Shown: positions 1 through 64,000 of the stretch, piece by piece
Numbering within the stretch: the stretch's first letter is position 1
Layout: every line of letters starts with the position of its first letter
Assembly: GCA_021819105.1 (NCBI GenBank)
Contig: JAKASK010000003.1
Coordinates: 62,001 to 126,000 of the forward strand
Origin: an archaeon
GTDB lineage: Archaea; Thermoproteota; Nitrososphaeria; Nitrososphaerales; Gagatemarchaeaceae
Length of the DNA: 64,000 bases
Reading direction: 5' to 3'
Position numbers and translations under genes: made by a program
Notes under the pieces: generated by a model
What the model saw: the letters and a program-made list of their open reading frames with translations, nothing else
What the model was told of the DNA's origin: nothing
Databases searched by the model: none

Positions 1-30
1 GGCTCTTCTCCAAAGACCGAGCCGGTCCGG

Positions 31-891
31 TCAGACCAGCACGTCGTACTTCTTCATCACGCCTGCCACGCTGTTGGCGACGTCCGACGCGGTGATGTGC
101 ATCCCTGAGCGGCTTGCGGCCTCCACTCCGGCCGCCCCGTTGACGTAGGCCGCGGCGCAGGCGGCGTCGAAGGGGAGGACCCCCTTCGCGAGCAGCCCCG
201 CGGTGACACCTGTGAGCACGTCCCCGGTCCCCCCGACGGTCATGGCGGGGGAGTGCATGCTGTTGAGCGCCAAACTCTCCCCGTCGGTGATGATGTCGGT
301 GGGCCCCTTGAGCAGCACGGTGATCCCCGCCCTCTTGGCCTGGGCCAAGGCCATCTCGGCCTTCCCGGCGGTGTCGCCAGGGAGCTTGACGCCGAAGAGC
401 CGCTCGAACTCCCCCGCGTGGGGGGTGACCACCGCCTTCGCGCCCCTGATCGCGGGGAGTATCTGAGGCCTGAGCGCGTCCGCGTCGACGACGAGGGACC
501 GCCCGTCCCCCTTCAGCTGGTTGATGGCGTGGGCAAGGTCGCCGGGCCTCTGCTCCCCGAGCCCGGGGCCGACGGCGAAGGCGTCCACCTTGGGTACCCA
601 TGCCATCAGCTTCGATATGTTCCCCCGGGTGAGCTTGGAGTCGGGCATGGGGACGACGATGAAGTCAGGCGAGAGGGCCCTCACCGCAGTCGCTATCGAA
701 GCAGGGACCGCGATGTACACCAGGTCGACCCCGGACCTCATGGCCCCTGTCCCGCAGAGGAAAGGGGCTCCGTGGTAGAGCCTACTCCCCCCCACCACGC
801 AGACGGTGCCGTTCGCCCTCTTGTGCGCGTCCTTCCGCCGGGGAGGGATGACCTTTGCGACCGTGTCAGCGTCGACGTTGATGGTGGTCAA
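31..891 (-). CDS. nnrD: ADP-dependent NAD(P)H-hydrate dehydratase
   Basis: This is a ribokinase-fold dehydratase that repairs hydrated NADH/NADPH (NADHX/NADPHX) in the cytosol. The 286 aa show the family pattern: an N-terminal G-T-V-C-V-V-G-G-S nucleotide-site loop, a G-P-G-L-G loop, T-P-H-A-G-E-F-E-R-L in the middle, L-L-K-G-P-T-D-I and a C-terminal G-G-T-G-D-V-L-T-G motif holding the catalytic Asp. The epimerase domain often fused to it in bacteria is absent, so this is a stand-alone dehydratase. It starts at TTG and follows the PRTase regulator gene by 9 nt on the same strand, so the two are probably co-transcribed. Confidence 0.9.
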   Translation of the reverse strand: MTTINVDADTVAKVIPPRRKDAHKRANGTVCVVGGSRLYHGAPFLCGTGAMRSGVDLVYIAVPASIATAVRALSPDFIVVPMPDSKLTRGNISKLMAWVPKVDAFAVGPGLGEQRPGDLAHAINQLKGDGRSLVVDADALRPQILPAIRGAKAVVTPHAGEFERLFGVKLPGDTAGKAEMALAQAKRAGITVLLKGPTDIITDGESLALNSMHSPAMTVGGTGDVLTGVTAGLLAKGVLPFDAACAAAYVNGAAGVEAASRSGMHITASDVANSVAGVMKKYDVLV

Positions 892-900
892 TGGGCTAGC

Positions 901-1641
901 CTAGTAGTTGTAGCGCTTCTGCTTCGGTTCCAGGGTGACAAGCGACTCTATGGGGCAGGTCAGCCCGAGCCTCCCCTTCAGCTTCGGCATCGACTGGTCG
1001 ATGGACGCGATGGAGAACACACCCACTATCTTCGCCCTCGCCCGTTCGCACATCCTCGTGAGCGCCTCCAGGGTCGTCCCTGACCTCACCAGGTCGTCGA
1101 CTATGAGTATGTGCTCCCCCTTCTTCAGGGCCGACTTCGGCAGGTACAGGTACTTCACAGAGGAGGGCCCGTAGACGGCCTTCTGCTCGACGAACTCGTC
1201 CACCCCCAGGTCCCTCTCCCCCCTTACCACCGCCAGGTTGACGTTGAACTCCCCCGCGACCTCGGCGGCCAGCGGGACCCCGTCCACCTCCATGGTCATG
1301 ACCCGGTCGACGGACATGAGGCTGAACTCGCTGTAGACCACCTTGGCTATCTGCCTGAGGAGCCCCACATTGGAGACCACCTCGCTCACGTCGTAGGAAC
1401 CGTCCTCGCCCACCTTCACCGCGTCCATGATCATCTTCCTGAGGAGCTTCTCCCTGAAGGTCGCGATGAACTTCTCGGACCTCGTCGCGCTTGGGAGGAC
1501 GTGCCCCCGGACATACCTGCTGAGGATCGGGGCCGAAAGCCCGAGGACCGCCGAGAGCTCCTTGTAGCTGTAGCTCTTCTTCAGGGTGGCGAGCAGCTCC
1601 ACGGACGAGATGCGCGTCTTCACGTCTGCGACCCTGCTCAT
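901..1641 (-). CDS. HTH-phosphoribosyltransferase regulator (GfcR-like)
   Basis: The 246 aa combine an N-terminal helix-turn-helix (about residues 10-50; S-Y-K-E-L-S-A-V-L-G-L-S-A-P-I-L-S-R-Y) with a type I phosphoribosyltransferase domain. The PRPP-binding signature is I-L-I-V-D-D-L-V-R-S-G-T-T near residue 185. Archaeal proteins of this build include GfcR, a sugar-metabolism activator of haloarchaea, and PyrE-like regulators, so DNA binding controlled by a phosphoribosylated ligand is likely. The target is not shown by the sequence. A TATA-like box lies about 35 nt upstream of the ATG. It heads a probable two-gene unit with nnrD. Confidence 0.8.
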   Translation of the reverse strand: MSRVADVKTRISSVELLATLKKSYSYKELSAVLGLSAPILSRYVRGHVLPSATRSEKFIATFREKLLRKMIMDAVKVGEDGSYDVSEVVSNVGLLRQIAKVVYSEFSLMSVDRVMTMEVDGVPLAAEVAGEFNVNLAVVRGERDLGVDEFVEQKAVYGPSSVKYLYLPKSALKKGEHILIVDDLVRSGTTLEALTRMCERARAKIVGVFSIASIDQSMPKLKGRLGLTCPIESLVTLEPKQKRYNY

Positions 1642-1710
1642 GCTTCCGCCTTCAGGGAGTTGCGGGATACGTGTAGATTAGTCTATCCCCTAGCGGCGAA
1701 AATTGCGTCC

Positions 1711-2997
1711 CTAGCCCGCCGCGGGGACGGCCCTGGGGCGACCGTCCAGGGCCCGGAGCTCCTTCATCAGAGCGAACCCGGCGGCCGAGGCGAGGAGCAG
1801 GGCGCCCAGCGCCTCGTAGACGGGGAGGATCCCGAAGGCGGCCACGAGGAGCCCCCCGGCGACTATCGCCGGCGGCCCCCCGACGAAGCTGAGGAGCCCG
1901 TCTATCGCGAAGTAACGGCCGCGCATGGGGGATGGGACGAGGTGCTGGGCGGAGGTGAGCCAGACGTTCCCGGCGAACCCCGTCCCCACCCCCATGACCA
2001 GGTTCGCGGCCACAGCCATCCAGACCGAAGGGAAGGCCCCCTGGAGCAGGACGGAGCCCCCGGAGAGCCCCCCATACATGAGCACCCAGACCTTCCCGGC
2101 GTGTGCCTGGGCGTTGGTCCTCCCCACCGCCAGGGACCCCGCCGCCCTCCCGACGACGTAGGCGGCGAGGACGACGCCGAAGACCAGGGCGTCGGCTCTG
2201 AGGGCGACGCTGACGTAGACGACCACGAAGAACCCGGGGACGGACGCGAGGAAGTTGAAGACCGCGGCGGAGACCGAGAGTTGCAGCAGCCCCTTCTGGG
2301 TCCAGAGCCACCTGAACCCTTCGCGCGCCTGGGAGCCCATCTTCGGGCGGGGGGCACCCGGCCCCCTGGGGTTGGCTCCGGCGCGGAACCTGAGGAGCAT
2401 GAGGGCGGAGAAGGCGGCGGCCACGGCGTAGCCCGCTGCGCCGAAGGCGAAGGCGAAGGACGCGCCTGCGAAGACGACGAGGGCGCCTCCGACGAAGTTC
2501 GAGGCGGAGCTGGCAAGCATGTAGCCCGAGCGGGTCAGCCCGTTGGCGTCCGTCACCTCCTCGGGGGCCACCAGGTCGGGGAGGACAGAGTGGTCTGTGG
2601 AGCGGTAGAGTTCCGTGGCCCCGTTCCAGGCGAATACGATGGCCACCACGGCCACGAGGGAGAGCCCGAAGGCGGCGGTCATGGCCGCGAGGAGGCCAAG
2701 GCTCGCTACGCGGACCGAGTTTGCGACGAGCAGAAGGCGGCGTCTGTCGTGCCTGTCGACCCAGACCCCGGCCGGGAGCGAGAAAATCACCGCCGCGAGG
2801 GTCTCCGACGCGCCGACTATGGTCACCGCGAGGGGGGAGTTGGTCAGGACGAAGACGTACCAGATCACCGCCAGGTTCCCCACCTGGCCGGCCATGGACG
2901 AGGCGATGTTCATCCCGAAGTAGTCCCAGAAGTTCCTGTTTCGCAGGAGGCCCCGGCGCGGTGTGGCTGCCAAGCGGCCGGCGTGGTCGGGGGCCAC
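1711..2997 (-). CDS. MFS transporter
   Basis: A 428 aa integral membrane protein with about 12 hydrophobic segments and the MFS loop motif near residues 80-90 (V-D-R-H-D-R-R-R-L). The overall pattern (W-Y-V-F-V-L-T-N-S-P near the start, paired six-helix halves, A-x-x-x-x-G-x-x-x-G stretches) fits the drug/efflux branch of the major facilitator superfamily, but the substrate cannot be read from the sequence. The GTG start lies about 7 nt downstream of the transcription start expected from the TATA box it shares with the divergent tgtA. Confidence 0.8.
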   Translation of the reverse strand: MAPDHAGRLAATPRRGLLRNRNFWDYFGMNIASSMAGQVGNLAVIWYVFVLTNSPLAVTIVGASETLAAVIFSLPAGVWVDRHDRRRLLLVANSVRVASLGLLAAMTAAFGLSLVAVVAIVFAWNGATELYRSTDHSVLPDLVAPEEVTDANGLTRSGYMLASSASNFVGGALVVFAGASFAFAFGAAGYAVAAAFSALMLLRFRAGANPRGPGAPRPKMGSQAREGFRWLWTQKGLLQLSVSAAVFNFLASVPGFFVVVYVSVALRADALVFGVVLAAYVVGRAAGSLAVGRTNAQAHAGKVWVLMYGGLSGGSVLLQGAFPSVWMAVAANLVMGVGTGFAGNVWLTSAQHLVPSPMRGRYFAIDGLLSFVGGPPAIVAGGLLVAAFGILPVYEALGALLLASAAGFALMKELRALDGRPRAVPAAG

Positions 2998-3022
2998 TAC
3001 TAATCTTGACAGGTGCCCTCTC

Positions 3023-3036
3023 AGCGCTTATAGCGA
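3023..3036. promoter_or_regulatory. Shared palindromic TATA box of two divergent genes
   Basis: The sequence AGCGCTTATAGCG is nearly self-complementary around CTTATAG/CTATAAG. It lies about 27 nt upstream of the tgtA ATG on the plus strand and about 33 nt upstream of the MFS GTG on the minus strand. A single TBP site could therefore serve both directions, with tgtA leaderless. Confidence 0.55.
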
Positions 3037-3058
3037 CCGCCCCGGCGGCGCACCCCTG

Positions 3059-4528
3059 ATGGGATTCACCTTCGAGGTCAAGGAGACCGACCTCCTCGGC
3101 AGGGTGGGGGAGATCGGCGTGGGAGGGAAGACCCTGGAGACCCCCTACATGTTCCCCGTGATACACCCTGTCAGCCAGCTGATCCCGACCCAGGAACTCG
3201 CGTCCATGGGGTACCGGGGCCTCATGACCAACTCCTACATCATCCGCTCGAGGCGGATGGAGGAAGCGCTCGACAAGGGGATACACTCCCTGCTCGGCTA
3301 CGACGGGGTGTTCATCACAGACTCGGGGGGGTACCAGGTGCTCGAGTACGGCGACCTGGAGATAGGCTACAGGGAAGTGGCGGAGTTTCAGGCGCGGATC
3401 GGCTCGGAACTGGCGGTGACCCTCGACAGGCCGACGGGGTACCCTCAGAGCAGGCCGGTGGCGAAGTCGACGGTGGACTACAGCTTCCAGAACGCGAAGG
3501 CGACCCTGGAAGAGTACGGCGACAGAAAGACCGTCTGGGTGGGGCCCATCCAGGGGGGGCTCTATGGCGACCTGGTGAGGAAGTCCGCGAAGGCCCTGGT
3601 CGGCGCAGGGTTCGGGTTCCTCGCGCTGGGGAGCCCGGTCCAGGTGATGGAGAACTACATGTTCTCCGACCTGGTCGACATGATAATGGCTGCGAGGCGC
3701 GCCATCCCCTACTCCACGCCGCTCCACCTGTTCGGGGCGGGACACCCGCTCACCATGCCGCTGGCCGTGGCGCTTGGGTGCGACACCTTCGACTCTGCGA
3801 GCTACGTCCTCTTCGCGAGGAGCGGGAGGTACATGACGAGGAGCGGGGTCCTCACCCTCCAGTCGATGAAGTACCTCCCCTGCAGCTGCCCCGCATGCGC
3901 GGCCACCAGCGCGAGGGAGCTGACGGAGATGGAGCACAGGGAGCGGACGCGGGTCCTCTCGCTCCACAACCTGCACGTCCTGAGGGAGGAGATCGAGGCG
4001 TGCAAGGAGGCGATATCGGAGGGGAGGCTCTGGGACCTCGTGGAGGAGAAGTCCATGGCGCACCCCAGGCTCAGGGACGCCTTCGCAAGGATGGCGAGGT
4101 ACTCGAAGGACCTCGAGGTCGGGACCCCAGCGATCAAGGACAGAGGGCTCTTCGTGCGGAGCACCCTGGACCTGCTGAGGCCGGAGTTCGCAATCGCGAA
4201 GGAGAAGCTGGCGGGGGCGATGAAGAAGTCGTCGAAGGCCGCGATGATAGTGCAGGGGGAGGGAGCCGAAACCGAGGGAGGCGACGCCTACGGGGTCCAC
4301 CCGGTGCTCGGGCCGTACCCGGCGGAGCTGCGGTTCCAGTATCCGTTCAGCCAGACAGAGGCCGCGCAGGCGCAGAACGTCCCCCCGGACCCGAAGAAGG
4401 TCCTGAAGGCGATGGGGTATGACCGCGTGACGGCGCCCCCGAGCGGGCAGAGGAAGCCGGCTAGGAGTAGACGGACCCGGAGGGCCGCTTCTCCTTCTCC
4501 TCGAGCATCTTCAGCTCCCCCTCGATGA
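3059..4528 (+). CDS. tgtA: Archaeosine tRNA-guanine transglycosylase
   Basis: It exchanges guanine-15 of tRNA for preQ0 on the way to archaeosine. The TGT barrel is clear: N-S-Y-I-I-R-S, then D-S-G-G-Y-Q-V-L-E-Y-G with the catalytic Asp, and later G-C-D-T-F-D-S-A-S-Y with the nucleophile Asp. A zinc site follows (C-S-C-P-A-C and a His about 35 residues later). The C-terminal region has V-H-P-V-L-G-P-Y-P-A-E-L and Y-P-F-S-Q. At 489 aa it seems to lack the usual C-terminal PUA domain, which may be encoded elsewhere as in split TgtA systems. The ATG at 3059 fits a leaderless start. Its last 68 nt overlap the convergent PAC2 gene. Confidence 0.9.
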   Translation: MGFTFEVKETDLLGRVGEIGVGGKTLETPYMFPVIHPVSQLIPTQELASMGYRGLMTNSYIIRSRRMEEALDKGIHSLLGYDGVFITDSGGYQVLEYGDLEIGYREVAEFQARIGSELAVTLDRPTGYPQSRPVAKSTVDYSFQNAKATLEEYGDRKTVWVGPIQGGLYGDLVRKSAKALVGAGFGFLALGSPVQVMENYMFSDLVDMIMAARRAIPYSTPLHLFGAGHPLTMPLAVALGCDTFDSASYVLFARSGRYMTRSGVLTLQSMKYLPCSCPACAATSARELTEMEHRERTRVLSLHNLHVLREEIEACKEAISEGRLWDLVEEKSMAHPRLRDAFARMARYSKDLEVGTPAIKDRGLFVRSTLDLLRPEFAIAKEKLAGAMKKSSKAAMIVQGEGAETEGGDAYGVHPVLGPYPAELRFQYPFSQTEAAQAQNVPPDPKKVLKAMGYDRVTAPPSGQRKPARSRRTRRAASPSPRASSAPPR

Positions 4529-5162
4529 CCTCGGCCCCCTTGATCAGCGGGGCCGTGTTGGCCGTGAAACCGTACCTCTTGGAGAGGAACTCGACCGCGG
4601 CTGCCGCAGCCCTCGGGTCCACCCTCTCGGTGTTGGAGTAGGCGAGGACCGCGACGGCAGGGAAGGACTTCATCTCGAAGGCGTTGAGGAGCGACGCCAC
4701 GGGCCCGACTATCATCCGGTCTTCCTCGAAGACCGGCTCCCCGGGCGCGCCCCCGGCGGCGACGAAGGCGCTGGTCATCGCGAGCTTGTAGCGGTGGTCG
4801 TCGTTCTTCAGCCCCTCGTCCAGGCCGCCGACGAGGGCGACCTCCTTGACCCCCGACTTCATTATCCAGTCGGCCAGCTGCCTGTAGAACTCGTTCTCCT
4901 TCTCCCTGACGGGGGAGACCTCTGCCTTCAGGAGTGTGAGCTCCCCGGCGGAGAAGATCTCGTAGGGCGTGGATATCCTCCCGTCCTGCTGCGACGCGAC
5001 CGCGGGGGCGTGCTCGTAGTCGATGAAGCACCTCCTCTCTGCCTTCAGCTCGGTGATGAGGAACTTCACGCTCCAGTAACCGGTCGCCCCGATGCCGTGG
5101 AAACCCGCTATGAGCGAAGTCCCGTCGAGCCGCGAGCCCTCTGGAATGACCTTCAGGACCAT
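4461..5162 (-). CDS. PAC2-family protein
   Basis: A 233 aa cytosolic protein with the PAC2 fold. The N-terminal I-A-G-F-H-G-I-G-A-T-G-Y is the family's glycine-rich loop, followed by alternating strands with G-G-L-D-E-G and a V-G-P-V-A-S-L-L-N-A-F motif. Archaeal relatives are annotated as proteasome-assembly chaperone 2-like (PbaA/PbaB), a role inferred from eukaryotic PAC2. Nothing here separates a chaperone from another role. A TATA-like GCTTAAAG lies 30 nt before the ATG. The 3' end overlaps tgtA convergently. Confidence 0.8.
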   Translation of the reverse strand: MVLKVIPEGSRLDGTSLIAGFHGIGATGYWSVKFLITELKAERRCFIDYEHAPAVASQQDGRISTPYEIFSAGELTLLKAEVSPVREKENEFYRQLADWIMKSGVKEVALVGGLDEGLKNDDHRYKLAMTSAFVAAGGAPGEPVFEEDRMIVGPVASLLNAFEMKSFPAVAVLAYSNTERVDPRAAAAAVEFLSKRYGFTANTAPLIKGAEVIEGELKMLEEKEKRPSGSVYS

Positions 5163-5189
5163 CGGTTCACCCTCGCCCCTGGGGGCTCT

Positions 5190-7592
5190 TTAAGCAGGCG
5201 GCGCTGTCGCCGGGCTCGGCGACGGGGCGGGCGGAGACGGCTGGGAGGTCTGCTCTGCCGGCTTCCTCCCCCTGACCTGGAGGACCAGGCCCACGACCAG
5301 CAGAATCAGCGCGGCCAGGATGAGGTAGACGAGGACGGAGAGTGTGGAGCCGGACCCGGTCACAGCCGGCCCGACCTTTGCCTGTAGGGACTGGATGGAC
5401 GCGCCCAGGGTGGCGCCTGTCCCGGTCACCGTCGAGCCCAGGGTGGAGAACCCGTTGCCGACGAGGCCGTCAAGCGAAGCGAGCGAACCCTGGATGGTCG
5501 AAAGCGCCCCCTGGATCCCGCCCAGCGAGACCTGGCCGACCCCGAGGGTCGCGCTGGTCGCCAGCCCCGTCCCGTCCCCTGCCACCACGGAGTAGACCTG
5601 GCTCTGGAGGTTGGGGACGGTGAAGTTCCCCTGGGCAGTGCCGGCCTGGGACACGGTGACGTTGGCGAGCGAGACTGTCTCCCCCTCCCACCTCAGGGTG
5701 AGGGACAGGGTGGAGGTCGGCGTGAACCCTCCTGCGACGAAGCCGACCGTGTCACCCGGGGCCGCGTCCTTGGCGTTGGAGGTCAAGTTCAGCGACGTCG
5801 GGACCTCGCCTATCATCGTCAGGAAGGGGCTGTCCTTGTATGTCCCCTGGACCTGGGCGTAGTTCCCGGTGAAGAGGACCCAGACCTTGCCGTTCAGAGC
5901 CTCGGCGGTGAAGTAGTCGCCGTACTGGGGGACCACGAAGCTCCCCCCGAAGCCGTTGGAGGTGATGTAGTCGTAGAGCGAGGGGTCCGAGTTGGGCTCG
6001 TTGGACACGCTCGTAGCCCTGACGAAGGAGAAGGTGCTCCCCCCGTCGTGCGATATGTCGACCCCCACGTCGAGCCTGTGCTCGAATGGGTCGAACTGGC
6101 TCGTGTAATAGGCGAGGACCACCGCCCCGGTGCTCTGGTCGACCGAGAGCGTCGGCTGTATCTCCACTCCCTGGGCGGACACCTGTGCCGGGCTCGACCA
6201 GGTCGCGCCCCCGTCGCTGGAACTGGCAAAGAAGATCGCCGACGTCCCGCAGTTCCCCGGGTTGTCGGAGGCCAGGGCCGGGTCGTTGGTGAACCGGTAG
6301 TAGAAGCCGGACACGCAGAGCGGGATCGCGAAGTAGAGGTCACCTCCGCCCCCCGCCGCGAAGGTCGGCTCGGACGCGGTCCTGAACTGCTCGGTGGCGA
6401 AACCGTTGACCACAGTGTCGCCCGCGAGCTGGGTCCCCGCCCCCATGAAGCTGAGCACCGTGTGGGCCGGCCCGAAGGACGCCCCTCCCGGCGGCGAGGA
6501 GGCGACGCTGCAGTAGACCGGACCGTAGGTGGTGGGGGTCCCGAAGTTGCACCATGTGACGTAGACGTGGCCGCTGGAGTCTACGGCCGGCGTGGAGAAG
6601 GCCACGAACTTGTCGGACCCGGAGACCACCGGCTTGGACCCTCCCGACAGCATCGTGCAGGAGAGGGTCGGCGAGCAGAGCGCGAGGTAGGTCGAGCTCT
6701 CCCCGTTGGCGAAGAAGTGGTCCCAGGCCACGTAGACGTAGCCGTAGTAGGGGGAAGAAGCGCTGTTGTCCACGGCGATGGTGTCCTTGTCCTCGAAGGA
6801 CGCCTGGCCGCAGCCGCCGAGGCCGCACTGGAAGCTCAGGTTCCCGTAGACCAGATGCGCCGTCCAGCAGGGATTGGTGTAGGAGGTGTTGAGCGGGGTG
6901 GAGCAGTCGACGGCCGGATTCCAGAGGTTGGAGTTGGACTTTTGGATCATGACCCCGCTGGCCCCGCTGTTGGGGTCTATGGCGAGGGAGGCGAAGTAGA
7001 AGGTCCCATCGGGGGCGGCGGCGACCGACGGGTCGCCCCAGGACGCGAGGAACCCGGTGACGTCGCGGCCGGAGGTGAGGTTCGCCTCGGTCACCTGCAG
7101 GCCGGGGAGGTCGTTGCTCTTCGCCACAGTCGCGCCTCCGTCGGCGGAGGTCGTGAACCCGGTCACGGACTCTGTGTAGCCGTCGGGGCAGTCCTGGGCG
7201 AGGAGGACAGGGCAGAAGAAGTACCTGCCGTCGTTGTACCCGCCGACCACCTGCTGGGTGTTCGCGGGGTTCACCGCGACCGAAGTCTCGCTCTGAGGGG
7301 CGTAGCTGGAGTCGTTGATGAACCAGGTCATCCCCGCGGGGACCCCCTGGGGGATCGCCGAGGTGGCCGAGGGGCTAAGGGTGGAGGGCGTCCCCTTGGC
7401 GCTGGGAAAGTCCTTCGACAGGGCCACGAGCCCGATGCTGGACACCGGGGCGTGGTACACCGAGGCGGCGCCCGAGTTGTAGGACACGGGCGGCGTGGCG
7501 ACGGGGGTGGCCCCGCCCGCAAAGATGGGAGCCGCGGTGCCCAGCAGCATGATGGCGACCACGCCGAGGGCGAGCGGTCCCGCTAATCTCAA
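5190..7592 (-). CDS. Secreted, membrane-anchored sialidase-like protein
   Basis: An 800 aa exported protein with a signal peptide (hydrophobic residues about 5-25), a large ectodomain and a C-terminal transmembrane helix (about 755-775) followed by a short basic/proline-rich cytosolic tail. Repeated Asp-box-like motifs (S-x-D-G-G-A-T/S-W, for example T-S-A-D-G-G-A-T, S-S-D-G-G-A-T-W, S-H-D-G-G-S-T-F) mark a BNR/sialidase-type beta-propeller. Before the anchor lies a low-complexity S/T/G-rich coiled stalk. Catalytic activity is unproven, because Asp boxes also occur in non-enzymatic propellers. The TTG start lies 28 nt after ATTTAAGG. Confidence 0.65.
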   Translation of the reverse strand: MRLAGPLALGVVAIMLLGTAAPIFAGGATPVATPPVSYNSGAASVYHAPVSSIGLVALSKDFPSAKGTPSTLSPSATSAIPQGVPAGMTWFINDSSYAPQSETSVAVNPANTQQVVGGYNDGRYFFCPVLLAQDCPDGYTESVTGFTTSADGGATVAKSNDLPGLQVTEANLTSGRDVTGFLASWGDPSVAAAPDGTFYFASLAIDPNSGASGVMIQKSNSNLWNPAVDCSTPLNTSYTNPCWTAHLVYGNLSFQCGLGGCGQASFEDKDTIAVDNSASSPYYGYVYVAWDHFFANGESSTYLALCSPTLSCTMLSGGSKPVVSGSDKFVAFSTPAVDSSGHVYVTWCNFGTPTTYGPVYCSVASSPPGGASFGPAHTVLSFMGAGTQLAGDTVVNGFATEQFRTASEPTFAAGGGGDLYFAIPLCVSGFYYRFTNDPALASDNPGNCGTSAIFFASSSDGGATWSSPAQVSAQGVEIQPTLSVDQSTGAVVLAYYTSQFDPFEHRLDVGVDISHDGGSTFSFVRATSVSNEPNSDPSLYDYITSNGFGGSFVVPQYGDYFTAEALNGKVWVLFTGNYAQVQGTYKDSPFLTMIGEVPTSLNLTSNAKDAAPGDTVGFVAGGFTPTSTLSLTLRWEGETVSLANVTVSQAGTAQGNFTVPNLQSQVYSVVAGDGTGLATSATLGVGQVSLGGIQGALSTIQGSLASLDGLVGNGFSTLGSTVTGTGATLGASIQSLQAKVGPAVTGSGSTLSVLVYLILAALILLVVGLVLQVRGRKPAEQTSQPSPPAPSPSPATAPPA

Positions 7593-7616
7593 CGTCGGCT
7601 CGGCCCGACGGCCCTC

Positions 7617-7624
7617 ATTTAAGG
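7617..7624 (-). promoter_or_regulatory. TATA box of the sialidase-like gene
   Basis: ATTTAAGG (minus strand CCTTAAAT) lies about 28 nt upstream of the TTG at 7592, consistent with a leaderless transcript. Confidence 0.5.
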
Positions 7625-7721
7625 ACGATTGGAAAATCCCGGGTTTTACACGACCCCGGGAGCCCGCGGAGAAAGGCTTAACTACGTAGCGAAAACGGTT
7701 TTTTCAAGAGTTTTCGAATCG

Positions 7722-8978
7722 TTGGAAGTCAAGGTACTGGGAGCCGCCAGGCAGGTCGGCCGCTCCGCGTTTCTCGTCTCTCACAAGGACACCAAGATCC
7801 TGCTGGACTACGGCGCCATGACCACGAAGGTGCCAGGGTTCCCAATGCACGTCCCCCCCAAGGGGATACAGGGCCTGGTGTTGAGCCACGCCCACCTCGA
7901 CCACTCGGGGGCGGCCCCGCTCCACTTCCTCAGCGGCACCATGAAGCTCCACGCGACCCCGGTGACCTCCGAGCTGTCCAACCTGCTCATTCAGGATTTC
8001 ATCAAGATCTCGGGCCAGTACCTGCCCTTCGAGTTCCTCGACCTGATGGCGATGAACTCCAACACCGTGAACCACGGGTACCTGGAGCCGTTCCAGATAG
8101 GGGACTTTACGATCCAGTTCTACGATGCTGGGCACATACCGGGCTCCGCCGTGGTCTCGGTAGAGGCCGGGAACAAGCGCCTGCTATACACCGGAGACAT
8201 CAACGGTGAGGAAACCAACCTCCTCGCGGGCTCATGGAAGAACCTCGGCGAAGCCGACATGGTGATCACGGAGAGCACCTACGCCACCGCCGACCACCCG
8301 GGGAGGAAGAAGGCGGAGGACGAGCTGTTCGAGTTCGCCAACACGGTGGTGGAGAGGGGAGGGGTACTCCTCGTACCTGCGTTCTCCGTCGGGAGGGCCC
8401 AGGAGATCGCCATGACCCTGGTGAAGAACGGGTTCAGGCACCCCATCGCCATGGACGGGATGGCCCTGAAAGTGAACGGGATTCTGCTCCGCTACCAGGA
8501 GTTCCTGCGCGACCCGACTGCCCTCAGAAGGATGCTGGAAGGCATCGAAGAGGTGACCAGCTGGACCCAGAGGAGGCGGCTGGTGAGGAGGCCTGGAGTG
8601 ATCATCTCGCCCGCCGGCATGCTCGTGGGCGGCTCGTCGATATTCTACAACGAGCACCTCTCCATGGACGAGAAGAACGGCATCGGGATAGTCAGCTTCC
8701 AGGTCCCCGGGACCCCTGGGAGGACCCTCATCGACAAGGGGCTCACGATATACAGAGGAAAGCCGACCAAGGTAAAGGCAGAGGTCAAGCGCTTCGACTT
8801 CAGCTCCCACTCGGGGAGGTCTTCCCTGCTCAGCGACCTGAAGGGGGTCGGCGGGAGCCCGAAGTTCCTCACCGTCCACGGCGAGGAGGAGTCGTGCCTC
8901 GCGCTGGCCAAGGAGCTCCACGACGGGTTCGGGGCCGAGGCCACGGCCGCCACCCCTGGTCAAGAGTTCACGGTCTGA
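7722..8978 (+). CDS. Beta-CASP metallo-beta-lactamase RNase (aCPSF2-like)
   Basis: A 418 aa RNA nuclease of the archaeal CPSF/RNase J group. It has the MBL signature S-H-A-H-L-D-H-S-G near residue 55, further metal ligands in D-A-G-H-I-P-G-S-A and Y-T-G-D-I-N-G, then a beta-CASP insert and a late S-S-H-S-G-R-S motif. No KH domains precede it, which favours aCPSF2 or a related 3'-end/exonuclease enzyme over aCPSF1. The TTG at 7722 was chosen because V-K-V-L-G-A-A-R-Q-V-G-R-S is the usual family N-terminus. Longer in-frame starts would add unrelated residues. Confidence 0.85.
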   Translation: MEVKVLGAARQVGRSAFLVSHKDTKILLDYGAMTTKVPGFPMHVPPKGIQGLVLSHAHLDHSGAAPLHFLSGTMKLHATPVTSELSNLLIQDFIKISGQYLPFEFLDLMAMNSNTVNHGYLEPFQIGDFTIQFYDAGHIPGSAVVSVEAGNKRLLYTGDINGEETNLLAGSWKNLGEADMVITESTYATADHPGRKKAEDELFEFANTVVERGGVLLVPAFSVGRAQEIAMTLVKNGFRHPIAMDGMALKVNGILLRYQEFLRDPTALRRMLEGIEEVTSWTQRRRLVRRPGVIISPAGMLVGGSSIFYNEHLSMDEKNGIGIVSFQVPGTPGRTLIDKGLTIYRGKPTKVKAEVKRFDFSSHSGRSSLLSDLKGVGGSPKFLTVHGEEESCLALAKELHDGFGAEATAATPGQEFTV

Positions 8979-9008
8979 CCGGGGCAGGGCCCCCAGGCGG
9001 CGTCGAAA

Positions 9009-9017
9009 CTAAATACT
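9009..9017 (+). promoter_or_regulatory. TATA box of the presenilin-like gene
   Basis: CTAAATAC lies about 29 nt upstream of the TTG at 9042, the spacing seen at other leaderless genes in the window. Confidence 0.45.
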
Positions 9018-9041
9018 CTGCGGCGCCGGCAGCGGACAGAT

Positions 9042-9926
9042 TTGAGCGACCAACCGCAGCCCCTCCCCGAGAAGAGGGTCACCCCGAAGAACCTCCTCAC
9101 GGCTGCGGCCGTGGTCGCTGCCGTCCAGCTCGTAGCCCTCTTCATCACGAGCCAGAACCTCCCGATCTACAGCTCCATCGTGAGCTCCACCGGCCCCAGC
9201 TACGCACCCGCCGGGACGTCGGTGGAGGGGTCGGTCATCAACGCGATCCTGCTGGTCGGCTTCGCCTTCGCCCTGACCGTGGGGCTGGTGTGGCTCCTGA
9301 AGCGGAGGATGGTCATGTCGTTCAAGGTCCTGATCTTCGGGTCCGTGGCCTTCTCCGCGTTCGTGCTCACCATGGTGACCGCCGACGTGTTCGCGGTCAA
9401 CTACCTGCCCCCCAGCTTCGAGCTCCCGGTGGCGTTCGGGGTGCCGGCCCTGGTTGTCGCTGCCGTCGCCTACGTGATCTTCGTGAAGAACGTCTCCTGG
9501 CTGGCGACCGTCATCCTCGCATTCGTCGGCGCAGAGGTGGGGAGCTTCTTCGCGGTGACCCTTTCCCCATGGACCGCGCTCGCCCTGCCGATCGCGTTCT
9601 CGATATACGACATCTACGCCGTGTTCAAGGGCCCGCTGAAGGCGCTGATCGGGACCGCCCCCAACGTGGCGCTGGTCGGGATGTCCATCAAGGCAGGCGA
9701 GTTCACCATCGGGCTGGGAGACGTGGTCTTCTACACCCTCCTCCCTTCGCTCGCTCTCTTCCAGTTCTACCCTACGGCAGGGCTGCTCCCCGCCGTCATG
9801 ACGATCGCAGCCATCGACGTGGGGATGGTGATCACCCTCTTCTTCCTCTCGCGGAAGAGGCTGCTCCCCGGGCTCCCGATCCCTATGCTGCTCGGGGTCC
9901 TGGTTATCGCACGGTACCTGATCTAG
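9042..9926 (+). CDS. Presenilin-like intramembrane aspartyl protease
   Basis: A 294 aa membrane protein with about nine hydrophobic segments. The three A22/presenilin hallmarks are in order: Y-D in S-I-Y-D-I-Y-A-V-F (about residue 190), G-x-G-D in I-G-L-G-D-V-V-F-Y (about residue 228) and a PAL-like P-G-L-P-I-P-M-L-L-G near the C-terminus. The pair of Asp residues would form the intramembrane active site that cleaves transmembrane peptides. The start is TTG, 29 nt after ACTAAATAC (leaderless). Its stop overlaps that of the convergent eL38 gene by 4 nt. Substrates are unknown. Confidence 0.85.
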   Translation: MSDQPQPLPEKRVTPKNLLTAAAVVAAVQLVALFITSQNLPIYSSIVSSTGPSYAPAGTSVEGSVINAILLVGFAFALTVGLVWLLKRRMVMSFKVLIFGSVAFSAFVLTMVTADVFAVNYLPPSFELPVAFGVPALVVAAVAYVIFVKNVSWLATVILAFVGAEVGSFFAVTLSPWTALALPIAFSIYDIYAVFKGPLKALIGTAPNVALVGMSIKAGEFTIGLGDVVFYTLLPSLALFQFYPTAGLLPAVMTIAAIDVGMVITLFFLSRKRLLPGLPIPMLLGVLVIARYLI

Positions 9927-10117
9927 AATTCGACTATCGGGGTCTTGGTCCCCTTGATCAGGGCGTCCGCCTCGTCAGAGGTCGTCTTGAAGGTGTAGAG
10001 CGCGCCTCTGGTCCTGAGCTTGACCTTGGCCTGGTCCCCGGAGCGGAAGACCCTGATCTCCGTGGCGCCCTCAGACAGCTTCTCAAATTCTTCCTTGGAG
10101 CCGATCTCCTTTGGCAT
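9923..10117 (-). CDS. rpl38e: Ribosomal protein eL38
   Basis: This 64 aa protein begins M-P-K-E-I and has K-V-K-L-R-T-R-G-A-L-Y-T-F-K in the middle, ending P-I-V-E-F. This matches the large-subunit protein eL38 found in Crenarchaeota and Thaumarchaeota but missing from most Euryarchaeota. The internal ATG at 10117 was chosen over an upstream in-frame ATG because it gives the family N-terminus and lies 26 nt after the minus-strand TATA box TTGATAAG at 10140-10147. Confidence 0.85.
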   Translation of the reverse strand: MPKEIGSKEEFEKLSEGATEIRVFRSGDQAKVKLRTRGALYTFKTTSDEADALIKGTKTPIVEF

Positions 10118-10139
10118 GGGGGTCCCCCTCCAGGTGGCG

Positions 10140-10147
10140 CTTATCAA
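10140..10147 (-). promoter_or_regulatory. TATA box of the eL38 gene
   Basis: Minus-strand TTGATAAG is centred about 26 nt upstream of the eL38 ATG at 10117 and rules against the longer upstream start. Confidence 0.5.
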
Positions 10148-10255
10148 CTAATCCCGGTGCGATGGCTGTCCGAAGGCAGCCAGGTCACCTGTTAGGTTCC
10201 GGCCCCGCAGAAGGGGTAAATAATACGAAAACGCATAGCACGGGCGAAAACCAGT

Positions 10256-12334
10256 ATGATATCTGCTAAACTTTTCGTTACCACAATCTTCCTAACAACC
10301 GTACTTGCCACCAGCAGCGTATACATCCCGGTCGCGGCTGCGGTGTCGCCGTCGCCGTCGACCGCCTACACCTTCCCGTCTGCTCCTCCGACATACACAG
10401 GCTCTGCGGCCCCGTTCCTCAGCTCGCCGGTCACAGTGAGCCTGTCGGCAGGCGCACCGGCGCCCGGGAGCCCGGCCACACTGAACCCGTCGGCGCTCCC
10501 ATCGACCAAGGCCCTCGACCCCAACCCCAAGCCGTACGTCCCGGCGTCCGACCCGCCCACAAGCTCGTCGATACCTCCAGCGGTTAGCTGCAGGACCGGC
10601 GGCGGAGGAGGGTCAGGGTGCTCCCCGGTCAGCGTGGGGCCCGGCGGGACCAAGACCAACGGCCTCGCCATGAACGCGGTCGACACGGCCCCGTTCGTAG
10701 TCGAGCCGCCCGACCAGGGTCTCTGCGCGGGCGGCGGATACGTGATGGAGCTGATGAACCAGGGCGAGATGCAGGTCTTCAGTTCAGGCAACCTGGCACC
10801 GGCAAGCGGGGTGATCTACCTCGACACCCTCATGGGCCTCAACACCTTCCCCAACGGAGGGTGGAGCAGCGGCGGGGACCCCATGTGCCAGTACGACCCC
10901 GCCAACGGGGGCCACTGGATCATCACTGAGATAGTCTCCGCAAGCAACGAGACTTCCGGCGGCCCGTTCAGCGGCTGCTTCTTTGCGGTCCCCGACACGT
11001 GCTACGAAGGGATCGCGGTGAGCGCCTCCAGCGACCCGATCGGCACCTACCGCACCTACTTCCTCGACGCGAACACGGTCAACGGAGACCCAGGCTCTGA
11101 CGCCAACGCGGCGCCGGTGGCCGGGGTGCTGTTGAACGACTACGCCAAGACCGCCCTGACCAGGGACGCGTTCCTCCTCTTCTACGACGAGTTCAACCTC
11201 TACGGCAACTTCAACGGCGTGCAGGAGTTCGCCTTCGGCAAGACCGGCCTGGAGACGGGCGGCCCTGTCACGGTGGCCTACGAGAACATGGGGACGGCTC
11301 CGAACCTTTCTCCCATACCTGCCAACGGCATGTATCAGCCCGTCGCACTTCCCAGCAGCGCATTCTACCAGGTCATCCCGGCCCAGACCACCGACCCGTC
11401 TCAGTATGACAACGCCAACGGCGGGACCGGGTTCATGATCGGTACCCTCGACTTCTTTGGGAACGGAGACAACCGGACCGCGGTGTTCGACTGGACAGAC
11501 CTCTCGGCCCTCAACACCCCAGGGTGCGGCGCATGCTCAGGGATCGCCTTCGGAGGACAGCTCCTCACGGGGGTGGTGACCTATCAGGACGAGGGAGCGC
11601 CGTGCCTCGCTGAGGACTACTACACCACGAGCACCTTCTGCGGCCTCGGGACCCAGAAGGCTGGCCCGATCCCGCTGGGCAACTTCTGCAGCGCCGTCGG
11701 TGACGGGGAACCCGTCCAGGGCTGCCCAGAAGGCGGGATAGCGTCCAACGGCGACGGGGCCACCCAGGCGTTCTACGCCGGCGGCACCATATACACGGCG
11801 GTCAGCACCATCGTCTTGCAGACCTACACCCGCGCATCGCCCGAGACTCACCTCGGCGCGACCTACTGGGGGGTCAAGGTCACCAACGGCGACGCTGGGG
11901 TCACCTTCGCCATAGCATCGCAGGGCTACATCAGCGCGGCCCACGAGGACATCGAGTTCCCGGCCATGGCGGCGTCGGGCGGCACGGTGCTGGTGTCGTT
12001 CACCCTTTCGGGGGTCGACTACTACCCCAGCTCCGCCTACATCGTCCTTGGGGCAAACAACGTCATCCACATAGCCGCCCTTGGGCAGGCGCCTGAGGAC
12101 GGTTTCAGCGAGTACCAGTTCTACGGCACGTCGCTGTCCTACCTCTACAGGCCGCGCTGGGGCGACTACGGTCAGGCCGTGTTCGACCCAGGGACCGGCA
12201 GGTTCGTCTTCGCATCAGAGTACATACAGTCGCCGAACTGCATCGGCAGCGCCTTCCAGAACGACCCCACTTGCGGCGGGACAAGGTCCCCGTACGCGAA
12301 CTGGGGCAGCTCCATCAACTCGCTACCAAGCTAG
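10256..12334 (+). CDS. Large secreted protein of unknown function
   Basis: A 692 aa protein with a clear signal peptide (residues 1-30: charged start, hydrophobic core, A-A-A). A Pro/Ser-rich linker follows (about 30-125), then a long Cys-containing beta-rich domain. The many Gly/Asn/Asp loops and paired cysteines suggest a disulfide-stabilised propeller or lectin-like fold, but I recognise no family. There is no C-terminal anchor, so it may be released. G-Q-A-V-F-D-P-G-T-G-R-F-V-F-A-S-E-Y near the end looks like a propeller blade. A TATA-like GTAAATAATAC lies 35 nt before the ATG. Confidence 0.75.
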   Translation: MISAKLFVTTIFLTTVLATSSVYIPVAAAVSPSPSTAYTFPSAPPTYTGSAAPFLSSPVTVSLSAGAPAPGSPATLNPSALPSTKALDPNPKPYVPASDPPTSSSIPPAVSCRTGGGGGSGCSPVSVGPGGTKTNGLAMNAVDTAPFVVEPPDQGLCAGGGYVMELMNQGEMQVFSSGNLAPASGVIYLDTLMGLNTFPNGGWSSGGDPMCQYDPANGGHWIITEIVSASNETSGGPFSGCFFAVPDTCYEGIAVSASSDPIGTYRTYFLDANTVNGDPGSDANAAPVAGVLLNDYAKTALTRDAFLLFYDEFNLYGNFNGVQEFAFGKTGLETGGPVTVAYENMGTAPNLSPIPANGMYQPVALPSSAFYQVIPAQTTDPSQYDNANGGTGFMIGTLDFFGNGDNRTAVFDWTDLSALNTPGCGACSGIAFGGQLLTGVVTYQDEGAPCLAEDYYTTSTFCGLGTQKAGPIPLGNFCSAVGDGEPVQGCPEGGIASNGDGATQAFYAGGTIYTAVSTIVLQTYTRASPETHLGATYWGVKVTNGDAGVTFAIASQGYISAAHEDIEFPAMAASGGTVLVSFTLSGVDYYPSSAYIVLGANNVIHIAALGQAPEDGFSEYQFYGTSLSYLYRPRWGDYGQAVFDPGTGRFVFASEYIQSPNCIGSAFQNDPTCGGTRSPYANWGSSINSLPS

Positions 12335-12387
12335 AAAAAATCGCTCCTCGAGGGGTGCCCCTCAGAGGAGCCTCCCCGATTTTTACG
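12335..12387. terminator. Possible bidirectional terminator
   Basis: Between two convergent stops lies a hairpin in which AAAAAATCG-CTCCTCGAGGGGTGCC is answered by GAGGAGCC...CGATTTTT, giving a stem with T-rich 3' ends on both strands. Such a structure could end transcription from both sides. Confidence 0.45.
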
Positions 12388-13057
12388 CAGCGCCGAGATC
12401 GAAGACGGCGTCTATCGCCAGGGAGCCCGCCGAGCCGCCGGAGACGCTCCCCCAGGAGAGGTCAAGCTGCACTTCGACGGGTCCCGAGCCGACCAGGGAG
12501 TAGTAGAACCCGCTCCAGCAGCCGGGGGACACAGAAGTCCAGGACCCCCCGGGGGCCACCGGTACAGGTGCCTCCGCGATCTCGCACCTTGGGCTTGCCA
12601 CCTGGGTGACGACGGACCCGCCCGACAGGATCGCGGAGGCGAGGCTGCTCCCTCCCCCCTCGAGGACGGTGATGTTCCCGGTCCCCGTGTTCTGGGCCAC
12701 CACGCTGAAGCTCACGGTCCGGGCGCCGGCCCCTCCCGACACGACCGCCGAGACCGACAGTACCCTGACCTCGGAGGAGGGGGCGTAGGTGTAGGACCCG
12801 TCGGCGCCGCTCCCGGACGCGGTCGTGGTCCCCGTCGCGCTGGCAGATGAAGTGGAGACGGTCGTCGTGCAGCATGTCGCCACGGTCCCGGCGAAGGTCG
12901 CGACGTAGGTCTGGATTCCGCCTCCGAGCGACAGGGCCGAAGTGGTCGCGTTCTGCGGGGCCCCGGCCCCCGGAGGAAACATCGCCAGGACCGCTGCGGC
13001 GGTCAGCACGACCACCGCGAGGACGGCCACCGCACCGTATGCGTAGGCGTTCCTCAA
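12383..13057 (-). CDS. Exported protein with N-terminal membrane anchor, unknown
   Basis: A 224 aa protein with a single N-terminal hydrophobic helix (about residues 6-28) and a Ser/Thr/Gly-rich beta ectodomain with C-C and spaced cysteines (T-C-C-T-T-T; S-P-R-C-E; P-G-C-W-S-G-F-Y-Y). The build resembles archaeal pilin-like or anchored surface proteins, but the class III cleavage motif is not evident, so a signal anchor is the safer call. It converges on the secreted-protein gene at 10256-12334. An A/T-rich inverted repeat between their stops may be a shared terminator. Confidence 0.55.
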   Translation of the reverse strand: MRNAYAYGAVAVLAVVVLTAAAVLAMFPPGAGAPQNATTSALSLGGGIQTYVATFAGTVATCCTTTVSTSSASATGTTTASGSGADGSYTYAPSSEVRVLSVSAVVSGGAGARTVSFSVVAQNTGTGNITVLEGGGSSLASAILSGGSVVTQVASPRCEIAEAPVPVAPGGSWTSVSPGCWSGFYYSLVGSGPVEVQLDLSWGSVSGGSAGSLAIDAVFDLGAA

Positions 13058-13330
13058 GTCACGTCGGCGACGGAGGGCAAGCGGGCCCGGATAACTCTAC
13101 GATTTTGAACGGCGGGTGCCGTGAGCCATAGCTGACTCTTGGTACCCGTGGACTGGCGGGACGCACGTATCCTGCTTGGGGGTGAAGAGTCGACAGGCGC
13201 CCCGGGTGGTTGACGAACGAAAGGCGGCCGCCACTTTTCACGTCCGGAAAGTCGGGGAGGCTGCGACGCGGGGAAGTCTTTTAAGCCCGAAATTTGGGCC
13301 CTTTTTTCGGCGGCACCGAAAGCAGCTAGG

Positions 13331-13658
13331 ATGTGAAAAGACGAGTTTCGGACGAGGAGGCTACGGGCGGAGCAGCGGCGGAAGCGGCGGCTTCAGGTCC
13401 TTCAAGCCAAAGCCTGTGGAAGTAGGAAAGGAGTACGACGTTACCATTTCCGAGATCAGCAGGCGCGGTGACGGCATCGCGAAGATTGACGGTTTCGTCA
13501 TATTCGTGGCCGGCGCCAAGCAGGGCTGGCAGGGCAAGATCAAGGTGACCCAGGTAGCCAACAGGTTCGCCACCGGCGCGGTCGTTGGCGGAGCTGAGGG
13601 CATGTCTGGCTCCGAAGGTCAGGCCTCCACAAGCGAGAGCGAAGAGCAAGGAATGTAA
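13331..13658 (+). CDS. TRAM-domain RNA-binding protein, 5' end frame-broken
   Basis: A small protein with a Gly/Arg/Ser-rich N-terminus followed by a TRAM beta-barrel (P-V-E-V-G-K-E-Y-D-V-T-I-S-E-I-S-R-R-G-D-G-I-A-K-I-D-G-F-V-I-F-V and so on) and an acidic/Ser tail. Archaeal stand-alone TRAM proteins bind RNA and act as RNA chaperones. No ATG/GTG/TTG lies in the TRAM frame close to it. ATG 13331 is followed directly by TGA, and reading on in +1 from that T gives M-E-K-T-S-F-G-R-G-G-Y-G, a natural family start. Otherwise translation must begin far upstream (GTG 13182 or TTG 13176), before the TATA-like CTTTTAAG at 13278. Confidence 0.6.
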
Positions 13659-13760
13659 GGTCCGCCAAGGGCCTTCCTTCCGGACTGGCGGCTCGTCTTT
13701 TTACCGACGGCCGCTCCGTTTTGTTTTGCAATTGGACCCCGCTGGTCCCCCTTTGACGAA

Positions 13761-14540
13761 CTATGCTGGTTGTGAGGAGACGCGGAACACGCAGTGCTTG
13801 CCGCCGCGGAGCCTGCACTCCACTTCCTCGACCTTCGGCCTGGCGCCCCTTGCGGTCTCCACCGAGCCCTCGTAGAACCCGCGGAGGAAGTCGCACCCCT
13901 TCCGCATCTCACCCTTGCCTGAGCACTCGAAGCAGTCGGTCACGGTGACCCGGAGCTCGGACGTACCCGCATTGGTCGTCGACTCGTTGACCCCCCACCC
14001 CTCGGCGGCAAGGACGCGCCCGAGGTACGCCGCCTCGTTCGCCACTGTCTCCTCTCCGAGCTCCTTTGCGAGCCTCTCGGCGTTGTCGCGCCCCAGCGCC
14101 TTCCCCTCCTCGTAAAGGAGGACCTCCCCTCCGGTCCCGAAGAGCTTCACGATGTGGTCGAAGACCCCCGAGAGGCCCTGGCGCCGCAGGAGCAGGTACT
14201 CGTCGTCTCCCACCAAGATTCCTGTGTGGAACGTGTCGACCAGGAGCCCGTCCCTCCCCTCGGAGACCTCGGTCTCCAGGGCGGCCTCCAGCCCGCCGAT
14301 GGCTTCCTTCAGCGAAGCGGCCGTCTCCTTGGAGGACAGCGCCTCCGCGAAGGCGGTGAGCATGGCCGTCCCGTCGCTCAGGGTATAGGACGAGGTCCCG
14401 ATCATGTTGACCCTCTTCCTCAGGGCCTCGAGTATCTCGCCCATGGAGCCGGGTGCGTCAGACATGTGGACGATGATGTTGTAGAGTTTCTTCCCCTTCG
14501 CATAGTGGAGCGGGAACTCTCGCTTGCGCGTGTCTTTCAA
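13761..14540 (-). CDS. ACT-V4R domain protein
   Basis: A 259 aa cytosolic protein. An N-terminal ACT-like ligand domain (N-I-I-V-H-M-S-D-A-P-G-S-M-G-E-I-L, residues about 15-85) is joined to a V4R (4-vinyl reductase/BchJ-type) domain (residues about 90-255). The V4R ends with C-F-E-C-S-G-K-G, K-G-C-D-F-L-R-G-F-Y-E-G and C-R-L-R-G-G-K-H-C-V-F. V4R domains bind small hydrophobic ligands and often act in sensing. The start is TTG 14540, after the TATA box at 14571-14580. An upstream ATG (14551), at leaderless spacing, runs into a stop in another frame. Confidence 0.75.
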   Translation of the reverse strand: MKDTRKREFPLHYAKGKKLYNIIVHMSDAPGSMGEILEALRKRVNMIGTSSYTLSDGTAMLTAFAEALSSKETAASLKEAIGGLEAALETEVSEGRDGLLVDTFHTGILVGDDEYLLLRRQGLSGVFDHIVKLFGTGGEVLLYEEGKALGRDNAERLAKELGEETVANEAAYLGRVLAAEGWGVNESTTNAGTSELRVTVTDCFECSGKGEMRKGCDFLRGFYEGSVETARGARPKVEEVECRLRGGKHCVFRVSSQPA

Positions 14541-14613
14541 AAAGTCGACATTCGACGGTCTTCGCGGAGCCAGATAAGGCTTTGAAGAACCCGAGAGGAT
14601 AAACACAGGAAAA

Positions 14614-14623
14614 GACTAAATCG
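14614..14623 (+). promoter_or_regulatory. TATA box of the CBS-domain gene
   Basis: GACTAAATCG is centred 27 nt before the ATG at 14645, with no Shine-Dalgarno in between. Confidence 0.5.
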
Positions 14624-14644
14624 ACTCTGCTTTCCCTCGTCGCC

Positions 14645-15073
14645 ATGGTCCTCTATGCCAGGGACATCGTCGAGAAGGATTTCCTCTCGCTCTCGGGCGG
14701 GACCACGGTCTTCGAAGCCGCGAAAGCCATGAAGGCAGGGAGGCGCGGGTTCGCGGTGATCGGGACCCTCGACGCGCCCGAGGGGCTGATCACAGAGTGG
14801 GACGTCCTCGCCAAGGTGGTCGCGGAAGGGAAGGACCCCCAGAAGGTCACGCTGAACGAGATAATGACCAGGGAACTGGTCAGCATCGACGCCGGGGCGG
14901 GCCTCGCCGAGGTCTCCCAGCTCATGACGGAGCGGGGGATCCGCAGGCTGCTCGTGAAGGACGGGAACAACGTTGTCGGATTCATCACCTCGCGGACGAT
15001 GCTGGCCAGGATGAACGACTACGTGGACAAGGTCTCTTCGCAGATAAGCAGGCTCCAGACCCCCTGGTTCTGA
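14645..15073 (+). CDS. Tandem CBS-domain protein
   Basis: A 142 aa protein made only of two CBS motifs (about residues 8-62 and 72-130). The first ends I-T-E-W-D-V-L and the second G-F-I-T-S-R-T-M-L. Such stand-alone CBS pairs bind adenine nucleotides (AMP, ATP, SAM) and regulate partner proteins. No enzyme domain is attached and the partner is unknown. ATG 14645 lies 27 nt after GACTAAATCG, so the mRNA is probably leaderless. Confidence 0.85.
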   Translation: MVLYARDIVEKDFLSLSGGTTVFEAAKAMKAGRRGFAVIGTLDAPEGLITEWDVLAKVVAEGKDPQKVTLNEIMTRELVSIDAGAGLAEVSQLMTERGIRRLLVKDGNNVVGFITSRTMLARMNDYVDKVSSQISRLQTPWF

Positions 15074-15626
15074 GGCTCAGCTCGAGAGGTATCCCTGTCC
15101 TCGTAGCGGTTGCATGGGTGCTTTTCAGTCGCTCGCGACTGACATTGCGCGACTCGCCGCCCGACAGAAACCGAAGAGGGTTGGATGGCAGGTTTCTTGG
15201 ATGGAGAGGGTGCCACCGCAATCAATAGGCAGACCAGAAGAGACCCCCCCTTCGCCCGCCTGCCGCGCCTATGTCACCGTCGGCGACACTGACAGGTGAG
15301 CCCTGACGACCTAGTCGAGGTACAATGGAGGGAGGACTTGCCAAGCCCACTAGCACAGACGGGGCCCCAGGTGGAACAGATGGGCCGGCGCCTGCAACTG
15401 GTTTCGCCCTGTTTCCTCGACCAGGCAGCCGCTCCTGGACTTGCTTCCCTTCCTTGGGCTAGAGACGAGGCAGGCAAGCCTGGCCCTTGAGTTCATCGGC
15501 AAGCAGGAAGCTTTCGCTCGTGGAAAGAGGATGGGAGGGGAGGCTCGTCTCCCCTGACGGAAGAAGAACTAGGATTCCGCGAAAGATTAAGAAGGCAAGT
15601 GAGACTCCTGAACAGGAAGGGGGAAT
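15074..15626. other. Long gene-free stretch with hairpins
   Basis: I find no convincing protein gene in these 550 nt. Several short perfect hairpins are present, for example CAGTCG-CTCG-CGACTG at about 15127-15142 and AGGGGAG/CTCCCCT at about 15536-15556. A TATA-like AGATTAAG at 15584-15591 belongs to the RNase HI gene. A structured RNA is possible, but I could not match conserved RNase P, SRP or rRNA motifs on either strand. Confidence 0.3.
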
Positions 15627-16077
15627 ATGCCCGCACCGAAGGAGGTGGTGGATTTGGCCATTGAGGTATTCATCGACGGCCTCAGTTAGCCAACCGCGCA
15701 ATCCTGGCACCGGGACCTATGGGTACCTGATCTACGACGGCAGAAAGAAGGTCGCCGAAGGGTCTGGGGTGGCAGGGGAGGAGGTCACGAGCAACTTCGC
15801 CGAGTACACGGCCCTGGTCGAGGCGCTGAAGAAGCTGAAGGGGCTGGGGATGGAAGGGGACGTCCTAGTCCGGTCGGATTCCAAGCTGCTGGTCGGCCAG
15901 ATGAGCGAGGGGTGGAAGGTGAAGGGGGGGATGTACCTTGAGAAGCTGAAGGAGGCGAGGGAGCTTTTGAAGGACTTCGGGTCCGTGAGATTCGAGTGGA
16001 TCCCCAGGGAGCGGAACCAGGAGGCGGACCTGCTCACGAGGATCGCCTACGATAGGAACGGAAGGGGACGGCCCTAG
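15627..16077 (+). CDS. rnhA: Ribonuclease HI, frameshifted near the 5' end
   Basis: A small RNase HI that cleaves the RNA of RNA-DNA hybrids. From ATG 15627 the reading M-P-A-P-K-E-V-V-D-L-A-I-E-V-F-I-D-G gives the first strand and catalytic Asp, then reaches TAG at 15687. One frame further, the protein continues Q-P-R-N-P-G-T-G-T-Y-G-Y-L-I-Y-D-G, with N-F-A-E-Y-T-A-L (catalytic Glu), V-R-S-D-S-K-L-L (Asp) and N-Q-E-A-D-L-L-T-R (Asp). All four catalytic acids are preserved if a +1 shift occurs near 15678-15687. This is either a real frameshift, a programmed event or a one-base consensus error. Confidence 0.75.
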
Positions 16078-16128
16078 GGCCGGGACAGAGAAGCCTTCCT
16101 AAATACTGCGGCGTCGTTCGACCCCTCC

Positions 16129-18147
16129 GTGTCGCGGACCAAGACCCTCGCGGCGCTTGCGCTGCTGGTCCTTCTTGGGCTCGCCTCGGCGCTCCGCCCC
16201 GCCGCAGCCGGCGGGCCTCCGCAGCCGCACCTGGTCCCCACCAAGCTGGCCGCAGAGGCCGCGGCAGGCGCGGAGGGGACGCACGCCCGTGCCCCTCCGG
16301 CTTCCCCCCAGTTGCAGCCGGCCACGAACCCGTCCTACGACGAGCAGCTGGGGAGCACCTTCACCCAGAGCTTCACGTCCATGCTGTACAACGTGACGGC
16401 TGTGCCGCAGAGCGACCCTGTTTCTCAGGTCGGCCCCGCATACCTTCTCAACGGGCTCACCGGCAGCGGCTACTGGTACCAGGTGGGGTTATCCTGGAAC
16501 TGGATCTTCCCCTTCGGTTTCGGGATGAACTACGAGGTGTTCGGCCCCGGGGGGAACTCGGTCTTCCCCTCCAACGGGGAGGGGGGCCTTGACTCCTTCT
16601 CCGGGATAGTCAACCCGGGAGACAATGTGTCTCTCAACCTGTACTTCGGCTCGGGCCAGGTCGTGATGCTCGCCGAGGACAGCAACACGGGCGCCTCCGC
16701 CGAGCAGACCTACGGCGCCCAGGGAGCGTCGAGCTTCGTCGGGCTCCCGACACAGACTGCGGACTCCAACGGTTACTTCACCGGGCTCATGACAGAGTGG
16801 TACCACCCGACCCGGTACCTGGGCGACGAGCAGAAGGTCACATACACCACATCCCTCGCCCTCAGCTCGTCGTGGATGTGGGCGGACGAGTTCGAGTGCG
16901 CGGACGCGAACTGCACGAGCCAGTCGCTCGTCTTCTCGGACACCACTCCGGCCCCGGTGGCGTACAATCCTCCCGACGTCCTCGTCCCCTTCTCCTCCAA
17001 CGGGGCCCACATGTACAGCAGCGCCTACCAGTTCATCACAGGGTCCGTGACCCTGGTCCCGCTCACCCTCAGCTACTCGGTACAGGGAGGGGGGACTCCG
17101 GGGGCCCCCACCGTCAGCTACTACCAGGGAGGGGTGCGGAAGACCGGGACGCTCACGGCGGCCGGGTCGACCTTCTACCTAGACCGGGGGAGCAGCTGGA
17201 GCGTGTCAGGGACGCTTCCCGGGGCCGCCCCCGGGGAGCGCTGGGCGACCGACCAGCAGACGAGCGGGACTGCGACTTCGCCGTTCAGCGCCGCCCTTGA
17301 CTACTATCACCAGTACTTCGTGAACTTCACCATCGGAGTCGAGGGAGGCGGCACCGGCTACTCGCTCCCGACTGTCTCTTTCACGCAGTTCGGAAGCGCC
17401 AACGGGACCGTGGCCGGGACCGAGACCTGGGCCGACGCCGGGTCTGCCGCGACCTACCCCGCTTCGCTCCCCGGCTCGACCGCGACCGAAAGGTGGACGG
17501 CAGTCGCTTTGTCTGCGGCCGTCGACGGCCCGGGTCAGGTGCAGCAGTCATACGTCCACCAATACTACATCAGCGTGAGCCTTGCCCCGTCGGGCGGCGG
17601 CCATGTCTCGGCTTCCTCGGGCTGGCTAGACGCCGGAGAGGAAGCGGCCTTCGACGCCACCGCGACCCCAGGCTGGGCGTTCGGGCTCTGGACAGGGACC
17701 GGCGCCGGGTCCTACAGCGGCAGCTCTTCAAGTGCGCCCCTGCAGGTGGTCGGACCCATCAACGAGAGCGCGGTGTTCTACCCTGGACTGACAGTTGCGG
17801 TCGTCGGGAGCGGGTCGGTGAGCTACTCGTACGGCGGCGCCGAGGGGGTGGTCTCCTCAGGTTCCCAGACCATCTTCGCCGCTGGCGGCACTCCGGTCAC
17901 ACTGGCTGCGAGCCCGGCGTCGATCTTCTACTCGTTCACCGGCTGGAAGGGAGCCCTGCAGGGGACCGGCGCGAGCCGGCAGGTGGCGACCTCGGACCCG
18001 GAGTCTGTGACGGCCACCTTCGGATACAACATCGAGACGCTGGGCGGCGCCCTGGCCGCTGCAGTCGCAGTGGGGGTCGCTGCCCTCGCCTTATCGAGGG
18101 CGGCCAGACGGAAGCCGGCGGCAGCCGGAGCCCCTCCGGAAGCATAG
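16129..18147 (+). CDS. Large secreted, membrane-anchored protein, unknown
   Basis: A 672 aa surface protein with a signal peptide (about residues 5-25), a long Trp/Tyr/Gly-rich beta ectodomain and a C-terminal transmembrane helix (about 640-660) plus a basic tail. The middle and end contain repeated units ending in the pattern W-A-T/W-T-A/F-T-G-W (for example G-E-R-W-A-T-D, T-E-R-W-T-A-V, F-T-G-W-K-G), typical of bacterial/archaeal surface repeats. No catalytic motif is recognised. A thermopsin-like peptidase was considered and not supported. GTG 16129 lies 27 nt after CCTAAATAC. Confidence 0.7.
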   Translation: MSRTKTLAALALLVLLGLASALRPAAAGGPPQPHLVPTKLAAEAAAGAEGTHARAPPASPQLQPATNPSYDEQLGSTFTQSFTSMLYNVTAVPQSDPVSQVGPAYLLNGLTGSGYWYQVGLSWNWIFPFGFGMNYEVFGPGGNSVFPSNGEGGLDSFSGIVNPGDNVSLNLYFGSGQVVMLAEDSNTGASAEQTYGAQGASSFVGLPTQTADSNGYFTGLMTEWYHPTRYLGDEQKVTYTTSLALSSSWMWADEFECADANCTSQSLVFSDTTPAPVAYNPPDVLVPFSSNGAHMYSSAYQFITGSVTLVPLTLSYSVQGGGTPGAPTVSYYQGGVRKTGTLTAAGSTFYLDRGSSWSVSGTLPGAAPGERWATDQQTSGTATSPFSAALDYYHQYFVNFTIGVEGGGTGYSLPTVSFTQFGSANGTVAGTETWADAGSAATYPASLPGSTATERWTAVALSAAVDGPGQVQQSYVHQYYISVSLAPSGGGHVSASSGWLDAGEEAAFDATATPGWAFGLWTGTGAGSYSGSSSSAPLQVVGPINESAVFYPGLTVAVVGSGSVSYSYGGAEGVVSSGSQTIFAAGGTPVTLAASPASIFYSFTGWKGALQGTGASRQVATSDPESVTATFGYNIETLGGALAAAVAVGVAALALSRAARRKPAAAGAPPEA

Positions 18148-18320
18148 ATGGGCCCGCCCGGAGTTGGACCGGGGATTCTGGCGCGCAGCTGAAACCAGCG
18201 ATTCGCCGTGTGAGAGCGACGTCATAACCAGGCTAGACCACGGGCCCACTATGCCCGCCATCGCCGGTCGTTAAATAAGCTCGGCTGTTCCGGGCCCGGG
18301 CGACTCGCGCCAGCGGCCGC

Positions 18321-18629
18321 TCACTGAATCGGCTTCGGCCAGATCCTTGCGGCGGACCTGAGCCCGAGGAGCAGGACCGCCATGATCGCACCCGTGCCAA
18401 GGTCCCGGATCGGCACGACCAGCGCATCCGCGTCGATGGAAAACACGTCGAGGAATAGGCGCGCGCCGAAGGCGGCGCATGCCATCGCCACGGCGACGGC
18501 GAAGTAGTCGAAGGCCCTTGAGATTGTGCCTCCCTTGAACACCGACCTCACCCTGTGGAGGTAGAAGAGGAGGAATAGCCCCACGACCAGGACCAGGCCG
18601 TCCGAGGCAAGTGCGACCGCGAGCACCAA
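18321..18629 (-). CDS. Small three-helix membrane protein, unknown
   Basis: A 102 aa protein with three hydrophobic helices (about residues 4-25, 42-65, 78-95) and a short basic end. I recognise no family. It starts at TTG 20 nt downstream of the eL40 stop on the same strand and may be transcribed with it. Conserved membrane proteins of this size are common in archaea, but no function is implied. Confidence 0.55.
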   Translation of the reverse strand: MVLAVALASDGLVLVVGLFLLFYLHRVRSVFKGGTISRAFDYFAVAVAMACAAFGARLFLDVFSIDADALVVPIRDLGTGAIMAVLLLGLRSAARIWPKPIQ

Positions 18630-18648
18630 TGCCCGGGCACCTGTCGGG

Positions 18649-18816
18649 TTACTTCTTCAGCCCGACCGAGCGGTTCTTGAGCCTGAGGTCGCCCGACTTG
18701 CACTTGCGGCACCTCTCGGCGTTCAAGGGGTTCCTCGCCCCGCACCTGAGGCACACCTGGAGGAAGAGCCTCCGTTTCTGAGCGATCTGCTTCTTGGCTG
18801 CGTCGGCTATGGGCAT
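18649..18816 (-). CDS. rpl40e: Ribosomal protein eL40
   Basis: A 55 aa large-subunit protein beginning M-P-I-A-D-A-A-K-K-Q-I-A and containing a zinc ribbon C-L-R-C-G-A-R-N ... C-R-K-C-K-S, with a basic C-terminus (L-R-L-K-N-R-S-V-G-L-K-K). In eukaryotes the same protein is fused to ubiquitin, while archaea carry it alone. The TATA-like CCTTATAGT at 18848-18855 lies 35 nt upstream and could also serve the divergent DUF1801 gene. Confidence 0.9.
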   Translation of the reverse strand: MPIADAAKKQIAQKRRLFLQVCLRCGARNPLNAERCRKCKSGDLRLKNRSVGLKK

Positions 18817-18895
18817 GGCGGGCTTTTCCTCGCCTTCTGAATCCCGACTATAAGGTTTCGGTGACCCTCATGTTCATGGAGCCTCGGCGGCGCCT

Positions 18896-19246
18896 GTGGC
18901 GCCCAGGAACGTCGACGAGTACATCGCGACCGCCCCCGCCTCGGCGCGGCCGAAGCTCAGGGCGATGAGGAGGGCGATCCTCGAGGCGGCGCCGGGAGCC
19001 AGGGAGAGCATGAGCTGCCGGATCCCCTTCTATGACCTCGGAGGGAGGCTCGCCTGGTTCGGGCTCTTCAGGGGGCACATCGGCCTGTACGTTCGCCCGC
19101 CGGTGCTCGAGGAGCACAGGGCAGAGCTCAGGGGGTACGTGACGAAGTCGTCCCTGAACCTCCCGCTCGACGGGAAGGTCCCGGGAGCGCTAGTCAAGAG
19201 GCTGGCAAGGGCGGCGGCCAGGAAGAAGGAGGAACGGGACCCCTAG
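18896..19246 (+). CDS. DUF1801-family protein
   Basis: A 116 aa protein matching the DUF1801 (YdhG-like) fold: V-D-E-Y-I-A at the start, A-P-G-A-R-E-S-M-S-C-R-I-P-F-Y, then W-F-G-L-F-R-G-H-I-G-L-Y-V and a C-terminal K-S-S-L-N-L-P-L-D. The family is widespread and its biochemical role is unknown. GTG 18896 is preferred because it gives the family N-terminus. ATG 18876, closer to the ideal leaderless position, is in another frame. Its stop overlaps the convergent sucD gene by 4 nt. Confidence 0.7.
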   Translation: MAPRNVDEYIATAPASARPKLRAMRRAILEAAPGARESMSCRIPFYDLGGRLAWFGLFRGHIGLYVRPPVLEEHRAELRGYVTKSSLNLPLDGKVPGALVKRLARAAARKKEERDP

Positions 19247-20115
19247 GGCAGGCTCTTCTTGACTAGGGACGGGACTTCCATGGGGGTCTTGGCCACCATG
19301 ACGCCCGCGGCGGTGAGCGCCTTGATCTTGGAGTCGGCGGTGCCGTAGTCGCCGTAGATTATCGCCCCGGCGTGCCCCATCTTCTTCTCCTTTGGCGCGT
19401 GCCTCCCCGCTATGTAGGACACGATGGGCTTCTTGTACCCTGACCTCTCTATGTGCCTCGCGAGCCGCTCCTCTGCGTCTCCGCCTATCTCCCCCACGGC
19501 GACGACCACCTTGGTCTCGGGCATCCCCTGGACGAAGTCCATCCACTCCATGGGGGTGGAGCCGTTGATGGGGTCTCCCCCGATCCCCACCGCGACGGAC
19601 TGGCCGAACCCTGCGGCGGTGAGCTGACCCGCGATCTCGTAGGTGAGGGTGCCGCTCCTCGAGTAGAGCGCGACGCCTCCGGGGGCGAAGGATGGCGCGG
19701 GCATTATCCCCAGCTTCACCTTCTGGGACGGGATTATGATCCCCGGGCAGTTGGGCCCGATGATGGTGGCTCCCCTGCTCTGGGCCAGCTGCACCAGTTT
19801 GAGCTCGTCCCGGACCGGCACGTGCTCGGTGATTATCACGAGCAGCTTGATGCCGGCGTCGAGGGCTTCCTCCCCGGCGGCCAGGGTGAACTCGGCCGGG
19901 ACGAAGCAGACGGAGGCGACTGCACCGGACTTCGCAACCGCTTCGGCGACTGTGTCGTAGACCGGGACCCCCTCCACCGACTGGCCTCCCTTCCCCGGCG
20001 TTGCTCCGGCGGCGACGTTGGTCCCGTAGTCGAGCATGAGCCTGGTGTGGAGCCTGCCGTATCTGCCCGTGATGTTCTGGACGACGACCGGGGCGCCCAT
20101 CTTTGGGAGGTTCAT
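19243..20115 (-). CDS. sucD: Succinyl-CoA ligase, alpha subunit
   Basis: The 290 aa alpha subunit of the CoA-binding, phosphohistidine-carrying enzyme of the TCA cycle (succinyl-CoA + NDP + Pi to succinate + NTP). It has the CoA-binding region (Q-N-I-T-G-R-Y-G-R-L, G-K-G-G-Q-S-V-E-G-V-P-V-Y) and the active-site His in K-K-M-G-H-A-G-A-I-I. The start at 20115 was chosen because M-N-L-P-K-M-G begins the family domain and its ATGA overlaps the sucC stop, showing translational coupling. Confidence 0.9.
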   Translation of the reverse strand: MNLPKMGAPVVVQNITGRYGRLHTRLMLDYGTNVAAGATPGKGGQSVEGVPVYDTVAEAVAKSGAVASVCFVPAEFTLAAGEEALDAGIKLLVIITEHVPVRDELKLVQLAQSRGATIIGPNCPGIIIPSQKVKLGIMPAPSFAPGGVALYSRSGTLTYEIAGQLTAAGFGQSVAVGIGGDPINGSTPMEWMDFVQGMPETKVVVAVGEIGGDAEERLARHIERSGYKKPIVSYIAGRHAPKEKKMGHAGAIIYGDYGTADSKIKALTAAGVMVAKTPMEVPSLVKKSLP

Positions 20116-21209
20116 CCCGCCATCACCACCGCCTCCACGGCCTCGGGGGCAGTCCTGTACAGCCTCACCGGCGAGCCGGCAAGCATCTCCTTCGCCGCCG
20201 CCTCCTCCGCCCCGCTGACCCTGGCGAATATCGGCTTCGACCCCCCTCCGGAGATGACCGCCAGGAGCCCGGCGGCCACGTCGGTGGTCCTTGTTATCCC
20301 CCCGTAGATGTTGACAAGTATCCGCTTCGCCTCGGGGAGCCTGTTCACCAGGCGGAGGGCGGCCTCGATCCTCTCCTGCTGGGCACCTCCCCCGAGGTCG
20401 AGGAAGCACGCTGGCTTCCCTCCTGCGTCCCCCACCAGGTCGAGGGTGGAGAGTACCAGCCCGGCCCCGTTCCCGACGACGGCGATGTCCCCGCCAAGCC
20501 TCACGAAGGCGAACCCCTGGCGGGAGGCCTCCCCCTCGAACTCGTCCTCGGGGTGAAGCTTTGCGAACTCGGGGTGCCTGAAGAGTGCGTTGTCGTCTAT
20601 GATCACTTTGGCGTCAAGGGGGATGAGCATCCCATCCCTCCCCACTGCGAGGGGGTTGATCTCGGCCAGCTCGCATTCCTTCTCCCTGGCGAGGCGCTCG
20701 AGCGAGAGCAGGATCTTGGAGAACTGCCGGGCCCGCTCCCCGTCGAGCTTGAGCTCCGAGGCGACCTCGTCGGCGAAGGGCTGGCTGATCCCATCGAGCG
20801 GAAGCTTCCTGATGACCTTGCCTGACATCGATTCGACGTCGACCCCTCCGGCCTGGGCAGCGATGACGACGAACGACCTGTCTCCCCTGTCGAGGGACAC
20901 CGAGACGTACATCTCGGCATCGTGGGGGTATGCCTGCTCCAACAGAAGGGAGCTGGGCCGCTCGCCCCCGATCGCGAGTTCGAAGATGCGCGCCGCCTCC
21001 TTCTCCGCCTGGGCGGGGTCGGAGACGAGGGCGATGCCTCCCGCCTTGCCTCTGCCGCCGGCGAGGACCTGGGACTTGATCGCCACGGGGGGACTGAGAG
21101 TCGCGAAGGCGCCCCGGACCCCTGCGAGGCCGCTCACCAGGACAGACTTCGGCACAGGGAGCCCGTATGCCTTGAAGAGCTCCTTGGCCTGGTACTCGAA
21201 GAGGCGCAC
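20112..21209 (-). CDS. sucC: Succinyl-CoA ligase, beta subunit
   Basis: The 365 aa ATP-grasp beta subunit. The N-terminal M-R-L-F-E-Y-Q-A-K-E-L-F and the A-I-K-S-Q-V-L-A-G-G-R-G-K-A-G-G-I nucleotide site are typical, as are the E-I-N-P-L-A metal-binding motif and the C-terminal I-L-V-N-I-Y-G-G-I-T-R-T-T-D loop. It forms the heterodimer or heterotetramer with the downstream sucD product. GTG 21209 lies 27 nt after the minus-strand TATA CCTTTAAT. Confidence 0.9.
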   Translation of the reverse strand: MRLFEYQAKELFKAYGLPVPKSVLVSGLAGVRGAFATLSPPVAIKSQVLAGGRGKAGGIALVSDPAQAEKEAARIFELAIGGERPSSLLLEQAYPHDAEMYVSVSLDRGDRSFVVIAAQAGGVDVESMSGKVIRKLPLDGISQPFADEVASELKLDGERARQFSKILLSLERLAREKECELAEINPLAVGRDGMLIPLDAKVIIDDNALFRHPEFAKLHPEDEFEGEASRQGFAFVRLGGDIAVVGNGAGLVLSTLDLVGDAGGKPACFLDLGGGAQQERIEAALRLVNRLPEAKRILVNIYGGITRTTDVAAGLLAVISGGGSKPIFARVSGAEEAAAKEMLAGSPVRLYRTAPEAVEAVVMAG

Positions 21210-21232
21210 AGCAGGCGCGCGAAAGCATCGGG

Positions 21233-21240
21233 ATTAAAGG
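21233..21240 (-). promoter_or_regulatory. TATA box of sucCD
   Basis: Minus-strand CCTTTAAT is centred 27 nt upstream of the sucC GTG at 21209, matching a leaderless start. Confidence 0.5.
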
Positions 21241-21477
21241 TAACTCCCCTAACGTGCATGAGCGGTCGGCCGCCGAGTTCTCTCGGCCAGCTTTCGGGGC
21301 GTGCAGACTTCTGGGACAGGTCAGAGCCACTACTCGAGTCGTCCAACCCGTGGGGAGTTTCAAGCACGACCTGGCCCAAACGTGTCTTCAAACCAGGTTC
21401 GTCCCCACGCCGAAGCCCAGCCAGCAAGAAAAGGAGCCCGGTCTCGGCCCCAACTGGAAGTCACTCTGTCCACAGCG

Positions 21478-21485
21478 ATTAAATA
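21478..21485 (+). promoter_or_regulatory. TATA box of alba
   Basis: ATTAAATA is centred 27.5 nt upstream of ATG 21509 and is one of the best-matching promoter boxes in the window. Confidence 0.6.
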
Positions 21486-21508
21486 GGTCAAACGGAGTTG
21501 TGGCCTCA

Positions 21509-21823
21509 ATGGCCATCCAACCAGAACACGAAGAAGCGCCAATGCAACCACGCGAACCAAACACGATCTACGTAGGGAAGAAACCCACCATGAACTACGT
21601 CCTCGCAGTGCTGACGCAGCTCAACAACGGGTCCGACGTCATCACCGTGAAGGCTCGCGGAAGAGCCATCTCACGTGCGGTAGACGTGGCCCAGGTGCTG
21701 ACGAAGAGGTTCGCCACAGACGTCCGGGTGCAGAACATCTCCATCAACACGGAGCAGGTCAAGAGCACCATAACCGGCGGCATGAGCAACGTCTCCTCCA
21801 TAGAGATCAAGCTCGGGAAGTAG
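21509..21823 (+). CDS. albA: DNA/RNA-binding protein Alba
   Basis: A 104 aa chromatin protein. After a short acidic N-terminal stretch comes the Alba core: V-G-K-K-P-T-M-N-Y-V-L-A-V, I-T-V-K-A-R-G-R-A-I-S-R-A-V-D-V-A, R-V-Q-N-I-S-I-N-T-E and S-S-I-E-I-K-L-G-K. It forms dimers that coat DNA and RNA. In Sulfolobus, acetylation of the lysine pair in the first loop weakens binding, and that K-K is present here. ATG 21509 fits a leaderless start after ATTAAATA; a second ATG at 21541 is less likely. Confidence 0.9.
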   Translation: MAIQPEHEEAPMQPREPNTIYVGKKPTMNYVLAVLTQLNNGSDVITVKARGRAISRAVDVAQVLTKRFATDVRVQNISINTEQVKSTITGGMSNVSSIEIKLGK

Positions 21824-21944
21824 AACGCCCGGGAGGCGGCTCATCGGCGGCGCGCAGCAGCGCCCACCCAGCGTGAGCTGGGGAGAGCCGAGTGGAAGAG
21901 CTGCGGACTCCCCCCCGGCCGACGGACCCTCCGATGGGCGAACA

Positions 21945-21953
21945 TTTTTTATG
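21945..21953 (+). promoter_or_regulatory. TATA box of the NusA-like gene
   Basis: TTTTTTATG lies about 28 nt before ATG 21978. It rejects the longer upstream reading of this gene. Confidence 0.45.
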
Positions 21954-21977
21954 CGTGTAGGAACCCGCGGTCACCAG

Positions 21978-22514
21978 ATGCAGCCGAAGCTCCCCATCTG
22001 CTACTTCGACGCGAGGACAGGGATCCTCTGCGGCAACTGCGAGTCCAGGCTCGCCAAGGGGGAGATAACCCAGGCGGACGTGGACGCGTCGAAGGCGGTG
22101 GCCCACCTCTCTGACAGGGTGGTCGAGCTTCAGAAGGCCACGCTGAAGCGTGCCTTCGAGACCAAGGGGAGCTACGTGCTGGAGTTCGAGGCTTCCGACG
22201 TCCCTTCGCTGAGGTCCAACCCGCTCCTGCTGGAGGAGCTCGAGAACGCGCTGAAGGGGAGGGCCTACGTCGTCGGGGCCGGAGGGAGCGAGAGGAGGTT
22301 CCTGGAGGACGTGTTCTTCCCGGCCAGGGTGCTCACAGTCAACACCGTCTACCTCCCCGACGGGGAGAAGAAGACCAAGGTCATCGTCCCCGCTCGGAGA
22401 AGCGAGCGGAGGATCGGAGACTTCGACAAGCTGAGAGAGGCGGTCAAGCGCGCAAGGGGGATAGACCTCCTGGTGGAGACCGAGCGCGAAGTCGCGGCGA
22501 GCCTTTACAGCTAG
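21978..22514 (+). CDS. nusA: NusA-like KH-domain protein
   Basis: A 178 aa protein of the thaumarchaeal/archaeal 'transcription elongation factor NusA' type. A small zinc-like N-terminus (P-I-C-Y-F-D-A-R-T-G-I-L-C-G-N-C-E-S) precedes a KH-type RNA-binding region (residues about 75-170, with R-S-N-P-L-L-L-E-E-L-E and R-R-F-L-E-D-V-F-F-P-A-R-V). Archaeal NusA homologues consist of little more than KH domains and lack the RNA-polymerase-binding part of bacterial NusA, so a role in transcription is assumed rather than shown. ATG 21978 is the leaderless candidate. Confidence 0.75.
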   Translation: MQPKLPICYFDARTGILCGNCESRLAKGEITQADVDASKAVAHLSDRVVELQKATLKRAFETKGSYVLEFEASDVPSLRSNPLLLEELENALKGRAYVVGAGGSERRFLEDVFFPARVLTVNTVYLPDGEKKTKVIVPARRSERRIGDFDKLREAVKRARGIDLLVETEREVAASLYS

Positions 22515-22558
22515 GCGGAAGGAAGAAGATAAGGCGAGGAGCGGCGCTCGCCCCCAGA

Positions 22559-23288
22559 GTGACCCGCCACGGCAGCCTATGACAGCATCGCAAGGTACTA
22601 CGACTCGACCCGGACCCCTCTGCCTCAGGAGGCGTTGGCGGGGATGACCAGGGCGTTCGCGGCGCATGGTTGCAGGTCGGTCTTCGAAATCGGGGTGGGG
22701 ACCGGGAGGGCGGCGGCACCGCTCGCCGCGGCCGGGTTGGAGATGACCGGGCTGGACATTTCGAGGAAGATGCTGGAGCGGGCCCGCTCCAAGGGGCTCG
22801 CGCAGCTGGTCGTCGGGGACGGCGCGGCGCCCCCGTTCAGGGGAGGGTCCTTCGATGCGGTCCTCATGGTGCACGCGGTCCACCTGTTCAGGGACCAGGT
22901 GGCACTGATGCGCGAAGTGGCGCGGATCAGCAGGGTCGGGGCGTTCGTGCTCCTGACGAGGACGGAGAGGGAGAGGGGGCCGGGGGGGCGGTCAAGGTCC
23001 GGGGGGGCCCGGCTGGGGATGAGGCTCAGGCGGAGAGACATGATGGTGAGGTTCCCGCCCGACGAGGTCGCGGTCGTGAGCGACGTCATCGTCGACGGCT
23101 CGTTCCGGCAGAAGGTCAAAAACGGGAGAGGGGCCCGCTGGTGGCGGACCTACATCCGGTCGGTCTCGGACGCCTTCACGGAGCTTTGGCGCATGGCCGG
23201 GCTGGGGCCGTCCGGGCCAACCCACGAGGTCTCGCTGCTGCTCTTCTGGAGGTCTGAGAGGTTCTCGGCGCCCCGGGCCCCAGCCTGA
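22559..23288 (+). CDS. Class I SAM methyltransferase, 5' end frame-broken
   Basis: A roughly 240 aa Rossmann-fold methyltransferase. Motif I is V-F-E-I-G-V-G-T-G-R-A-A-A-P-L, motif II has D-I-S-R-K-M-L and motif IV is F-D-A-V-L-M-V-H-A-V-H-L-F. The domain's natural N-terminal helix (Y-D-S-I-A-R-Y-Y-D-S-T-R) is encoded from 22578 but has no start codon in frame. GTG 22559 lies at leaderless spacing from AGATAAGG (22527-22534) but meets TGA after seven codons and is one base out of phase. TTG 22635 would cut off the helix. Substrate unknown. Confidence 0.65.
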
Positions 23289-23307
23289 AGGGGCAGAGCG
23301 CGGCCGC

Positions 23308-24621
23308 CTAGGGCTGCAGCCTTTCGGGGTCCCTGGGGAAGAGGGCGGCTTCCTTGATGTTTTCGATCCCCAGCAGATAGGCGGTGAACCTTTCGATGCC
23401 GAAGGAGAACCCGCCGTGAGGGGGGACGCCGTAGCGGAATGGCTCCGTGAACCACTCCAGCGCCTCGGCGCTGTACCCCCTTTCCTTGATCTGCGAGACT
23501 ATCTTGTCGTGGCGGTGCTCGCGCTGGCCCCCGGACGACAGCTCAACCCCCCTGTAGACGAGGTCGACGGACCTGGCGTACTCCGGCTCGGCGTCCACCC
23601 GCATGACATAGAAGGGCTTCACCGCGGAAGGGAACCGGTTCAGGAAGAAGAAGTCCGACCCCGTCTCCCTCTTCACTTCTGCGGCGAGGGCGCGCAGGGA
23701 GGGGTCGTCGATGTCCTGGCCCCGCGGGAGCTTCCTCCCCAGCTTTTCGATGGTCCCGTAGACCTCAGGGAACGAGACCTCGGGGAAGGGGGTCTTTGGC
23801 AACACCGGCTCCTGCTTCAGGAGGGCGAACTGGTCGGGGCAGCGCTTGATCGCCTTCTCGACCCCGTGCACTATCATCTCCTCCTCCAGCCGCATGGTGT
23901 CGCGCTCGTCGGCGATGAACCCGACCTCCGGGGCGATGGTCCTGTGCTCGCTGAGGTGCCGCGGAGTGTGGGAGACCTCGGCCCTCCAGTTTGTGCCGAG
24001 GTCGTAGATGCGGTCGAACCCACCGGCGATGGTGAGCTGCCTGTGGAGCTGCGGGTCCTGCCGCAGGTAGGCCTCCTTTCCGTAGAAGTCGATCTTGAAG
24101 ACCTCGGAGCCGCCTTCGGACACCCCGCCGATTATGCTCGGAGTGAAGGCCCTGATGAAACCGGCCCCCTGGAGATACTCTTCGAACCCCTGCACCAGGG
24201 CGTTCTCTATGTTGAAGACTGCGGCGGTCTCCGGGCGCCGGAGCTCCAGGGACCTCCAGCCGAGCCGGGTGTCCAGCGAGGCGGCCGTCACCCCCCTGGG
24301 GTCGAGCGGGAGGGGGGACGCTGCCTTGGCGATGACCACGATGGAGGAGGGGACGACCTCGAAGCCCATGCGGGCGGCCCTGCTCTCCTTGACCTCCCCC
24401 AGGCACGATATCACGTCCTCCTGGTGAAGCCCGGACACCGTGGCGTAGAGCTCGGGGGTGACTGACTTCTTGGGGACCGCCAGCTGCACCACCCCCCTCG
24501 AGTTGCGCAGTATGACGAAGCTGATCCCTCCGAGGGCCCGGACGTCGTGGACCCACCCCTCGAGGCGGACCTCGCGGCCGATCCTGGCCTTCAGCTCCGC
24601 GGGTGTGAACGGCTCCTGCAT
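23308..24621 (-). CDS. aspS: Aspartyl-tRNA synthetase
   Basis: A 437 aa class IIb synthetase. The N-terminal OB fold (V-R-L-E-G-W-V-H-D-V-R) binds the anticodon. The catalytic core has motif 2 with W-R-A-E and R-H-L-S-E-H, and motif 3 G-G-F-S-F-G-I-E-R-F. Length and OB placement are those of the archaeal/eukaryotic AspRS type, which is often non-discriminating and also charges tRNA-Asn; the sequence alone does not settle that. Of two in-frame ATGs, 24621 was chosen because it lies 27 nt after the minus-strand TATA CTTATCCC. Confidence 0.88.
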   Translation of the reverse strand: MQEPFTPAELKARIGREVRLEGWVHDVRALGGISFVILRNSRGVVQLAVPKKSVTPELYATVSGLHQEDVISCLGEVKESRAARMGFEVVPSSIVVIAKAASPLPLDPRGVTAASLDTRLGWRSLELRRPETAAVFNIENALVQGFEEYLQGAGFIRAFTPSIIGGVSEGGSEVFKIDFYGKEAYLRQDPQLHRQLTIAGGFDRIYDLGTNWRAEVSHTPRHLSEHRTIAPEVGFIADERDTMRLEEEMIVHGVEKAIKRCPDQFALLKQEPVLPKTPFPEVSFPEVYGTIEKLGRKLPRGQDIDDPSLRALAAEVKRETGSDFFFLNRFPSAVKPFYVMRVDAEPEYARSVDLVYRGVELSSGGQREHRHDKIVSQIKERGYSAEALEWFTEPFRYGVPPHGGFSFGIERFTAYLLGIENIKEAALFPRDPERLQP

Positions 24622-24662
24622 CGACATGGGGTCCGTACGGCGTGGGATAAGAGCTTGGGGAC

Positions 24663-25022
24663 CTAGCCGAAGGTGCGGCTCGGCACCGCCCTCTCGAGGG
24701 CAAAGTAGGTCGAGGCCGCCTCGGGGGCGAGGATGCGCATGTCGTAGTGCAGGGCCAGCTCCTTGGCGGCATCCGACACCTTCCCCGCCGGGGAGACTAT
24801 GCTCACGGAGCAGCCGGTGTCGAACTTCTTGGCGTAGGACTTCACCACCTCGATGTCGGTGACCGACTCGTAGCAGTCGAAGGCGTAGTTTCGGAGGCCG
24901 TCGGTGAAGAGGAGGTCGAACCTGTGCTCGACGCCGGAACTCCCCTGCAGGACGTGAGGTGTGACTGACTTCAGGCCGGCCTTCTGGGCGCTCACTTCGA
25001 GAGCGAGCTTTTCAAATTCCAT
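24663..25022 (-). CDS. Restriction-endonuclease-like fold protein
   Basis: A 119 aa protein with the alternating pattern of a Mrr/Hjc-type PD-(D/E)xK domain: E-H-R-F-D-L-L-F, then Y-A-F-D-C-Y-E-S and later S-I-V-S-P-A-G-K-V and Y-D-M-R-I-L. The catalytic E-x-K is not clear, as the central strand reads F-D-C-Y-E without the usual Lys, so it may be an inactive, DNA-binding version. ATG 25022 follows the TATA box GCTTATAAG at about 25052-25060. It lies just downstream of cdvC on the same strand. The identification rests on pattern only. Confidence 0.45.
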   Translation of the reverse strand: MEFEKLALEVSAQKAGLKSVTPHVLQGSSGVEHRFDLLFTDGLRNYAFDCYESVTDIEVVKSYAKKFDTGCSVSIVSPAGKVSDAAKELALHYDMRILAPEAASTYFALERAVPSRTFG

Positions 25023-25223
25023 GCTCGCGCACCATTGGCGGCCCGAAGTTTGCTTATAAGCGATGTGCACTCTGGGTTTATGATACAACGGCTGTGCGGC
25101 GGGCGAGCTTACCTCGGTTCCGCCCGAAGGCGTCCTTCATGAAACGCGGCGGCGCGCACGAAGCGGTCCCCGGGGGCAGGGTTTTGCAGCGCGGATGAGA
25201 GACAGGTCGCGGGCCGGTCGGCA

Positions 25224-26465
25224 CTAGAGGGCGCTGTATGTGTTCGTCCACTGGGTATAGGCCCGGATCATGTCGGGTGAGACGGACGGCTTCCTGGTCC
25301 TCATTATCTCCTTGAAGTCGGCGAGGGTGATGGGCCTCGTGGTCGAGTCCTTGTCCAGGGCGTTCCCTGACTTGAAGAGCTCTCTGACCACCCTCAGCTG
25401 GACGCTCTGGCAGATGTCCTTGATGTCGCTTCCCGAGTAGCCTTCGCTCAGCTTGGCCAGGGTCGTCAGCTCGACGTCGTCGGCGAGGGTGAGGGGTGCT
25501 GTGTACAGCCTGAACTGCGCCATGCGCGCTTCGTTGTCGGGGAGCGGGATGTGTATCCTCTTGCCGAACCTGCGCAGGAACGGGGGGTCCAAGGTCCACG
25601 GCTTGTTCGTCGCCCCGATGACGTACATGTGGAGGTTCTTCCCCTTGTCGTTGATGCCGTCGGTCTCCTTCAGGAACTGGTCCCTGACGCGGACCTCCCC
25701 GCCGACCTCCTGGCCTCTCGTCCCCAGGAGGGAGTCGATCTCGTCGACGAAGACTATGACCGGCTTGTTGTCTGCGAGCATCTTCCGGGCGTTGTTGAAG
25801 AGCTTGGCGACGTTCTTCTCCCCCTCTCCGAGCCACTTGCTCATGATTGACGCGGCGTCGACGGAGATGAAGTACCCGTCAATTTCGGCGGCCGTGGCGG
25901 CTGCGATCATCGTCTTTCCGCAGCCTGGGGGACCGTAGAGGAGGATGCCCCGGGGCCAACCGAGCTTGAACAGGTCGGGGCGGAGGAAGGGGAAGACTAT
26001 TGACTCTCGGATCGCCATCTTGCAGTCTTCGAGCCCTATGACGTCGTCCCACTTCACGTCAGGCTTCTCGGTGATCACGAGCTCGTTGAACGACGCCTTC
26101 AGCTGCTGGACTACCTGGGGCCCCTTGGGCGAGTTCGCCGTCGAGCTCGTGGCGCCGTTGCCGCCCGCCGACCCTCCCTGGGTCGCCTGGGGGGTCCAGT
26201 CGGTCTCGGGCGCCTGGTCCTGGGGGAGGAGGCCGTGGGCAGCCTGTATCGCCTTCACCCTCTCCTGGTAGGCCATGGCCCGCTCAGTGTACTGCCTGTT
26301 CAGGCGGTAGTCAGGGTAGAGGTGGACGAGCTTCACCAGGGTCGAGATCGCCTTCTGGTACATCTGGATCGCCATGCCGTGGGCCCCCTGGGAGTCGAGC
26401 CTGATGGCTTCCGACGCGTACTTCTTCGCGTCGTCCTCCAGCTCCTTGGCCGCCACTACGCTCAT
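25224..26465 (-). CDS. cdvC: Vps4-like AAA ATPase CdvC
   Basis: A 413 aa ESCRT ATPase that disassembles CdvB/ESCRT-III polymers during cell division and membrane remodelling. An N-terminal MIT domain (about residues 5-75) binds MIM motifs of CdvB. After a Gln/Thr-rich linker comes the AAA module with Walker A G-P-P-G-C-G-K-T, Walker B I-V-F-V-D-E-I-D and the second-region G-x-x-x-x-P-L-P-D-N-E-A-R arginine-finger area. Its ATGA start overlaps the cdvB stop, so the pair is translationally coupled. Confidence 0.92.
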   Translation of the reverse strand: MSVVAAKELEDDAKKYASEAIRLDSQGAHGMAIQMYQKAISTLVKLVHLYPDYRLNRQYTERAMAYQERVKAIQAAHGLLPQDQAPETDWTPQATQGGSAGGNGATSSTANSPKGPQVVQQLKASFNELVITEKPDVKWDDVIGLEDCKMAIRESIVFPFLRPDLFKLGWPRGILLYGPPGCGKTMIAAATAAEIDGYFISVDAASIMSKWLGEGEKNVAKLFNNARKMLADNKPVIVFVDEIDSLLGTRGQEVGGEVRVRDQFLKETDGINDKGKNLHMYVIGATNKPWTLDPPFLRRFGKRIHIPLPDNEARMAQFRLYTAPLTLADDVELTTLAKLSEGYSGSDIKDICQSVQLRVVRELFKSGNALDKDSTTRPITLADFKEIMRTRKPSVSPDMIRAYTQWTNTYSAL

Positions 26466-27325
26466 TTGCCCGACCCTCCGTTGTCGTTCAGCTTCACTTT
26501 ACCCTGGGCGATGAGCGTCAGCATGGCCTGCTCCACATCGTCAGGGGGGAGCTTCAGCGCCGCGGACGCGTCGGTGACGTCGACCCTGCCGTTGTTGATG
26601 TTGGCGTACTGCAGCACCCTCTCCTCGGCGTCGTCGGGCTGCTGCGACCTGTAGATGGTCCCGAGGATCTGGGACTCCTCGTCTTCGTCGTCTCCCATCG
26701 CCAGGAGCGGTATCCTCTCCTGTATCTCAGGGGCCTCCCTCTCGATGAGCCTCGGCGAGACCTTGAGGTTCTGCCTCATCTCCTCGGCCCTCTGCTCCGC
26801 AAGCTTCCTCGCCTGTTCCACCAGTTCCTCCCCGCTTTCGGTGTTGATGTTAAGCTGTATGGTTGGCGAGATGTTGCTCATCCCCACCATGGTCTCGTTG
26901 AGGGCGTTGCTGATGTCCTCGGACGCCTGGTCCAGGGAGGGCATGAGCCCCGTGACCGCCTTGTTCACCTTCTGCATCACCTTGAACGCCATGCTCATGT
27001 GGGCCATCACGTCTCCCACGTCCACTATGCTCTCGAGCCTGAGGACGACCTGGGTCAGTGCGAGCTCACTGGCGTAGACGACCTTCCCCACCTTCCGCAG
27101 CTCGGTCCACTCGTTGGCGTAGATGGTCGCCTTGGTCTGGTCCTTGGACATCATGGCCTTCACCGTGGTGTCGAAGAGCCCCTTGCGCCTCTGCTCGAGC
27201 CGCGCCCTCAGGTTTTCCAGCTCCTTGCGGTGGTACTCTATCTGCTTGATCGTGGAGGATATCTTCGGGCGTATGTTGTCGTCTTTTCCGAGGTGAATGA
27301 AGCGCAGTGGGGCACGGGCGGACAA
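26462..27325 (-). CDS. cdvB: ESCRT-III-like division protein CdvB
   Basis: An ESCRT-III homologue with a basic helical core (about residues 20-190; K-I-S-S-T-I-K-Q-I-E-Y-H-R-K-E-L and V-V-L-R-L-E-S-I-V-D-V-G-D) and an acidic MIM-like linker. A C-terminal winged-helix region (residues about 240-280; V-L-Q-Y-A-N-I-N-N-G-R-V-D-V-T) is present, as in CdvB that is recruited to membranes through CdvA. TTG 27325 was chosen because the TATA-like GATTATAGA at 27351-27359 lies about 30 nt upstream. An in-frame ATG at 27406 would add 27 residues of low-GC, non-coding-looking sequence. Confidence 0.82.
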   Translation of the reverse strand: MSARAPLRFIHLGKDDNIRPKISSTIKQIEYHRKELENLRARLEQRRKGLFDTTVKAMMSKDQTKATIYANEWTELRKVGKVVYASELALTQVVLRLESIVDVGDVMAHMSMAFKVMQKVNKAVTGLMPSLDQASEDISNALNETMVGMSNISPTIQLNINTESGEELVEQARKLAEQRAEEMRQNLKVSPRLIEREAPEIQERIPLLAMGDDEDEESQILGTIYRSQQPDDAEERVLQYANINNGRVDVTDASAALKLPPDDVEQAMLTLIAQGKVKLNDNGGSGK

Positions 27326-27778
27326 ATACGTCGTTCCAAGGCCATCATGTCTATAATCACGGGCTGAGTCAACAGTATCAAGACCAATGGGTGAATTTAG
27401 CGTCATGGACGGAACCGACTCGGCTCCCGTGGAGGTACCGCGCTCGGCTGCGTCATGGGGCGCCCCTTGTTGACGAACGCGAGGGAGCCCGCCGGCGAAC
27501 CCCCTGCGCCCAGGGCCGACACAGAGATGACGAAGGCGTCCGGGTGGCTCCCGGGGAGCGGCTCCCAGTGGGGGCCAGGGCGCGGACTCCCGCGGTCTGC
27601 AGGACGAAGCAGCGGGTCTGAGCGCCGTGCGATGTGCGCAGGATGCCCCCCAGGCTGACATGCGGAGACGGCCGCGCCGTTGGGGACGCCGGCTGCCATG
27701 CCGATTGGGCGGTCGTAGGACGACAGGAAGTCGGGGAGGAGTCTGATGCGCGCTAAAACAAAGGAAGAGGGTCCTCGT
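27326..27778. other. Gap between the two ESCRT-III genes
   Basis: About 450 nt. It contains the cdvB promoter region near 27351-27359 and, close to the upstream gene, an A-rich stretch around 27752-27770. High-GC open frames on both strands show no recognisable protein and have poor codon structure. No cdvA-like gene is present here. Confidence 0.3.
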
Positions 27779-28432
27779 TTAGTACGAGGTGCCCTCGGAT
27801 GACGTAGCCTCGGCGGACGGAAGGGATGTCGGGATTTCTGGGAACTTCTCGCGCATGCGAGTCTCCGCCACTGCGGAGGCCTCTGCAAGGATCTTCTCTG
27901 CGTCCTCGTTGGCCGCTTCGAAGTTCAGCGAGTACCCACCGACCGTCCCTGCGTCTACCAGGATGCTACTCAGCAAACCAGAGATCTCTCCGATCTCGCT
28001 CTCCGCCTCAGGCAGCACGCCCACCAAGCCTTGCTTGACGTTGCGTATCACTGCCATTGCGGGGGTCAGGGTGACGACGATGTCGCCCAGTTCTGTGATG
28101 GTGTTGAGTCTGAGCACTATCTGCTCGAGAGCGAGCTTGGCCTGGGTGACCATCTTGTTCATCTTCCTGATCTCGGCCAGCTCGTTTGCGAAGACAGACG
28201 CGTGCTGTGTGTCGTGTTTCTGTAGAGAGCTTACGACCTTTGCGAAGATCGAGTTGTCCCTCTCTCTGAGTTTTGTGGATGTGGAGTCGAGTTTGGCGAC
28301 TTGGACTTGGATTTGTCGGACTGCGAGGTCGAGCCTAGGCTTCAGGGGTCCGGGGTTCCTTACGGAATCCTTGACCCGAGTGCCGAGACTCTGGCTGTTT
28401 TGCTTTTCCCATTTACCTGCGAACGCACTCAT
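27779..28432 (-). CDS. ESCRT-III paralogue (CdvB1-like)
   Basis: A 217 aa Snf7/ESCRT-III core protein. Helix alpha1 is basic (K-P-R-L-D-L-A-V-R-Q-I-Q-V-Q-V-A-K-L), followed by F-A-N-E-L-A-E-I-R-K-M-N-K-M and I-V-L-R-L-N-T-I-T-E-L-G-D-I-V, which align with its neighbour CdvB. It lacks the winged helix and ends with a short P-T-S-L-P-S-A-E tail that may act as a MIM. It is likely a secondary polymer subunit acting with CdvB and CdvC. Its base composition is clearly less GC-rich than cdvB. Confidence 0.85.
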   Translation of the reverse strand: MSAFAGKWEKQNSQSLGTRVKDSVRNPGPLKPRLDLAVRQIQVQVAKLDSTSTKLRERDNSIFAKVVSSLQKHDTQHASVFANELAEIRKMNKMVTQAKLALEQIVLRLNTITELGDIVVTLTPAMAVIRNVKQGLVGVLPEAESEIGEISGLLSSILVDAGTVGGYSLNFEAANEDAEKILAEASAVAETRMREKFPEIPTSLPSAEATSSEGTSY

Positions 28433-28578
28433 AGGTAGCTTCGAATATCACGCGCTCTCAAATTCCCTAAGTGGTGGGTAGTATAATCATCTTCACCAAT
28501 GCATAAACTATTGTTCTTTGTTCTTGACCTGCGGGCCTCGGCCAAGAATTTTAACGGACCGCGGCGGGTCGGAGCGGT

Positions 28579-29262
28579 TTGAAGATCGCGGTCATCTCCG
28601 ACGTGCACGCCAACCTCGAGGCGCTCCGGTCTGTGCTCGGCGAGATCGACGCCGAGGAGATATTCTGCCTGGGAGACCTGGTGGACTACGGCGCCCAGCC
28701 CAACGAAGCGATACAGATGGTCAGGGCCAGCGGCGCGAAGTGCCTGCTCGGCAACCACGACTGGGCGGCCCTGACCGGGGACACGTCGATGTTCAACGCC
28801 AGGCCCGCGATGGCCTCCATCTGGACGAGGAAGGCACTGACTCGCGAAAGCGCCGACTACCTCAGGTCGCTCCCGCCGGAGCTGAAGACGGAGCCGGGGG
28901 TCGGCGCCTACTTCACCCACGGGAGCCCTGACGACAGGCTCTGGGAGTACGTGGAACCGCGGACCCATTCAGACCTGTTCCCCCACTATCTCGACAAGCT
29001 GAAGGTGCGCCTGGTGGGGCTCGGCCATACCCACCTCCCCTACGTCTGGAGCGAGGGCGGAAGGACGGTCTTCAATCCGGGCTCGGTGGGCCAGCCCAGG
29101 GACGGGGACCCCAGGGCTGCCTTCGCGACGCTGACCATCGAAGCAGGGGCCTGCCGGGTGGAGGTGAAGAGGGTGGAGTACGACGTCGGAAGCGCCTCGA
29201 AGAAGATCCTCGACGCCGGTCTCCCACGGTCCTTTGCCGAGAGGCTCCACAGCGGAGTCTGA
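28579..29262 (+). CDS. YfcE/MJ0936-type metallophosphoesterase
   Basis: A 227 aa calcineurin-like phosphoesterase. The five metal motifs are visible: D-V-H at the start (I-S-D-V-H-A-N), G-D in C-L-G-D-L-V-D-Y-G, G-N-H-D in L-L-G-N-H-D-W, H in F-T-H-G-S-P and G-H-T-H in L-G-H-T-H-L-P. Relatives are phosphodiesterases of unknown natural substrate. The TTG at 28579 lies 28 nt after ATTTTAAC at 28548-28555, a leaderless arrangement. Confidence 0.85.
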   Translation: MKIAVISDVHANLEALRSVLGEIDAEEIFCLGDLVDYGAQPNEAIQMVRASGAKCLLGNHDWAALTGDTSMFNARPAMASIWTRKALTRESADYLRSLPPELKTEPGVGAYFTHGSPDDRLWEYVEPRTHSDLFPHYLDKLKVRLVGLGHTHLPYVWSEGGRTVFNPGSVGQPRDGDPRAAFATLTIEAGACRVEVKRVEYDVGSASKKILDAGLPRSFAERLHSGV

Positions 29263-29265
29263 CCG

Positions 29266-29850
29266 TCAGGGAGTGGCGGCGGGGGCGGGCGCAGGCGAAG
29301 CCGGGGGTGCGGCAGGCGGAGGCGGCGAGGGTCCGGCGCCCCGGAGCTCCCTCGCTTCTCTCCTCCCATCCCGGAACTCGACCAGCCCCTGGGCTATCTT
29401 GAGCCCGGCCGAGACCTCAAGGAGGGCGAGGAGGATGATGAGCGTGAACTCGAGCTCGAAGGTCCCAGCCGCGGGCTTCGCGATGCCGATCGCGAAGGTG
29501 ATGACCCCGGCGGCGAGGATGAAGTAGTAGAAGATCCCCGTGAGTGCGCCGAGGACCACCTTGATCGGGCCCCTCACCTCCAGGGGACCCCTGACGGTCC
29601 TGTGGGCGATCTTTACCGCGATGAGGGCGACCACCAGGGTGATGTAGAGGCCCCCCTGCAGGAAGGCGATGAGGTTGGAGGAGAGGGTCAGGCCTATGCC
29701 GGATCTGGACGACGACGCGAACCCGCTGACCAGGCCGGCGCCGATCCTGGCCGCGTCGGCTATGAGGAAGGTGATGAACCCCAGTATCAGCCCTATGACG
29801 AACCCGGTCTTGCTTATCTTCCAGCGCGAGAACTCCTCCTGGGTCGCCAT
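29266..29850 (-). CDS. Four-helix membrane protein, unknown
   Basis: A 194 aa protein with four transmembrane helices (about residues 15-35, 58-82, 95-120, 130-150) and a Pro/Ala-rich cytosolic C-terminal tail. No family is recognised. It lies 11 nt downstream of the anchored-protein gene on the same strand, so the two probably form an operon and may act together at the membrane. Confidence 0.6.
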   Translation of the reverse strand: MATQEEFSRWKISKTGFVIGLILGFITFLIADAARIGAGLVSGFASSSRSGIGLTLSSNLIAFLQGGLYITLVVALIAVKIAHRTVRGPLEVRGPIKVVLGALTGIFYYFILAAGVITFAIGIAKPAAGTFELEFTLIILLALLEVSAGLKIAQGLVEFRDGRREARELRGAGPSPPPPAAPPASPAPAPAATP

Positions 29851-29861
29851 GCAGGTCAGCC

Positions 29862-30374
29862 CTAGGGTCCTCCCGGGGTCCCGCCCAGCGAAGTGGAGTT
29901 GAACAGTTGGCTTACGGAGAGGTCCGCGCTGGCGGAAATCGGTATTATCCCGGCGAGGTTCGCGGAGGCCGTCGCCGTGATGCTGACGTCCGAGAACTCG
30001 GCCTGCAGCGCCTGGGCCTGGGCAGGGGTCGTGACGTTGCCGATGTCAGGGAGGGTGGCAGCGATGTTCACAGTCGTGGCCTGTCCCGGGGCGAGGTCGA
30101 CGGGCCCGGCGGTCAGGGAGAACAGCTGCGACCCGTTGGCAAAGTGCCCGACCACAACGAGCTGGACGCCGTCGATGGGGAGGAAGCCGTGGTTCGTGAT
30201 CACGTACCCTGGGGGGATGCTCAGCTGGACCCCCGAGGGGGCCCCGGCGTTGCTCAGCGGGGTGACGGCCAGGGCGCCCGGGATCATGACAGAGGCGACC
30301 GGGACCGCGACGGAGAGTATGGCGATGAACCAGAACAGGGTGGAAAGGACCCCGAGCAGGGTCCGCAGCCTCAA
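29862..30374 (-). CDS. Membrane-anchored LEA/WHy-like surface protein
   Basis: A roughly 170 aa protein with an N-terminal transmembrane anchor (hydrophobic residues about 5-30 from the chosen start) and a beta-sandwich ectodomain. The ectodomain pattern I-T-N-H-G-F-L-P-I-D-G-V-Q-L-V-V-V-G resembles WHy/LEA-14 domains but is not conclusive. TTG 30374 was chosen because a Shine-Dalgarno-like GGAGGAG lies 6-8 nt before it; an upstream reading would add a proline-rich, unlikely extension. It heads a two-gene operon. Confidence 0.5.
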   Translation of the reverse strand: MRLRTLLGVLSTLFWFIAILSVAVPVASVMIPGALAVTPLSNAGAPSGVQLSIPPGYVITNHGFLPIDGVQLVVVGHFANGSQLFSLTAGPVDLAPGQATTVNIAATLPDIGNVTTPAQAQALQAEFSDVSITATASANLAGIIPISASADLSVSQLFNSTSLGGTPGGP

Positions 30375-30532
30375 AGCGGGCTCCTCCTTCCTTGTGGCCT
30401 GGTAGGGCGAGTCAGCAGACACGCCAGCAAAGCGTGCAGATATAATCTGTGGCCCGGCTCCCCCGAACGGCTCCGGGGACCGGGCCGGCACGAAGCTAAA
30501 ATAACACCCCCAGAGACGGAATGACGGCTTGA

Positions 30533-33500
30533 GTGGTCGTAAAATTATCTCGACGCGCTAGACGCAACACACTCAGCCAGGCCTACGACTGGAAGAAGCT
30601 GGAGGCGAAGGTCAGGAGGTTCTACGATTCGCCGGCCACAAGGAGGCGGATCGCCGACGCCGTCTCGGGGAAGAAGCCCCTGGGATACGTCGAGGGGCCC
30701 CCGACGCTGAACAACCAGCCTCACATCGGCCACGTCAGGGGGAGGATGATGAAGGACCTGTGGTACAGGTACAAGACCCTCAGCGGGGAGAACATGGTCT
30801 TCAGAGGGGGGTGGGACACCCAGGGGCTCCCCGTCGAGCTCCAGGCAGAGAAGGAGCTGGGGCTCTCCGGGAACAAGTGGGAGGACCTCGAAAAGGTCGG
30901 GGTCGAGAAGCTGGTGGCCGAGTGCAAGGCCATCATAGGGAAGTACAGGGGCGACTGGGTGGAGGCGGACAGGCTCCTAGGGCTGATGATGGACCAGAAG
31001 AGGGCCTACATGACCTACAGGGACTCTTACATCGAAAGAGAGTGGACCTACCTCGAGACTGCGGCGAAGCGGGGGCTCCTTGGCGAGGGGTACAAGGTGG
31101 TCCCCTACTGCCCGAAGTGCCAGACTGCGCTCAGCGCCGGGGAGGTCTCCCTCGGCGGATACGAGAGCCTAGAGGACCCCAGCCTCTACTACAAGGCGAG
31201 GACGGAGGACGGCGCCTACCTGGTCCTATGGACCACGATGCCGTTCACCGTGGTGACCGACGAGCTGGTGGGGGCGAAGCCCGACTCGGACTACGAGTAC
31301 GTCGCAGTGGGGGACGAGGTGTGGGTGGTCTGCTCCGGGAGGAAGGAGGCGCTGGCGAAGGAGCTCGGGGTGCGGTTCGGCGAGACGAAGAAGGTGGTGA
31401 AGGGGAGGGACCTCGAGGGGCTGAGCTACGAACACCCCCTCCTTGACCAGGTCCCGGGCCTCCAGAAGGAGGAGCTCAGGGGCAAGGTGCACCGGGTGGT
31501 GGCCGAGGGGTACGTCGACGTGACCACAGGGACGGGGCTGGTCCACATGTCCCCGGCGAACGGCGAAGAGGACTTCGCAGTGGCCCAGAGGAGAGGGGTC
31601 CCTGTATTCGCTCCCTTCGACGACAGGGTGGTGTTCACGTCGGAGGCGGGGAGGTTCTCCGGGCTCTTCGCAAGGGACGCCGACGCGGCCGTGGCGGAGT
31701 CGCTTAGGGCCAAGGGGGCTCTGGTGAGCCTGGGCAGGCTGGTCCACGAGTATCCGGTCTGCTGGCGGTCGGACGACAGGCTGGTCTGGCTGGCGAGGAG
31801 GGAGTACTTCTACTGGGTCGACAAGATGCGGGCCGACGTGGTCAGGGCGGCCGAGGGGGTCGAGTACTTCTTCGAGGGGCCGAGGAACAGGTTCCTGGCG
31901 GGCCTGGCCGAGTCGCCGCCCTGGTGCGTCACCAGGGAGAGAGTCTGGGGGACGCCGCTCCCCATCTGGGTCTGCGAGAAGTGCGGGGAGAAGACGGGCG
32001 CCTACTCGAGGAAGGCCATAGTCGACATGGCCGTGGAGCTCCCCGACGGGCCGAAGTTCGAGCTGCACCGGCCCTGGATCGACAGGGTCGTCCTAGGGTG
32101 CCCGAAGTGCGGTGGCAGGGCCGTCCGCGAGCCCTTCGTCCTTGACACCTGGCACAACAGCGGCGCGTCACCCTACGCGTCGTTCTCCGACCAGGAGTTC
32201 AAGGAGTACGTCCCCGTGGACTTCCTCACGGAGGGGATCGACCAGACCAGGGGGTGGGCCTACACGCTCCTCCTCCTCAGCGTCATCCGCTCCGGGAAAG
32301 CCCAGTCCCCCTACAGGCGGTTCCTCTTCCAGGGGCACGTCCTGGACGAGAACGGGAGGAAGATGAGCAAGCGCCTCGGGAACAACGTGTGGGGCCTGGA
32401 CGTCCTCCGCAACTACTCCGTCGACGTCGCCAGGTTCTACATGCTCGCCAAGGGGTCGCCCGAAGACTCCATCAACTTCGACCCGAAGGAGATGAACGGG
32501 AGGGCCTACCAGGTCCTGAACACCCTCTATCACCTGCACGTCTACCTCCGGCAGAACGGGGAGGTCGACGGGTACAGCCCGGCGAGGAACACCCTCGCCT
32601 GGGCGGCGAAGCGGGGGCTCCTCACCACCGTGGACAGGTGGCTGCTGCAGAAGCTGGCCTCGGCCGAGAAGGCGGTCAGGGAAGGGTACGCGGGAGCAAG
32701 GTTCAATGAAGCAGCCAAGGCCCTGGACGACCTGGTGATCTCGCACCTCAGCCAGACCTACGTGAGGCTGGTGAGGAACGAGCTCTGGAAGGACGACCCC
32801 GAGGGGAGGAACAGGCGGCTCGCGATATACGCCGTCCTTGGCCACGCGCTGGCGGAGGCCGACGAGCTCATGCACCCCCTGTCCCCCTTCGCCACCGAGT
32901 ACCTGCACCAGGAGGTCTTCGCAGAAAGGGTCTGGGAGACGCCTCTGCTCGCCAAGGGGTGGGGGAGAAAGGCGAAGTTTGGGTCCAAGAGGGCCGAGGC
33001 GGCTGTGGACTTCGCGCTGCAGGTTGAGGAGGCCTGCAACTCCGCCCGGACCAGGGCGAAGCTGAAGAGGCGCTGGCCCCTCCGCTCCGTGCAGGTGCTG
33101 GTCCAGCCTCCGTCCCTGGGAGTCGCCAGGAGCGCAAGGAAGATCACGGCTCAGCTCTGCAACGTGAAGGAGGTCTCCGTGGTGACCGCCGCCCGGGACT
33201 TCAGGGCGCGGTTCTCGCTGAGGGCGAACCAGTCGAGGGTCGGGGCGCTGTTCAAGGAGAGGACGCGCGATGTGCTGCGTGCGCTGGAGCCCATCGAGGG
33301 GGACGCGGCGCTGGCGGCCTACCTCGGCGGGAAGCCGGTGAAGGCCGGGGGCTTCGAAGTCCCCATGTCGGTCTTCGAGCTTGTCACGGAGCCGTTCGAG
33401 GGGTTCGAGGCGGCGGAGAAGGGCGGGGTCTTCGTCGCGCTACCTAAGGAGAGGGACAGGAAGCTCGTGGCGGAGGGGCTCGCCAGAGACCTGGCGAGGA

Positions 33501-33730
33501 GGCTGCAGGCGCTGAGGAAGGAGAAAGGGTTCGTCCCCACGGCGATGCTCCGCTCCGCGAGCGTGGCGGGCCTTGAGGAGGAAGACCTGGAGCTGGTCAC
33601 CCCCCTGGCGAGGGAGCTGGCTTACCTGGTCCGCGTGAAGAAGGTGGAGCTCGCCTCGGCCAGGGGCGGGAAGAAAGGGTGGACGGAGGGGGAGCTCGAC
33701 GGAAGGCCCATCTTCCTCAGGGTAGGGTAG
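30533..33730 (+). CDS. ileS: Isoleucyl-tRNA synthetase
   Basis: A 1065 aa class Ia synthetase. The HIGH motif is P-H-I-G-H (about residue 63) and the KMSKS motif K-M-S-K-R (about residue 610). Between them is the CP1 editing domain with its zinc-binding C-P-K-C and C-E-K-C-G ... C-P-K-C-G pairs. The W-x-T-x-P-F-T-V editing patch is present as W-T-T-M-P-F-T-V-V-T. GTG 30533 is in frame with the conserved protein. TTG 30529, nearer the ideal distance from GCTAAAATAA (30495-30504), is one base out of phase and stops after ten codons. Confidence 0.93.
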   Translation: MVVKLSRRARRNTLSQAYDWKKLEAKVRRFYDSPATRRRIADAVSGKKPLGYVEGPPTLNNQPHIGHVRGRMMKDLWYRYKTLSGENMVFRGGWDTQGLPVELQAEKELGLSGNKWEDLEKVGVEKLVAECKAIIGKYRGDWVEADRLLGLMMDQKRAYMTYRDSYIEREWTYLETAAKRGLLGEGYKVVPYCPKCQTALSAGEVSLGGYESLEDPSLYYKARTEDGAYLVLWTTMPFTVVTDELVGAKPDSDYEYVAVGDEVWVVCSGRKEALAKELGVRFGETKKVVKGRDLEGLSYEHPLLDQVPGLQKEELRGKVHRVVAEGYVDVTTGTGLVHMSPANGEEDFAVAQRRGVPVFAPFDDRVVFTSEAGRFSGLFARDADAAVAESLRAKGALVSLGRLVHEYPVCWRSDDRLVWLARREYFYWVDKMRADVVRAAEGVEYFFEGPRNRFLAGLAESPPWCVTRERVWGTPLPIWVCEKCGEKTGAYSRKAIVDMAVELPDGPKFELHRPWIDRVVLGCPKCGGRAVREPFVLDTWHNSGASPYASFSDQEFKEYVPVDFLTEGIDQTRGWAYTLLLLSVIRSGKAQSPYRRFLFQGHVLDENGRKMSKRLGNNVWGLDVLRNYSVDVARFYMLAKGSPEDSINFDPKEMNGRAYQVLNTLYHLHVYLRQNGEVDGYSPARNTLAWAAKRGLLTTVDRWLLQKLASAEKAVREGYAGARFNEAAKALDDLVISHLSQTYVRLVRNELWKDDPEGRNRRLAIYAVLGHALAEADELMHPLSPFATEYLHQEVFAERVWETPLLAKGWGRKAKFGSKRAEAAVDFALQVEEACNSARTRAKLKRRWPLRSVQVLVQPPSLGVARSARKITAQLCNVKEVSVVTAARDFRARFSLRANQSRVGALFKERTRDVLRALEPIEGDAALAAYLGGKPVKAGGFEVPMSVFELVTEPFEGFEAAEKGGVFVALPKERDRKLVAEGLARDLARRLQALRKEKGFVPTAMLRSASVAGLEEEDLELVTPLARELAYLVRVKKVELASARGGKKGWTEGELDGRPIFLRVG

Positions 33731-34212
33731 GGGACGACGGACCGGTCGGCCCCATGGGGGTCACCGACTCCTCTTCCTTCTTTATCCAGGCGAACCTTAC
33801 GCTCAGCCAGTACCTGAGCAGGGCAGCCACGCCGATCCCGACCAGGTTGGAGATCGTGTAGTGGATGTCCACGTAGGTGGTGAGCCCGTAGAGTATCAGG
33901 AGGTTCGCGACCAGTCCGATGAGCATCAGCCCGTTGAACTTCAGCAGCCTCACGGCGATGTGGCCGTGCCTCCGGTCCCTGAAGGTCCAGAAGTCGTTGA
34001 GGACGAAGTTCGAGAGTATGGAGACCTCGATGGCTACCACGCTCGCGTCGACGAGAAAGTACCCCTCCGCCTTGAGGACGATGAGGAGGCCCTCGTTGAC
34101 AGCGATGCCGATTATCCCGACGATGTTGAACGGGATGAAGTGACGCCAAAAGTCGAAGGAGAACAGCTTTCCAATTTCCAGGCTAGCGCACCCCGACCTG
34201 CTCTTTGTTCAA
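33717..34212 (-). CDS. GtrA-family membrane protein, 5' end frame-broken
   Basis: A four-helix GtrA/DPMS-like protein, often linked to transport or flipping of lipid-linked sugars. All four helices are encoded: F-I-P-F-N-I-V-G-I-I-G, V-V-A-I-E-V-S-I-L-S-N-F-V-L-N-D, F-N-G-L-M-L-I-G-L-V-A-N and Y-T-I-S-N-L-V-G-I-G-V-A. The first GTG in this frame (34040) would delete helix 1 and half of helix 2. TTG 34212 lies exactly 27-28 nt after the TATA box at 34236-34242 but runs into TAG after nine codons; a +1 step there joins the conserved frame. CTG 34181 is another possible start. Confidence 0.65.
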
Positions 34213-34235
34213 CGAATCCGCCGCGAAGTGTGCCC

Positions 34236-34242
34236 TATTTAA
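34236..34242 (-). promoter_or_regulatory. TATA box of the GtrA gene
   Basis: Minus-strand TTAAATA, one of the strongest TATA matches in the window, predicts a transcription start at about 34212, exactly at an out-of-phase TTG. Confidence 0.55.
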
Positions 34243-34248
34243 CGGGGC

Positions 34249-35244
34249 CTAACCGTCGGCGTAGTCCGAAAGGGACGACTGGTATGCCCCCAGCGGCCTG
34301 GCCGAGAACCCCAACTCCCTCAGGTCCCTGGCGAACTCGGCGGCGAAGCCGTGGACGGTGTAGACCATCTCGGGAGAGACCGCCTGCACCAGCCTGACCA
34401 GCTCCTCGTAGTCGCAGTGGTCGCTCAGGGGGAAGGAGTAGTCTGCCCCCATGGTGTGCTTGTACCCCCGCCCCAGGGCCCAGCCGCTGAAGGCGACGAG
34501 TATCGCGCCGTACTCCTTCTTCAGGTGTGCCATCAGCCTGCTCCTGCCGCTGGACATGGGTGAGACCATCACCCAGGGGCCCCGGGGGAGCCTGTCCCTG
34601 TCCTTCGCGGGGTCGAAGGTCATCCCAGGCTTCAGCGGGACACCGTGCTCGACGTGGATCCTGTTCATGGCCGCCACCCTCTCGTGGTAGATGATAGGGT
34701 CCCAGCTGGAGAAGAAGTAGGAGAGGAGCTGGGCTTTGCCTAGGGGGTACCCCATCAGCACCACAGGCACCCCCCGGTCGTAGGCAGAGGCTATGAGCGA
34801 GTTGACTTCCTTCACGAGCTTGGCCGTCGCCGGAAAGACGTACTCGGGGCTCCCGTAGGTGGTCTCCATCACCAGGACCCTGGCCCGCCTGGTCCTGCAC
34901 TTGCCGAGGAACGCCCTGGTCCGCCCCGAAGCGTCGCCGGTGTAGTAGACCTCGTCCTGTATCCTGATCGCCCTGGAACCCAGGATGTGCCCCGAGTCGA
35001 GGAGCTCCACCCCGTCCACCTCTTCCGTGGTGGAGCCGAGGTCGTAACCCCTCGCCTTCGCCAGCTCTCCGGTCACGGACGAGGCTATGACCCGCTCGTT
35101 CTTCGCCGGGGTGTGCATGTGGTCTATGTGGGCGTGGGAGACGAAGGTGTAGTCTGCCTTTACGCGGGCGCGGGGGTCGAGCAGATAGCGGGTCTCCCCC
35201 AGCTCGACCTGGATGCCGCCGTTGGCTGTGACAGAAGCGCCCAA
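34249..35244 (-). CDS. MBL-fold exonuclease/RNase (beta-CASP type)
   Basis: A 331 aa metallo-beta-lactamase hydrolase of the mRNA-processing/ligase-associated exonuclease group. The metal motifs are S-H-A-H-I-D-H-M-H, D-S-G-H-I-L-G-S-R-A and Y-T-G-D-A-S-G, with a later S-D-H-C-D-Y-E-E-L motif. It is much shorter than the aCPSF2-like gene at 7722 and lacks KH domains. TTG 35244 lies 30 nt after the minus-strand TATA GGTTAAAA at 35271-35278. The GtrA gene follows on the same strand with its own TATA box. Confidence 0.75.
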   Translation of the reverse strand: MGASVTANGGIQVELGETRYLLDPRARVKADYTFVSHAHIDHMHTPAKNERVIASSVTGELAKARGYDLGSTTEEVDGVELLDSGHILGSRAIRIQDEVYYTGDASGRTRAFLGKCRTRRARVLVMETTYGSPEYVFPATAKLVKEVNSLIASAYDRGVPVVLMGYPLGKAQLLSYFFSSWDPIIYHERVAAMNRIHVEHGVPLKPGMTFDPAKDRDRLPRGPWVMVSPMSSGRSRLMAHLKKEYGAILVAFSGWALGRGYKHTMGADYSFPLSDHCDYEELVRLVQAVSPEMVYTVHGFAAEFARDLRELGFSARPLGAYQSSLSDYADG

Positions 35245-35272
35245 GTCGTGGGCCCGAGCCCCTGCGCCGCTT

Positions 35273-37573
35273 TTAACCTGTCGAGACCCGATAGGCCTTC
35301 CACCCGTTGGGCCCGAGCGACGCTTCGAAGCCCATCGCCGGGGAGACCCTGAGGTTCCCGACCTTGGTCCAGGCGCCCCTGGCCGGGTCGTACTCCTCGA
35401 GCGGCGAGCTGAGGCGCTTCGCGAACTCCGGTGCCCGCGGCGGGAAGCTGACCTGGAACCTGGCGGGCGCGCCCAGGGTGCTCCCGACGCACACCACCTG
35501 GCCCGGGTTGTAGAAAGTGACGGCGTAGGCGCCCCGCTGGGCGGGCTCGACCCGCTCCGACTTTGCGAACTTGCTCCCGGCCCTGGAGTCGAGCTTCTCC
35601 CCCGAGAAGAAAACGTGGGCCTTTCCGGCTCCCCTCCCGACGAAGGCCGACGCCGGCCCGCCCGCCCAGAACCCGGAAGCCAGCAACCAGCCGAGGGTGG
35701 AGCCCTGGGCGGGGGCGAGCGCCGCCTTCTCAGCCCCCTCCGGGACCCCGAGCTCGCCTTCGAGGAAAGTCTCGATGAACCGCGCGGCCGCCACCTGGTC
35801 GGTGCCCCCATGGGCCTCCTTCCTGTCAGGGTCCACCCAGAGGGGGAACTCCCCTGGGATCCCGCCGAGCTTCAGCTCTTCTTCGACCGCCAGCCGGGCG
35901 ACCTTCGCCAGAGAAAGGCTCCCCATGCCCGCGAGCCCCGTCCGGTAGCAGAGCAGGGCGTGGGCGAGGGCCGCCCTGGTCCAGACCCCCCCCAGCTGCC
36001 CTTCGCCGTAGGTGCTGTTGAAGTAGGCCGCGTTTGTGGTGGGGACGCACCTCGGGCCGTAGGGGGTGTCGAAGTCCTTCTCCATGAGCCTGCGGGCCGC
36101 CGCCTGCTCGGCCGAGTCCATGAACGGGTGCCTGTAGGCGGCCACGGCCATGTCGACCGTTTCTTCGCTCCTCAGCCGCCCCCCGGTGTCCCTGCAGAGC
36201 GAGACGAACCCCCGCTCGTCGAGGAGGCCCCTCCTCACCCGCTCTGACACCACCTTCGAGCGCTCCAGGAACCTTCCGGCATCGTCTGACTTCGACGCCA
36301 GGCGTGCCGCGGCCGAGGCCGCTTCGAGCGCCCCGGCGACGGCCAGGGCGACCTCGGGGATCTCGCCGGTGGGGAAGCCGCTCCCCAGAGACCTGCGCCA
36401 CCCCTGGGGGAGGGACGTGTCGGTCCGTACCCCGGGGCCCAATGCCATCAGAAACGCGGCGCACTTCTTCACCAGCGGGTAGGCTGCCTTCGCCTGCTTC
36501 CTGTCCTGGGAGGCGGCCGAAGCGAGGGCGAAGCTCCTGAGGAAGACGGCCGTCTCGAGGACCCCCGGCCTGGAGAGGTCGAGGGTGTGCGGGAGGGAGC
36601 CGTCCTTGCGTAGCGACGCCCTGACGTCCCCCGATATCCTTGCGGCGAGGGCCGGGTAGAACATGGAGACAGCCCTGAGCGACTCGTACCTGTCAAGTCG
36701 CTCGTCGGCGAACGGAGCCCCCTGGACCGAGGCGAGCGCCCAGGCCGCGCACTCGGTGACGGCCCAGTCGGAGCATGCGAGCTCCGGCCCGGCGGGCTTC
36801 TCAGCCTCGTCTCCCTTGAGGCGCCCGAACTCCGAAAGGGCCTCCTCCAGCTTCCCCGGGTTGTAGATCGACGCGAAGGTGACATCTCTGGACTCCCCCG
36901 GGGCGAGGTCGAGCTCGTGGCCAGAGACGACGAGGACCTGGCCGGACATCCCGGCGGTGGGGTCCGGGAGCTCACCGGCGGAGACGACCTCCTGGGCCCT
37001 CTGGCGCGAAGTGGTCATGTAGAACTTCGACGGCGCCGGATAGGAGCCCACCACCCTGGCCGAGGGGGGGTCCGAGACCTCGTCCATGGCCACGTGGCTC
37101 TCCCTGTTGAAAGCGTTGACTCCGAGGGACCCCCAGGTCGCGGACGGGTCGGGGAAGTGGGCCGCCGTCGGGTCGAGGAGCTCGAGCACCCTGAGCCTGA
37201 GCTGGGACTGGCCGCCGTTCTTCACCCCCACCTTCCTGACGAACCCGGCCGCCTGCGAGGGATAGAACCCCAGGGACTGGAGGACTTCGGCGTCGAAGAC
37301 CTTGCCCGAGAGCCGCGCCCGCCCGGGAGCGAGCCTCACCTCCCAGTCAGGCCTCTGGGCGTGGACCACCACCCCCGCCTGGACCTTGTAGAACAACACC
37401 TGTTCGAAGCCGAAGAGAGCCCTCCTCTCCTCCATGGAGTAGAGCGACCTGACCGAGCCGTCGGGGTCGACAGTGAGCCTCCGACCGGTTCCCTGCAGCT
37501 GCAGGGGGCGCTTCATGGCGGAGGACCTGAACACCATGGGTTTGGGGACGACGGACTCGGCAGCGGCAGTCAA
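35273..37573 (-). CDS. Six-hairpin glycosidase-like protein
   Basis: A 766 aa cytosolic protein with an N-terminal beta-sandwich (about residues 1-270) and a C-terminal alpha/alpha-barrel (about 280-680). This is the build of glucoamylase, glycogen-debranching and related GH15/GH63/GH133-type enzymes. Barrel features include D-L-S-R-P-G-V-L-E-T-A-V-F, G-E-I-P-E-V-A-L-A-V and G-G-V-W-T-R-A-A-L-A-H-A. Without alignment I cannot assign catalytic Glu/Asp or substrate. TTG 37573 lies 29 nt after the minus-strand CGATATTAGC at 37597-37606. Confidence 0.6.
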   Translation of the reverse strand: MTAAAESVVPKPMVFRSSAMKRPLQLQGTGRRLTVDPDGSVRSLYSMEERRALFGFEQVLFYKVQAGVVVHAQRPDWEVRLAPGRARLSGKVFDAEVLQSLGFYPSQAAGFVRKVGVKNGGQSQLRLRVLELLDPTAAHFPDPSATWGSLGVNAFNRESHVAMDEVSDPPSARVVGSYPAPSKFYMTTSRQRAQEVVSAGELPDPTAGMSGQVLVVSGHELDLAPGESRDVTFASIYNPGKLEEALSEFGRLKGDEAEKPAGPELACSDWAVTECAAWALASVQGAPFADERLDRYESLRAVSMFYPALAARISGDVRASLRKDGSLPHTLDLSRPGVLETAVFLRSFALASAASQDRKQAKAAYPLVKKCAAFLMALGPGVRTDTSLPQGWRRSLGSGFPTGEIPEVALAVAGALEAASAAARLASKSDDAGRFLERSKVVSERVRRGLLDERGFVSLCRDTGGRLRSEETVDMAVAAYRHPFMDSAEQAAARRLMEKDFDTPYGPRCVPTTNAAYFNSTYGEGQLGGVWTRAALAHALLCYRTGLAGMGSLSLAKVARLAVEEELKLGGIPGEFPLWVDPDRKEAHGGTDQVAAARFIETFLEGELGVPEGAEKAALAPAQGSTLGWLLASGFWAGGPASAFVGRGAGKAHVFFSGEKLDSRAGSKFAKSERVEPAQRGAYAVTFYNPGQVVCVGSTLGAPARFQVSFPPRAPEFAKRLSSPLEEYDPARGAWTKVGNLRVSPAMGFEASLGPNGWKAYRVSTG

Positions 37574-37644
37574 GCGCCCTGGTGTTGGCCGGGGCGGCTA
37601 ATATCGAGGAGATTTAGCTAATTTGAGCTACTGGAGCCCGGGCG

Positions 37645-39039
37645 TTAACCCCGGACCCGCTTCCATACGGTGCCAGCCGGGGTGTCCTCCACGGCGACCC
37701 CTGCGGCGAGGAGCTCCTTCCTCAACCGGTCGGCCTCGGCGAAGTCCTTCCGCTTCCTGGCCGCTTCCCTCCGGCTGACCAGGGCCGCGAGCCCGGGTGC
37801 GAGGGGGTCCTCGAAGTCCAGGACCCCAAGGACCTCGTTGGCCTTCTCGAGGGCCTCAAGGGCTGCCGCGGCACCCGCCTCGCCCAGGGTCCTGGAGTCG
37901 ATCATTGTGTTCAGCTTCTTGGTCAGGCCCAGGGCGGCGGTGATTGCCCTCGGCGTGTTGAGGTCGTCGTCCATGGCGTTCTCGAACTCGGAAAGGAAAG
38001 CCCCGACCGACCCGGGGACCCCGGCGGGACCCCCCTCCACCGACCTGAGCCTGGCGGCCAGTTCCTGCAGCCTGGCCCTCTGCGAGCGCGCCTGCTCGAG
38101 GGCGGCCTCGGTAAGGTCTATGGCGTCCCGGTACCGCGCAGAGATCAGGAACAGTCTGACGTCGAGCGGGTCCCATCCCCGGTCCCGGAGCTCCCTGAAG
38201 GTGATGAAGTTCCCCGCCGACTTGTGCATCTCCTCCCCGCTGACCATCAGGAACTCAGAGTGCAGCCAGTAGTTCACGAACTTCTTTCCGGTGGCGGCCT
38301 CGGACTGGGCGATCTCGTTCTCGTGGTGGGGGAACTTGTTGTCCATCCCCCCCGTGTGGATGTCGAAGGTCTCCCCGAGGAACTTCATGGACATGGCGGA
38401 GCACTCGACGCTCCACCCAGGGCGCCCCTTGCCCAGGTCGGTCGTCCAGAACACTTCGCCGTCGTCCGGGTCCCAGGCCTTCCAGAGCGCGAAGTCGGCG
38501 GCCTCCCGCTTCTCTTCGTAGTGGTCGCTGGATACCCTCCCCGCAGGTTTCAGGGCGTCGAGCTTCACCCCGGAGAGCTCGCCGTACTTCTTGAACTTCG
38601 ATATGTCGAAGTAGACCGAGCCGTCGGGGGCGCTGTAGGCGTACCCCTTCTTCTGCAGCGCGTGGATGAGAGCGAGCATCTCGTCCAGGTGCGAGCTCGC
38701 CTTCGGGTAGAACTCCGCCTTCTCGACGTTGAGCGCGGCCAGGTCTTCCATGAACGCGGCGGTGTAGAACTCGGTCAGCTCTTCCCGGGACTTCCCCGAC
38801 TCCTTGATCCCCTTGATGATCTTGTCCTCGACGTCGGTGATGTTCATCACCTGCGTCACCTTGTATCCCTTTAGCTTCAGGGCGCGCCTGAGGATGTCTT
38901 CGAAGACGAAGGTGCGGAAGTTGCCTATGTGGGCGTAGTTCCAGACGGTGGGGCCGCAGTTGTACATGCGCACCTCGCCGCTCCTGATCGGCTCGAACTT
39001 CTCCAGCTTCCTCCCGAGGCTGTTGTAGAGCTTAAGCAT
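37645..39039 (-). CDS. cysS: Cysteinyl-tRNA synthetase
   Basis: A 464 aa class Ia enzyme that charges tRNA-Cys. The zinc-ligand Cys in N-C-G-P-T-V-W is followed by the HIGH-like A-H-I-G-N. The H-x-G-G-x-D motif reads H-T-G-G-M-D-N-K-F-P-H-H-E-N-E, and the KMSKS equivalent appears as E-M-H-K-S-A-G-N-F. The C-terminal helical anticodon domain ends A-G-T-V-W-K-R-V-R-G. The tRNA-Cys gene lies about 7 kb away in the same window. Confidence 0.93.
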   Translation of the reverse strand: MLKLYNSLGRKLEKFEPIRSGEVRMYNCGPTVWNYAHIGNFRTFVFEDILRRALKLKGYKVTQVMNITDVEDKIIKGIKESGKSREELTEFYTAAFMEDLAALNVEKAEFYPKASSHLDEMLALIHALQKKGYAYSAPDGSVYFDISKFKKYGELSGVKLDALKPAGRVSSDHYEEKREAADFALWKAWDPDDGEVFWTTDLGKGRPGWSVECSAMSMKFLGETFDIHTGGMDNKFPHHENEIAQSEAATGKKFVNYWLHSEFLMVSGEEMHKSAGNFITFRELRDRGWDPLDVRLFLISARYRDAIDLTEAALEQARSQRARLQELAARLRSVEGGPAGVPGSVGAFLSEFENAMDDDLNTPRAITAALGLTKKLNTMIDSRTLGEAGAAAALEALEKANEVLGVLDFEDPLAPGLAALVSRREAARKRKDFAEADRLRKELLAAGVAVEDTPAGTVWKRVRG

Positions 39040-39097
39040 GCTTGGGTGGCGCGACGGTCGCGACTCGCTTGATAAAAAAGGAACGGGAGAGTAAAGC

Positions 39098-39253
39098 CTA
39101 CTTCAGCTTACCAATCCTGAAGATGGTCTTGCCGCAGGACGCACATGTCCCCTTGACTGCGGGTCGGCCGTTCTTCAGTTTGATTTGCTTGGGATTCTTT
39201 ATCTCCCTGTTCTTCTTCTTCTCGTAGACGCAGTATCCAGTTATGGCTGCCAC
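39098..39253 (-). CDS. Small zinc-ribbon protein (DUF5679-like)
   Basis: A 51 aa protein with K-N-R-E-I-K-N-P-K-Q-I-K-L-K-N-G-R-P-A-V-K-G-T-C and a C-terminal C-A-S-C-G-K-T half-ribbon, as in the small DUF5679 proteins of archaea. The usual first pair C-x-x-C is here C-V-Y-E, so one zinc ligand appears lost. GTG 39253 fits about 38 nt after TTTATATA at 39288-39295. The function of the family is unknown. Confidence 0.65.
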   Translation of the reverse strand: MAAITGYCVYEKKKNREIKNPKQIKLKNGRPAVKGTCASCGKTIFRIGKLK

Positions 39254-39557
39254 GTCGAATTCCTCGGCGTCCAATCCGGGCTGTTTGCTATATAAACCTG
39301 AGCCAACGGGGTTCAAAATGGGGTTTTTCGGGGTCGAGGGCTGTTTTAGGGGCGAATTGGGTTTCCAACGCCTTGGTTCCTCAGTAGACAGGTTCCTGAT
39401 TCCTCAGGATTCGGGAGATAGGGATATGCTTCACCGTATTCGATTGCTCCTTTTGTAAATCAAAGGAAGCTCGATGCAAGAGAGCTTATGTCCGCAACAT
39501 TGCAAATTGGTGATTCGCCTAGAAGAGGCAGTTTCCGGCCACAATCAGACGCCTGGG
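39254..39557. other. AT-richer intergenic region
   Basis: About 300 nt with a strong TATA (TTTATATAG on the minus strand at 39287-39295) for the zinc-ribbon gene. The rest lacks a convincing gene. Composition is clearly less GC-rich than the flanks. Confidence 0.35.
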
Positions 39558-40067
39558 CTAATAGAATCCTTCCCACCATTCGCAGTTGAAGGTGATGGGC
39601 TTTGCGAATCCGAGCTTGCGAACGTCGCGCAATGCCGCAGGAAGAATACCAAGAGTCCCCGAGGGGCTCGACAGGAGGTAGAAGCTTCTGGGCTTGGCGA
39701 CCCCCTCCCTGAGCAGGCGCTTGGAACCAAAGAAACGTGTTCCACCGAAGTATTCGAAGAGGCCCACCTTCACTTCAGAGAACCACGGTCTCTTCCCACG
39801 ACCGAAGTGTGCGATGTCGACGGGGACGTCCGATCCGCTCGTGGGAAATAGAATCTCCATTGCCGAATCGCCTACCGCACTGTCACTCGTAAAGGCAGGC
39901 TGCCTTGCTAGCTCGCCTGCGTAGAACTCGAAAGCTCCCCTTTCATCTGATGCCAGCTTGTTCCATCCCTGTGCCGGTCCTAATATCGCCCAAACGGACC
40001 GGTCGTTCGAAATCAGAGGCGAGCCGTCCACCACAGAAGGGGACGCCGTGCATCCCGGAGCGGACAA
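39558..40067 (-). CDS. Orphan protein in AT-richer island
   Basis: A 169 aa protein with balanced codon use at a lower GC content than its neighbours. It contains F-Y-A-G-E-L-A-R-Q-P, then V-P-V-D-I-A-H-F-G-R-G-K and W-F-S-E-V-K-V-G-L-F-E-Y-F-G-G. The D ... E-V-K spacing is compatible with a nuclease-type fold but is weak evidence. It may begin at a later in-frame start. I recognise no family. It lies between two gene-free stretches and looks horizontally acquired. Confidence 0.4.
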   Translation of the reverse strand: MSAPGCTASPSVVDGSPLISNDRSVWAILGPAQGWNKLASDERGAFEFYAGELARQPAFTSDSAVGDSAMEILFPTSGSDVPVDIAHFGRGKRPWFSEVKVGLFEYFGGTRFFGSKRLLREGVAKPRSFYLLSSPSGTLGILPAALRDVRKLGFAKPITFNCEWWEGFY

Positions 40068-40366
40068 GAGCGATCAGTCCCAGTTACTCCTTCGGCCATT
40101 CAGACTACGTCAGCTCAAGTCTGACCGCGCCCTTGCTTGGTGGACTGATGCAACGAGGCGTCCATGGGCAAGTTATGGAGGGCCCAATGGGAGGCATGGC
40201 CACTAGTCTCAGAATCAGGCTGGACTGCGGCGATCAAGGCCGGAGACCGCCTTACTGACAGTGCAGGGAGTCGTCGTCGGAAGTAATCTAATCGTTATTG
40301 GAACTGAGGCAAGATAGGCCAGCCGATTGGGATATAATCCAAGGTCGTGGGCACTTGTGAGTCGAC
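40068..40366. other. Gene-free stretch before the MFS gene
   Basis: About 300 AT-richer nt. A TATA-like GATATAATCC at 40330-40339 precedes the MFS gene. I see no RNA gene or further protein gene. Confidence 0.3.
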
Positions 40367-41539
40367 TTGTTAAATTCGGTAAGTGACGCAAGGGCGCTCT
40401 CCTCGCTGATCTTCGCGAGGATCGTCTACGCCGTCAACTGGATGAACTTCGCGGCCGTGTTCTACCTGACGGGGACCCAGTTCGGCTCTGACGTCACCGG
40501 GCTGGGACTCCTCAACGCCGCGTTCTACCTCGGGATCGGGATCATGCAGGTGCCCGGCGGCGTCCTCGCGGCGAAGTACGGTCCGAAGAAGGTCGTCAAC
40601 GTCGGGATCCTCCTCTCTTCGGTTGCGGTCCTGGGCACTGCGGCGGCGGCGACAGCCCCGGAGATGGCGGCCCTCAGGTTCGTCGTGGGCGCTGGGATGG
40701 CGTTCGTCTTCGCCCCCGGGGTGGTGATAGTAGCGAAGCTGATACACGGAGGGAAGTCGGGCATCGGGGTGGGGCTCTTCAACTCCGCCTTCGACCTTGG
40801 AGGCCTGGTCGCGCTCTTCGGGTGGGTCCTTGTGGCTACGGCCATCGGCTGGAGGGAGAGCCTGGCCGTGAGCGGGGCCCTGGGGGTCGTCACGGGCGCG
40901 CTGGTGGTCCTCTACGCTCCAGGCGACGAAGTTGACGACGAGTTCAAGGTCAGCGGCGCCGCGCTGAAGTCCATACTCGGGGACAGGCAGCTGGTCCTCC
41001 TGGGGCTGGGGACGCTGGGGTTCGGCATCGCGAACACCGTGATCTCCGGGTTCATGGTCTTCTACGTGGTGACGGCCCTGGGGTTCTCCGGGACCCTGGG
41101 AGGCGCGGTCGCCAGCCTCGTGACCGTGGTCCCCATCTTCACCGCCCTCTGGGGAGGGAGGTTCTACGACAGGATCGCCCGGCACCGCAAGATAATGATA
41201 CTCGCGCTCCTTGGCAGCGCCGCCTCGCTGGCGGTGGGTGCGGTCCCCTCGATATTTGCCGCGGCGGCCTGCTCTGCGCTGGGAGGGGTGGTCGCGGGGA
41301 TCGGGTACACCTTCGCCTTCGCCGGGGCGAAGGACCTGAACCGGGCGGGGGCCGTCTACGACACGCTCGCCATCGGCTGGGTCAACAGCATATCACTCAC
41401 GGGGTCGTTCATCCCTCCGATCTTCTTCTCCTACGTCGTCCAGGCGATGGGGTACTCGCAGGGGTGGCTCTGGAGCGGCGCGCTGACCCTGCTCTTCCTG
41501 GTCCCGGTGGTGCCGATGCTGGAGACCTGGCGCCGCTAG
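40367..41539 (+). CDS. MFS transporter
   Basis: A 390 aa, 12-helix major facilitator with the loop 2-3 signature G-V-L-A-A-K-Y-G-P-K-K-V and the matching G-G-R-F-Y-D-R-I-A-R-H-R-K motif of the second half. This resembles the organic-anion/nitrate-nitrite-type branch (ACS/NNP), but the substrate is not defined. The TTG start at 40367 gives the natural N-terminal helix. The C-terminus overlaps the convergent diiron-protein gene by 4 nt. Confidence 0.78.
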   Translation: MLNSVSDARALSSLIFARIVYAVNWMNFAAVFYLTGTQFGSDVTGLGLLNAAFYLGIGIMQVPGGVLAAKYGPKKVVNVGILLSSVAVLGTAAAATAPEMAALRFVVGAGMAFVFAPGVVIVAKLIHGGKSGIGVGLFNSAFDLGGLVALFGWVLVATAIGWRESLAVSGALGVVTGALVVLYAPGDEVDDEFKVSGAALKSILGDRQLVLLGLGTLGFGIANTVISGFMVFYVVTALGFSGTLGGAVASLVTVVPIFTALWGGRFYDRIARHRKIMILALLGSAASLAVGAVPSIFAAAACSALGGVVAGIGYTFAFAGAKDLNRAGAVYDTLAIGWVNSISLTGSFIPPIFFSYVVQAMGYSQGWLWSGALTLLFLVPVVPMLETWRR

Positions 41540-42519
41540 AGCGGCGTCGCGATTATCTCGTCGCCCTTCTTCACGCTGACCTCGAGCCCGGCGAGGCCGA
41601 TCTCTTTGATCTCCGGGACCGGTATCCCCAGCTCCTCGATCTTCGACCTGTGGCGCGAGATGGCCTGCATCCAAGCCTCTGACCTCTCTTCCACCTTGGG
41701 GACTCCGAGCCCGGACTTGGCGGCGAGCTCTTCGAGCTTCTGGTCGTACTCGAAGAAGTCGTCGGGGAGCTTCCAGAAGTCGGCCATGGGCTTGAAGAGG
41801 AGCGGCGAGAGGTAGATGAAACCGTGCTTGAGCTGGCGCGATATCATCGCCTTCTCGTCCTTTGACATCCGCTCGGCCAGCCGCTCGAGCATGGCCAGGG
41901 TGCCCGTGAGATGCCTCGACTCGTCCTTGGTTATGTTCCTGAAGGCGCCGGCGTAGACCTTGTTGGTGGAGCGCTCCCCGACTTCCCGGAAGATGAGCTG
42001 GGCCCCTATCTCGGCGAAGAAGAAGCTGGAGAAGATGAGCTCGAGCGGGTACTTCCCCCAGGCCTGGTTGAAGGCGCTCCAGTACCGCGCACCGTTGTCA
42101 TAGAGCGCCAATATGTTCCTGTGGGCCTTCTCCTCCAGGGTGGTCCTTGGCTTGAACCTGTAGGGGAAGTTCGGGCAGACCCTGGCGCAGGCCCTACGGC
42201 AGACTTCGTCGTGCCTGCACTCATCGAAGGCGACCGCGGTGAGGAACTTCTTCGTAGGGTCTTCGAAGTTGTGGGTCGCGGCCTGGACCGCCGCCGAGCC
42301 GAAGGCCCCGATCCCTGACTTCTCGAAGAGCGCCAGCTTGGAGAGCCAGTACGCTTGGGCCACGGCCTCGTCCGAGGAGAAGTTCTTGGAGTCGCACTCG
42401 TCCCAGGGGAGGTCGACGGGGCTCCAGTTCTGCGGGAACCAGAGCTCGTAGGTGCGCAGGAGGGTCTCGGAGACCACGTCCCAGTTCCCGGGGAACACGT
42501 TGGGTTCGTCCTTGCTCAT
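41536..42519 (-). CDS. Ferritin-like diiron oxygenase (AurF/R2-like)
   Basis: A roughly 327 aa helical protein with two E-x-x-H iron-binding motifs, D-E-C-R-H-D-E and K-D-E-S-R-H-L-T, plus further carboxylates in F-A-E-I-G-A-Q-L-I-F. This is the diiron centre of the ferritin-like superfamily. Length and spacing suggest the R2-like or p-aminobenzoate N-oxygenase (AurF) branch rather than ferritin. It is the last gene of the oxidase operon, 9 nt after the cupredoxin stop. The start could also be GTG 42528. The reaction is unknown. Confidence 0.65.
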   Translation of the reverse strand: MSKDEPNVFPGNWDVVSETLLRTYELWFPQNWSPVDLPWDECDSKNFSSDEAVAQAYWLSKLALFEKSGIGAFGSAAVQAATHNFEDPTKKFLTAVAFDECRHDEVCRRACARVCPNFPYRFKPRTTLEEKAHRNILALYDNGARYWSAFNQAWGKYPLELIFSSFFFAEIGAQLIFREVGERSTNKVYAGAFRNITKDESRHLTGTLAMLERLAERMSKDEKAMISRQLKHGFIYLSPLLFKPMADFWKLPDDFFEYDQKLEELAAKSGLGVPKVEERSEAWMQAISRHRSKIEELGIPVPEIKEIGLAGLEVSVKKGDEIIATPL

Positions 42520-42528
42520 GGCACGCAC

Positions 42529-42960
42529 CTAGGAGGCCAGCACGATGACCTGGCCCTTCATCCAGGCTGAGTGGTATATACAGTAGTAGGAGTAGGTCCC
42601 CGCCACGCTGAAGGTGTGGGTCCAGCTGGCCCCGGGCTTTATGTCTCCGGAGTTGAAGCTCCCGTCGGTAGCCGTAACCGTGTGGGTGAAGGTGTCCTGG
42701 TTCTTCCAGGTGACGGTGTTGTTCGTGCCTATGATGACGGTGATCGCGGGAGGGAAGAAGTTCAGCTTGATGTTCCCGCCGACCCCGGCCGGCATCACCA
42801 CCGTCCCCCCCGCCACCGGGCCCGTGCTGCCGTTGAGGGGCGGCTGGAGCGGCACCCCGAGGCCCGCGGCGATGCCCACGAGCACTATCAGCCCCACCGC
42901 CAGGAGCCCCGCGAGGAGCCACTTCGGGGAGTACTCCTCTTCCTGCTCTAGGACGCTCAA
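42529..42960 (-). CDS. Membrane-anchored blue copper protein (cupredoxin)
   Basis: A 143 aa protein with one N-terminal transmembrane helix and an extracytoplasmic plastocyanin-type domain. The type I copper ligands are H in F-T-H-T-V-T and C, H, M in Y-Y-C-I-Y-H-S-A-W-M-K. It probably hands electrons to the terminal oxidase encoded just upstream, taking the place of cytochrome c, as proposed for other Thaumarchaeota rich in cupredoxins. Its TTGA start overlaps the stop of the preceding oxidase subunit gene. Confidence 0.82.
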   Translation of the reverse strand: MSVLEQEEEYSPKWLLAGLLAVGLIVLVGIAAGLGVPLQPPLNGSTGPVAGGTVVMPAGVGGNIKLNFFPPAITVIIGTNNTVTWKNQDTFTHTVTATDGSFNSGDIKPGASWTHTFSVAGTYSYYCIYHSAWMKGQVIVLAS

Positions 42961-43220
42961 CCCTGGGAGGCCACCACCGTGATCAGGAGTCCGGAGATGA
43001 ACATCAGCGGGATGATGACCATGAGTATCAGGGAGCCAGGCTCCTCCTTCAGGTTCATGTAGAACGCGACGACCGCCGCGGCCTGGCTGATGGCGAAGGC
43101 TATGATCGCGGCCGCGGAGTAGAGGAGGTGGGTCGGGTCGTAGGCCAACCCCACGTAGACCTCCGCCGCGACCGCGACAAGCGTGTAGATCCAGACGCCG
43201 ACGAGGACTGGTGTCTTCAA
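42957..43220 (-). CDS. coxD: Cytochrome c oxidase subunit IV-like protein
   Basis: An 87 aa protein with three transmembrane helices matching the prokaryotic cytochrome c oxidase subunit IV family (E-V-Y-V-G-L-A-Y, F-Y-M-N-L-K-E-E-P-G). It probably stabilises the oxidase complex. It starts 11 nt after the CoxA-CoxC stop and its stop overlaps the cupredoxin start. Confidence 0.72.
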   Translation of the reverse strand: MKTPVLVGVWIYTLVAVAAEVYVGLAYDPTHLLYSAAAIIAFAISQAAAVVAFYMNLKEEPGSLILMVIIPLMFISGLLITVVASQG

Positions 43221-43230
43221 CTCAACTCGC

Positions 43231-45654
43231 CTATAGCAGGTAGAAGAGCGGGAAGAGGAAGCACCACACCAGGTCGACGAAGGCCCAGTAGAGCGCGAAG
43301 TTTTCTATCGCGGAGTAGTTGTCCTTGGTGTATGCCCCAGAGAGAGTCTTCTTGATGAGGATCACCATGACGATGAGCCCTGCGGTGACGTGGGCGCCGT
43401 GCAGTCCCACGAGGAAGTAGTAGGCGCTGGACGCGAGCTGGTTGATGGGGCTCGAAGAGGTCAGGGTGAACCCGGTCCCGGCGAGGTTGGTCCACTCCGC
43501 CACCTTGACCCCCATGAAGGTCGAGCCGAGGACGAAGGAGGCGGCGAGCCATCCGAGGAGGGCCCTCTGGTTCCCCTTCTTGATGGACAGGACCGCCATG
43601 GCCATGGTGAACCCGCTGCTCACGAGGACCATGGTGTTGAATGCCCCGAGGGGGACGTCGTGTATCGAGGTCCCCAGGGGGAAGCCGGGGACCGACTCGA
43701 TGATGAACAGATAGGCGCCGATGAAGGTCCCGAAGAGGATGACCTCGGACGAGAGGAAGATCCACATCCCAAGCTTCACCTTGGGGACCGCGTTGAAGGG
43801 CCACCTCTCGTGCCCCTGGTCGGGGACAGAGAACCTGCCCGCCATGTCGTCCTTCGCCCATCCGACGAAGGTGTAGACTGCGAGTATCCCCCCGGCCGCC
43901 ATCACGGCGAGGCCCGCCGGCGACGGATAGAAGGGGACGCCAAAGAAGAACAGCAGGGCGCCCAGCCCTAGGGAGAACGGCCTGATGGTCGTGTGCCCCG
44001 GGTGCACCTCGGCAGGCGCGGGGTGGGCCGCGGCTGCCGCTGGAGCCGCAGGCGCTGCCGCCAGCTGGCCGATCCAGCCGCCCCTGGGGGCGGCTTCAGG
44101 CGGAGGCGCCGGGGCGGGGGCGGAGACGGGGACTGGACCGGGGCCAGCGGTGCCAGCCGACCACTCAAGGTCTGTCGAGTTCCACGGGTTGGGGCCCGAC
44201 GGGGGTCCCCGGTACCAGGTGTGGACGACGTTGTAGGCGAGCAACGCCTGTGAGAAGACGAAGATGAAGGCGCCCACCGACGCTATCCCGTTGTAGAGGG
44301 GGAGGACCCCTGAGTTGGGATAGGTGAACACCCTCCTGGGCATGTCGGAGAGGAATGCCATCGGGAAGTAGAGCACGTTGAACCCGATGAAGGAGGCCAC
44401 GAAGTGGATCTTCCCCAGGTTTTCGTTGTACATCCTCTTGGTCATCAGGGGGAGCCAGTAGTAGATCCCCGCAATCAGACCGAAGATGGTGGCGCCGACC
44501 ATCACGTAGTGGAAGTGGGAGACCACGAAGTACGAGCCGTAGAACTCCCTGTCGAGGACGGGCGAGGAGAGGAAGACCCCCATCAGGCCCCCGAAGATGA
44601 AGAGGACGACGGTGCCAAGGACGAAGAGGAACGGGGTCTTGAACTGTATCCTCCCCCTGACCAAGGACAGGATGAACGCGATGACTATCACGCCGAAGGG
44701 GATCGATATCGCCTCGGTGGATACGTCGAAGACGTCCTGGAGGGAGAGCGGGATCCCAGTGAGGAACATGTGGTGCATCCAGACCCCGAAGCTGAGCGGG
44801 AGGACCACCAGCGCCGTGGAGATGATGATCCAGTTCCTCCCGGAGAGGGGCCTCCCGGTCATGGCGGGGAGGACGTTGGAGATGACCCCGAACGCCGGAA
44901 GGAGGACTATGTACACCTCGGGGTGCCCGAAGAACCAGAAGAGGTTGTCCCAGAGGATCGAAGGGTCGATGCCCGGGACGCTGAGGATCGCGGGGCTGGT
45001 GAAGAACACCGTGCCGAGAATCCTGTCCGAGACGTTCAGGGTGAAGGCGGCGATGAGGGTGGGGAAGGCATAGAGCATCGCCGTGGTGGTCAGGAGCGCG
45101 AACCAGGTGAACATGGGGATCTTCGAGAACCCCATCCCCTTGGTCCGCATCCAGAGGACCGTGGTGATGATGTTTACGCTCCCCAGGGTCACCGAGACGG
45201 CCAGGAGGAGCAGGCCGATGTACACCAGGCTGGGGCCCGGGCCAGGCTGGTAGGCCAGGGACGAGATGGGCTGGTAGGTGGTCCACCCAGACTGCGCCGC
45301 GCCGCCTGGGACGAAGAAGCTCGCCACAGCCATCAGCCCGCCGCTCAGGAACAGCCAGTAGCTGAGTGCGTTGAGCCGGGGGAAGGCGAGGTCGTCGGCT
45401 CCGATCTGCAGGGGGACGACGTAGTTGAAGAAGGCGATGGCGAGGGGAGAGAGGAACCAGAAGATCATGATTAGACCGTGCATGGTGACGGCCTGGTCGT
45501 AGTACAGGGCGCTCAGGAAGGTGTTGTTGGGGACGGAAAGCTGGACCCTCATCAGGAGGGCGAGGGTCCCCCCGGCCATGCCGAAGTAGAGCGACGTGAA
45601 GAAGTAGAGCAGCCCGATGTCCCTGTGGTTGGTAGTCGTCAGCCAGCGGCGCAC
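43231..45654 (-). CDS. coxAC: Fused heme-copper oxidase subunits I and III
   Basis: An 807 aa fusion. Subunit I (residues about 1-500) carries the haem ligand H59 in T-M-H-G, the copper-B H-P-E-V-Y (244-248, with the His-Tyr pair and the A1-type Glu), H-H at 294-295 and S-H-F-H at 379-382. A Pro/Ala-rich linker (about 510-570) leads to subunit III (about 570-807). The K-channel Lys position (usual P-T-G-x-K) reads P-F-G-V-I, so that Lys seems absent. GTG 45654 is the only start after an in-frame stop. It reduces oxygen to water and pumps protons. Confidence 0.92.
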   Translation of the reverse strand: MRRWLTTTNHRDIGLLYFFTSLYFGMAGGTLALLMRVQLSVPNNTFLSALYYDQAVTMHGLIMIFWFLSPLAIAFFNYVVPLQIGADDLAFPRLNALSYWLFLSGGLMAVASFFVPGGAAQSGWTTYQPISSLAYQPGPGPSLVYIGLLLLAVSVTLGSVNIITTVLWMRTKGMGFSKIPMFTWFALLTTTAMLYAFPTLIAAFTLNVSDRILGTVFFTSPAILSVPGIDPSILWDNLFWFFGHPEVYIVLLPAFGVISNVLPAMTGRPLSGRNWIIISTALVVLPLSFGVWMHHMFLTGIPLSLQDVFDVSTEAISIPFGVIVIAFILSLVRGRIQFKTPFLFVLGTVVLFIFGGLMGVFLSSPVLDREFYGSYFVVSHFHYVMVGATIFGLIAGIYYWLPLMTKRMYNENLGKIHFVASFIGFNVLYFPMAFLSDMPRRVFTYPNSGVLPLYNGIASVGAFIFVFSQALLAYNVVHTWYRGPPSGPNPWNSTDLEWSAGTAGPGPVPVSAPAPAPPPEAAPRGGWIGQLAAAPAAPAAAAAHPAPAEVHPGHTTIRPFSLGLGALLFFFGVPFYPSPAGLAVMAAGGILAVYTFVGWAKDDMAGRFSVPDQGHERWPFNAVPKVKLGMWIFLSSEVILFGTFIGAYLFIIESVPGFPLGTSIHDVPLGAFNTMVLVSSGFTMAMAVLSIKKGNQRALLGWLAASFVLGSTFMGVKVAEWTNLAGTGFTLTSSSPINQLASSAYYFLVGLHGAHVTAGLIVMVILIKKTLSGAYTKDNYSAIENFALYWAFVDLVWCFLFPLFYLL

Positions 45655-45677
45655 CCACGCGGTTGTCCCCGTCTAGG

Positions 45678-46304
45678 TCACCCTGATCCCATGAATGCGG
45701 CCCAGGCGGAGTCGCTGACCACGGTAAGATTGGCCTCCATGAACGAGTGGCCCACCCCGCAGAGCTGGTAGCAGCGGATGGCGTCGACGTAGGCGCCAGG
45801 GGTCGGCATCTCGAACCAGGCCTGGTTCACCTTTCCTGGGATGGCGTCCTCCTTGACGGCGAGCATCGCCACCCCGAAGGTGTGGTAGACGTCCTTGCTG
45901 GTGATGTTCAGGATTATCACCTGACCGGCGGGGACGGTGAGGTTCCCCACGGCGAAAGCCCCGTTGGGGTAGGTGAAGTTCCATCCCCACTGGAACCCGG
46001 TCACCATGATGGTGATGGCGTTGGGGTCGTGGGGGACTTCGATGTTGCTGCTGCTGGCGAAGGTCTGATACCCTGCGGCGCCGAGGGCGATCGCCATTAT
46101 CGCCACGACCCCGACGACTATCCAGAGGTTCTCCGGGCCCTTGGTCGGAGGGGGAGCGCCGGGCCTGTCCCGGTACTTGACGGCGAAGAAGAGCAGGAGC
46201 CCGATGACGAACCCGCCTGCGAGTATCGCGGAGACGACGTACCAGTTCAGCAGAAAATCGAAGGTCGCGGTCGTGGGGGGAACAGCAAGTTGTCCCGAAA
46301 GCAT
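45678..46304 (-). CDS. coxB: Heme-copper oxidase subunit II
   Basis: A 208 aa subunit with two N-terminal helices and an external cupredoxin domain holding CuA. The ligands are H in D-V-Y-H-T-F and C, C, H, M in R-C-Y-Q-L-C-G-V-G-H-S-F-M. The usual C-S-E-L-C is C-Y-Q-L-C, so the Glu that normally helps bind Mg is Gln. ATG 46304 lies 27 nt after CTTTAAGG and leads the operon coxB-coxAC-coxD-cupredoxin-diiron protein. Confidence 0.9.
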   Translation of the reverse strand: MLSGQLAVPPTTATFDFLLNWYVVSAILAGGFVIGLLLFFAVKYRDRPGAPPPTKGPENLWIVVGVVAIMAIALGAAGYQTFASSSNIEVPHDPNAITIMVTGFQWGWNFTYPNGAFAVGNLTVPAGQVIILNITSKDVYHTFGVAMLAVKEDAIPGKVNQAWFEMPTPGAYVDAIRCYQLCGVGHSFMEANLTVVSDSAWAAFMGSG

Positions 46305-46327
46305 TAGGGCGCCCGTAGGCCCGCGGC

Positions 46328-46335
46328 CCTTAAAG
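46328..46335 (-). promoter_or_regulatory. TATA box of the oxidase operon
   Basis: Minus-strand CTTTAAGG is centred 27 nt before the coxB ATG at 46304. A second box, CTTATAA at 46339-46345, lies just behind it and may give a slightly longer leader. Confidence 0.5.
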
Positions 46336-46441
46336 TGGTTATAAGCTTTGGCGGCAAATGAGCGAAACCCGGCCGCCTGGGGGCATCTTCGAGGACTCGG
46401 GTGCAACGCATAATTATCGTAAAAACCGAAGGCGCCTTCGC

Positions 46442-46549
46442 GGTGGGGTGGCGGAGCGGCTACGCGTACGCCTGCAGTGACCCGCGTCAGTGAGCGTATT
46501 CACATGGGTCCGAAAGCGGCCGAGGCCGCCGGGGCTCCCATCCCCACCT
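46442..46549 (+). tRNA. tRNA-Cys(GCA) with two apparent introns
   Basis: The acceptor GGTGGGG (46442-46448) pairs with CCCCACC (46542-46548), followed by discriminator T73, a tRNA-Cys identity base. The D-arm is GCG-GAGCGGCTA-CGC. The anticodon stem TACGC/GCGTA (46467-46471 with 46494-46498) encloses C-T-GCA-G, giving anticodon GCA. Fifteen extra nt (about 46478-46492, TGAC-CCGC-GTCA hairpin) sit after position 37. The T-stem ATGGG/CCCAT is split by about 21 nt (46515-46535, GCGGCC/GGCCGC hairpin). Removal gives a 72-nt tRNA. Position 55 appears as C rather than T. Confidence 0.85.
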
Positions 46550-46604
46550 CATAGAACTCGCCAGCGTGGACTCTGCAGGAGAAGCCGAAGTCTGGGTGAG
46601 CGGC

Positions 46605-48794
46605 CTAGATGAACAGGGCGTACAGGACTATGGCTGAGATGAACACGATGGATATGGTGTTCACGACCTTGATCAGCGAGTTGATGGCCGGACCCGCAGT
46701 GTCCTTGAACGGGTCGCCCACCGTGTCCCCCATGACGGCTGCCTTGTAGGCGTCGGAGCCCTTGCCGCCCAGCTGCCCGGTCTCGATGTACTTCTTGGCG
46801 TTGTCCCAGGCTGCGCCTCCGTTGGTCATCGTGAAGGCGAGGAAGACCCCGGAGACGACGCTCCCGATGAGCAGCCCTCCCAGGGCCAGGGGCCCCAGGA
46901 CGAACCCCACCACCAGCGGGGTGACGACGGCGAGGGCGCCGGGTTTGACGAGCTCCTTGATCGCCGCCGACGTGCTGATGCTGACCGCCTGCGCGTAGTC
47001 GGGCTTGCCTGTCCCCTCCATTATGCCGGGGATCTCCTTGAACTGGCGCCTGACTTCGTTGACGATGGTGAAGGCCGCCTTCCCGACCGCCTTGATCAGG
47101 AAGCTGGAGAAGTAGAAGGGGAGCAGACCTCCGATGAGGAGGCCGATGACCACGTAGGGGTCTGACAGGGTGAACTGGAGCTGGCCGTTCACCATGTGAG
47201 AAGAGTACCTGCTCAGGAGCGAAGGAGAGGCGGATATGATCCTGGATGCTTCGTTCTGGAACGCCTCGAAGATCGCGACCGCCGCGAGGGCCGCCGAGGT
47301 AACCGCGAAGGCCTTCGTCGTGGCCTTGGTGGTGTTCCCGAGGGCGTCCAGCTCGTCGGTGACGTCCCTGACGCTCTCGTCGAGCCCCGCCATCTCGACT
47401 ATGCCGTTGGCGTTGTCGGTGATGGGGCCGAAGGAGTCGATCGACATGATTATCCCGGTGAGCGAGAGCATTGACATCGTCGCCACCGCGGTGCTGTAGA
47501 CCCCGGTGAGTATGTCCCCTCCCGAGCCGTAGTATCCGAGGGAGTAGGAGGAGATTATCGCAACCACCAGGACGACGGCAGAAGGCGCGGTGCTGGTTAG
47601 CCCGTTGGCGAAGCCTGAGAGGAAGTTGGTCGCCGCCCCCGTCAGGCTGGACTGGGCGATCTCCTTCACCGGCCCGTAGGAGTATGAGGTGAAGTAGTTG
47701 GCGACGTTCTCTATCACTACCACCACCAAGATGCCGACGATGGCGCTCGCGAACAGGTAGTAGCTCAAAACCGAGCCGCCGAGTATCATGTTCCCGAAGA
47801 CGAAGTCGAGGGCAGCCGCCACCACCGCCGCGATGACCAGCGTGACGTTGAGCGCACGGAGGGGGTTCGACTTTATCGACTTCCTGACGTATAGGCTCCC
47901 GACCACGGCGCCGATTATCCCTGCGCCTCCGAGGAGGAGCGGGTAGACCAGCAGCCCCATGGACAGCCCCCCGGGGATGAGGGCTCCGAGTATCATGACA
48001 GCGATGGTGGTGACCACGTAGGACTCGTAGACGTCGGCGCCCATCCCGGCGCAGTCGCCGACGTTGTCGCCGACATTGTCCGCTATGACGGCGGGGTTCC
48101 TCGGATCGTCCTCGGGGATGCCAGCCTCAACCTTCCCCACGAGGTCGGCACCCACGTCGGCCGCCTTGGTGTAAATGCCTCCGGAGACCCTCATGAACAT
48201 CGCGATGAGCGAAGCCCCGAACCCAAGGCCCGCCAGCGTCGCAGGCGAGCTCGCTATGGTGTTGGAGAAGAGGACATAGAAGACGGAGAGCCCGAGAAGG
48301 TCGAGGCCCACCACGGTCATCCCCATCACCCCGCCGCCCCTGAAGGCCATGGTCAGGGCGCTCCCAAGGCCCGACTTCGCGGCCTCGGCCGTCCTCGAGC
48401 TTGTCCTGACAGTGACGGCCATCCCCACGTACCCCGCCAGGGCGGAGAAGAAGGCGCCGATGGCGAAGCCGATGGCGGTGGCCCCCCCGGTGGCGTTCGG
48501 GTAGTCGATGAGCCCGAAGATCAGCGCGACTATCAGGACGGCGACCGGGGCGATTATCCTATACTCCCTGCTGAGGAAGGCCCCTGCCCCCTGCCTGACG
48601 GCGTCGGAGATCTCCACCATCTTGGCGGAGCCTCGGTTCTGGCCCCTCAGATACGCCCAGAGGCCTGCCCCGTAGAGTAATGCGACGGCGGAGAGGCCCA
48701 GGGCCAGGTAGGCGCCTATGCTGTTGGGGGCGATGTAGGGGTCTGGCGAGGCCATCGAAGGGACCGTCTGCAGGAACCCCTGGACCTGGAACAA
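46605..48794 (-). CDS. hppA: Proton-pumping membrane pyrophosphatase
   Basis: A 729 aa integral membrane protein with about 16 helices that hydrolyses pyrophosphate and exports protons. The active-site signature is D-V-G-A-D-L-V-G-K-V-E with D-N-V-G-D-N-V-G-D-C-A-G-M. At the potassium-determining site the sequence reads G-N-T-T-K-A-T-T-K, with Lys where K+-dependent enzymes have Ala, which indicates the K+-independent type. TTG 48794 lies 30 nt after the minus-strand TTTTAAA at 48821-48827. It may complement the oxidase in energy conservation. Confidence 0.92.
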   Translation of the reverse strand: MFQVQGFLQTVPSMASPDPYIAPNSIGAYLALGLSAVALLYGAGLWAYLRGQNRGSAKMVEISDAVRQGAGAFLSREYRIIAPVAVLIVALIFGLIDYPNATGGATAIGFAIGAFFSALAGYVGMAVTVRTSSRTAEAAKSGLGSALTMAFRGGGVMGMTVVGLDLLGLSVFYVLFSNTIASSPATLAGLGFGASLIAMFMRVSGGIYTKAADVGADLVGKVEAGIPEDDPRNPAVIADNVGDNVGDCAGMGADVYESYVVTTIAVMILGALIPGGLSMGLLVYPLLLGGAGIIGAVVGSLYVRKSIKSNPLRALNVTLVIAAVVAAALDFVFGNMILGGSVLSYYLFASAIVGILVVVVIENVANYFTSYSYGPVKEIAQSSLTGAATNFLSGFANGLTSTAPSAVVLVVAIISSYSLGYYGSGGDILTGVYSTAVATMSMLSLTGIIMSIDSFGPITDNANGIVEMAGLDESVRDVTDELDALGNTTKATTKAFAVTSAALAAVAIFEAFQNEASRIISASPSLLSRYSSHMVNGQLQFTLSDPYVVIGLLIGGLLPFYFSSFLIKAVGKAAFTIVNEVRRQFKEIPGIMEGTGKPDYAQAVSISTSAAIKELVKPGALAVVTPLVVGFVLGPLALGGLLIGSVVSGVFLAFTMTNGGAAWDNAKKYIETGQLGGKGSDAYKAAVMGDTVGDPFKDTAGPAINSLIKVVNTISIVFISAIVLYALFI

Positions 48795-48820
48795 ACGTTC
48801 GCAGACGCCTCTGAATTCGC

Positions 48821-48827
48821 TTTAAAA
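48821..48827 (-). promoter_or_regulatory. TATA box of hppA
   Basis: Minus-strand TTTTAAA lies about 30 nt before the TTG at 48794, consistent with a leaderless or near-leaderless transcript. Confidence 0.5.
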
Positions 48828-48846
48828 GAATTGGGGAGGCGCTTCA

Positions 48847-49794
48847 CTAACGCTTCCGTCTTGCCAGCACGTAAGATGCTATCAGGGGGAGGACGGTGGT
48901 CACCTCTGCGTAGAGGCTCGCCTGCCTGGCCCGCTCCTTCACCTTCCCCCACGATATCGCCTCCCTGACGTGGGCTCCGCTCAGGGACCCGTCGAACTCC
49001 GACGCGGTCGTGACGTAGCACGCCCAGTCGAGCCCCCCCCTGAAAAGGTTCCACCAGATGAGGTGATGCTTGGAGATGCCTCCCCCGAGCACCAGGGCTC
49101 CGGTCTCCTTCGCCTCGGAGGTGATGTCCGAGAGCCTGCGTTCGTCCCCCAGCAGGTCGACCTGGAAGTCTCTGTGCCGTTCTCTGAACAGCCAGAGCTG
49201 GCTCCCCACCGCCCCATCCGTGATGCCAGGGACGAAGACGGGGACCCCCTTCTTCTGGGCCCAGTATAGGAGCGAGCGCTCCGAGCCCAGGTCGCGCCCG
49301 ATCTCACTGCAGAGCCCCTCTGTGGTGATGGATTCGGTGGACCCGTAGATGCGGGAGAGGAGGGGCTGCATCCTCCTTTCGATTAGCGGTCCGTAGCCTT
49401 CGAGGGGGACCAGGACGTTCCCGAGCCGGTGGTAGCCGTCCCTCCTGAGCTTCACGTCGTCCATCTCGAAGCCTCCCTGATAGTAGTCGCCCAGGGTCCG
49501 TGCGATGTCGTGGTCCAGGGTGCCGCAGGTCGTGATGATGGCATCGACCATCCCTTCCTTCACCATGTCGACGAGCACCCCTCTGGCCCCGGTGGCCATG
49601 ATGGCGGCTGGGAAGGAGAGGAACTTCACGCACCCCTGCCGCGAGCACATCGCGTTGAAGGTCGAGGCGACGTCGAAGAGATTCTTCGCCATGAACCCCC
49701 CGCCCTGGCCCATCGCGTCCACGAGCGAAGCGATGTCGTCGGAAGGCGACGCGTGCAGGTCCCGGACCTTCTTCAGCCCGGAGATCTTCCTCAT
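48847..49794 (-). CDS. dhs: Deoxyhypusine synthase
   Basis: A 315 aa NAD-dependent enzyme that transfers the butylamine part of spermidine to a lysine of aIF5A. The active-site Lys lies in L-G-G-G-I-S-K-H-H. Other family landmarks are F-L-S-F-P-A-A-I-M-A-T-G-A-R-G, T-T-C-G-T-L-D-H-D-I-A-R, V-P-G-I-T-D-G-A-V-G-S-Q and C-Y-V-T-T-A-S-E-F-D-G-S-L-S-G-A. ATG 49794 follows the TATA-like GGTTAATA (49823-49830) by about 33 nt. Confidence 0.92.
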   Translation of the reverse strand: MRKISGLKKVRDLHASPSDDIASLVDAMGQGGGFMAKNLFDVASTFNAMCSRQGCVKFLSFPAAIMATGARGVLVDMVKEGMVDAIITTCGTLDHDIARTLGDYYQGGFEMDDVKLRRDGYHRLGNVLVPLEGYGPLIERRMQPLLSRIYGSTESITTEGLCSEIGRDLGSERSLLYWAQKKGVPVFVPGITDGAVGSQLWLFRERHRDFQVDLLGDERRLSDITSEAKETGALVLGGGISKHHLIWWNLFRGGLDWACYVTTASEFDGSLSGAHVREAISWGKVKERARQASLYAEVTTVLPLIASYVLARRKR

Positions 49795-49962
49795 GAGAGA
49801 CCCCCGCAGGGGCGGGGCGCGGTATTAACCGTTCCGAGCTTCACTTTTGCGCAAGGGGTCCCTCACCTCGACGCGGCCGTCCTTGTGCGACCCCCCGCAT
49901 GGAGCGCCATGGGACGACTCTGGCCCGTCTCGGAGATATGGCCCGGCCCGCCGACGGGCCGC

Positions 49963-50928
49963 ATGCAGGCCCAAGAGCTGGAAATCTGTCAGGAGTGCGC
50001 GTCTCCCCTCCTAGACTTGGAGGAGGAGCTGGTCTGCCCGAGCTGCGGGCTGGTGAAGGAGAAGTCGACGGTTGAGCCGGCGAAGATGGGAGACGGCAAG
50101 CTCCCTCTCTTTGGGAGGCAGCCGCTGGGGAGCTTCATGGGCGCGAGGAAGCCAAGCATCGAAGAAATGCGCTCGAAAGTCTCTGGGAACAGCACCAGCT
50201 ACGGTCGGATGAAGATGCTGTCCGACTTCGCCGCGAGGGAGGGGAGCTACGCAGACTGCGGCAGGCTCATCGAAAGGGTCGGAGAGAGGCTGTTCCTCCC
50301 CCGGGTGGTCATCCTCCAGGCTGCCACGATTTCAAAGAGGGTGACGCAGGCGCCGCACAGGGGGCGGCTGACCGTCGCTGAGGTGTCCGCCTATTCGCTG
50401 GTGGCGGCGTGCAAGATAGAAGGGGTCGCGTCGGCGAGCATCAGGGAGATCCTCGTCGCCTTCGCCGACCTCGGCAAGAGGGTCTCTTCGTCGGCCATAT
50501 TTCGTCTGGCCCTCGAGTCACCGGTCAGGACCTTCGCAAGGAGGCCCGAGGAGTACCTCCCCAGGGTCCTGGCCAGGCTTTCGATGAACCGGAGGCTCTC
50601 GGTGCGGCTCGCCAAGGACGGCGTCCCGTCGTCCGCCTACCTCGGAACGCTGCGCGGGCTCGCGATGGAGATCCTGGCGCGGTGCGACCAGGTGGCGCTC
50701 GAAGGGAAGCGGCCCTGCGCCCTCGCGGCTTCGGCCGTCTACTCGGCGGAGACGGTGCTCGCGGCCCAGGAGGCCAGGAGCCTCAGGGTCACCCAGAGGG
50801 AGTGCGCCGCCTGCGGTGACGCGGCGGAGTATACGGTCAGAGAGCAGTGCGCGGCTATCTTCGGGGGCCCGGCCGCCGCGCTCAGGTCCCAGCGTAGGCT
50901 GACCCTGGCTCCTCAAACTGCACGCTGA
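49963..50928 (+). CDS. tfb: Transcription factor B (TFIIB-like)
   Basis: A 321 aa general transcription factor. The N-terminal zinc ribbon is I-C-Q-E-C-A-S-P-L ... V-C-P-S-C-G-L-V, then a B-finger/linker region (K-L-P-L-F-G-R-Q-P-L-G-S-F) and two cyclin-like repeats (about 105-200 and 205-300). The linker is divergent from the canonical R-x-x-x-L-T-x-x-R form, so this may be one of several TFBs with its own promoter preference. ATG 49963 lies 26 nt after GATAT. Its 3' end overlaps the convergent pilus-locus gene by 47 nt. Confidence 0.8.
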   Translation: MQAQELEICQECASPLLDLEEELVCPSCGLVKEKSTVEPAKMGDGKLPLFGRQPLGSFMGARKPSIEEMRSKVSGNSTSYGRMKMLSDFAAREGSYADCGRLIERVGERLFLPRVVILQAATISKRVTQAPHRGRLTVAEVSAYSLVAACKIEGVASASIREILVAFADLGKRVSSSAIFRLALESPVRTFARRPEEYLPRVLARLSMNRRLSVRLAKDGVPSSAYLGTLRGLAMEILARCDQVALEGKRPCALAASAVYSAETVLAAQEARSLRVTQRECAACGDAAEYTVREQCAAIFGGPAAALRSQRRLTLAPQTAR

Positions 50929-51643
50929 AGCTCCCCCCTGGTCCCTGTATCCCCGTCTGCTCGAGGGTGACAAGGAAGTCGACCCTGCAGGATGCGCCGC
51001 CGGAAGTGGAGTAGCCGACCGCGAACTTGAACCCGCCAGACCTTGCCAGGGCCCCGGGCCCCTGTTCGGCCTCCTGGATGACGGCTCCGGCAGCTGCGGG
51101 GGTGCAGCCCGGCAGGGTGGACCCGTTGAGGGCCGCGCCGATGGCAGCCGCTGCGACCGCGCAGTCTGCTACCCCGCTCGCGAGATGGACCCCCAGGTGG
51201 GCGTAGTGGGTCTCGGATCGGTTGAAGGTAACCGCTGCGCCCGCGGAACCGGACCCGTTGTAGCGCAGAGCCAGGTCGAGGTCGCCCGCGACCGAACCGT
51301 TGTAGGGTCGGAGCGCGGAGAGGTTGTCGTCCACCCCCGTCTCTTGGACGAGGACGGCGTTCGAGGCGACGGTGAGGCCCCCCTCCTTCTGCAGGTCCCC
51401 CAGGGCCCCCACCCCCTGCGCCACGTCCGCCATGGCGGATGAGCAGACCAGCGGCTGGGAGGCGACGACTCCCTGGGCTCCGAGAAGGATGTCGACGCCT
51501 TCGGCCGCCATTAGGACGTGGAACCCATCGGCGAGGTAGTCTTCGCCGTCGGCGACGGAGTAGAGGGCAGCGCGCCCCTGGGCGGCCGAGTAGACGGCGA
51601 GGCCCGCTATCAGTATCACCGAGAACAGTATCGAAGCTGCCAT
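50882..51643 (-). CDS. Anchored protein of pilus locus, unknown
   Basis: A 253 aa protein with an N-terminal hydrophobic helix (M-A-A-S-I-L-F-S-V-I-L-I-A-G-L-A-V-Y) and a Gly/Ala/Ser-rich ectodomain with N-x-S/T sites and spaced cysteines. The helix resembles a pilin or pseudopilin signal. It is the last of five same-strand genes divergent from the secretion ATPase. I recognise no family. Its role as a minor pilin or adhesin is inferred from position only. Confidence 0.55.
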   Translation of the reverse strand: MAASILFSVILIAGLAVYSAAQGRAALYSVADGEDYLADGFHVLMAAEGVDILLGAQGVVASQPLVCSSAMADVAQGVGALGDLQKEGGLTVASNAVLVQETGVDDNLSALRPYNGSVAGDLDLALRYNGSGSAGAAVTFNRSETHYAHLGVHLASGVADCAVAAAAIGAALNGSTLPGCTPAAAGAVIQEAEQGPGALARSGGFKFAVGYSTSGGASCRVDFLVTLEQTGIQGPGGSFSVQFEEPGSAYAGT

Positions 51644-51651
51644 GGTGGCAC

Positions 51652-52014
51652 CTACGCCGCGGCGCCTGACCAAGCTACCAGAGTCACCTGCTTTGATGCA
51701 ACGGAGAGCGTCAACTCGACCGGAGTGGCGCCTGCCGGGGGAGGGAGCCCGCAGCTTTGAGGGCCTTCGATGGCCGAGATGTCGGCGGCCGGGCTTGAGG
51801 CGGCATAGGCTGCGGCGCAGACGTCGGGGAGGGGAGCGGAGAAGAGCCATGGGACCCCCTCCCTGTCCACGAAAGCCACCAGCGCGTCCCTCAGGGCAGA
51901 CTTGGTCCGGAGGCGGTCTGCTGCGAGGTCGGCCGCTCCGGGGCTCCACACCACCATCGCGGCGATGGCCGTCAAAGCCACCATCGCGGCAACTGCGATG
52001 TCCAGGTACCTCAT
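51652..52014 (-). CDS. Small anchored protein of pilus locus
   Basis: A 120 aa protein with an N-terminal helix (I-A-V-A-A-M-V-A-L-T-A-I-A-A-M-V-V-W) and a short ectodomain with two cysteines. Its ATGA start overlaps the stop of the 28-aa gene upstream, so it is translationally coupled. It is a pseudopilin candidate; no family is recognised. Confidence 0.55.
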   Translation of the reverse strand: MRYLDIAVAAMVALTAIAAMVVWSPGAADLAADRLRTKSALRDALVAFVDREGVPWLFSAPLPDVCAAAYAASSPAADISAIEGPQSCGLPPPAGATPVELTLSVASKQVTLVAWSGAAA

Positions 52015-52097
52015 GGTATCGGCAGCTCGGGGAGGAGCAGGGCCAGGGCGACCAGCGCAAGGCAGATGAGGACGGCGTACATCACGGCCACATCCAC
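52011..52097 (-). CDS. 28-aa single-helix membrane peptide
   Basis: A tiny gene coding for 28 residues that are almost wholly one transmembrane helix (V-M-Y-A-V-L-I-C-L-A-L-V-A-L-A-L-L-L-P-E-L). GTG 52097 starts it 13 nt after the neighbour's stop and its end overlaps the next start by 4 nt. The tight packing supports it as a real gene. Other in-frame starts (GTG 52091, ATG 52082) are possible. Confidence 0.45.
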   Translation of the reverse strand: MDVAVMYAVLICLALVALALLLPELPIP

Positions 52098-52110
52098 GTA
52101 GGTCTCGACT

Positions 52111-52488
52111 TCAGCCAGCCGGCACCACCGCAACCCTGTCCCCTGAGACATATGCGAGGTAGGCCACCGTCGGGTAGATGGTCTCGTCTGGGAGCTCCGC
52201 GACGGTGTGCGTCTCGACGAGCCCGCTCCCGTAGGAGCAGACGAGACTATGCTCTCCAATCAGTATCGGGTCCCCCGCCGGCGACGTGCCGAAGGAGAAT
52301 CTGGCGCTGACCCCGGGCCTCAGGGCGGATAGCACCGCCGAGACCCCGTCGAGGCTCCTGAGGTCGGCCCCCTCGCGAGAATCGCTGCTGACGGCCGAGA
52401 GTGCCGGGCTCAGGACGAGTAGCAGGGCGAAAGCCGCAACGATGTAGAGCCCCCACGAGTTCAGCGCGGCTATGGAAGACGCGGGCAT
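52111..52488 (-). CDS. Anchored protein of pilus locus, unknown
   Basis: A 125 aa protein with one N-terminal helix (W-G-L-Y-I-V-A-A-F-A-L-L-L-V-L-S-P-A-L) and a beta-rich ectodomain. It directly follows the next upstream gene (1 nt gap). No known domain. By position it is probably a structural component of the pilus-like system. Confidence 0.55.
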   Translation of the reverse strand: MPASSIAALNSWGLYIVAAFALLLVLSPALSAVSSDSREGADLRSLDGVSAVLSALRPGVSARFSFGTSPAGDPILIGEHSLVCSYGSGLVETHTVAELPDETIYPTVAYLAYVSGDRVAVVPAG

Positions 52489-52489
52489 C

Positions 52490-52855
52490 CTATGACACCG
52501 ACACCGTCAGTTGCTCGGCGGCGTACCTGAACCCCAGGGTGTGCGCCCCTCCCTGCATGTTCAACGCGAAGTCGCAGGTTGCGGCGACCGCCTCCTGCTG
52601 TGACCGGCTCCCAGAAGTGAAGCTCATGGTGCCTCCTCCGCACGAAAGGGTCGAGGGCGGGATTGTGACGACCCCTGCCGAACTCCCGTTCGCCATGGCT
52701 TCGTTCACCAGCCTGGTGATCGACGCCGACGCGAGTCCGAACTGGACCCCGGAGATGAAACCCGCGAATGACTCGTAGACGGCCACCGAGCCGGCCACGA
52801 GGAGAACAGACACCGCGAAGACGAGGCAGTACTCGAGTAGCTCCGCCATCACCAT
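52490..52855 (-). CDS. Pseudopilin-like protein of pilus locus
   Basis: A 121 aa protein starting with A-E-L-L-E-Y-C-L-V-F-A-V-S-V-L-L-V-A-G-S-V, which looks like a TadE/pilin-type helix with its conserved early Glu, followed by a small ectodomain with two cysteines. Promoter: minus-strand GTTAAAT at about 52873-52879, 24-30 nt before the tandem ATGs. First gene of the five-gene minus-strand operon. Confidence 0.6.
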   Translation of the reverse strand: MVMAELLEYCLVFAVSVLLVAGSVAVYESFAGFISGVQFGLASASITRLVNEAMANGSSAGVVTIPPSTLSCGGGTMSFTSGSRSQQEAVAATCDFALNMQGGAHTLGFRYAAEQLTVSVS

Positions 52856-52924
52856 GCAGGGCCCCTCTGCGATTTAACGCCCCACGTGGCGGCTTTTATC
52901 GAAAGCCCGCACTTCTGTCGAGAG

Positions 52925-54367
52925 TTGAAGGTTCGCTTCTCTGAGACGCTCCTCGGCCTCGTGAAGAAGAGGAAGAAGGAGCGAGAGCCTCAGCCGCTTC
53001 TGGTCGAGCTCCTGGAGCGGGTTTCGGACGGCGGAGGGTGGCAGGCGCGCTCATACCCATTCTGCTACAGGGTCTCGACCGTGGGCCCCGCACCGTTCTA
53101 CGAGGTCGGGTGCGAGCTCCTGCCGTCGGCGGTCGCGGCGCTGAGGTCGACGGTGCGCGATGTCTCCGAGGCCCTCGACCCTGGCGACGTTGAGCCTCTG
53201 ACTTTCGGGCGGCTCGTCGAGGTGCTGGTGCAGCAGTCGGCGGAGCAACTCGCCACCCATGGCCTGAAGAGCAGAGTGAGGGAGGTGTCCGAGCTCGCTG
53301 CCTACGAAGCCATCGGGCTTTCCCGCATACTCGCGCTGGCCAAGGACGAAATGGTGACCGAGTTCTTCGTCGACTCGGAGGCCACCTCGGTCTACCTCGA
53401 CCACGCTTCGGCCGGCAGGTGCGAGTCGGGCCTGGTCCTCACGCAGCGCGAGAGGGACGCCATCCAAACGCACGTCGACACCTTCAGCGGATACACCCTT
53501 GACTTCAGGACCCCGTCCCTGAAGAACGACCTCCCCATCGGCGGCGCGATCCTCAGGGTCTCACTCGACCTCGAGCCCCTGGCCGTGAACCGTTTCGCGC
53601 TTGACGTGAGGAGGCTCAACGTAGCCTCCCTGGGCCTGGTCCAGCTGATGGCGCTGGGCGTCCTGAGCGAAGAGGCTGCGGCCCTGCTGGTGGGCTGGAT
53701 CGAGGCGGGAGGGAACGTGACCGTCATCGGCGAGACGGGGACAGGGAAGACGACCCTCCTGAACGCACTCGACGAACAGGTGGACAGGAGGCTCAGGCGC
53801 CTCTACATCGAGGACGCCGTCGAGACCAGGGACCTCCTGGAGCGTGGGTATCATCAGCTGAAGGTGAAGGTCGACCCCTACGAGCGCGGAAAGGAGTCGG
53901 CCAGGACCAAGGAGTCTGAAATCGTGAAAGCTCTCCATCGCTCCCCGGACATCGTGATACTCAGCGAGATCCAGTCGGAGGAGCACAGCAGGGCGTTCTT
54001 CCAGGCGCTGGCCTCGGGGGCCAGAGGCATACAGACCTTCCATGCTTCGACGGTCGAACAGGCGGTGAGGCGATGGGTGAACCTCCACCGCATCTCGGAG
54101 CAGAGCCTCCTTGACCTTGGGCTGATCGTCCAGATGACCAGGCCTGACAGGCTGAAGCAGTCAAGGTACGTCCAGAGGATTTCCGCCGTGACCCAGGAGG
54201 GAGGGGCTCCTCGGATCAAGGAGCTCTTCATGCGCGACAGGGCGGGGAGCCTCGGGAGCGTGGCAGGGCCGGGGTGGCCGTCCCCGCCCGAAGGGTCCGA
54301 CCAGGCGAAGCTCAACGGGAAGGTCGCCCTCGCGGCTCAGAGGATCGGCAGGCTGGCGAGAAGGTGA
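52925..54367 (+). CDS. Type II/IV secretion (pilus) ATPase, CpaF/VirB11-like
   Basis: A 480 aa assembly ATPase. After an N-terminal helical region comes the motor: Walker A G-E-T-G-T-G-K-T-T-L-L, Asp box Y-I-E-D-A-V-E-T-R-D, Walker B I-V-I-L-S-E-I-Q and the His box F-H-A-S-T-V-E-Q-A. The H-T-H of many homologues is F-H-A here. It drives pilin polymerisation with the two membrane proteins downstream. TTG 52925 lies 26 nt after CTTTTATC at 52892-52899; GTG 52886 would precede that box. Its stop overlaps the next gene by 4 nt. Confidence 0.85.
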   Translation: MKVRFSETLLGLVKKRKKEREPQPLLVELLERVSDGGGWQARSYPFCYRVSTVGPAPFYEVGCELLPSAVAALRSTVRDVSEALDPGDVEPLTFGRLVEVLVQQSAEQLATHGLKSRVREVSELAAYEAIGLSRILALAKDEMVTEFFVDSEATSVYLDHASAGRCESGLVLTQRERDAIQTHVDTFSGYTLDFRTPSLKNDLPIGGAILRVSLDLEPLAVNRFALDVRRLNVASLGLVQLMALGVLSEEAAALLVGWIEAGGNVTVIGETGTGKTTLLNALDEQVDRRLRRLYIEDAVETRDLLERGYHQLKVKVDPYERGKESARTKESEIVKALHRSPDIVILSEIQSEEHSRAFFQALASGARGIQTFHASTVEQAVRRWVNLHRISEQSLLDLGLIVQMTRPDRLKQSRYVQRISAVTQEGGAPRIKELFMRDRAGSLGSVAGPGWPSPPEGSDQAKLNGKVALAAQRIGRLARR

Positions 54368-55062
54368 GGTTCTCCTCCCTGGAGCACTTCGGGCTCAGCG
54401 CGTGGCGGCTCGCCTGCGTCGGGATAGCTTCGGCCTCGGGAGGGTGGCTGCTCGGTGACCTCGTACTCGGGGGAGTGCTGGGGCAGGCGAAGCCGGGGAT
54501 CCTGCTGATAATCTCAGCCCTCGTGTTCTACCTGGTTGTCTCCGTCCCGAGGAGGATGTTGGACGGCCGGAGGGTCTCCGAGGCGAGAGAAGCGGTGCCG
54601 CTCTCCGCGTCGGCCAGGGCGTGCCTGGAGGTGACAGGGTCGAGGCCGAGGACCTTGATGATGGTCAGGCCAAGGGAGCCCTCCTTGGCCAGGTCGCTGG
54701 AGGCGGCCGCCAGGATGGTGCTGCTGGGGACCAGGGTCGAAGACGCCCTGGCGCACGCCGCGGAGGGCCTCGCGTCCTACTCCTCTGCGGCCACCCTGAG
54801 GAGCCTCGCGGTGCTCAGGCCTGAGGGGTTCGAGTCAGGGGACGAGGAGGCCAGGGGGCTCGCAGCTTCCGGCGACCTGAGCAGGGAGACCAAGGTCCCG
54901 ATGTTCATGACCGTCTGTTTCTTCGCGCCGATATTGACGTTGCTCTATGCGGTGTTCTCTCATTCATACAGTGCCGCGAGCATGTCGGAGCTGACGGCGC
55001 TCGAGTTCATCATAGTCGACCTGACCTACTACATGAGTTCGGCACGCGGGGGAGAAAGATGA
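54364..55062 (+). CDS. Pilus platform protein, N-terminal half (TadB/GspF-like)
   Basis: A 232 aa membrane protein with helices near residues 15-60 and 185-215 around a cytosolic helical region (A-A-A-R-M-V-L-L-G-T-R-V-E-D-A-L). It resembles one T2SSF/TadB-TadC unit. GTGA overlap with the ATPase stop and ATGA overlap with the next gene show tight coupling. It forms the inner-membrane platform that anchors the ATPase. Confidence 0.68.
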   Translation: MRFSSLEHFGLSAWRLACVGIASASGGWLLGDLVLGGVLGQAKPGILLIISALVFYLVVSVPRRMLDGRRVSEAREAVPLSASARACLEVTGSRPRTLMMVRPREPSLARSLEAAARMVLLGTRVEDALAHAAEGLASYSSAATLRSLAVLRPEGFESGDEEARGLAASGDLSRETKVPMFMTVCFFAPILTLLYAVFSHSYSAASMSELTALEFIIVDLTYYMSSARGGER

Positions 55063-55694
55063 ACCAGGCGGTATCGATGATCCTCTCCCTGAGGAGGGTC
55101 CTCGAGTCGGCGGGGGAGGGGTCCGGGATGTCTCGCTCGATAGTCCAGGAGCTGAGCGGGTCCGACGAACTGGGGAGAGAGGCGGCCAAGCTGCTCCTCC
55201 TCGGGAACCCAATCCGGTCGGCCATGAGGCCGATGCTCGACAGGGGCGCGGAGGAGGTGGCTCTGCTCGCGTCTCTAATCGTGGCGGCGCCCAAAAGCAG
55301 CGCCCCTGAAGTGGGGAGGAGCGGGAGCGCGGTTTCGACGACCCTCGAGCGCTGGGTGAAGGCGAAGGAGGGGAGGGCGCTGGAGCAGAAGGTGATGAGG
55401 TTCAGGAGCCTAGTGACCTCGGGAATCCTAGGGGCCGTCATGGGGATGGTGGCCACCCTCGGACCGCTGCTGGGGTCCCTGGGCGCAGGCGCAGGGCAGG
55501 GCCCCGACGCAGCGGCGCTGGTTTACGGAGCCGCGGCCATGACTGCGATTAGCTCGGGGATGCTCGGAGCCTACATGTCAGGAAGGGGGTTCGGCATCAA
55601 CGTGGCTGTGTCGGTGACGTCCTTCGCCGTAGTCTGCGCGGTCGCCTCTCCCCTGGCAGCCGTCCCCTCCTTCAACCTCTGGGGCGTTAAATAG
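55059..55694 (+). CDS. Pilus platform protein, C-terminal half (TadC/GspF-like)
   Basis: A 211 aa protein with a cytosolic helical region (E-L-G-R-E-A-A-K-L-L-L-L-G-N-P-I-R-S-A-M) and three hydrophobic helices toward the C-terminus. It looks like the second T2SSF unit, so the platform seems split over two genes as in Tad-type systems. It overlaps the preceding gene by 4 nt. Confidence 0.65.
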   Translation: MNQAVSMILSLRRVLESAGEGSGMSRSIVQELSGSDELGREAAKLLLLGNPIRSAMRPMLDRGAEEVALLASLIVAAPKSSAPEVGRSGSAVSTTLERWVKAKEGRALEQKVMRFRSLVTSGILGAVMGMVATLGPLLGSLGAGAGQGPDAAALVYGAAAMTAISSGMLGAYMSGRGFGINVAVSVTSFAVVCAVASPLAAVPSFNLWGVK

Positions 55695-55714
55695 AGAGAC
55701 CGACCTATACGCCC

Positions 55715-55921
55715 ATGAAGTCTCGCCTGAGGCCCTCCAGGAGGAAGGGGGCGCAGCTCATCGAAGAAGCCCTCCTGCTCTCTGTCGCCCTGGTCACGCT
55801 GTCGCTCCTGGTCGGGGGGATAGAGTCCATACTCAAGCAGAGTTCCACCTTCACTTCCGGCGTCTGGACCTCGATAACGAACTCGCTGAGCAGCATCTTC
55901 GGGTCGCTCTTCCACTGGTGA
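55715..55921 (+). CDS. Type IV prepilin
   Basis: A 68 aa pilin precursor. The class III signal is R-R-K-G-A-Q-L-I-E-E-A-L-L-L-S-V: cleavage after Gly by a prepilin peptidase would leave A-Q-L-I-E with Glu at +5, followed by a hydrophobic assembly helix. Only about 30 residues remain as the exposed tail, so this is a very small Flp/Tad-like pilin. It lies 20 nt after the platform gene and is probably the main fibre subunit. Confidence 0.72.
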   Translation: MKSRLRPSRRKGAQLIEEALLLSVALVTLSLLVGGIESILKQSSTFTSGVWTSITNSLSSIFGSLFHW

Positions 55922-56002
55922 CCGGGGCTGGGCACCGGGAGAGACCTCGCGTCGCAGGTAGCATGGAAGCTTCGGCCCCAGACCGGCATCGGGCTGGAGG
56001 AC

Positions 56003-56920
56003 ATGGGGATAGGGGACGGCAAGTACATGGTAGTCTCAGACGGCGCCAGGGTGAGGAGCATGGCGCTCTTCAGGGTGGGGGTGCCCGACGTCGCCGACGA
56101 CCCCAAGGTCGACTACTCGGCAGCCCTGAGGACGACCCTGCAGCAGCAGAGGATGAAGGGGCTCTTCGAGGGGCTCCGCAGGGCGGGGGTCCCGTTCATG
56201 TACGTGATGCTCATGGACCACCCCGGCGAAGCTGGGGACTCGCCCCCGGTGCTGGAGTTCGACCTCGTCGTCGGCACCTGGGTGGACATGAAGAAAAAGG
56301 AGGACAGCGCCCCGGTCCTCGAGCAGCGCGCTAGCGTCCTGTCGGCCACCCTGAGCGTCGCTCTCCCGACCGCGAAGGTGGTCAGGCTGTTGAGGAGGGA
56401 CCTTGCCGACTTCATGAAATCCGCCTTTCTTCCTGGCGGGAGGGCCCTCCCCCAGGCGGGTTCCCCGGCCGCCGCCGGGGCCCTCTGCACCTTCGATGAG
56501 ATGTCCCCGCTTGCGGCGGGGCTGGAGAGGACCCCGGACTTCTACATACCGAACGCCTCCGAGTCCGGCCAGGAGGGGATACTGATCGGGGCTGTGCGTT
56601 CGGCCGGGAGGGAGTTCCACGACTTCCGGCTCCAGATGGAAGACCTGAAGAGGCACGTCAGCGTCCTCGGGATGACCGGCTCCGGGAAGTCGACCACGAC
56701 CTCCCTGATCGTCAGGCAGGTGGCCGAGGCGGGACTCCCCACCCTTGTCCTGGACTGGCACAACGAATACGCCGCGGCTGTGACCGCCGCTGGAGGGAAG
56801 GTGGTCGCCCCCGGGAAGGACGAGTTTGCCGTCAACCCCCTAGAGGTGGGGCCCGGGGTGGACCCGGCCGAGCACATCGCCATGGTCTCTGACATATTCT
56901 CCGATGCCCGCCCCGCATGA
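56003..56920 (+). pseudogene. HerA-like ATPase, 3'-truncated
   Basis: The N-terminal half of a HerA/FtsK-type translocase: an N-terminal HAS-like barrel region, then Walker A L-G-M-T-G-S-G-K-S-T-T and D-W-H-N-E-Y-A, ending H-I-A-M-V-S-D-I-F-S before a stop. Full-length relatives continue with Walker B and a C-terminal helicase part, which is missing, so it appears truncated next to the recombinase. Coding-like sequence extends upstream to 55922 in this frame (W-K-L-R-P-Q-T-G-I-G-L-E-D) without ATG/GTG/TTG. GTG 55918, overlapping the pilin stop, is one base out of phase. Confidence 0.6.
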
Positions 56921-57017
56921 CTGCAAACCGCAAATCAGAGTGCGTCAAATCTGACTGCCATTATTGCAACTGTCAGCCAGGCTTGGCCGTTATATCCGCC
57001 GAGGGGGTGGTGTCCCG
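56921..57017. other. Junction between HerA remnant and recombinase; candidate att region
   Basis: About 100 AT-richer nt with repeated TGACTGC (around 56918 and 56952) and an ATCAGA/TCTGA inverted pair. Such a spot beside a recombinase gene and a truncated gene is a plausible integration scar, but a matching repeat at the far end was not found. Confidence 0.3.
56989..56997 (+). promoter_or_regulatory. TATA box of the recombinase gene
   Basis: GTTATATCC lies about 25 nt before the TTG at 57018, matching the leaderless pattern. Confidence 0.45.
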
Positions 57018-58118
57018 TTGAGCCCCCCCATCGTCTACGAGTCCCCGGAGTGGGCGAGGTTCGAGGCTGCGGTCCCGAACCCGGCCACCAGGAAGGAGTA
57101 CTTCCTCTGCATGAGGCACTTCCTCCAGCACGCAGGGGTCAACAACGTGGAGTTCGCCGAGGTGGCCAGGGGGGACCAGGGGAGGGCCGAGGACCTGGTC
57201 CAGGCGTACATAGCGCACCTGAAGGGGCGGGCGGAGAGGAGGGAGCTGGCACTGGGGTCGGTGAGGAACAGGGTCAAGCCTGTCAAGCTCTACTGCACGA
57301 TGAACAGGCTGAGGCTCGACTGGGACTACCTGTCCAGGACCCTCCCCAGGGGGAGGAGGTACGCCGACGACAGGGCCCCGACCAGGGAGGAGATCAGGAG
57401 GATACTGAACCTCTGCACGCTGAGGATGAAGGTCGCGGTCGAGATGATGGCGTCGGGGGGGATCAGGGTCGGGGCCTGGGACTACATGGGCGTCAGGGAC
57501 GTGGAGCCGGTGACGAGGGGGGAGGCGCTCCTGGCGGGACGGGTGACGGTGTACAGGGGGGAGCCGGAGCAGTACGTCTGCTTCGTGACCCCGGAGGCGT
57601 ACCAGGTCTTCTCCGAGTACATGGACTACCGGAGGGCCAACGGGGAGGACGTGGCGGCCGGGGCGCCCCTGATCAGGGACGAGTTCGCCGTCTCCCAGGG
57701 GAGGAAGGGGACCGCCTCGGTGGTGAAGAGGTTCCCCTCGAGCTTCGTCGAGAGGGAGCTCTGCAGGGTCCTGGGCAGGTCGGGGCTGAGGGCCGAGCGG
57801 AAGAGGAGGTACGACTTCAAGGCGGCCCACGGCTTCAGGAAGTGGTTCAAGACCCAGGCCGAGCAGGTGATGAAGCCAGCCAACGTGGAGGTGCTGATGG
57901 GGCACTCGATCGGGATCTCAGACTCGTACTACCGGCCCACCGAGAAGGAGCTCCTGGAGGACTACCTCAAGGCGGTCCCCCTGCTTTCGATAACCGAGTT
58001 CAGGGACGCCGGCGAGGCGGAGGAGAAGCTCAGGGCGGAATTCGAGGCGAGGCTCGCGAGACTGGAGGGGGAGGTGAGGGAGCATGTGCGGAGGCAAGCA
58101 GCAGCCGGAGCGCTGTGA
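57018..58118 (+). CDS. Tyrosine recombinase/integrase
   Basis: A 366 aa site-specific recombinase. The catalytic R-H-R-H-Y set is visible: R in S-G-G-I-R-V-G-A-W, H-G-F-R in A-A-H-G-F-R-K-W, G-H in L-M-G-H-S-I-G-I-S and Y in D-S-Y-Y-R-P-T. An N-terminal SAM-like core-binding domain (about residues 10-120) and a C-terminal acidic coiled coil (about 325-360) flank it. This resembles archaeal XerC-like integrases. TTG 57018 was chosen by the TATA box. It is intact and so probably active. Confidence 0.88.
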   Translation: MSPPIVYESPEWARFEAAVPNPATRKEYFLCMRHFLQHAGVNNVEFAEVARGDQGRAEDLVQAYIAHLKGRAERRELALGSVRNRVKPVKLYCTMNRLRLDWDYLSRTLPRGRRYADDRAPTREEIRRILNLCTLRMKVAVEMMASGGIRVGAWDYMGVRDVEPVTRGEALLAGRVTVYRGEPEQYVCFVTPEAYQVFSEYMDYRRANGEDVAAGAPLIRDEFAVSQGRKGTASVVKRFPSSFVERELCRVLGRSGLRAERKRRYDFKAAHGFRKWFKTQAEQVMKPANVEVLMGHSIGISDSYYRPTEKELLEDYLKAVPLLSITEFRDAGEAEEKLRAEFEARLARLEGEVREHVRRQAAAGAL

Positions 58119-58301
58119 GCTCGTCGGCCCACTTCTCCAGCTGCCTCCGGGGGACGGGGACGCACTCCTCTTCGGTCAAGGCTCTGGTCGCAGCAAGGAT
58201 GGGGCCGCCCATTTAACGGGGCTTCAGCCAGCCCGGGGACAGGGTCGGCACGGCGCAGCCGGGCAGGGCGGGAGGACCAGGAGGCGTGGCCGGGGCACAG
58301 G

Positions 58302-58358
58302 ATGCCCTACTACAAGCCGACTGTGGAGCACATGGAGGAGGAGTGCCTGAAGGCGTGG
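58302..58358 (+). other. Possible truncated gene remnant
   Basis: Starting at ATG 58302 the reading M-P-Y-Y-K-P-T-V-E-H-M-E-E-E-C-L-K-A-W looks like the beginning of a small protein that loses sense at the junction with the transsulfuration operon near 58358. It may mark the far edge of an inserted segment. Confidence 0.25.
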
Positions 58359-58359
58359 C

Positions 58360-59511
58360 CTAGCCCAGGGCCCTCTCTAGATCCGAGAGCAGGTCTTCTA
58401 TGTCTTCTATCCCGACGGAGAGCCTCACGAGGGAATCAGAGATGCCGAGCTTCTCCCTCTCGGTCCGAGGGACGCTCGCGTGCGTCATCGACGCCGGGTG
58501 TTCGACCAAGGACTCGACTCCCCCCAGGCTCTCCGCCAACGAAAAGACCTTGAACTTGCGGAGTGTCCGTTCCGTTTCACGCGCCCCTTCCATGAAGACG
58601 AAAGATAGCACTCCTCCTGGCCCCCTCATCTGGCGTGTCGCCAAGCTTCTCTGTGGGAACGAGCGAAGGCCGGGGAAGTTGACGCCCTTCACCTTGCTGT
58701 GACCCTCCAAGTATTCGGCTATCCTCTGCGCATTGTAGGCATGCCTTTCCATCCTTAGCTCCAAGGTCTTGATGCCCCTTGATACGAGGAAGCAATCAAA
58801 GGGCGAAAGGACGGCGCCGACTGAGTTCTGATTGAAGCGGACCTTCTTGTGCACATCGTCGTCAGAAAGCACAAGTGCGCCTCCCACGACATCGCTGTGC
58901 CCGCCCAAGTACTTGGTGGCGCTGTGGACGACGACGTCGGCGCCGAGCTCAAGCGGGTTCTGGAAGTATGGAGAAGCAAACGTGTTGTCGACCACAGTTA
59001 CCATGCCCTTCTCTTTTGCTATCTTTGCAATCCCTCTGATGTCACAGAGCTTCAAAAGAGGGTTCGTTGGAGATTCTAGCCAGACCATCCTCGTATTCTT
59101 CCTGATGGCTGCCTCCACCGCACTCGTCCTCCTAGCGTCCACGAAGTCGAAGTCCAGTCCGAACTTGAGTAACGTCTCTGTGAAGAGCCTCCTCGTCCCC
59201 CCGTACAGGTCGTCGAAGGCGATTACATGGTCACCTTTCTTCAACAAGGAAAGGCAGAGCGTGGCCTCAGCTGCCATCCCAGAGGAGAACGCCAGCGCGT
59301 GCTTGGCGCCTTCAAGCGACGCGAGCTTTTCCTCCAGGGCCCTTCTCGTGGGGTTGGAGGTTCTGGAATATTCGTAGCCCCCTGTGGGCCTCTTGACTTC
59401 TGCCCTTGCGAAGGTTGAAGAGACGTGGACGGGGACGACGACGTCGCCCGCTCCCCCCTCCTTCAGGTTGGGTTCTTCCCCCACGTGAACCGCTCGGGTG
59501 GCGAACCTCAA
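58360..59511 (-). CDS. Cystathionine gamma-lyase/synthase (PLP enzyme)
   Basis: A 383 aa Cys/Met-metabolism PLP enzyme. The PLP Lys is in H-S-A-T-K-Y-L-G-G-H-S-D, with E-Y-S-R-T-S-N-P-T-R near the N-terminus, H-A-L-A-F-S-S-G-M-A and E-S-P-T-N-P. Next to a cystathionine beta-synthase gene, it most likely acts as cystathionine gamma-lyase in reverse transsulfuration, giving cysteine; gamma-synthase cannot be excluded. TTG 59511 was chosen because it gives L-R-F-A-T-R-A-V-H and overlaps the stop of the methyltransferase gene (TTGA). Confidence 0.85.
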   Translation of the reverse strand: MRFATRAVHVGEEPNLKEGGAGDVVVPVHVSSTFARAEVKRPTGGYEYSRTSNPTRRALEEKLASLEGAKHALAFSSGMAAEATLCLSLLKKGDHVIAFDDLYGGTRRLFTETLLKFGLDFDFVDARRTSAVEAAIRKNTRMVWLESPTNPLLKLCDIRGIAKIAKEKGMVTVVDNTFASPYFQNPLELGADVVVHSATKYLGGHSDVVGGALVLSDDDVHKKVRFNQNSVGAVLSPFDCFLVSRGIKTLELRMERHAYNAQRIAEYLEGHSKVKGVNFPGLRSFPQRSLATRQMRGPGGVLSFVFMEGARETERTLRKFKVFSLAESLGGVESLVEHPASMTHASVPRTEREKLGISDSLVRLSVGIEDIEDLLSDLERALG

Positions 59512-60329
59512 ACCTGATCTCCCCGCCTCTTCTTGGCTATGATGAATATGGAACTCTCGGTGGTAAGTAGCCCCATACCGCAATTCCTTTCGAACTCTCG
59601 GAGGAGCTCATTACGGACTTCGTCCCTCTCCGCCATGGGGACCCCTTCGAGGTAACGCTCCCATGTGATTGCCTTGACCCTGTCAAGGCAGACCGCTGCG
59701 CTGAGCCTTTCCCTCAGGTTGAGCTCGAAATCCTTCTCGACCTCGAACCCTGCCGACTTCAGGGCCGGCAGTACCTCCTCTCTCCTCATCACCCTCAAAC
59801 CTACCATCTCGCTAATCCGCCGGCTACCGTCCTTCTCGCAGTAGCGGCTTACGACTCTGCGGAATGCTTCCCTCAACTCGCTGTACCTCGCCAGCGATGG
59901 GACCATGATGCCTAGCCTACCATCGTCTTTAAGCACCCTGCGGATTTCGGTGAAGCACCTATTCATGTCGGGGACCCAGTGCAAGAGGTAGGACGACACT
60001 ACCGCATCGAAGGCACTGTCGGGGAGATCTAGGCTCATGGCGTCCCCCCGCATGAACCTGAGGTTGCTAAGCTTGAGGCTGTGCGCCCGCTGGCTGGCCA
60101 GCCTTACCATGCTGTCCGAAAGGTCCACCCCTACGACTTCGCCGTCGTCGAGCAGCCTGGCAACGTGCGCAGAAAGGAGACCCGGACCGCTGCCGAGATC
60201 GAGCACCTTTTCCGACCCCTTGAAGTTCATCTCGTGAGCCAGCACTAGGAACTGGCATACCCTGCACGGGCTCACGAACCTGTCGTAGTCCTCCGCCGTC
60301 CTGTCGAACATGCTCTCGACGCCATTCAT
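59508..60329 (-). CDS. Class I SAM methyltransferase of cysteine operon
   Basis: A 273 aa Rossmann methyltransferase with motif I V-L-D-L-G-S-G-P-G-L-L-S and the usual D-S-A-F-D-A-V-V-S-S-Y-L-L-H-W. It is inserted between the two transsulfuration genes with 4-nt overlaps on both sides, so it should be produced with them. It might consume SAM to supply homocysteine via SAH, or modify a pathway intermediate. The real substrate is unknown. Confidence 0.78.
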   Translation of the reverse strand: MNGVESMFDRTAEDYDRFVSPCRVCQFLVLAHEMNFKGSEKVLDLGSGPGLLSAHVARLLDDGEVVGVDLSDSMVRLASQRAHSLKLSNLRFMRGDAMSLDLPDSAFDAVVSSYLLHWVPDMNRCFTEIRRVLKDDGRLGIMVPSLARYSELREAFRRVVSRYCEKDGSRRISEMVGLRVMRREEVLPALKSAGFEVEKDFELNLRERLSAAVCLDRVKAITWERYLEGVPMAERDEVRNELLREFERNCGMGLLTTESSIFIIAKKRRGDQV

Positions 60330-61789
60330 CTACTCTCATCGCCAATCAGGGAACGGTTCGCTTTGCCGAGGTAACTGACCACATCCGATGCTGTGATGAT
60401 GTCCTGGACCATGCCGTCGCCAATAACGACGACGGCACCATTCTCCTTTAAGAGCGAGTAAGGGTCTAGTAGGAAGTCTCCTCTGTCGACGGCGGGTAGC
60501 GGGTCCTCCATCACCTCACCCACCTTCTCGTCTAGGCTTGCCTCCTTCGACGCGAAGGCTTTCACGATCCTTAGTTCCCTCAAACAACCGACGTTCACCC
60601 CGCCCTGCAGAACTGGGAGCTGAGAGAAGCCATTACGCTTCATCAGCCGGATTGCCGTTCCTATGTCGTCTTGAGGCGATACCCACACGAGGGCGCGCGA
60701 ACTCTTGGATCCGATTATCTCGGATAGCGGTATCCCGACCTGGCCGGCTCCGATGTAACCGTGTTCTGTCATCCACTCGTCCGAATAGATACGGTCGACG
60801 TAGTTTCTTCCAGTATCGGGGAGGATGACGACCACCGTCTTGCCGACAGGGAGATCCTCGGCGACCTTCAGGGCTGCTACCGTCGCCGCACCGGAAGAGC
60901 CACCTGCGAAAATACCCTCCTCTTTGGCCAGCCTCCGCGCCATTAGAAAGGACTCTTTGTCGCCTACGGTGACGACTTCATCCACGACACCCAGGTCGAG
61001 CGTGGATGGCATGAAGTCTTCGCCAATCCCCTCCACGCTGTACACATGGGATTCTCTAGCTGTGCCTTCAAACGCATGATGGAAGATGGAACCCTCCGGG
61101 TCCACTCCGATGACCTTGATTCTCGGGTTCTTCTCCTTAAGGTAACGGGCGGTCCCTGTGATGGTCCCGCCTGTTCCCATGCCAGCGACGAAGACATCGA
61201 CCCTCCCCGCTGTCTGTTTCCATATCTCAGGGCCCGTGGAGCGATAATGAACATCAGGGTTGGCCGGGTTGGAATACTGGTTGAGCAAGAACGCGTTAGG
61301 TGTCTCTTGCGCTATCTTCTTGGCTAGACTGACATTGCCTGAAGGGTGGTCGTAAGGCACCGCTGTCGGGGTAACAATGACCTTCGCCCCGAGGGCGCGC
61401 AGTACGTCGATTTTTTCTCTGCTCATCTTGTCTGGGACGGTGAAGACCAAGCCGTAACCTTTGACTGCCGCAGCCAGCGCGAGACCGATGCCAGTGTTCC
61501 CCGAAGTCGGCTCAACGAGGGTGTAGCCGGGTCTGATTGCTCCTTCCCTCTCTGCGGCCTCGATCATGGATATCCCAATCCTGTCCTTGACGCTTCCTCC
61601 GGGGTTAAGGTATTCGAGCTTCGCGAAGACGCCGCATTTCAGGCCGGCTGCGACCTTCCTCACTTTGACCAGTGGGGTGTTGCCGATGAGCTGGAGGATA
61701 TTTTCAGCGGCGTCTACAGGACTAGGTTGACTAGGAAGCGTGCCGAGTGCCGAGTCTGGAACCGCGGAGTCCGAAGCAAATGCCGCCAC
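60326..61789 (-). CDS. Cystathionine beta-synthase with CBS domains
   Basis: A 487 aa enzyme joining serine and homocysteine to cystathionine. The PLP domain (about residues 25-345) has the PLP Lys in N-P-G-G-S-V-K-D-R, the substrate loop P-T-S-G-N-T-G-I-G-L and the phosphate loop G-M-G-T-G-G-T-I-T-G. Two CBS domains (about 360-485) follow, probably SAM-responsive. First gene of a three-gene operon, with GTG 61789 near the TATA-like GACTAAACC at 61808-61816. Its GC content is lower than that of the core genes. Confidence 0.85.
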   Translation of the reverse strand: MAAFASDSAVPDSALGTLPSQPSPVDAAENILQLIGNTPLVKVRKVAAGLKCGVFAKLEYLNPGGSVKDRIGISMIEAAEREGAIRPGYTLVEPTSGNTGIGLALAAAVKGYGLVFTVPDKMSREKIDVLRALGAKVIVTPTAVPYDHPSGNVSLAKKIAQETPNAFLLNQYSNPANPDVHYRSTGPEIWKQTAGRVDVFVAGMGTGGTITGTARYLKEKNPRIKVIGVDPEGSIFHHAFEGTARESHVYSVEGIGEDFMPSTLDLGVVDEVVTVGDKESFLMARRLAKEEGIFAGGSSGAATVAALKVAEDLPVGKTVVVILPDTGRNYVDRIYSDEWMTEHGYIGAGQVGIPLSEIIGSKSSRALVWVSPQDDIGTAIRLMKRNGFSQLPVLQGGVNVGCLRELRIVKAFASKEASLDEKVGEVMEDPLPAVDRGDFLLDPYSLLKENGAVVVIGDGMVQDIITASDVVSYLGKANRSLIGDESR

Positions 61790-61855
61790 CCACTTCTATT
61801 TCACGCAGGTTTAGTCTCCACAGGACTGGTATTAGTGCTTTCCGTCTTCCGGCTC

Positions 61856-62601
61856 GGCAGTGTAAACTTAAGCGGTATCACCTCCTAGGAATCCGATCAA
61901 TTCGCCAAACCTCATGCGCCTCCTTCTGGCATAGTGCATGTCAACGAACAAGCTGAGCCAATTCTTGACGTGGGCCAGATCGCACCCCTCCCTCATGCAG
62001 GGATAGTAATCGTCGAACTCTTCCACCCTGTCCTTCAGGTACTGGTTGGCCCTCTCCATCAGGCTCTTCTCGTATGGTGAGTGCAGCCTGTGCTCCAATC
62101 CCAGCGCCCTGCACGCCTCCGGATACCAGGTTCCTCCATCGGAATAGACGACGTGCTTGCCGTGCCTCTCGACAAGGCTCTTCAGGAAGAGTTCCGCTAC
62201 GATGATGTTCTGGTGTCTCGATAGGTACACGCCGAGGATGTATCTGTGCACCGGCTCCACAGCGACCCAGACCCACGCTTCGAACGATCCTACCTTCGCG
62301 TATGTCTCATCGACCAGGAAGGCCTGGACCCTCTTCACGTCGAATATCCGGTGAGGCTCATAGCGCTGCACCCATTGCCATACGGCCATGTCAGACCTTT
62401 TGACAAACGGGTCTAACGCACATGATACGCCCCTAAAACTTAGTCCCAGGAAGTACAGGTAGAGGCCGTACATAACGGCCTGGAGGGGTGTCCTCTCTCT
62501 TTGGAATTGGATCATAAGAGGGAGGACGGCCCTTCCACTCGATTCCTAGGAAGAAAAGACGGCTAGACAAACGACTCAATCATTGCTAAGTTTACACTGC
62601 C
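61856..62601 (-). mobile_element. IS6-family insertion sequence
   Basis: A 746-bp element bounded by a perfect 15-bp inverted repeat: GGCAGTGTAAACTTA at 61856-61870 and its complement TAAGTTTACACTGCC at 62587-62601. It holds one transposase gene. No obvious 8-bp target duplication flanks it. A further 11-bp inverted pair (61869-61879 and 62613-62623) lies inside on the left and outside on the right. Confidence 0.75.
61868..62515 (-). CDS. IS6-family DDE transposase
   Basis: A 215 aa transposase with the DDE triad in L-V-D-E-T-Y-A-K-V, V-Y-S-D-G-G-T-W-Y and L-M-E-R-A-N-Q-Y-L-K. An N-terminal helical DNA-binding part (F-R-G-V-S-C-A-L-D-P) precedes the RNase H-like core. The frame is intact, so the element may still be mobile. 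Its stop lies within the left inverted repeat. Confidence 0.85.
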   Translation of the reverse strand: MIQFQRERTPLQAVMYGLYLYFLGLSFRGVSCALDPFVKRSDMAVWQWVQRYEPHRIFDVKRVQAFLVDETYAKVGSFEAWVWVAVEPVHRYILGVYLSRHQNIIVAELFLKSLVERHGKHVVYSDGGTWYPEACRALGLEHRLHSPYEKSLMERANQYLKDRVEEFDDYYPCMREGCDLAHVKNWLSLFVDMHYARRRRMRFGELIGFLGGDTA

Positions 62602-62782
62602 AGCCAGGCGGCGATACCGCTTATTCCCGTGATGGTTCGTTGTTTGTCACGTCACCTCTTGTAGTGATTCCAAAGGATATACCTGCTTTTGATAGTCTGT
62701 CCCCATGAGCTCTACCGCCGTCGTCACCGTCGTCCGCCTTCTGTCCTCCTCCCCTGTTCGCTCGCTCAATCCCTGTCATCAT

Positions 62783-64000
62783 CTAGCCCATCACCATTCC
62801 GAATGAGAACAGGCCCATCATGTTCGCCAGGCTCTCCCTCACCTTTACCCCCCTGACCGTGAAGACCGAGTCCTTGATCGCTGCGAGGATGCTCTTTCCC
62901 GCGGCGGTATCTGTCCTCTGGTGCGCTACCCTCACGGCGTACTTCAGCCTCCAGTTACCTCCCTCCGCGCAGTTGGACGTCACGTGACCGTCGAAGTCAC
63001 CATCCTTATCGAAATATTCAGGGTGTCCCTTCCTCAGCTCTTCCAGCGTTGAACCGAGAACCTCCTGGTACCTCGCCCTGGCGTACTTTTTGACCTCGTT
63101 GAGCTTCTCCTCCACGATTCCACGGGCCTTCTCCTTCTCCTCTGGCTTCGCCTCCTTCGCCTCCTTCACCTCCTCCCTCATCTCCTGGAACTTCTTGTCG
63201 TGCTTGAGCTCGTTCCTCGTCTTGTGGACCGGATCGAGCACGTGGTCCTTCACCTGGCTGTAATTGAAGGAGCCGTCGGTCATGTTGAATGACGTCCCTT
63301 CGAGCGCCTTGAACAGGGTGTCGGCGAGCATCTGGTTGAACGACCCCGAGGTGCATATCAGTGACGCGTAAGCATCAGCACCAAGGAGATAGGAGAGCGC
63401 CAGCGTGAACGATTCTGGGAACGAGGTCTTCCCGTCGTCGCCGTTGACGACCATGTCGCCCTTCGTTCCCCTGTGCACGACACGTTTCTTGCCTTCGAGT
63501 ATCTCGTCCATGATCTTCTTCACAGCTCCCTTCTTCCTCGGGTAGGTCTCGTCCGTCAGCGATTCGAGGCTCACCTGTGATGGTAGCTTCTCATTCAACT
63601 CTCGAGCGTTGTCGACTCCGAATAGGATCTTGAGCATGTTTATCGCGTAAAGCCCGTCCCCCTGCGCCGGAACGAGTGGCGCGAGCTGCTTCGCCCTCTC
63701 CGCGAAGAGCCTCACGTAATCGAGTATCGCGTCCGTGCTCACCTGAATCCCGAAGTTCGTGAGCATCCTCTCGGCGGCGTATGCGGGGTGCTCCATCGCG
63801 AGAGACAGCGCGATATCGACTATCGGGCCTCCGTACATCGCACCTTTGTAGAATGGGCCTTGGGAGGTGTACGTTCCGCCGCAGTCGCGGCAGATGTATT
63901 TCTGCAGCAGCACTCTCACGTCAACGAAGTTACCTTTTGGGGAGATGAGCTTGGCGAACAACGGGTCGTCATGCCCGTTCTTCACGCAGTTGCCGCTCCC
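62783..64000 (-). CDS. Transposase, N-terminus beyond window edge
   Basis: At least 405 aa, open to the edge of the window. The visible start has zinc-ribbon cysteines (C-G-S-G-N-C-style end and Y-I-C-R-D-C-G-G-T-Y), then a DDE-like core with D in L-T-D-E-T-Y-P-R-K-K, D in N-M-T-D-G-S-F-N and E in N-C-A-E-G-G-N-W-R-L-K-Y. A charged Lys/Glu coiled region lies in between. The IS family is uncertain. An ATG/GTG at 63985 is probably internal. Confidence 0.7.
   Translation of the reverse strand, partial: GSGNCVKNGHDDPLFAKLISPKGNFVDVRVLLQKYICRDCGGTYTSQGPFYKGAMYGGPIVDIALSLAMEHPAYAAERMLTNFGIQVSTDAILDYVRLFAERAKQLAPLVPAQGDGLYAINMLKILFGVDNARELNEKLPSQVSLESLTDETYPRKKGAVKKIMDEILEGKKRVVHRGTKGDMVVNGDDGKTSFPESFTLALSYLLGADAYASLICTSGSFNQMLADTLFKALEGTSFNMTDGSFNYSQVKDHVLDPVHKTRNELKHDKKFQEMREEVKEAKEAKPEEKEKARGIVEEKLNEVKKYARARYQEVLGSTLEELRKGHPEYFDKDGDFDGHVTSNCAEGGNWRLKYAVRVAHQRTDTAAGKSILAAIKDSVFTVRGVKVRESLANMMGLFSFGMVMG

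Follow-up and report, generated by a model that had tools for sequence, protein, structure and literature searches.

A divergent archaeal pilus-like locus beside a CedD-like DNA translocase gene, possibly a DNA-uptake device

The 64,000-nt window analysed here, part of contig JAKASK010000003.1 from an archaeon of the Gagatemarchaeaceae (phylum Thermoproteota), carries a compact group of genes for what may be a type IV pilus (T4P)-like filament coupled to a CedD-like DNA translocase. Judged from sequence, there is about an even chance that this pairing describes the locus correctly, and its role would then probably be DNA import. A DNA-uptake device suggests itself because pilus-like genes adjoin a motor related to a DNA-import ATPase. 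Whatever its function, this archaeal gene cluster is real and widely conserved.

Organization of the locus

The initial annotation described a pilus locus, compact and divergent, that includes a mini-pilin. This description is supported: its nine genes (for an ATPase, a platform pair, a pilin of 68 aa and, facing the other way, five anchored proteins) are all open at 50882-55921, and the TFB gene said to converge on them was confirmed at 49963-50928. The locus extends one gene further, to a CedD-like gene (56003-56920) that had been overlooked. The features are as follows.

49963..50928, + strand: TFB (TFIIB-like) paralogue, divergent in sequence, 321 aa; converges on A
50882..51673, - strand: A, 263 aa from a TTG start, the largest of the anchored proteins; N-terminus of MVRRRG type; putative tip protein or minor pilin
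51652..52014, - strand: B, 120 aa, hydrophobic stretch at the N-terminus, invariant Cys pair
52011..52133, - strand: C, tiny membrane peptide, 40 aa from the TTG at 52133 (28 aa from the GTG at 52097); start uncertain
52111..52488, - strand: D, anchored protein, 125 aa (MPASS...)
52490..52855, - strand: E, pilin-like, apparently leaderless, 121 aa (M-x-E-x-x-E-Y)
52886..54367, + strand: secretion ATPase of the VirB11/FlaI superfamily, 493 aa; T2SSE match
54364..55062, + strand: P1, platform half, 232 aa; profile-profile match to T2SSF
55059..55694, + strand: P2, putative second platform half, 211 aa
55715..55921, + strand: mini-pilin, 68 aa; sequence G|AQLIEEA, with the bar at the predicted cleavage site
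56003..56920, + strand: CedD-like DNA translocase, N-terminal 305 residues, interrupted here; CedD match in relatives
56906..64000, strand not given: integrated element (left part) that splits the CedD-like gene
56964-58118: recombinase-like gene, the first of the integrated element

The earlier statement that most genes overlap by 4 nt is too strong, since only three junctions do so: C/B (52011-52014), ATPase/P1 (54364-54367) and P1/P2 (55059-55062). Overlaps of A with B (22 nt) and of C with D (23 nt) both presuppose a TTG start; 1 nt separates E from D and 20 nt separate P2 from the mini-pilin, and the 3' ends of TFB and A overlap by 47 nt. The word "small", applied to all five anchored proteins, does not suit A. 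The 28-aa form of C was probably under-called: an EVET-like stretch is conserved upstream of the GTG start in 13 of 19 C rows, the window's own included, so that a length of 35-40 aa is likely.

Pilus core, anchored proteins and TFB

The secretion ATPase matches Pfam T2SSE (E=2.5e-19; 69.6 bits against a cut-off of 24.9). A quick tree splits 37 module ATPases (9 from the family, 26 from the 33 distant loci, 2 resembling subclade 4D) from 11 other T4P-type ATPases with an SH-aLRT of 100; three module rows (L184, L188, L191) are drawn beside the other ATPases through midpoint rooting, and it is the branch parting all 37 that scores 100. The label "other" is our own: two of these (L228, L230) have genes resembling TadC and pilins, three come from the present genome, and six (L224-L226, L231-L233) were labelled without a listing of neighbour genes. 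Long branches were flagged in this tree, L227 and L213 among them, so the joining of those two is unsure.

For the platform, profile-profile comparison matches P1 to T2SSF (probability 80%, E=1.4e-5). The same family gives P2 a non-significant 3.8% and is matched by 1 of 27 P2 sequences (E=0.008); Pfam hits of the P1 and P2 sequences are otherwise scattered noise. The mini-pilin has no match among Pfam and NCBIfam models, and its Q, L, two E and terminal W are invariant in 24 aligned sequences. Cleavage after RRKG would leave about 56 aa, and [LIVM]EE[GA] is present in 31 of the 32 distant frames recovered by the pilin profile. A leader peptidase (PF01478, E=9.8e-11) is encoded inside the divergent cluster of one distant locus, L203. 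Prepilin peptidase exceeds its cut-off in 3 of 9 genomes, in one of them inside the locus; the match in the present genome is weak (E=0.004, under the cut-off), and there is none in G016, which is rated 100% complete and has the locus. The peptidase results in these two genomes, like the lack of significance for P2, weigh against the DNA-import reading.

It had been proposed that the five divergent proteins lie outside known families, and profile searches agree: A-E have no match at a curated cut-off in Pfam or NCBIfam, the lowest family score among them being that of C to MrpF (E=0.013, 16.3 bits, cut-off 23.3). At that level they also show no homology to an unrelated secretion or enzyme system, the finding that would have spoken against the initial annotation. 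The further suggestion that they are minor pilins fares differently from one protein to the next. It is supported for E, whose AF2 model (pLDDT 87.6) has a helix at 2-56 followed by seven strands. Across 26 sequences of E a Glu, a Tyr and a pair of Cys do not vary, and the only two PDB sequences matched by its profile at E<1 are both type IV pilins (PilA 1oqw and 8tum, E=0.041 and 0.17), aligned in register with the invariant Glu falling on Glu5 of mature PilA. For A the evidence is compatible with a minor pilin: a basic-G/A N-terminus and, in the AF2 model (pLDDT 91.7), a 67-residue N-terminal helix (5-71) and an alpha/beta domain. Four Cys of A are invariant in 25 aligned sequences, as are C66, C88 and W115 of B. 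For B, C and D, position and a single N-terminal hydrophobic stretch in each suggest the same role. At 4 of 33 distant loci the D profile (24 aligned sequences) also gives a weak match upstream of the ATPase, on the strand opposite to it.

Profile searches of the PDB with A, B, D and the mini-pilin returned nothing credible. Neither Foldseek nor VIA-align gave A or E a convincing PDB fold match (best VIA Z 7.1 for A, in its C-terminal part, and 3.7 for E); this is no proof of a new fold, and it counts against DNA import.

The TFB scores under the curated Pfam cut-offs for both TFIIB (E=0.0021) and its zinc ribbon (E=0.0048). Counted with a profile of module TFBs built from pattern-selected seeds, a TFB gene is present no more than 4 kb from the ATPase at 58 of 64 module loci (27 of 31 in the family, 31 of 33 distant), the remaining six having no upstream sequence, and near none of eight other T4P-type ATPases. 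So tight a linkage would suit a non-pilus function, for example one linked to transcription, as the authors of a T4P census suggested for the reduced subclade 4D with its TFIIB gene (PMC4858521). We regard this as very unlikely here, since 28 of 31 loci in the family and 31 of 33 distant ones encode a prepilin-like protein and one locus includes a leader peptidase gene.

The CedD-like translocase and conservation of the block

The gene directly downstream of the mini-pilin encodes an ATPase of the HerA superfamily, and it points to DNA transport, which the initial annotation had not considered. The CedD model matches 22 of 22 full-length relatives (about 550 aa), with a best E of 1.3e-56 against 9.5e-20 for HerA. 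In one member followed in detail CedD is the top model (9.2e-53 against 3.2e-17), with only the ATPase domain aligned and 179.7 bits, far under the NF053655 cut-off of 600, a shortfall that tells against DNA import. That cut-off is exceeded in none of 250 genomes of the order and in 1 of 14 controls. CedD is also the top translocase model in four of four distant members, and in L184 it aligns over positions 13-525 of 527 (E=4.7e-61). HerA models NF040819 and NF040937 reach 59 of 970 and 62 of 800 bits, below cut-off. A quick tree groups the module translocases (support 90) and separates them from a CedD group (support 98) made up of CedD with its relatives, as well as from eight of nine presumed HerA proteins, a label that we assigned from low CedD scores; the ninth, L241, has a long branch and is placed elsewhere. 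Score and tree thus disfavour an ordinary HerA-NurA repair gene.

A defence locus against mobile elements, built around a HerA-type motor, could explain the PADLOC matches of the translocase to HerA and mad8 (8.4e-18 and 7.7e-17 in L039; 5.9e-23 and 1.1e-21 in L184). Both proteins score far better with CedD. Within the PADLOC scan, which took in neither C nor the pilin, P1, P2, A, B, D and E had no match and the secretion ATPase had weak matches confined to its ATPase domain. Defence is therefore rejected as extremely improbable. There is a low probability, in our estimation, that the system exports DNA or transfers it between cells in a conjugation-like manner rather than taking up free DNA. 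Weak matches of the translocase to VirB4, TraC and TraD would fit such transfer, but CedD, its nearest family, is reported to be required for import and not for export, cedD deletion abolishing DNA import in Saccharolobus (PMC11868833). Nothing relaxase-like stood out among the genes of the locus on inspection. A search of 72,556 plasmid records with the secretion ATPase, moreover, was negative at 1e-20, a result on which a plasmid-borne system was also rejected.

Synteny across relatives bears out the locus as a unit. Gene order is conserved around the ATPase orthologues (53-100% identity) of 31 family genomes. Of these 31 loci, several of which are cut by contig ends, 30 yielded each of A, B, D and E, 29 yielded P1 and P2, 28 the mini-pilin, 27 the CedD-like gene and 16 yielded C. 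Among 46 genomes of the family, 31 have the ATPase, 30 the CedD-like gene and 29 both. In one relative, G003, the whole block from TFB to the CedD-like gene is absent between its usual conserved flanks.

In a 398-genome sample of the phylum the ATPase subfamily occurs in 60 genomes of 23 families, and in 34 of the 60 (11 families) a CedD match lies just downstream, co-directional and 1.9-3.1 kb away, a figure free of locus selection from which ATPase matches weaker than E=1e-50 were excluded. The 40 distant loci are, by comparison, a non-random set: of 20 chosen by CedD match, 7 have no module ATPase in the piece examined, and of 20 chosen by ATPase match, 11 have no CedD match and 2 have one on another contig.

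An ordinary surface pilus for adhesion, aggregation or surface sensing, its CedD-like neighbour a matter of operon inertia or DNA repair, is an unlikely explanation, though by no means a negligible one. It would account for the 18 of 60 genomes without a CedD match at 1e-35 and for four loci in two families (L207-L210) where a pilus core lies near a TFB but no A-E and no translocase were seen; both observations also weigh against DNA import. It sits less well with the linkage in 34 genomes, with a translocase closer to CedD than to HerA, and with the joint absence in G003. A further point against import is that no membrane channel was identified (CedA lay outside the search) and that ComEC (PF03772) was found in none of 40 genomes, 10 of 14 controls, all ten bacterial, being positive.

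If the DNA-import reading is right, the block (TFB, A-E, ATPase, P1, P2, mini-pilin and CedD-like ATPase) would be one chromosomal machine of Thermoproteota. Driven by the ATPase, the platform split into P1 and P2 would assemble mini-pilins, once their basic leader is cut off, into a thin, almost all-helical filament; A-E, held together in part by disulphide bonds, would initiate, tip and anchor it; the CedD-like translocase, presumably a ring at the membrane, would move DNA, most likely inward, together with the pilus; and the local TFB paralogue would turn the set on. In favour of this reading are the closeness of the translocase to CedD, its linkage to the ATPase across the phylum and joint occurrence with it in the family, the missing block in G003, the TFB found near module ATPases and not near the eight others, the evidence on the mini-pilin and E, the leader peptidase of L203, the reported part of cedD in import and of a TFB paralogue in co-regulation, and the insertions into the CedD-like gene. 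Gene content, homology, conserved order and the joint absence in one genome are observed directly, whereas the filament, the disulphides, DNA as the cargo, its direction and the regulation are inferred.

In the present genome the CedD-like gene is itself split by the integrated element, its C-terminal half lying on another contig (G000:C5:94484-95260). G000 and G022 share the codons at which the gene is split, and insertions occur at two sites in the gene. Disruption of competence genes by elements is reported in bacteria (PMC4774983), and this may be an archaeal parallel; insertion here could also merely reflect a convenient conserved site.

Comparison with known systems

Tad/Flp pili have a small pilin, a VirB11-like ATPase and two platform proteins, features with counterparts in the present locus, putative in the case of P2. 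The "Tad-like" label of the initial annotation is nevertheless unsupported as a statement of membership, which was rejected: the TadA-family model gives the ATPase 68.2 bits against a cut-off of 373.15, slightly below the archaellum model (71 bits), and none of the partners TadE/F/G, TadZ or RcpA was found among the ten window proteins at E<=1.

T4P subclade 4D of the Thermoproteales, reported as pilin-less, likewise combines a secretion ATPase, a 4-5 TM protein and a TFIIB gene (PMC4858521). Two loci, L227 and L229, match this picture, and in the tree their ATPases group with those of the module. Since the fuller module also has a mini-pilin, a translocase and A-E, 4D may be derived from it by reduction, and the locus offers an answer to the published open question on this subclade.

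Natural transformation in Methanococcus maripaludis similarly depends on archaeal T4P, with no ComEC; which transporter carries the DNA in naturally competent archaea is unknown according to that report, and no CedD-like gene is named in the available excerpt of it (PMC10133366). A literature search on DNA transport in the Thermoproteota returned only the Ced and Ted systems of hyperthermophiles. A conserved pilus and translocase locus supplies a short list of genes for deletion.

The Sulfolobales offer a further parallel, with a T4P (secretion ATPase, platform, pilins), a DNA translocase of the CedD class and a TFB paralogue under whose control, reportedly, the Ced, Ups and HerA operons are co-regulated (PMC11868833, PMC9905601, PMC5817253). 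There, however, the Ced, Ups and TFB genes are scattered, to judge from their locus numbers, and CedA, CedA1 and CedB belong to Ced; here a single divergent locus holds the ATPase, split platform, mini-pilin, five anchored proteins and a translocase that falls outside the Ced clade in the quick tree. Tentatively, and with more doubt than confidence, the locus may represent an ancient, self-contained DNA-uptake machine of Thermoproteota, with four of the anchored proteins as leaderless pilins, "pilin-less" 4D as its reduced remnant and large mobile elements disabling it through the translocase gene, so that pilus, CedD-like translocase and dedicated TFB would be united in one place where the Sulfolobales keep Ups, Ced and TFB3 apart.

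Layout and conservation of the locus

The initial annotation had described a compact divergent pilus locus at 50882-55921, possibly Tad-like, with five small proteins of unfamiliar type. That locus is real and its gene order recurs in family relatives, while its Tad membership was not established. The source genome comprises 913,976 bases (65% complete), the window lying within contig C1, and the genes are arranged as follows:

52855 downward, minus strand: E, D, C, B and A, in that order, anchored proteins
Plus strand: secretion ATPase, putative platform halves P1 and P2, 68-aa mini-pilin, then a truncated HerA-superfamily gene

The truncated gene, 3' of the pilin, falls beyond the limits of the initial annotation, and a gene for a TFIIB-like paralogue (TFB) runs tail to tail into A. 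The ATPase is a T2SSE protein, on the strength of which the locus can be placed by sequence within the type IV filament superfamily. No match at curated cut-offs in Pfam or NCBIfam was obtained for A, B, D, E, P1, P2 or the pilin. The most fitting description of the locus is a TFB-linked mini-pilus with a translocase resembling CedD, the DNA-import ATPase of Saccharolobus. Its favoured function is DNA import, to which we assign a probability of about one half. Among the open-access papers listed by searches on the subject, none was seen to describe the locus.

Orthologues of the ATPase are 53-100% identical across 31 same-family genomes, after which identity falls to 22-33% among the matches listed. 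The gene order is repeated in the 31 family loci, some of them truncated where a contig ends. The counts are 30 for each of A, B, D and E, 29 for P1 and for P2, 28 for the pilin, 27 for the translocase and 16 for C. Among the small proteins the pilin is the most conserved (60-84% identical to that of the window); divergence is faster in A, B, D and E. In one genome, G003 (96% complete), the block is missing, and a deoxyhypusine-synthase-like flank (named by eye) lies 29 bases from an adenylate-kinase-like flank, after which come MsrA-like, 320-aa and S9-peptidase-like genes, just as where the block is present. What is left in G041 is the flank with a TFB-like frame and part of the translocase, a decayed remnant of the locus, and in G025 the locus is absent beside its flank gene, the far side being rearranged. 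TFB and the translocase are therefore probably part of the unit; the clean empty site comes from G003 only.

Other loci in this genome were noted in passing. Contig C10 carries three more secretion-ATPase and T2SSF loci (G000:C10:25905-29989, 51203-55122 and 182114-184308), so this genome may encode several further pilus-like systems. At 25224-28432 of the window there is an ESCRT/Cdv-like set, by eye a Vps4-like ATPase with an MIT-type N-terminus and two Snf7-like genes.

Distribution and reduced forms

Across a phylum sample of 398 genomes, the ATPase subfamily (E<1e-50) is found in 60, from 23 families. A CedD match (E<=1e-35) lies co-directionally 1.9-3.1 kb past the ATPase in 34 of the 60 (11 families) and on another contig in 8. 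The remaining 18 have no match at this threshold; they include the window's own genome, counted so because its gene is split. Among 33 distant loci with the ATPase, a non-random sample, 31 contain the pilin and 24 the translocase. The divergent proteins are seldom recognisable there by sequence (D in 4, A in 2, B, C and E in none); small anchored genes nonetheless occupy their position in five of six distant loci read gene by gene, L205 having none. The motif [LIVM]EE[GA] is kept in 31 of 32 distant pilin frames, themselves selected by the pilin profile. One distant locus, L203, has a prepilin peptidase inside the divergent cluster.

A TFB gene lies within 3.7 kb upstream of the ATPase in 27 of the 31 family loci and 31 of the 33 distant ones, on the ATPase strand in 55 of the 58 loci having one; the sequence upstream is 2.3 kb or shorter in the six loci lacking it. 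TFB also adjoins both 4D-like loci described below, and none of eight loci of other T4P-type ATPases has one.

Four loci (L207-L210) hold TFB, ATPase, two platform-like genes and pilin, with neither A-E nor translocase seen. Two others (L227 and L229) consist solely of TFB, ATPase and a single membrane protein, with Rpb8-, Lsm- and thermosome-like neighbours (identified by eye). Both fit the account of subclade 4D, a T4P subclade of Thermoproteales (PMC4858521, section 14), and their identity with it is likely. In a quick tree, their ATPases group with that of module locus L213 (support 98, long branches), and all module ATPases included split from other T4P-type ATPases (support 100). Such reduced forms count against an obligate link between pilus and translocase.

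The divergent anchored proteins

E is modelled (pLDDT 87.6) as a helix spanning 2-56 and seven strands, which resembles the layout of type IV pilins. Two type IV pilins (E=0.041 and 0.17) were the only PDB sequences matched by the E profile at E<1, and the invariant Glu of E aligned in register with Glu5 of mature PilA; an archaellin also came up in VIA-align over residues 1-49, at Z=2.5, within noise. In most homologues the invariant Glu occupies position 6 (MxExxEY), and E therefore looks like a pilin made without a leader, for which loss of the first Met alone would suffice to give the mature form.

Protein A (pLDDT 91.7) is modelled as a helix at 5-71 with an alpha/beta domain and has four invariant Cys. 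Its N-terminus, of the form RRxG/A, is similar to the leader of archaeal prepilins, but A lacks Glu5, a residue that tip pseudopilins typically lack as well. In B a pair of Cys is invariant. The putative role of B, C and D is suggested by where they lie and by one hydrophobic stretch at the N-terminus.

The CedD-like translocase and its interruption

The gene 3' of the pilin codes for ~550 aa in relatives. All 22 full-length members scanned match the CedD model as well as HerA models, with best E-values of 1.3e-56 and 9.5e-20 respectively. For L039, the one member with a full model ranking, CedD came top (9.2e-53 vs 3.2e-17 for HerA), the match covering the ATPase domain only and falling under the curated CedD cut-off. 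CedD was also the top model in four of four distant members scanned. In a quick tree, module translocases group together (support 90), apart from the clade of CedD and its relatives (98) and from eight of nine presumed HerA proteins. At L212 and L215, where CedD-like matches fade, a 130-aa and ~370-aa gene pair holds the translocase position (E=0.017 and 9.3e-5 against the translocase profile built here), perhaps a degraded translocase.

In G000, the genome of the window, the CedD-like frame ends after residue 305, the C-terminal half being on contig C5. Integrated elements lie within the gene at:

Window 56906-64000
G022:C3:467704-559174
G023:C55:79950-158371

The halves are 91 kb apart in G022 and 78 kb apart in G023; the elements are large, ~91 and 78 kb where one contig holds both ends. 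Two different conserved sites are used: G000, G022 and G027 are split at identical codons (SDIFS), and G023 at LDWH codons. Visual comparison shows both junctions sharing six to eight bases in G000, G022 and G023. In G027 the N-half is followed by a recombinase-like gene reaching the contig end. The recombinase-like gene of G023 has a weak Phage_integrase match (6e-4); that of the window has none and is 34% identical to it. Among 30 family genomes with a CedD-like gene, three have both halves, G027 the N-half only and G041 fragments. The left part of the window's element (58360-61789) contains cystathionine gamma- and beta-synthase-like sulfur amino-acid genes (by eye) and transposase-like frames. 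Within the G022 element (L249, L114) are T2SSF-type genes, a UvrD helicase and a TraD/TraG-like ATPase (PF02534, 1.9e-07), so the element may have pilus or transfer genes of its own.

PMC10133366 describes the DNA transporter of archaea as unknown and ComEC as not identified in them; ComEC was found in none of 40 genomes searched here. TFIIB homologues in T4P loci are listed in PMC4858521, whose main text names HerA solely as a superfamily (two occurrences). A TFB paralogue co-regulates the Ced, Ups and HerA operons, as stated in PMC9905601 with citation of another paper. Deletion of cedD abolished the import of DNA but not its export, according to PMC11868833, which also reports a TM-NTD-ATPase layout for CedD. 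L184, one of the four distant members scanned, resembles this layout: its N-terminus is strongly hydrophobic and it matches the CedD model from position 13 to 525.
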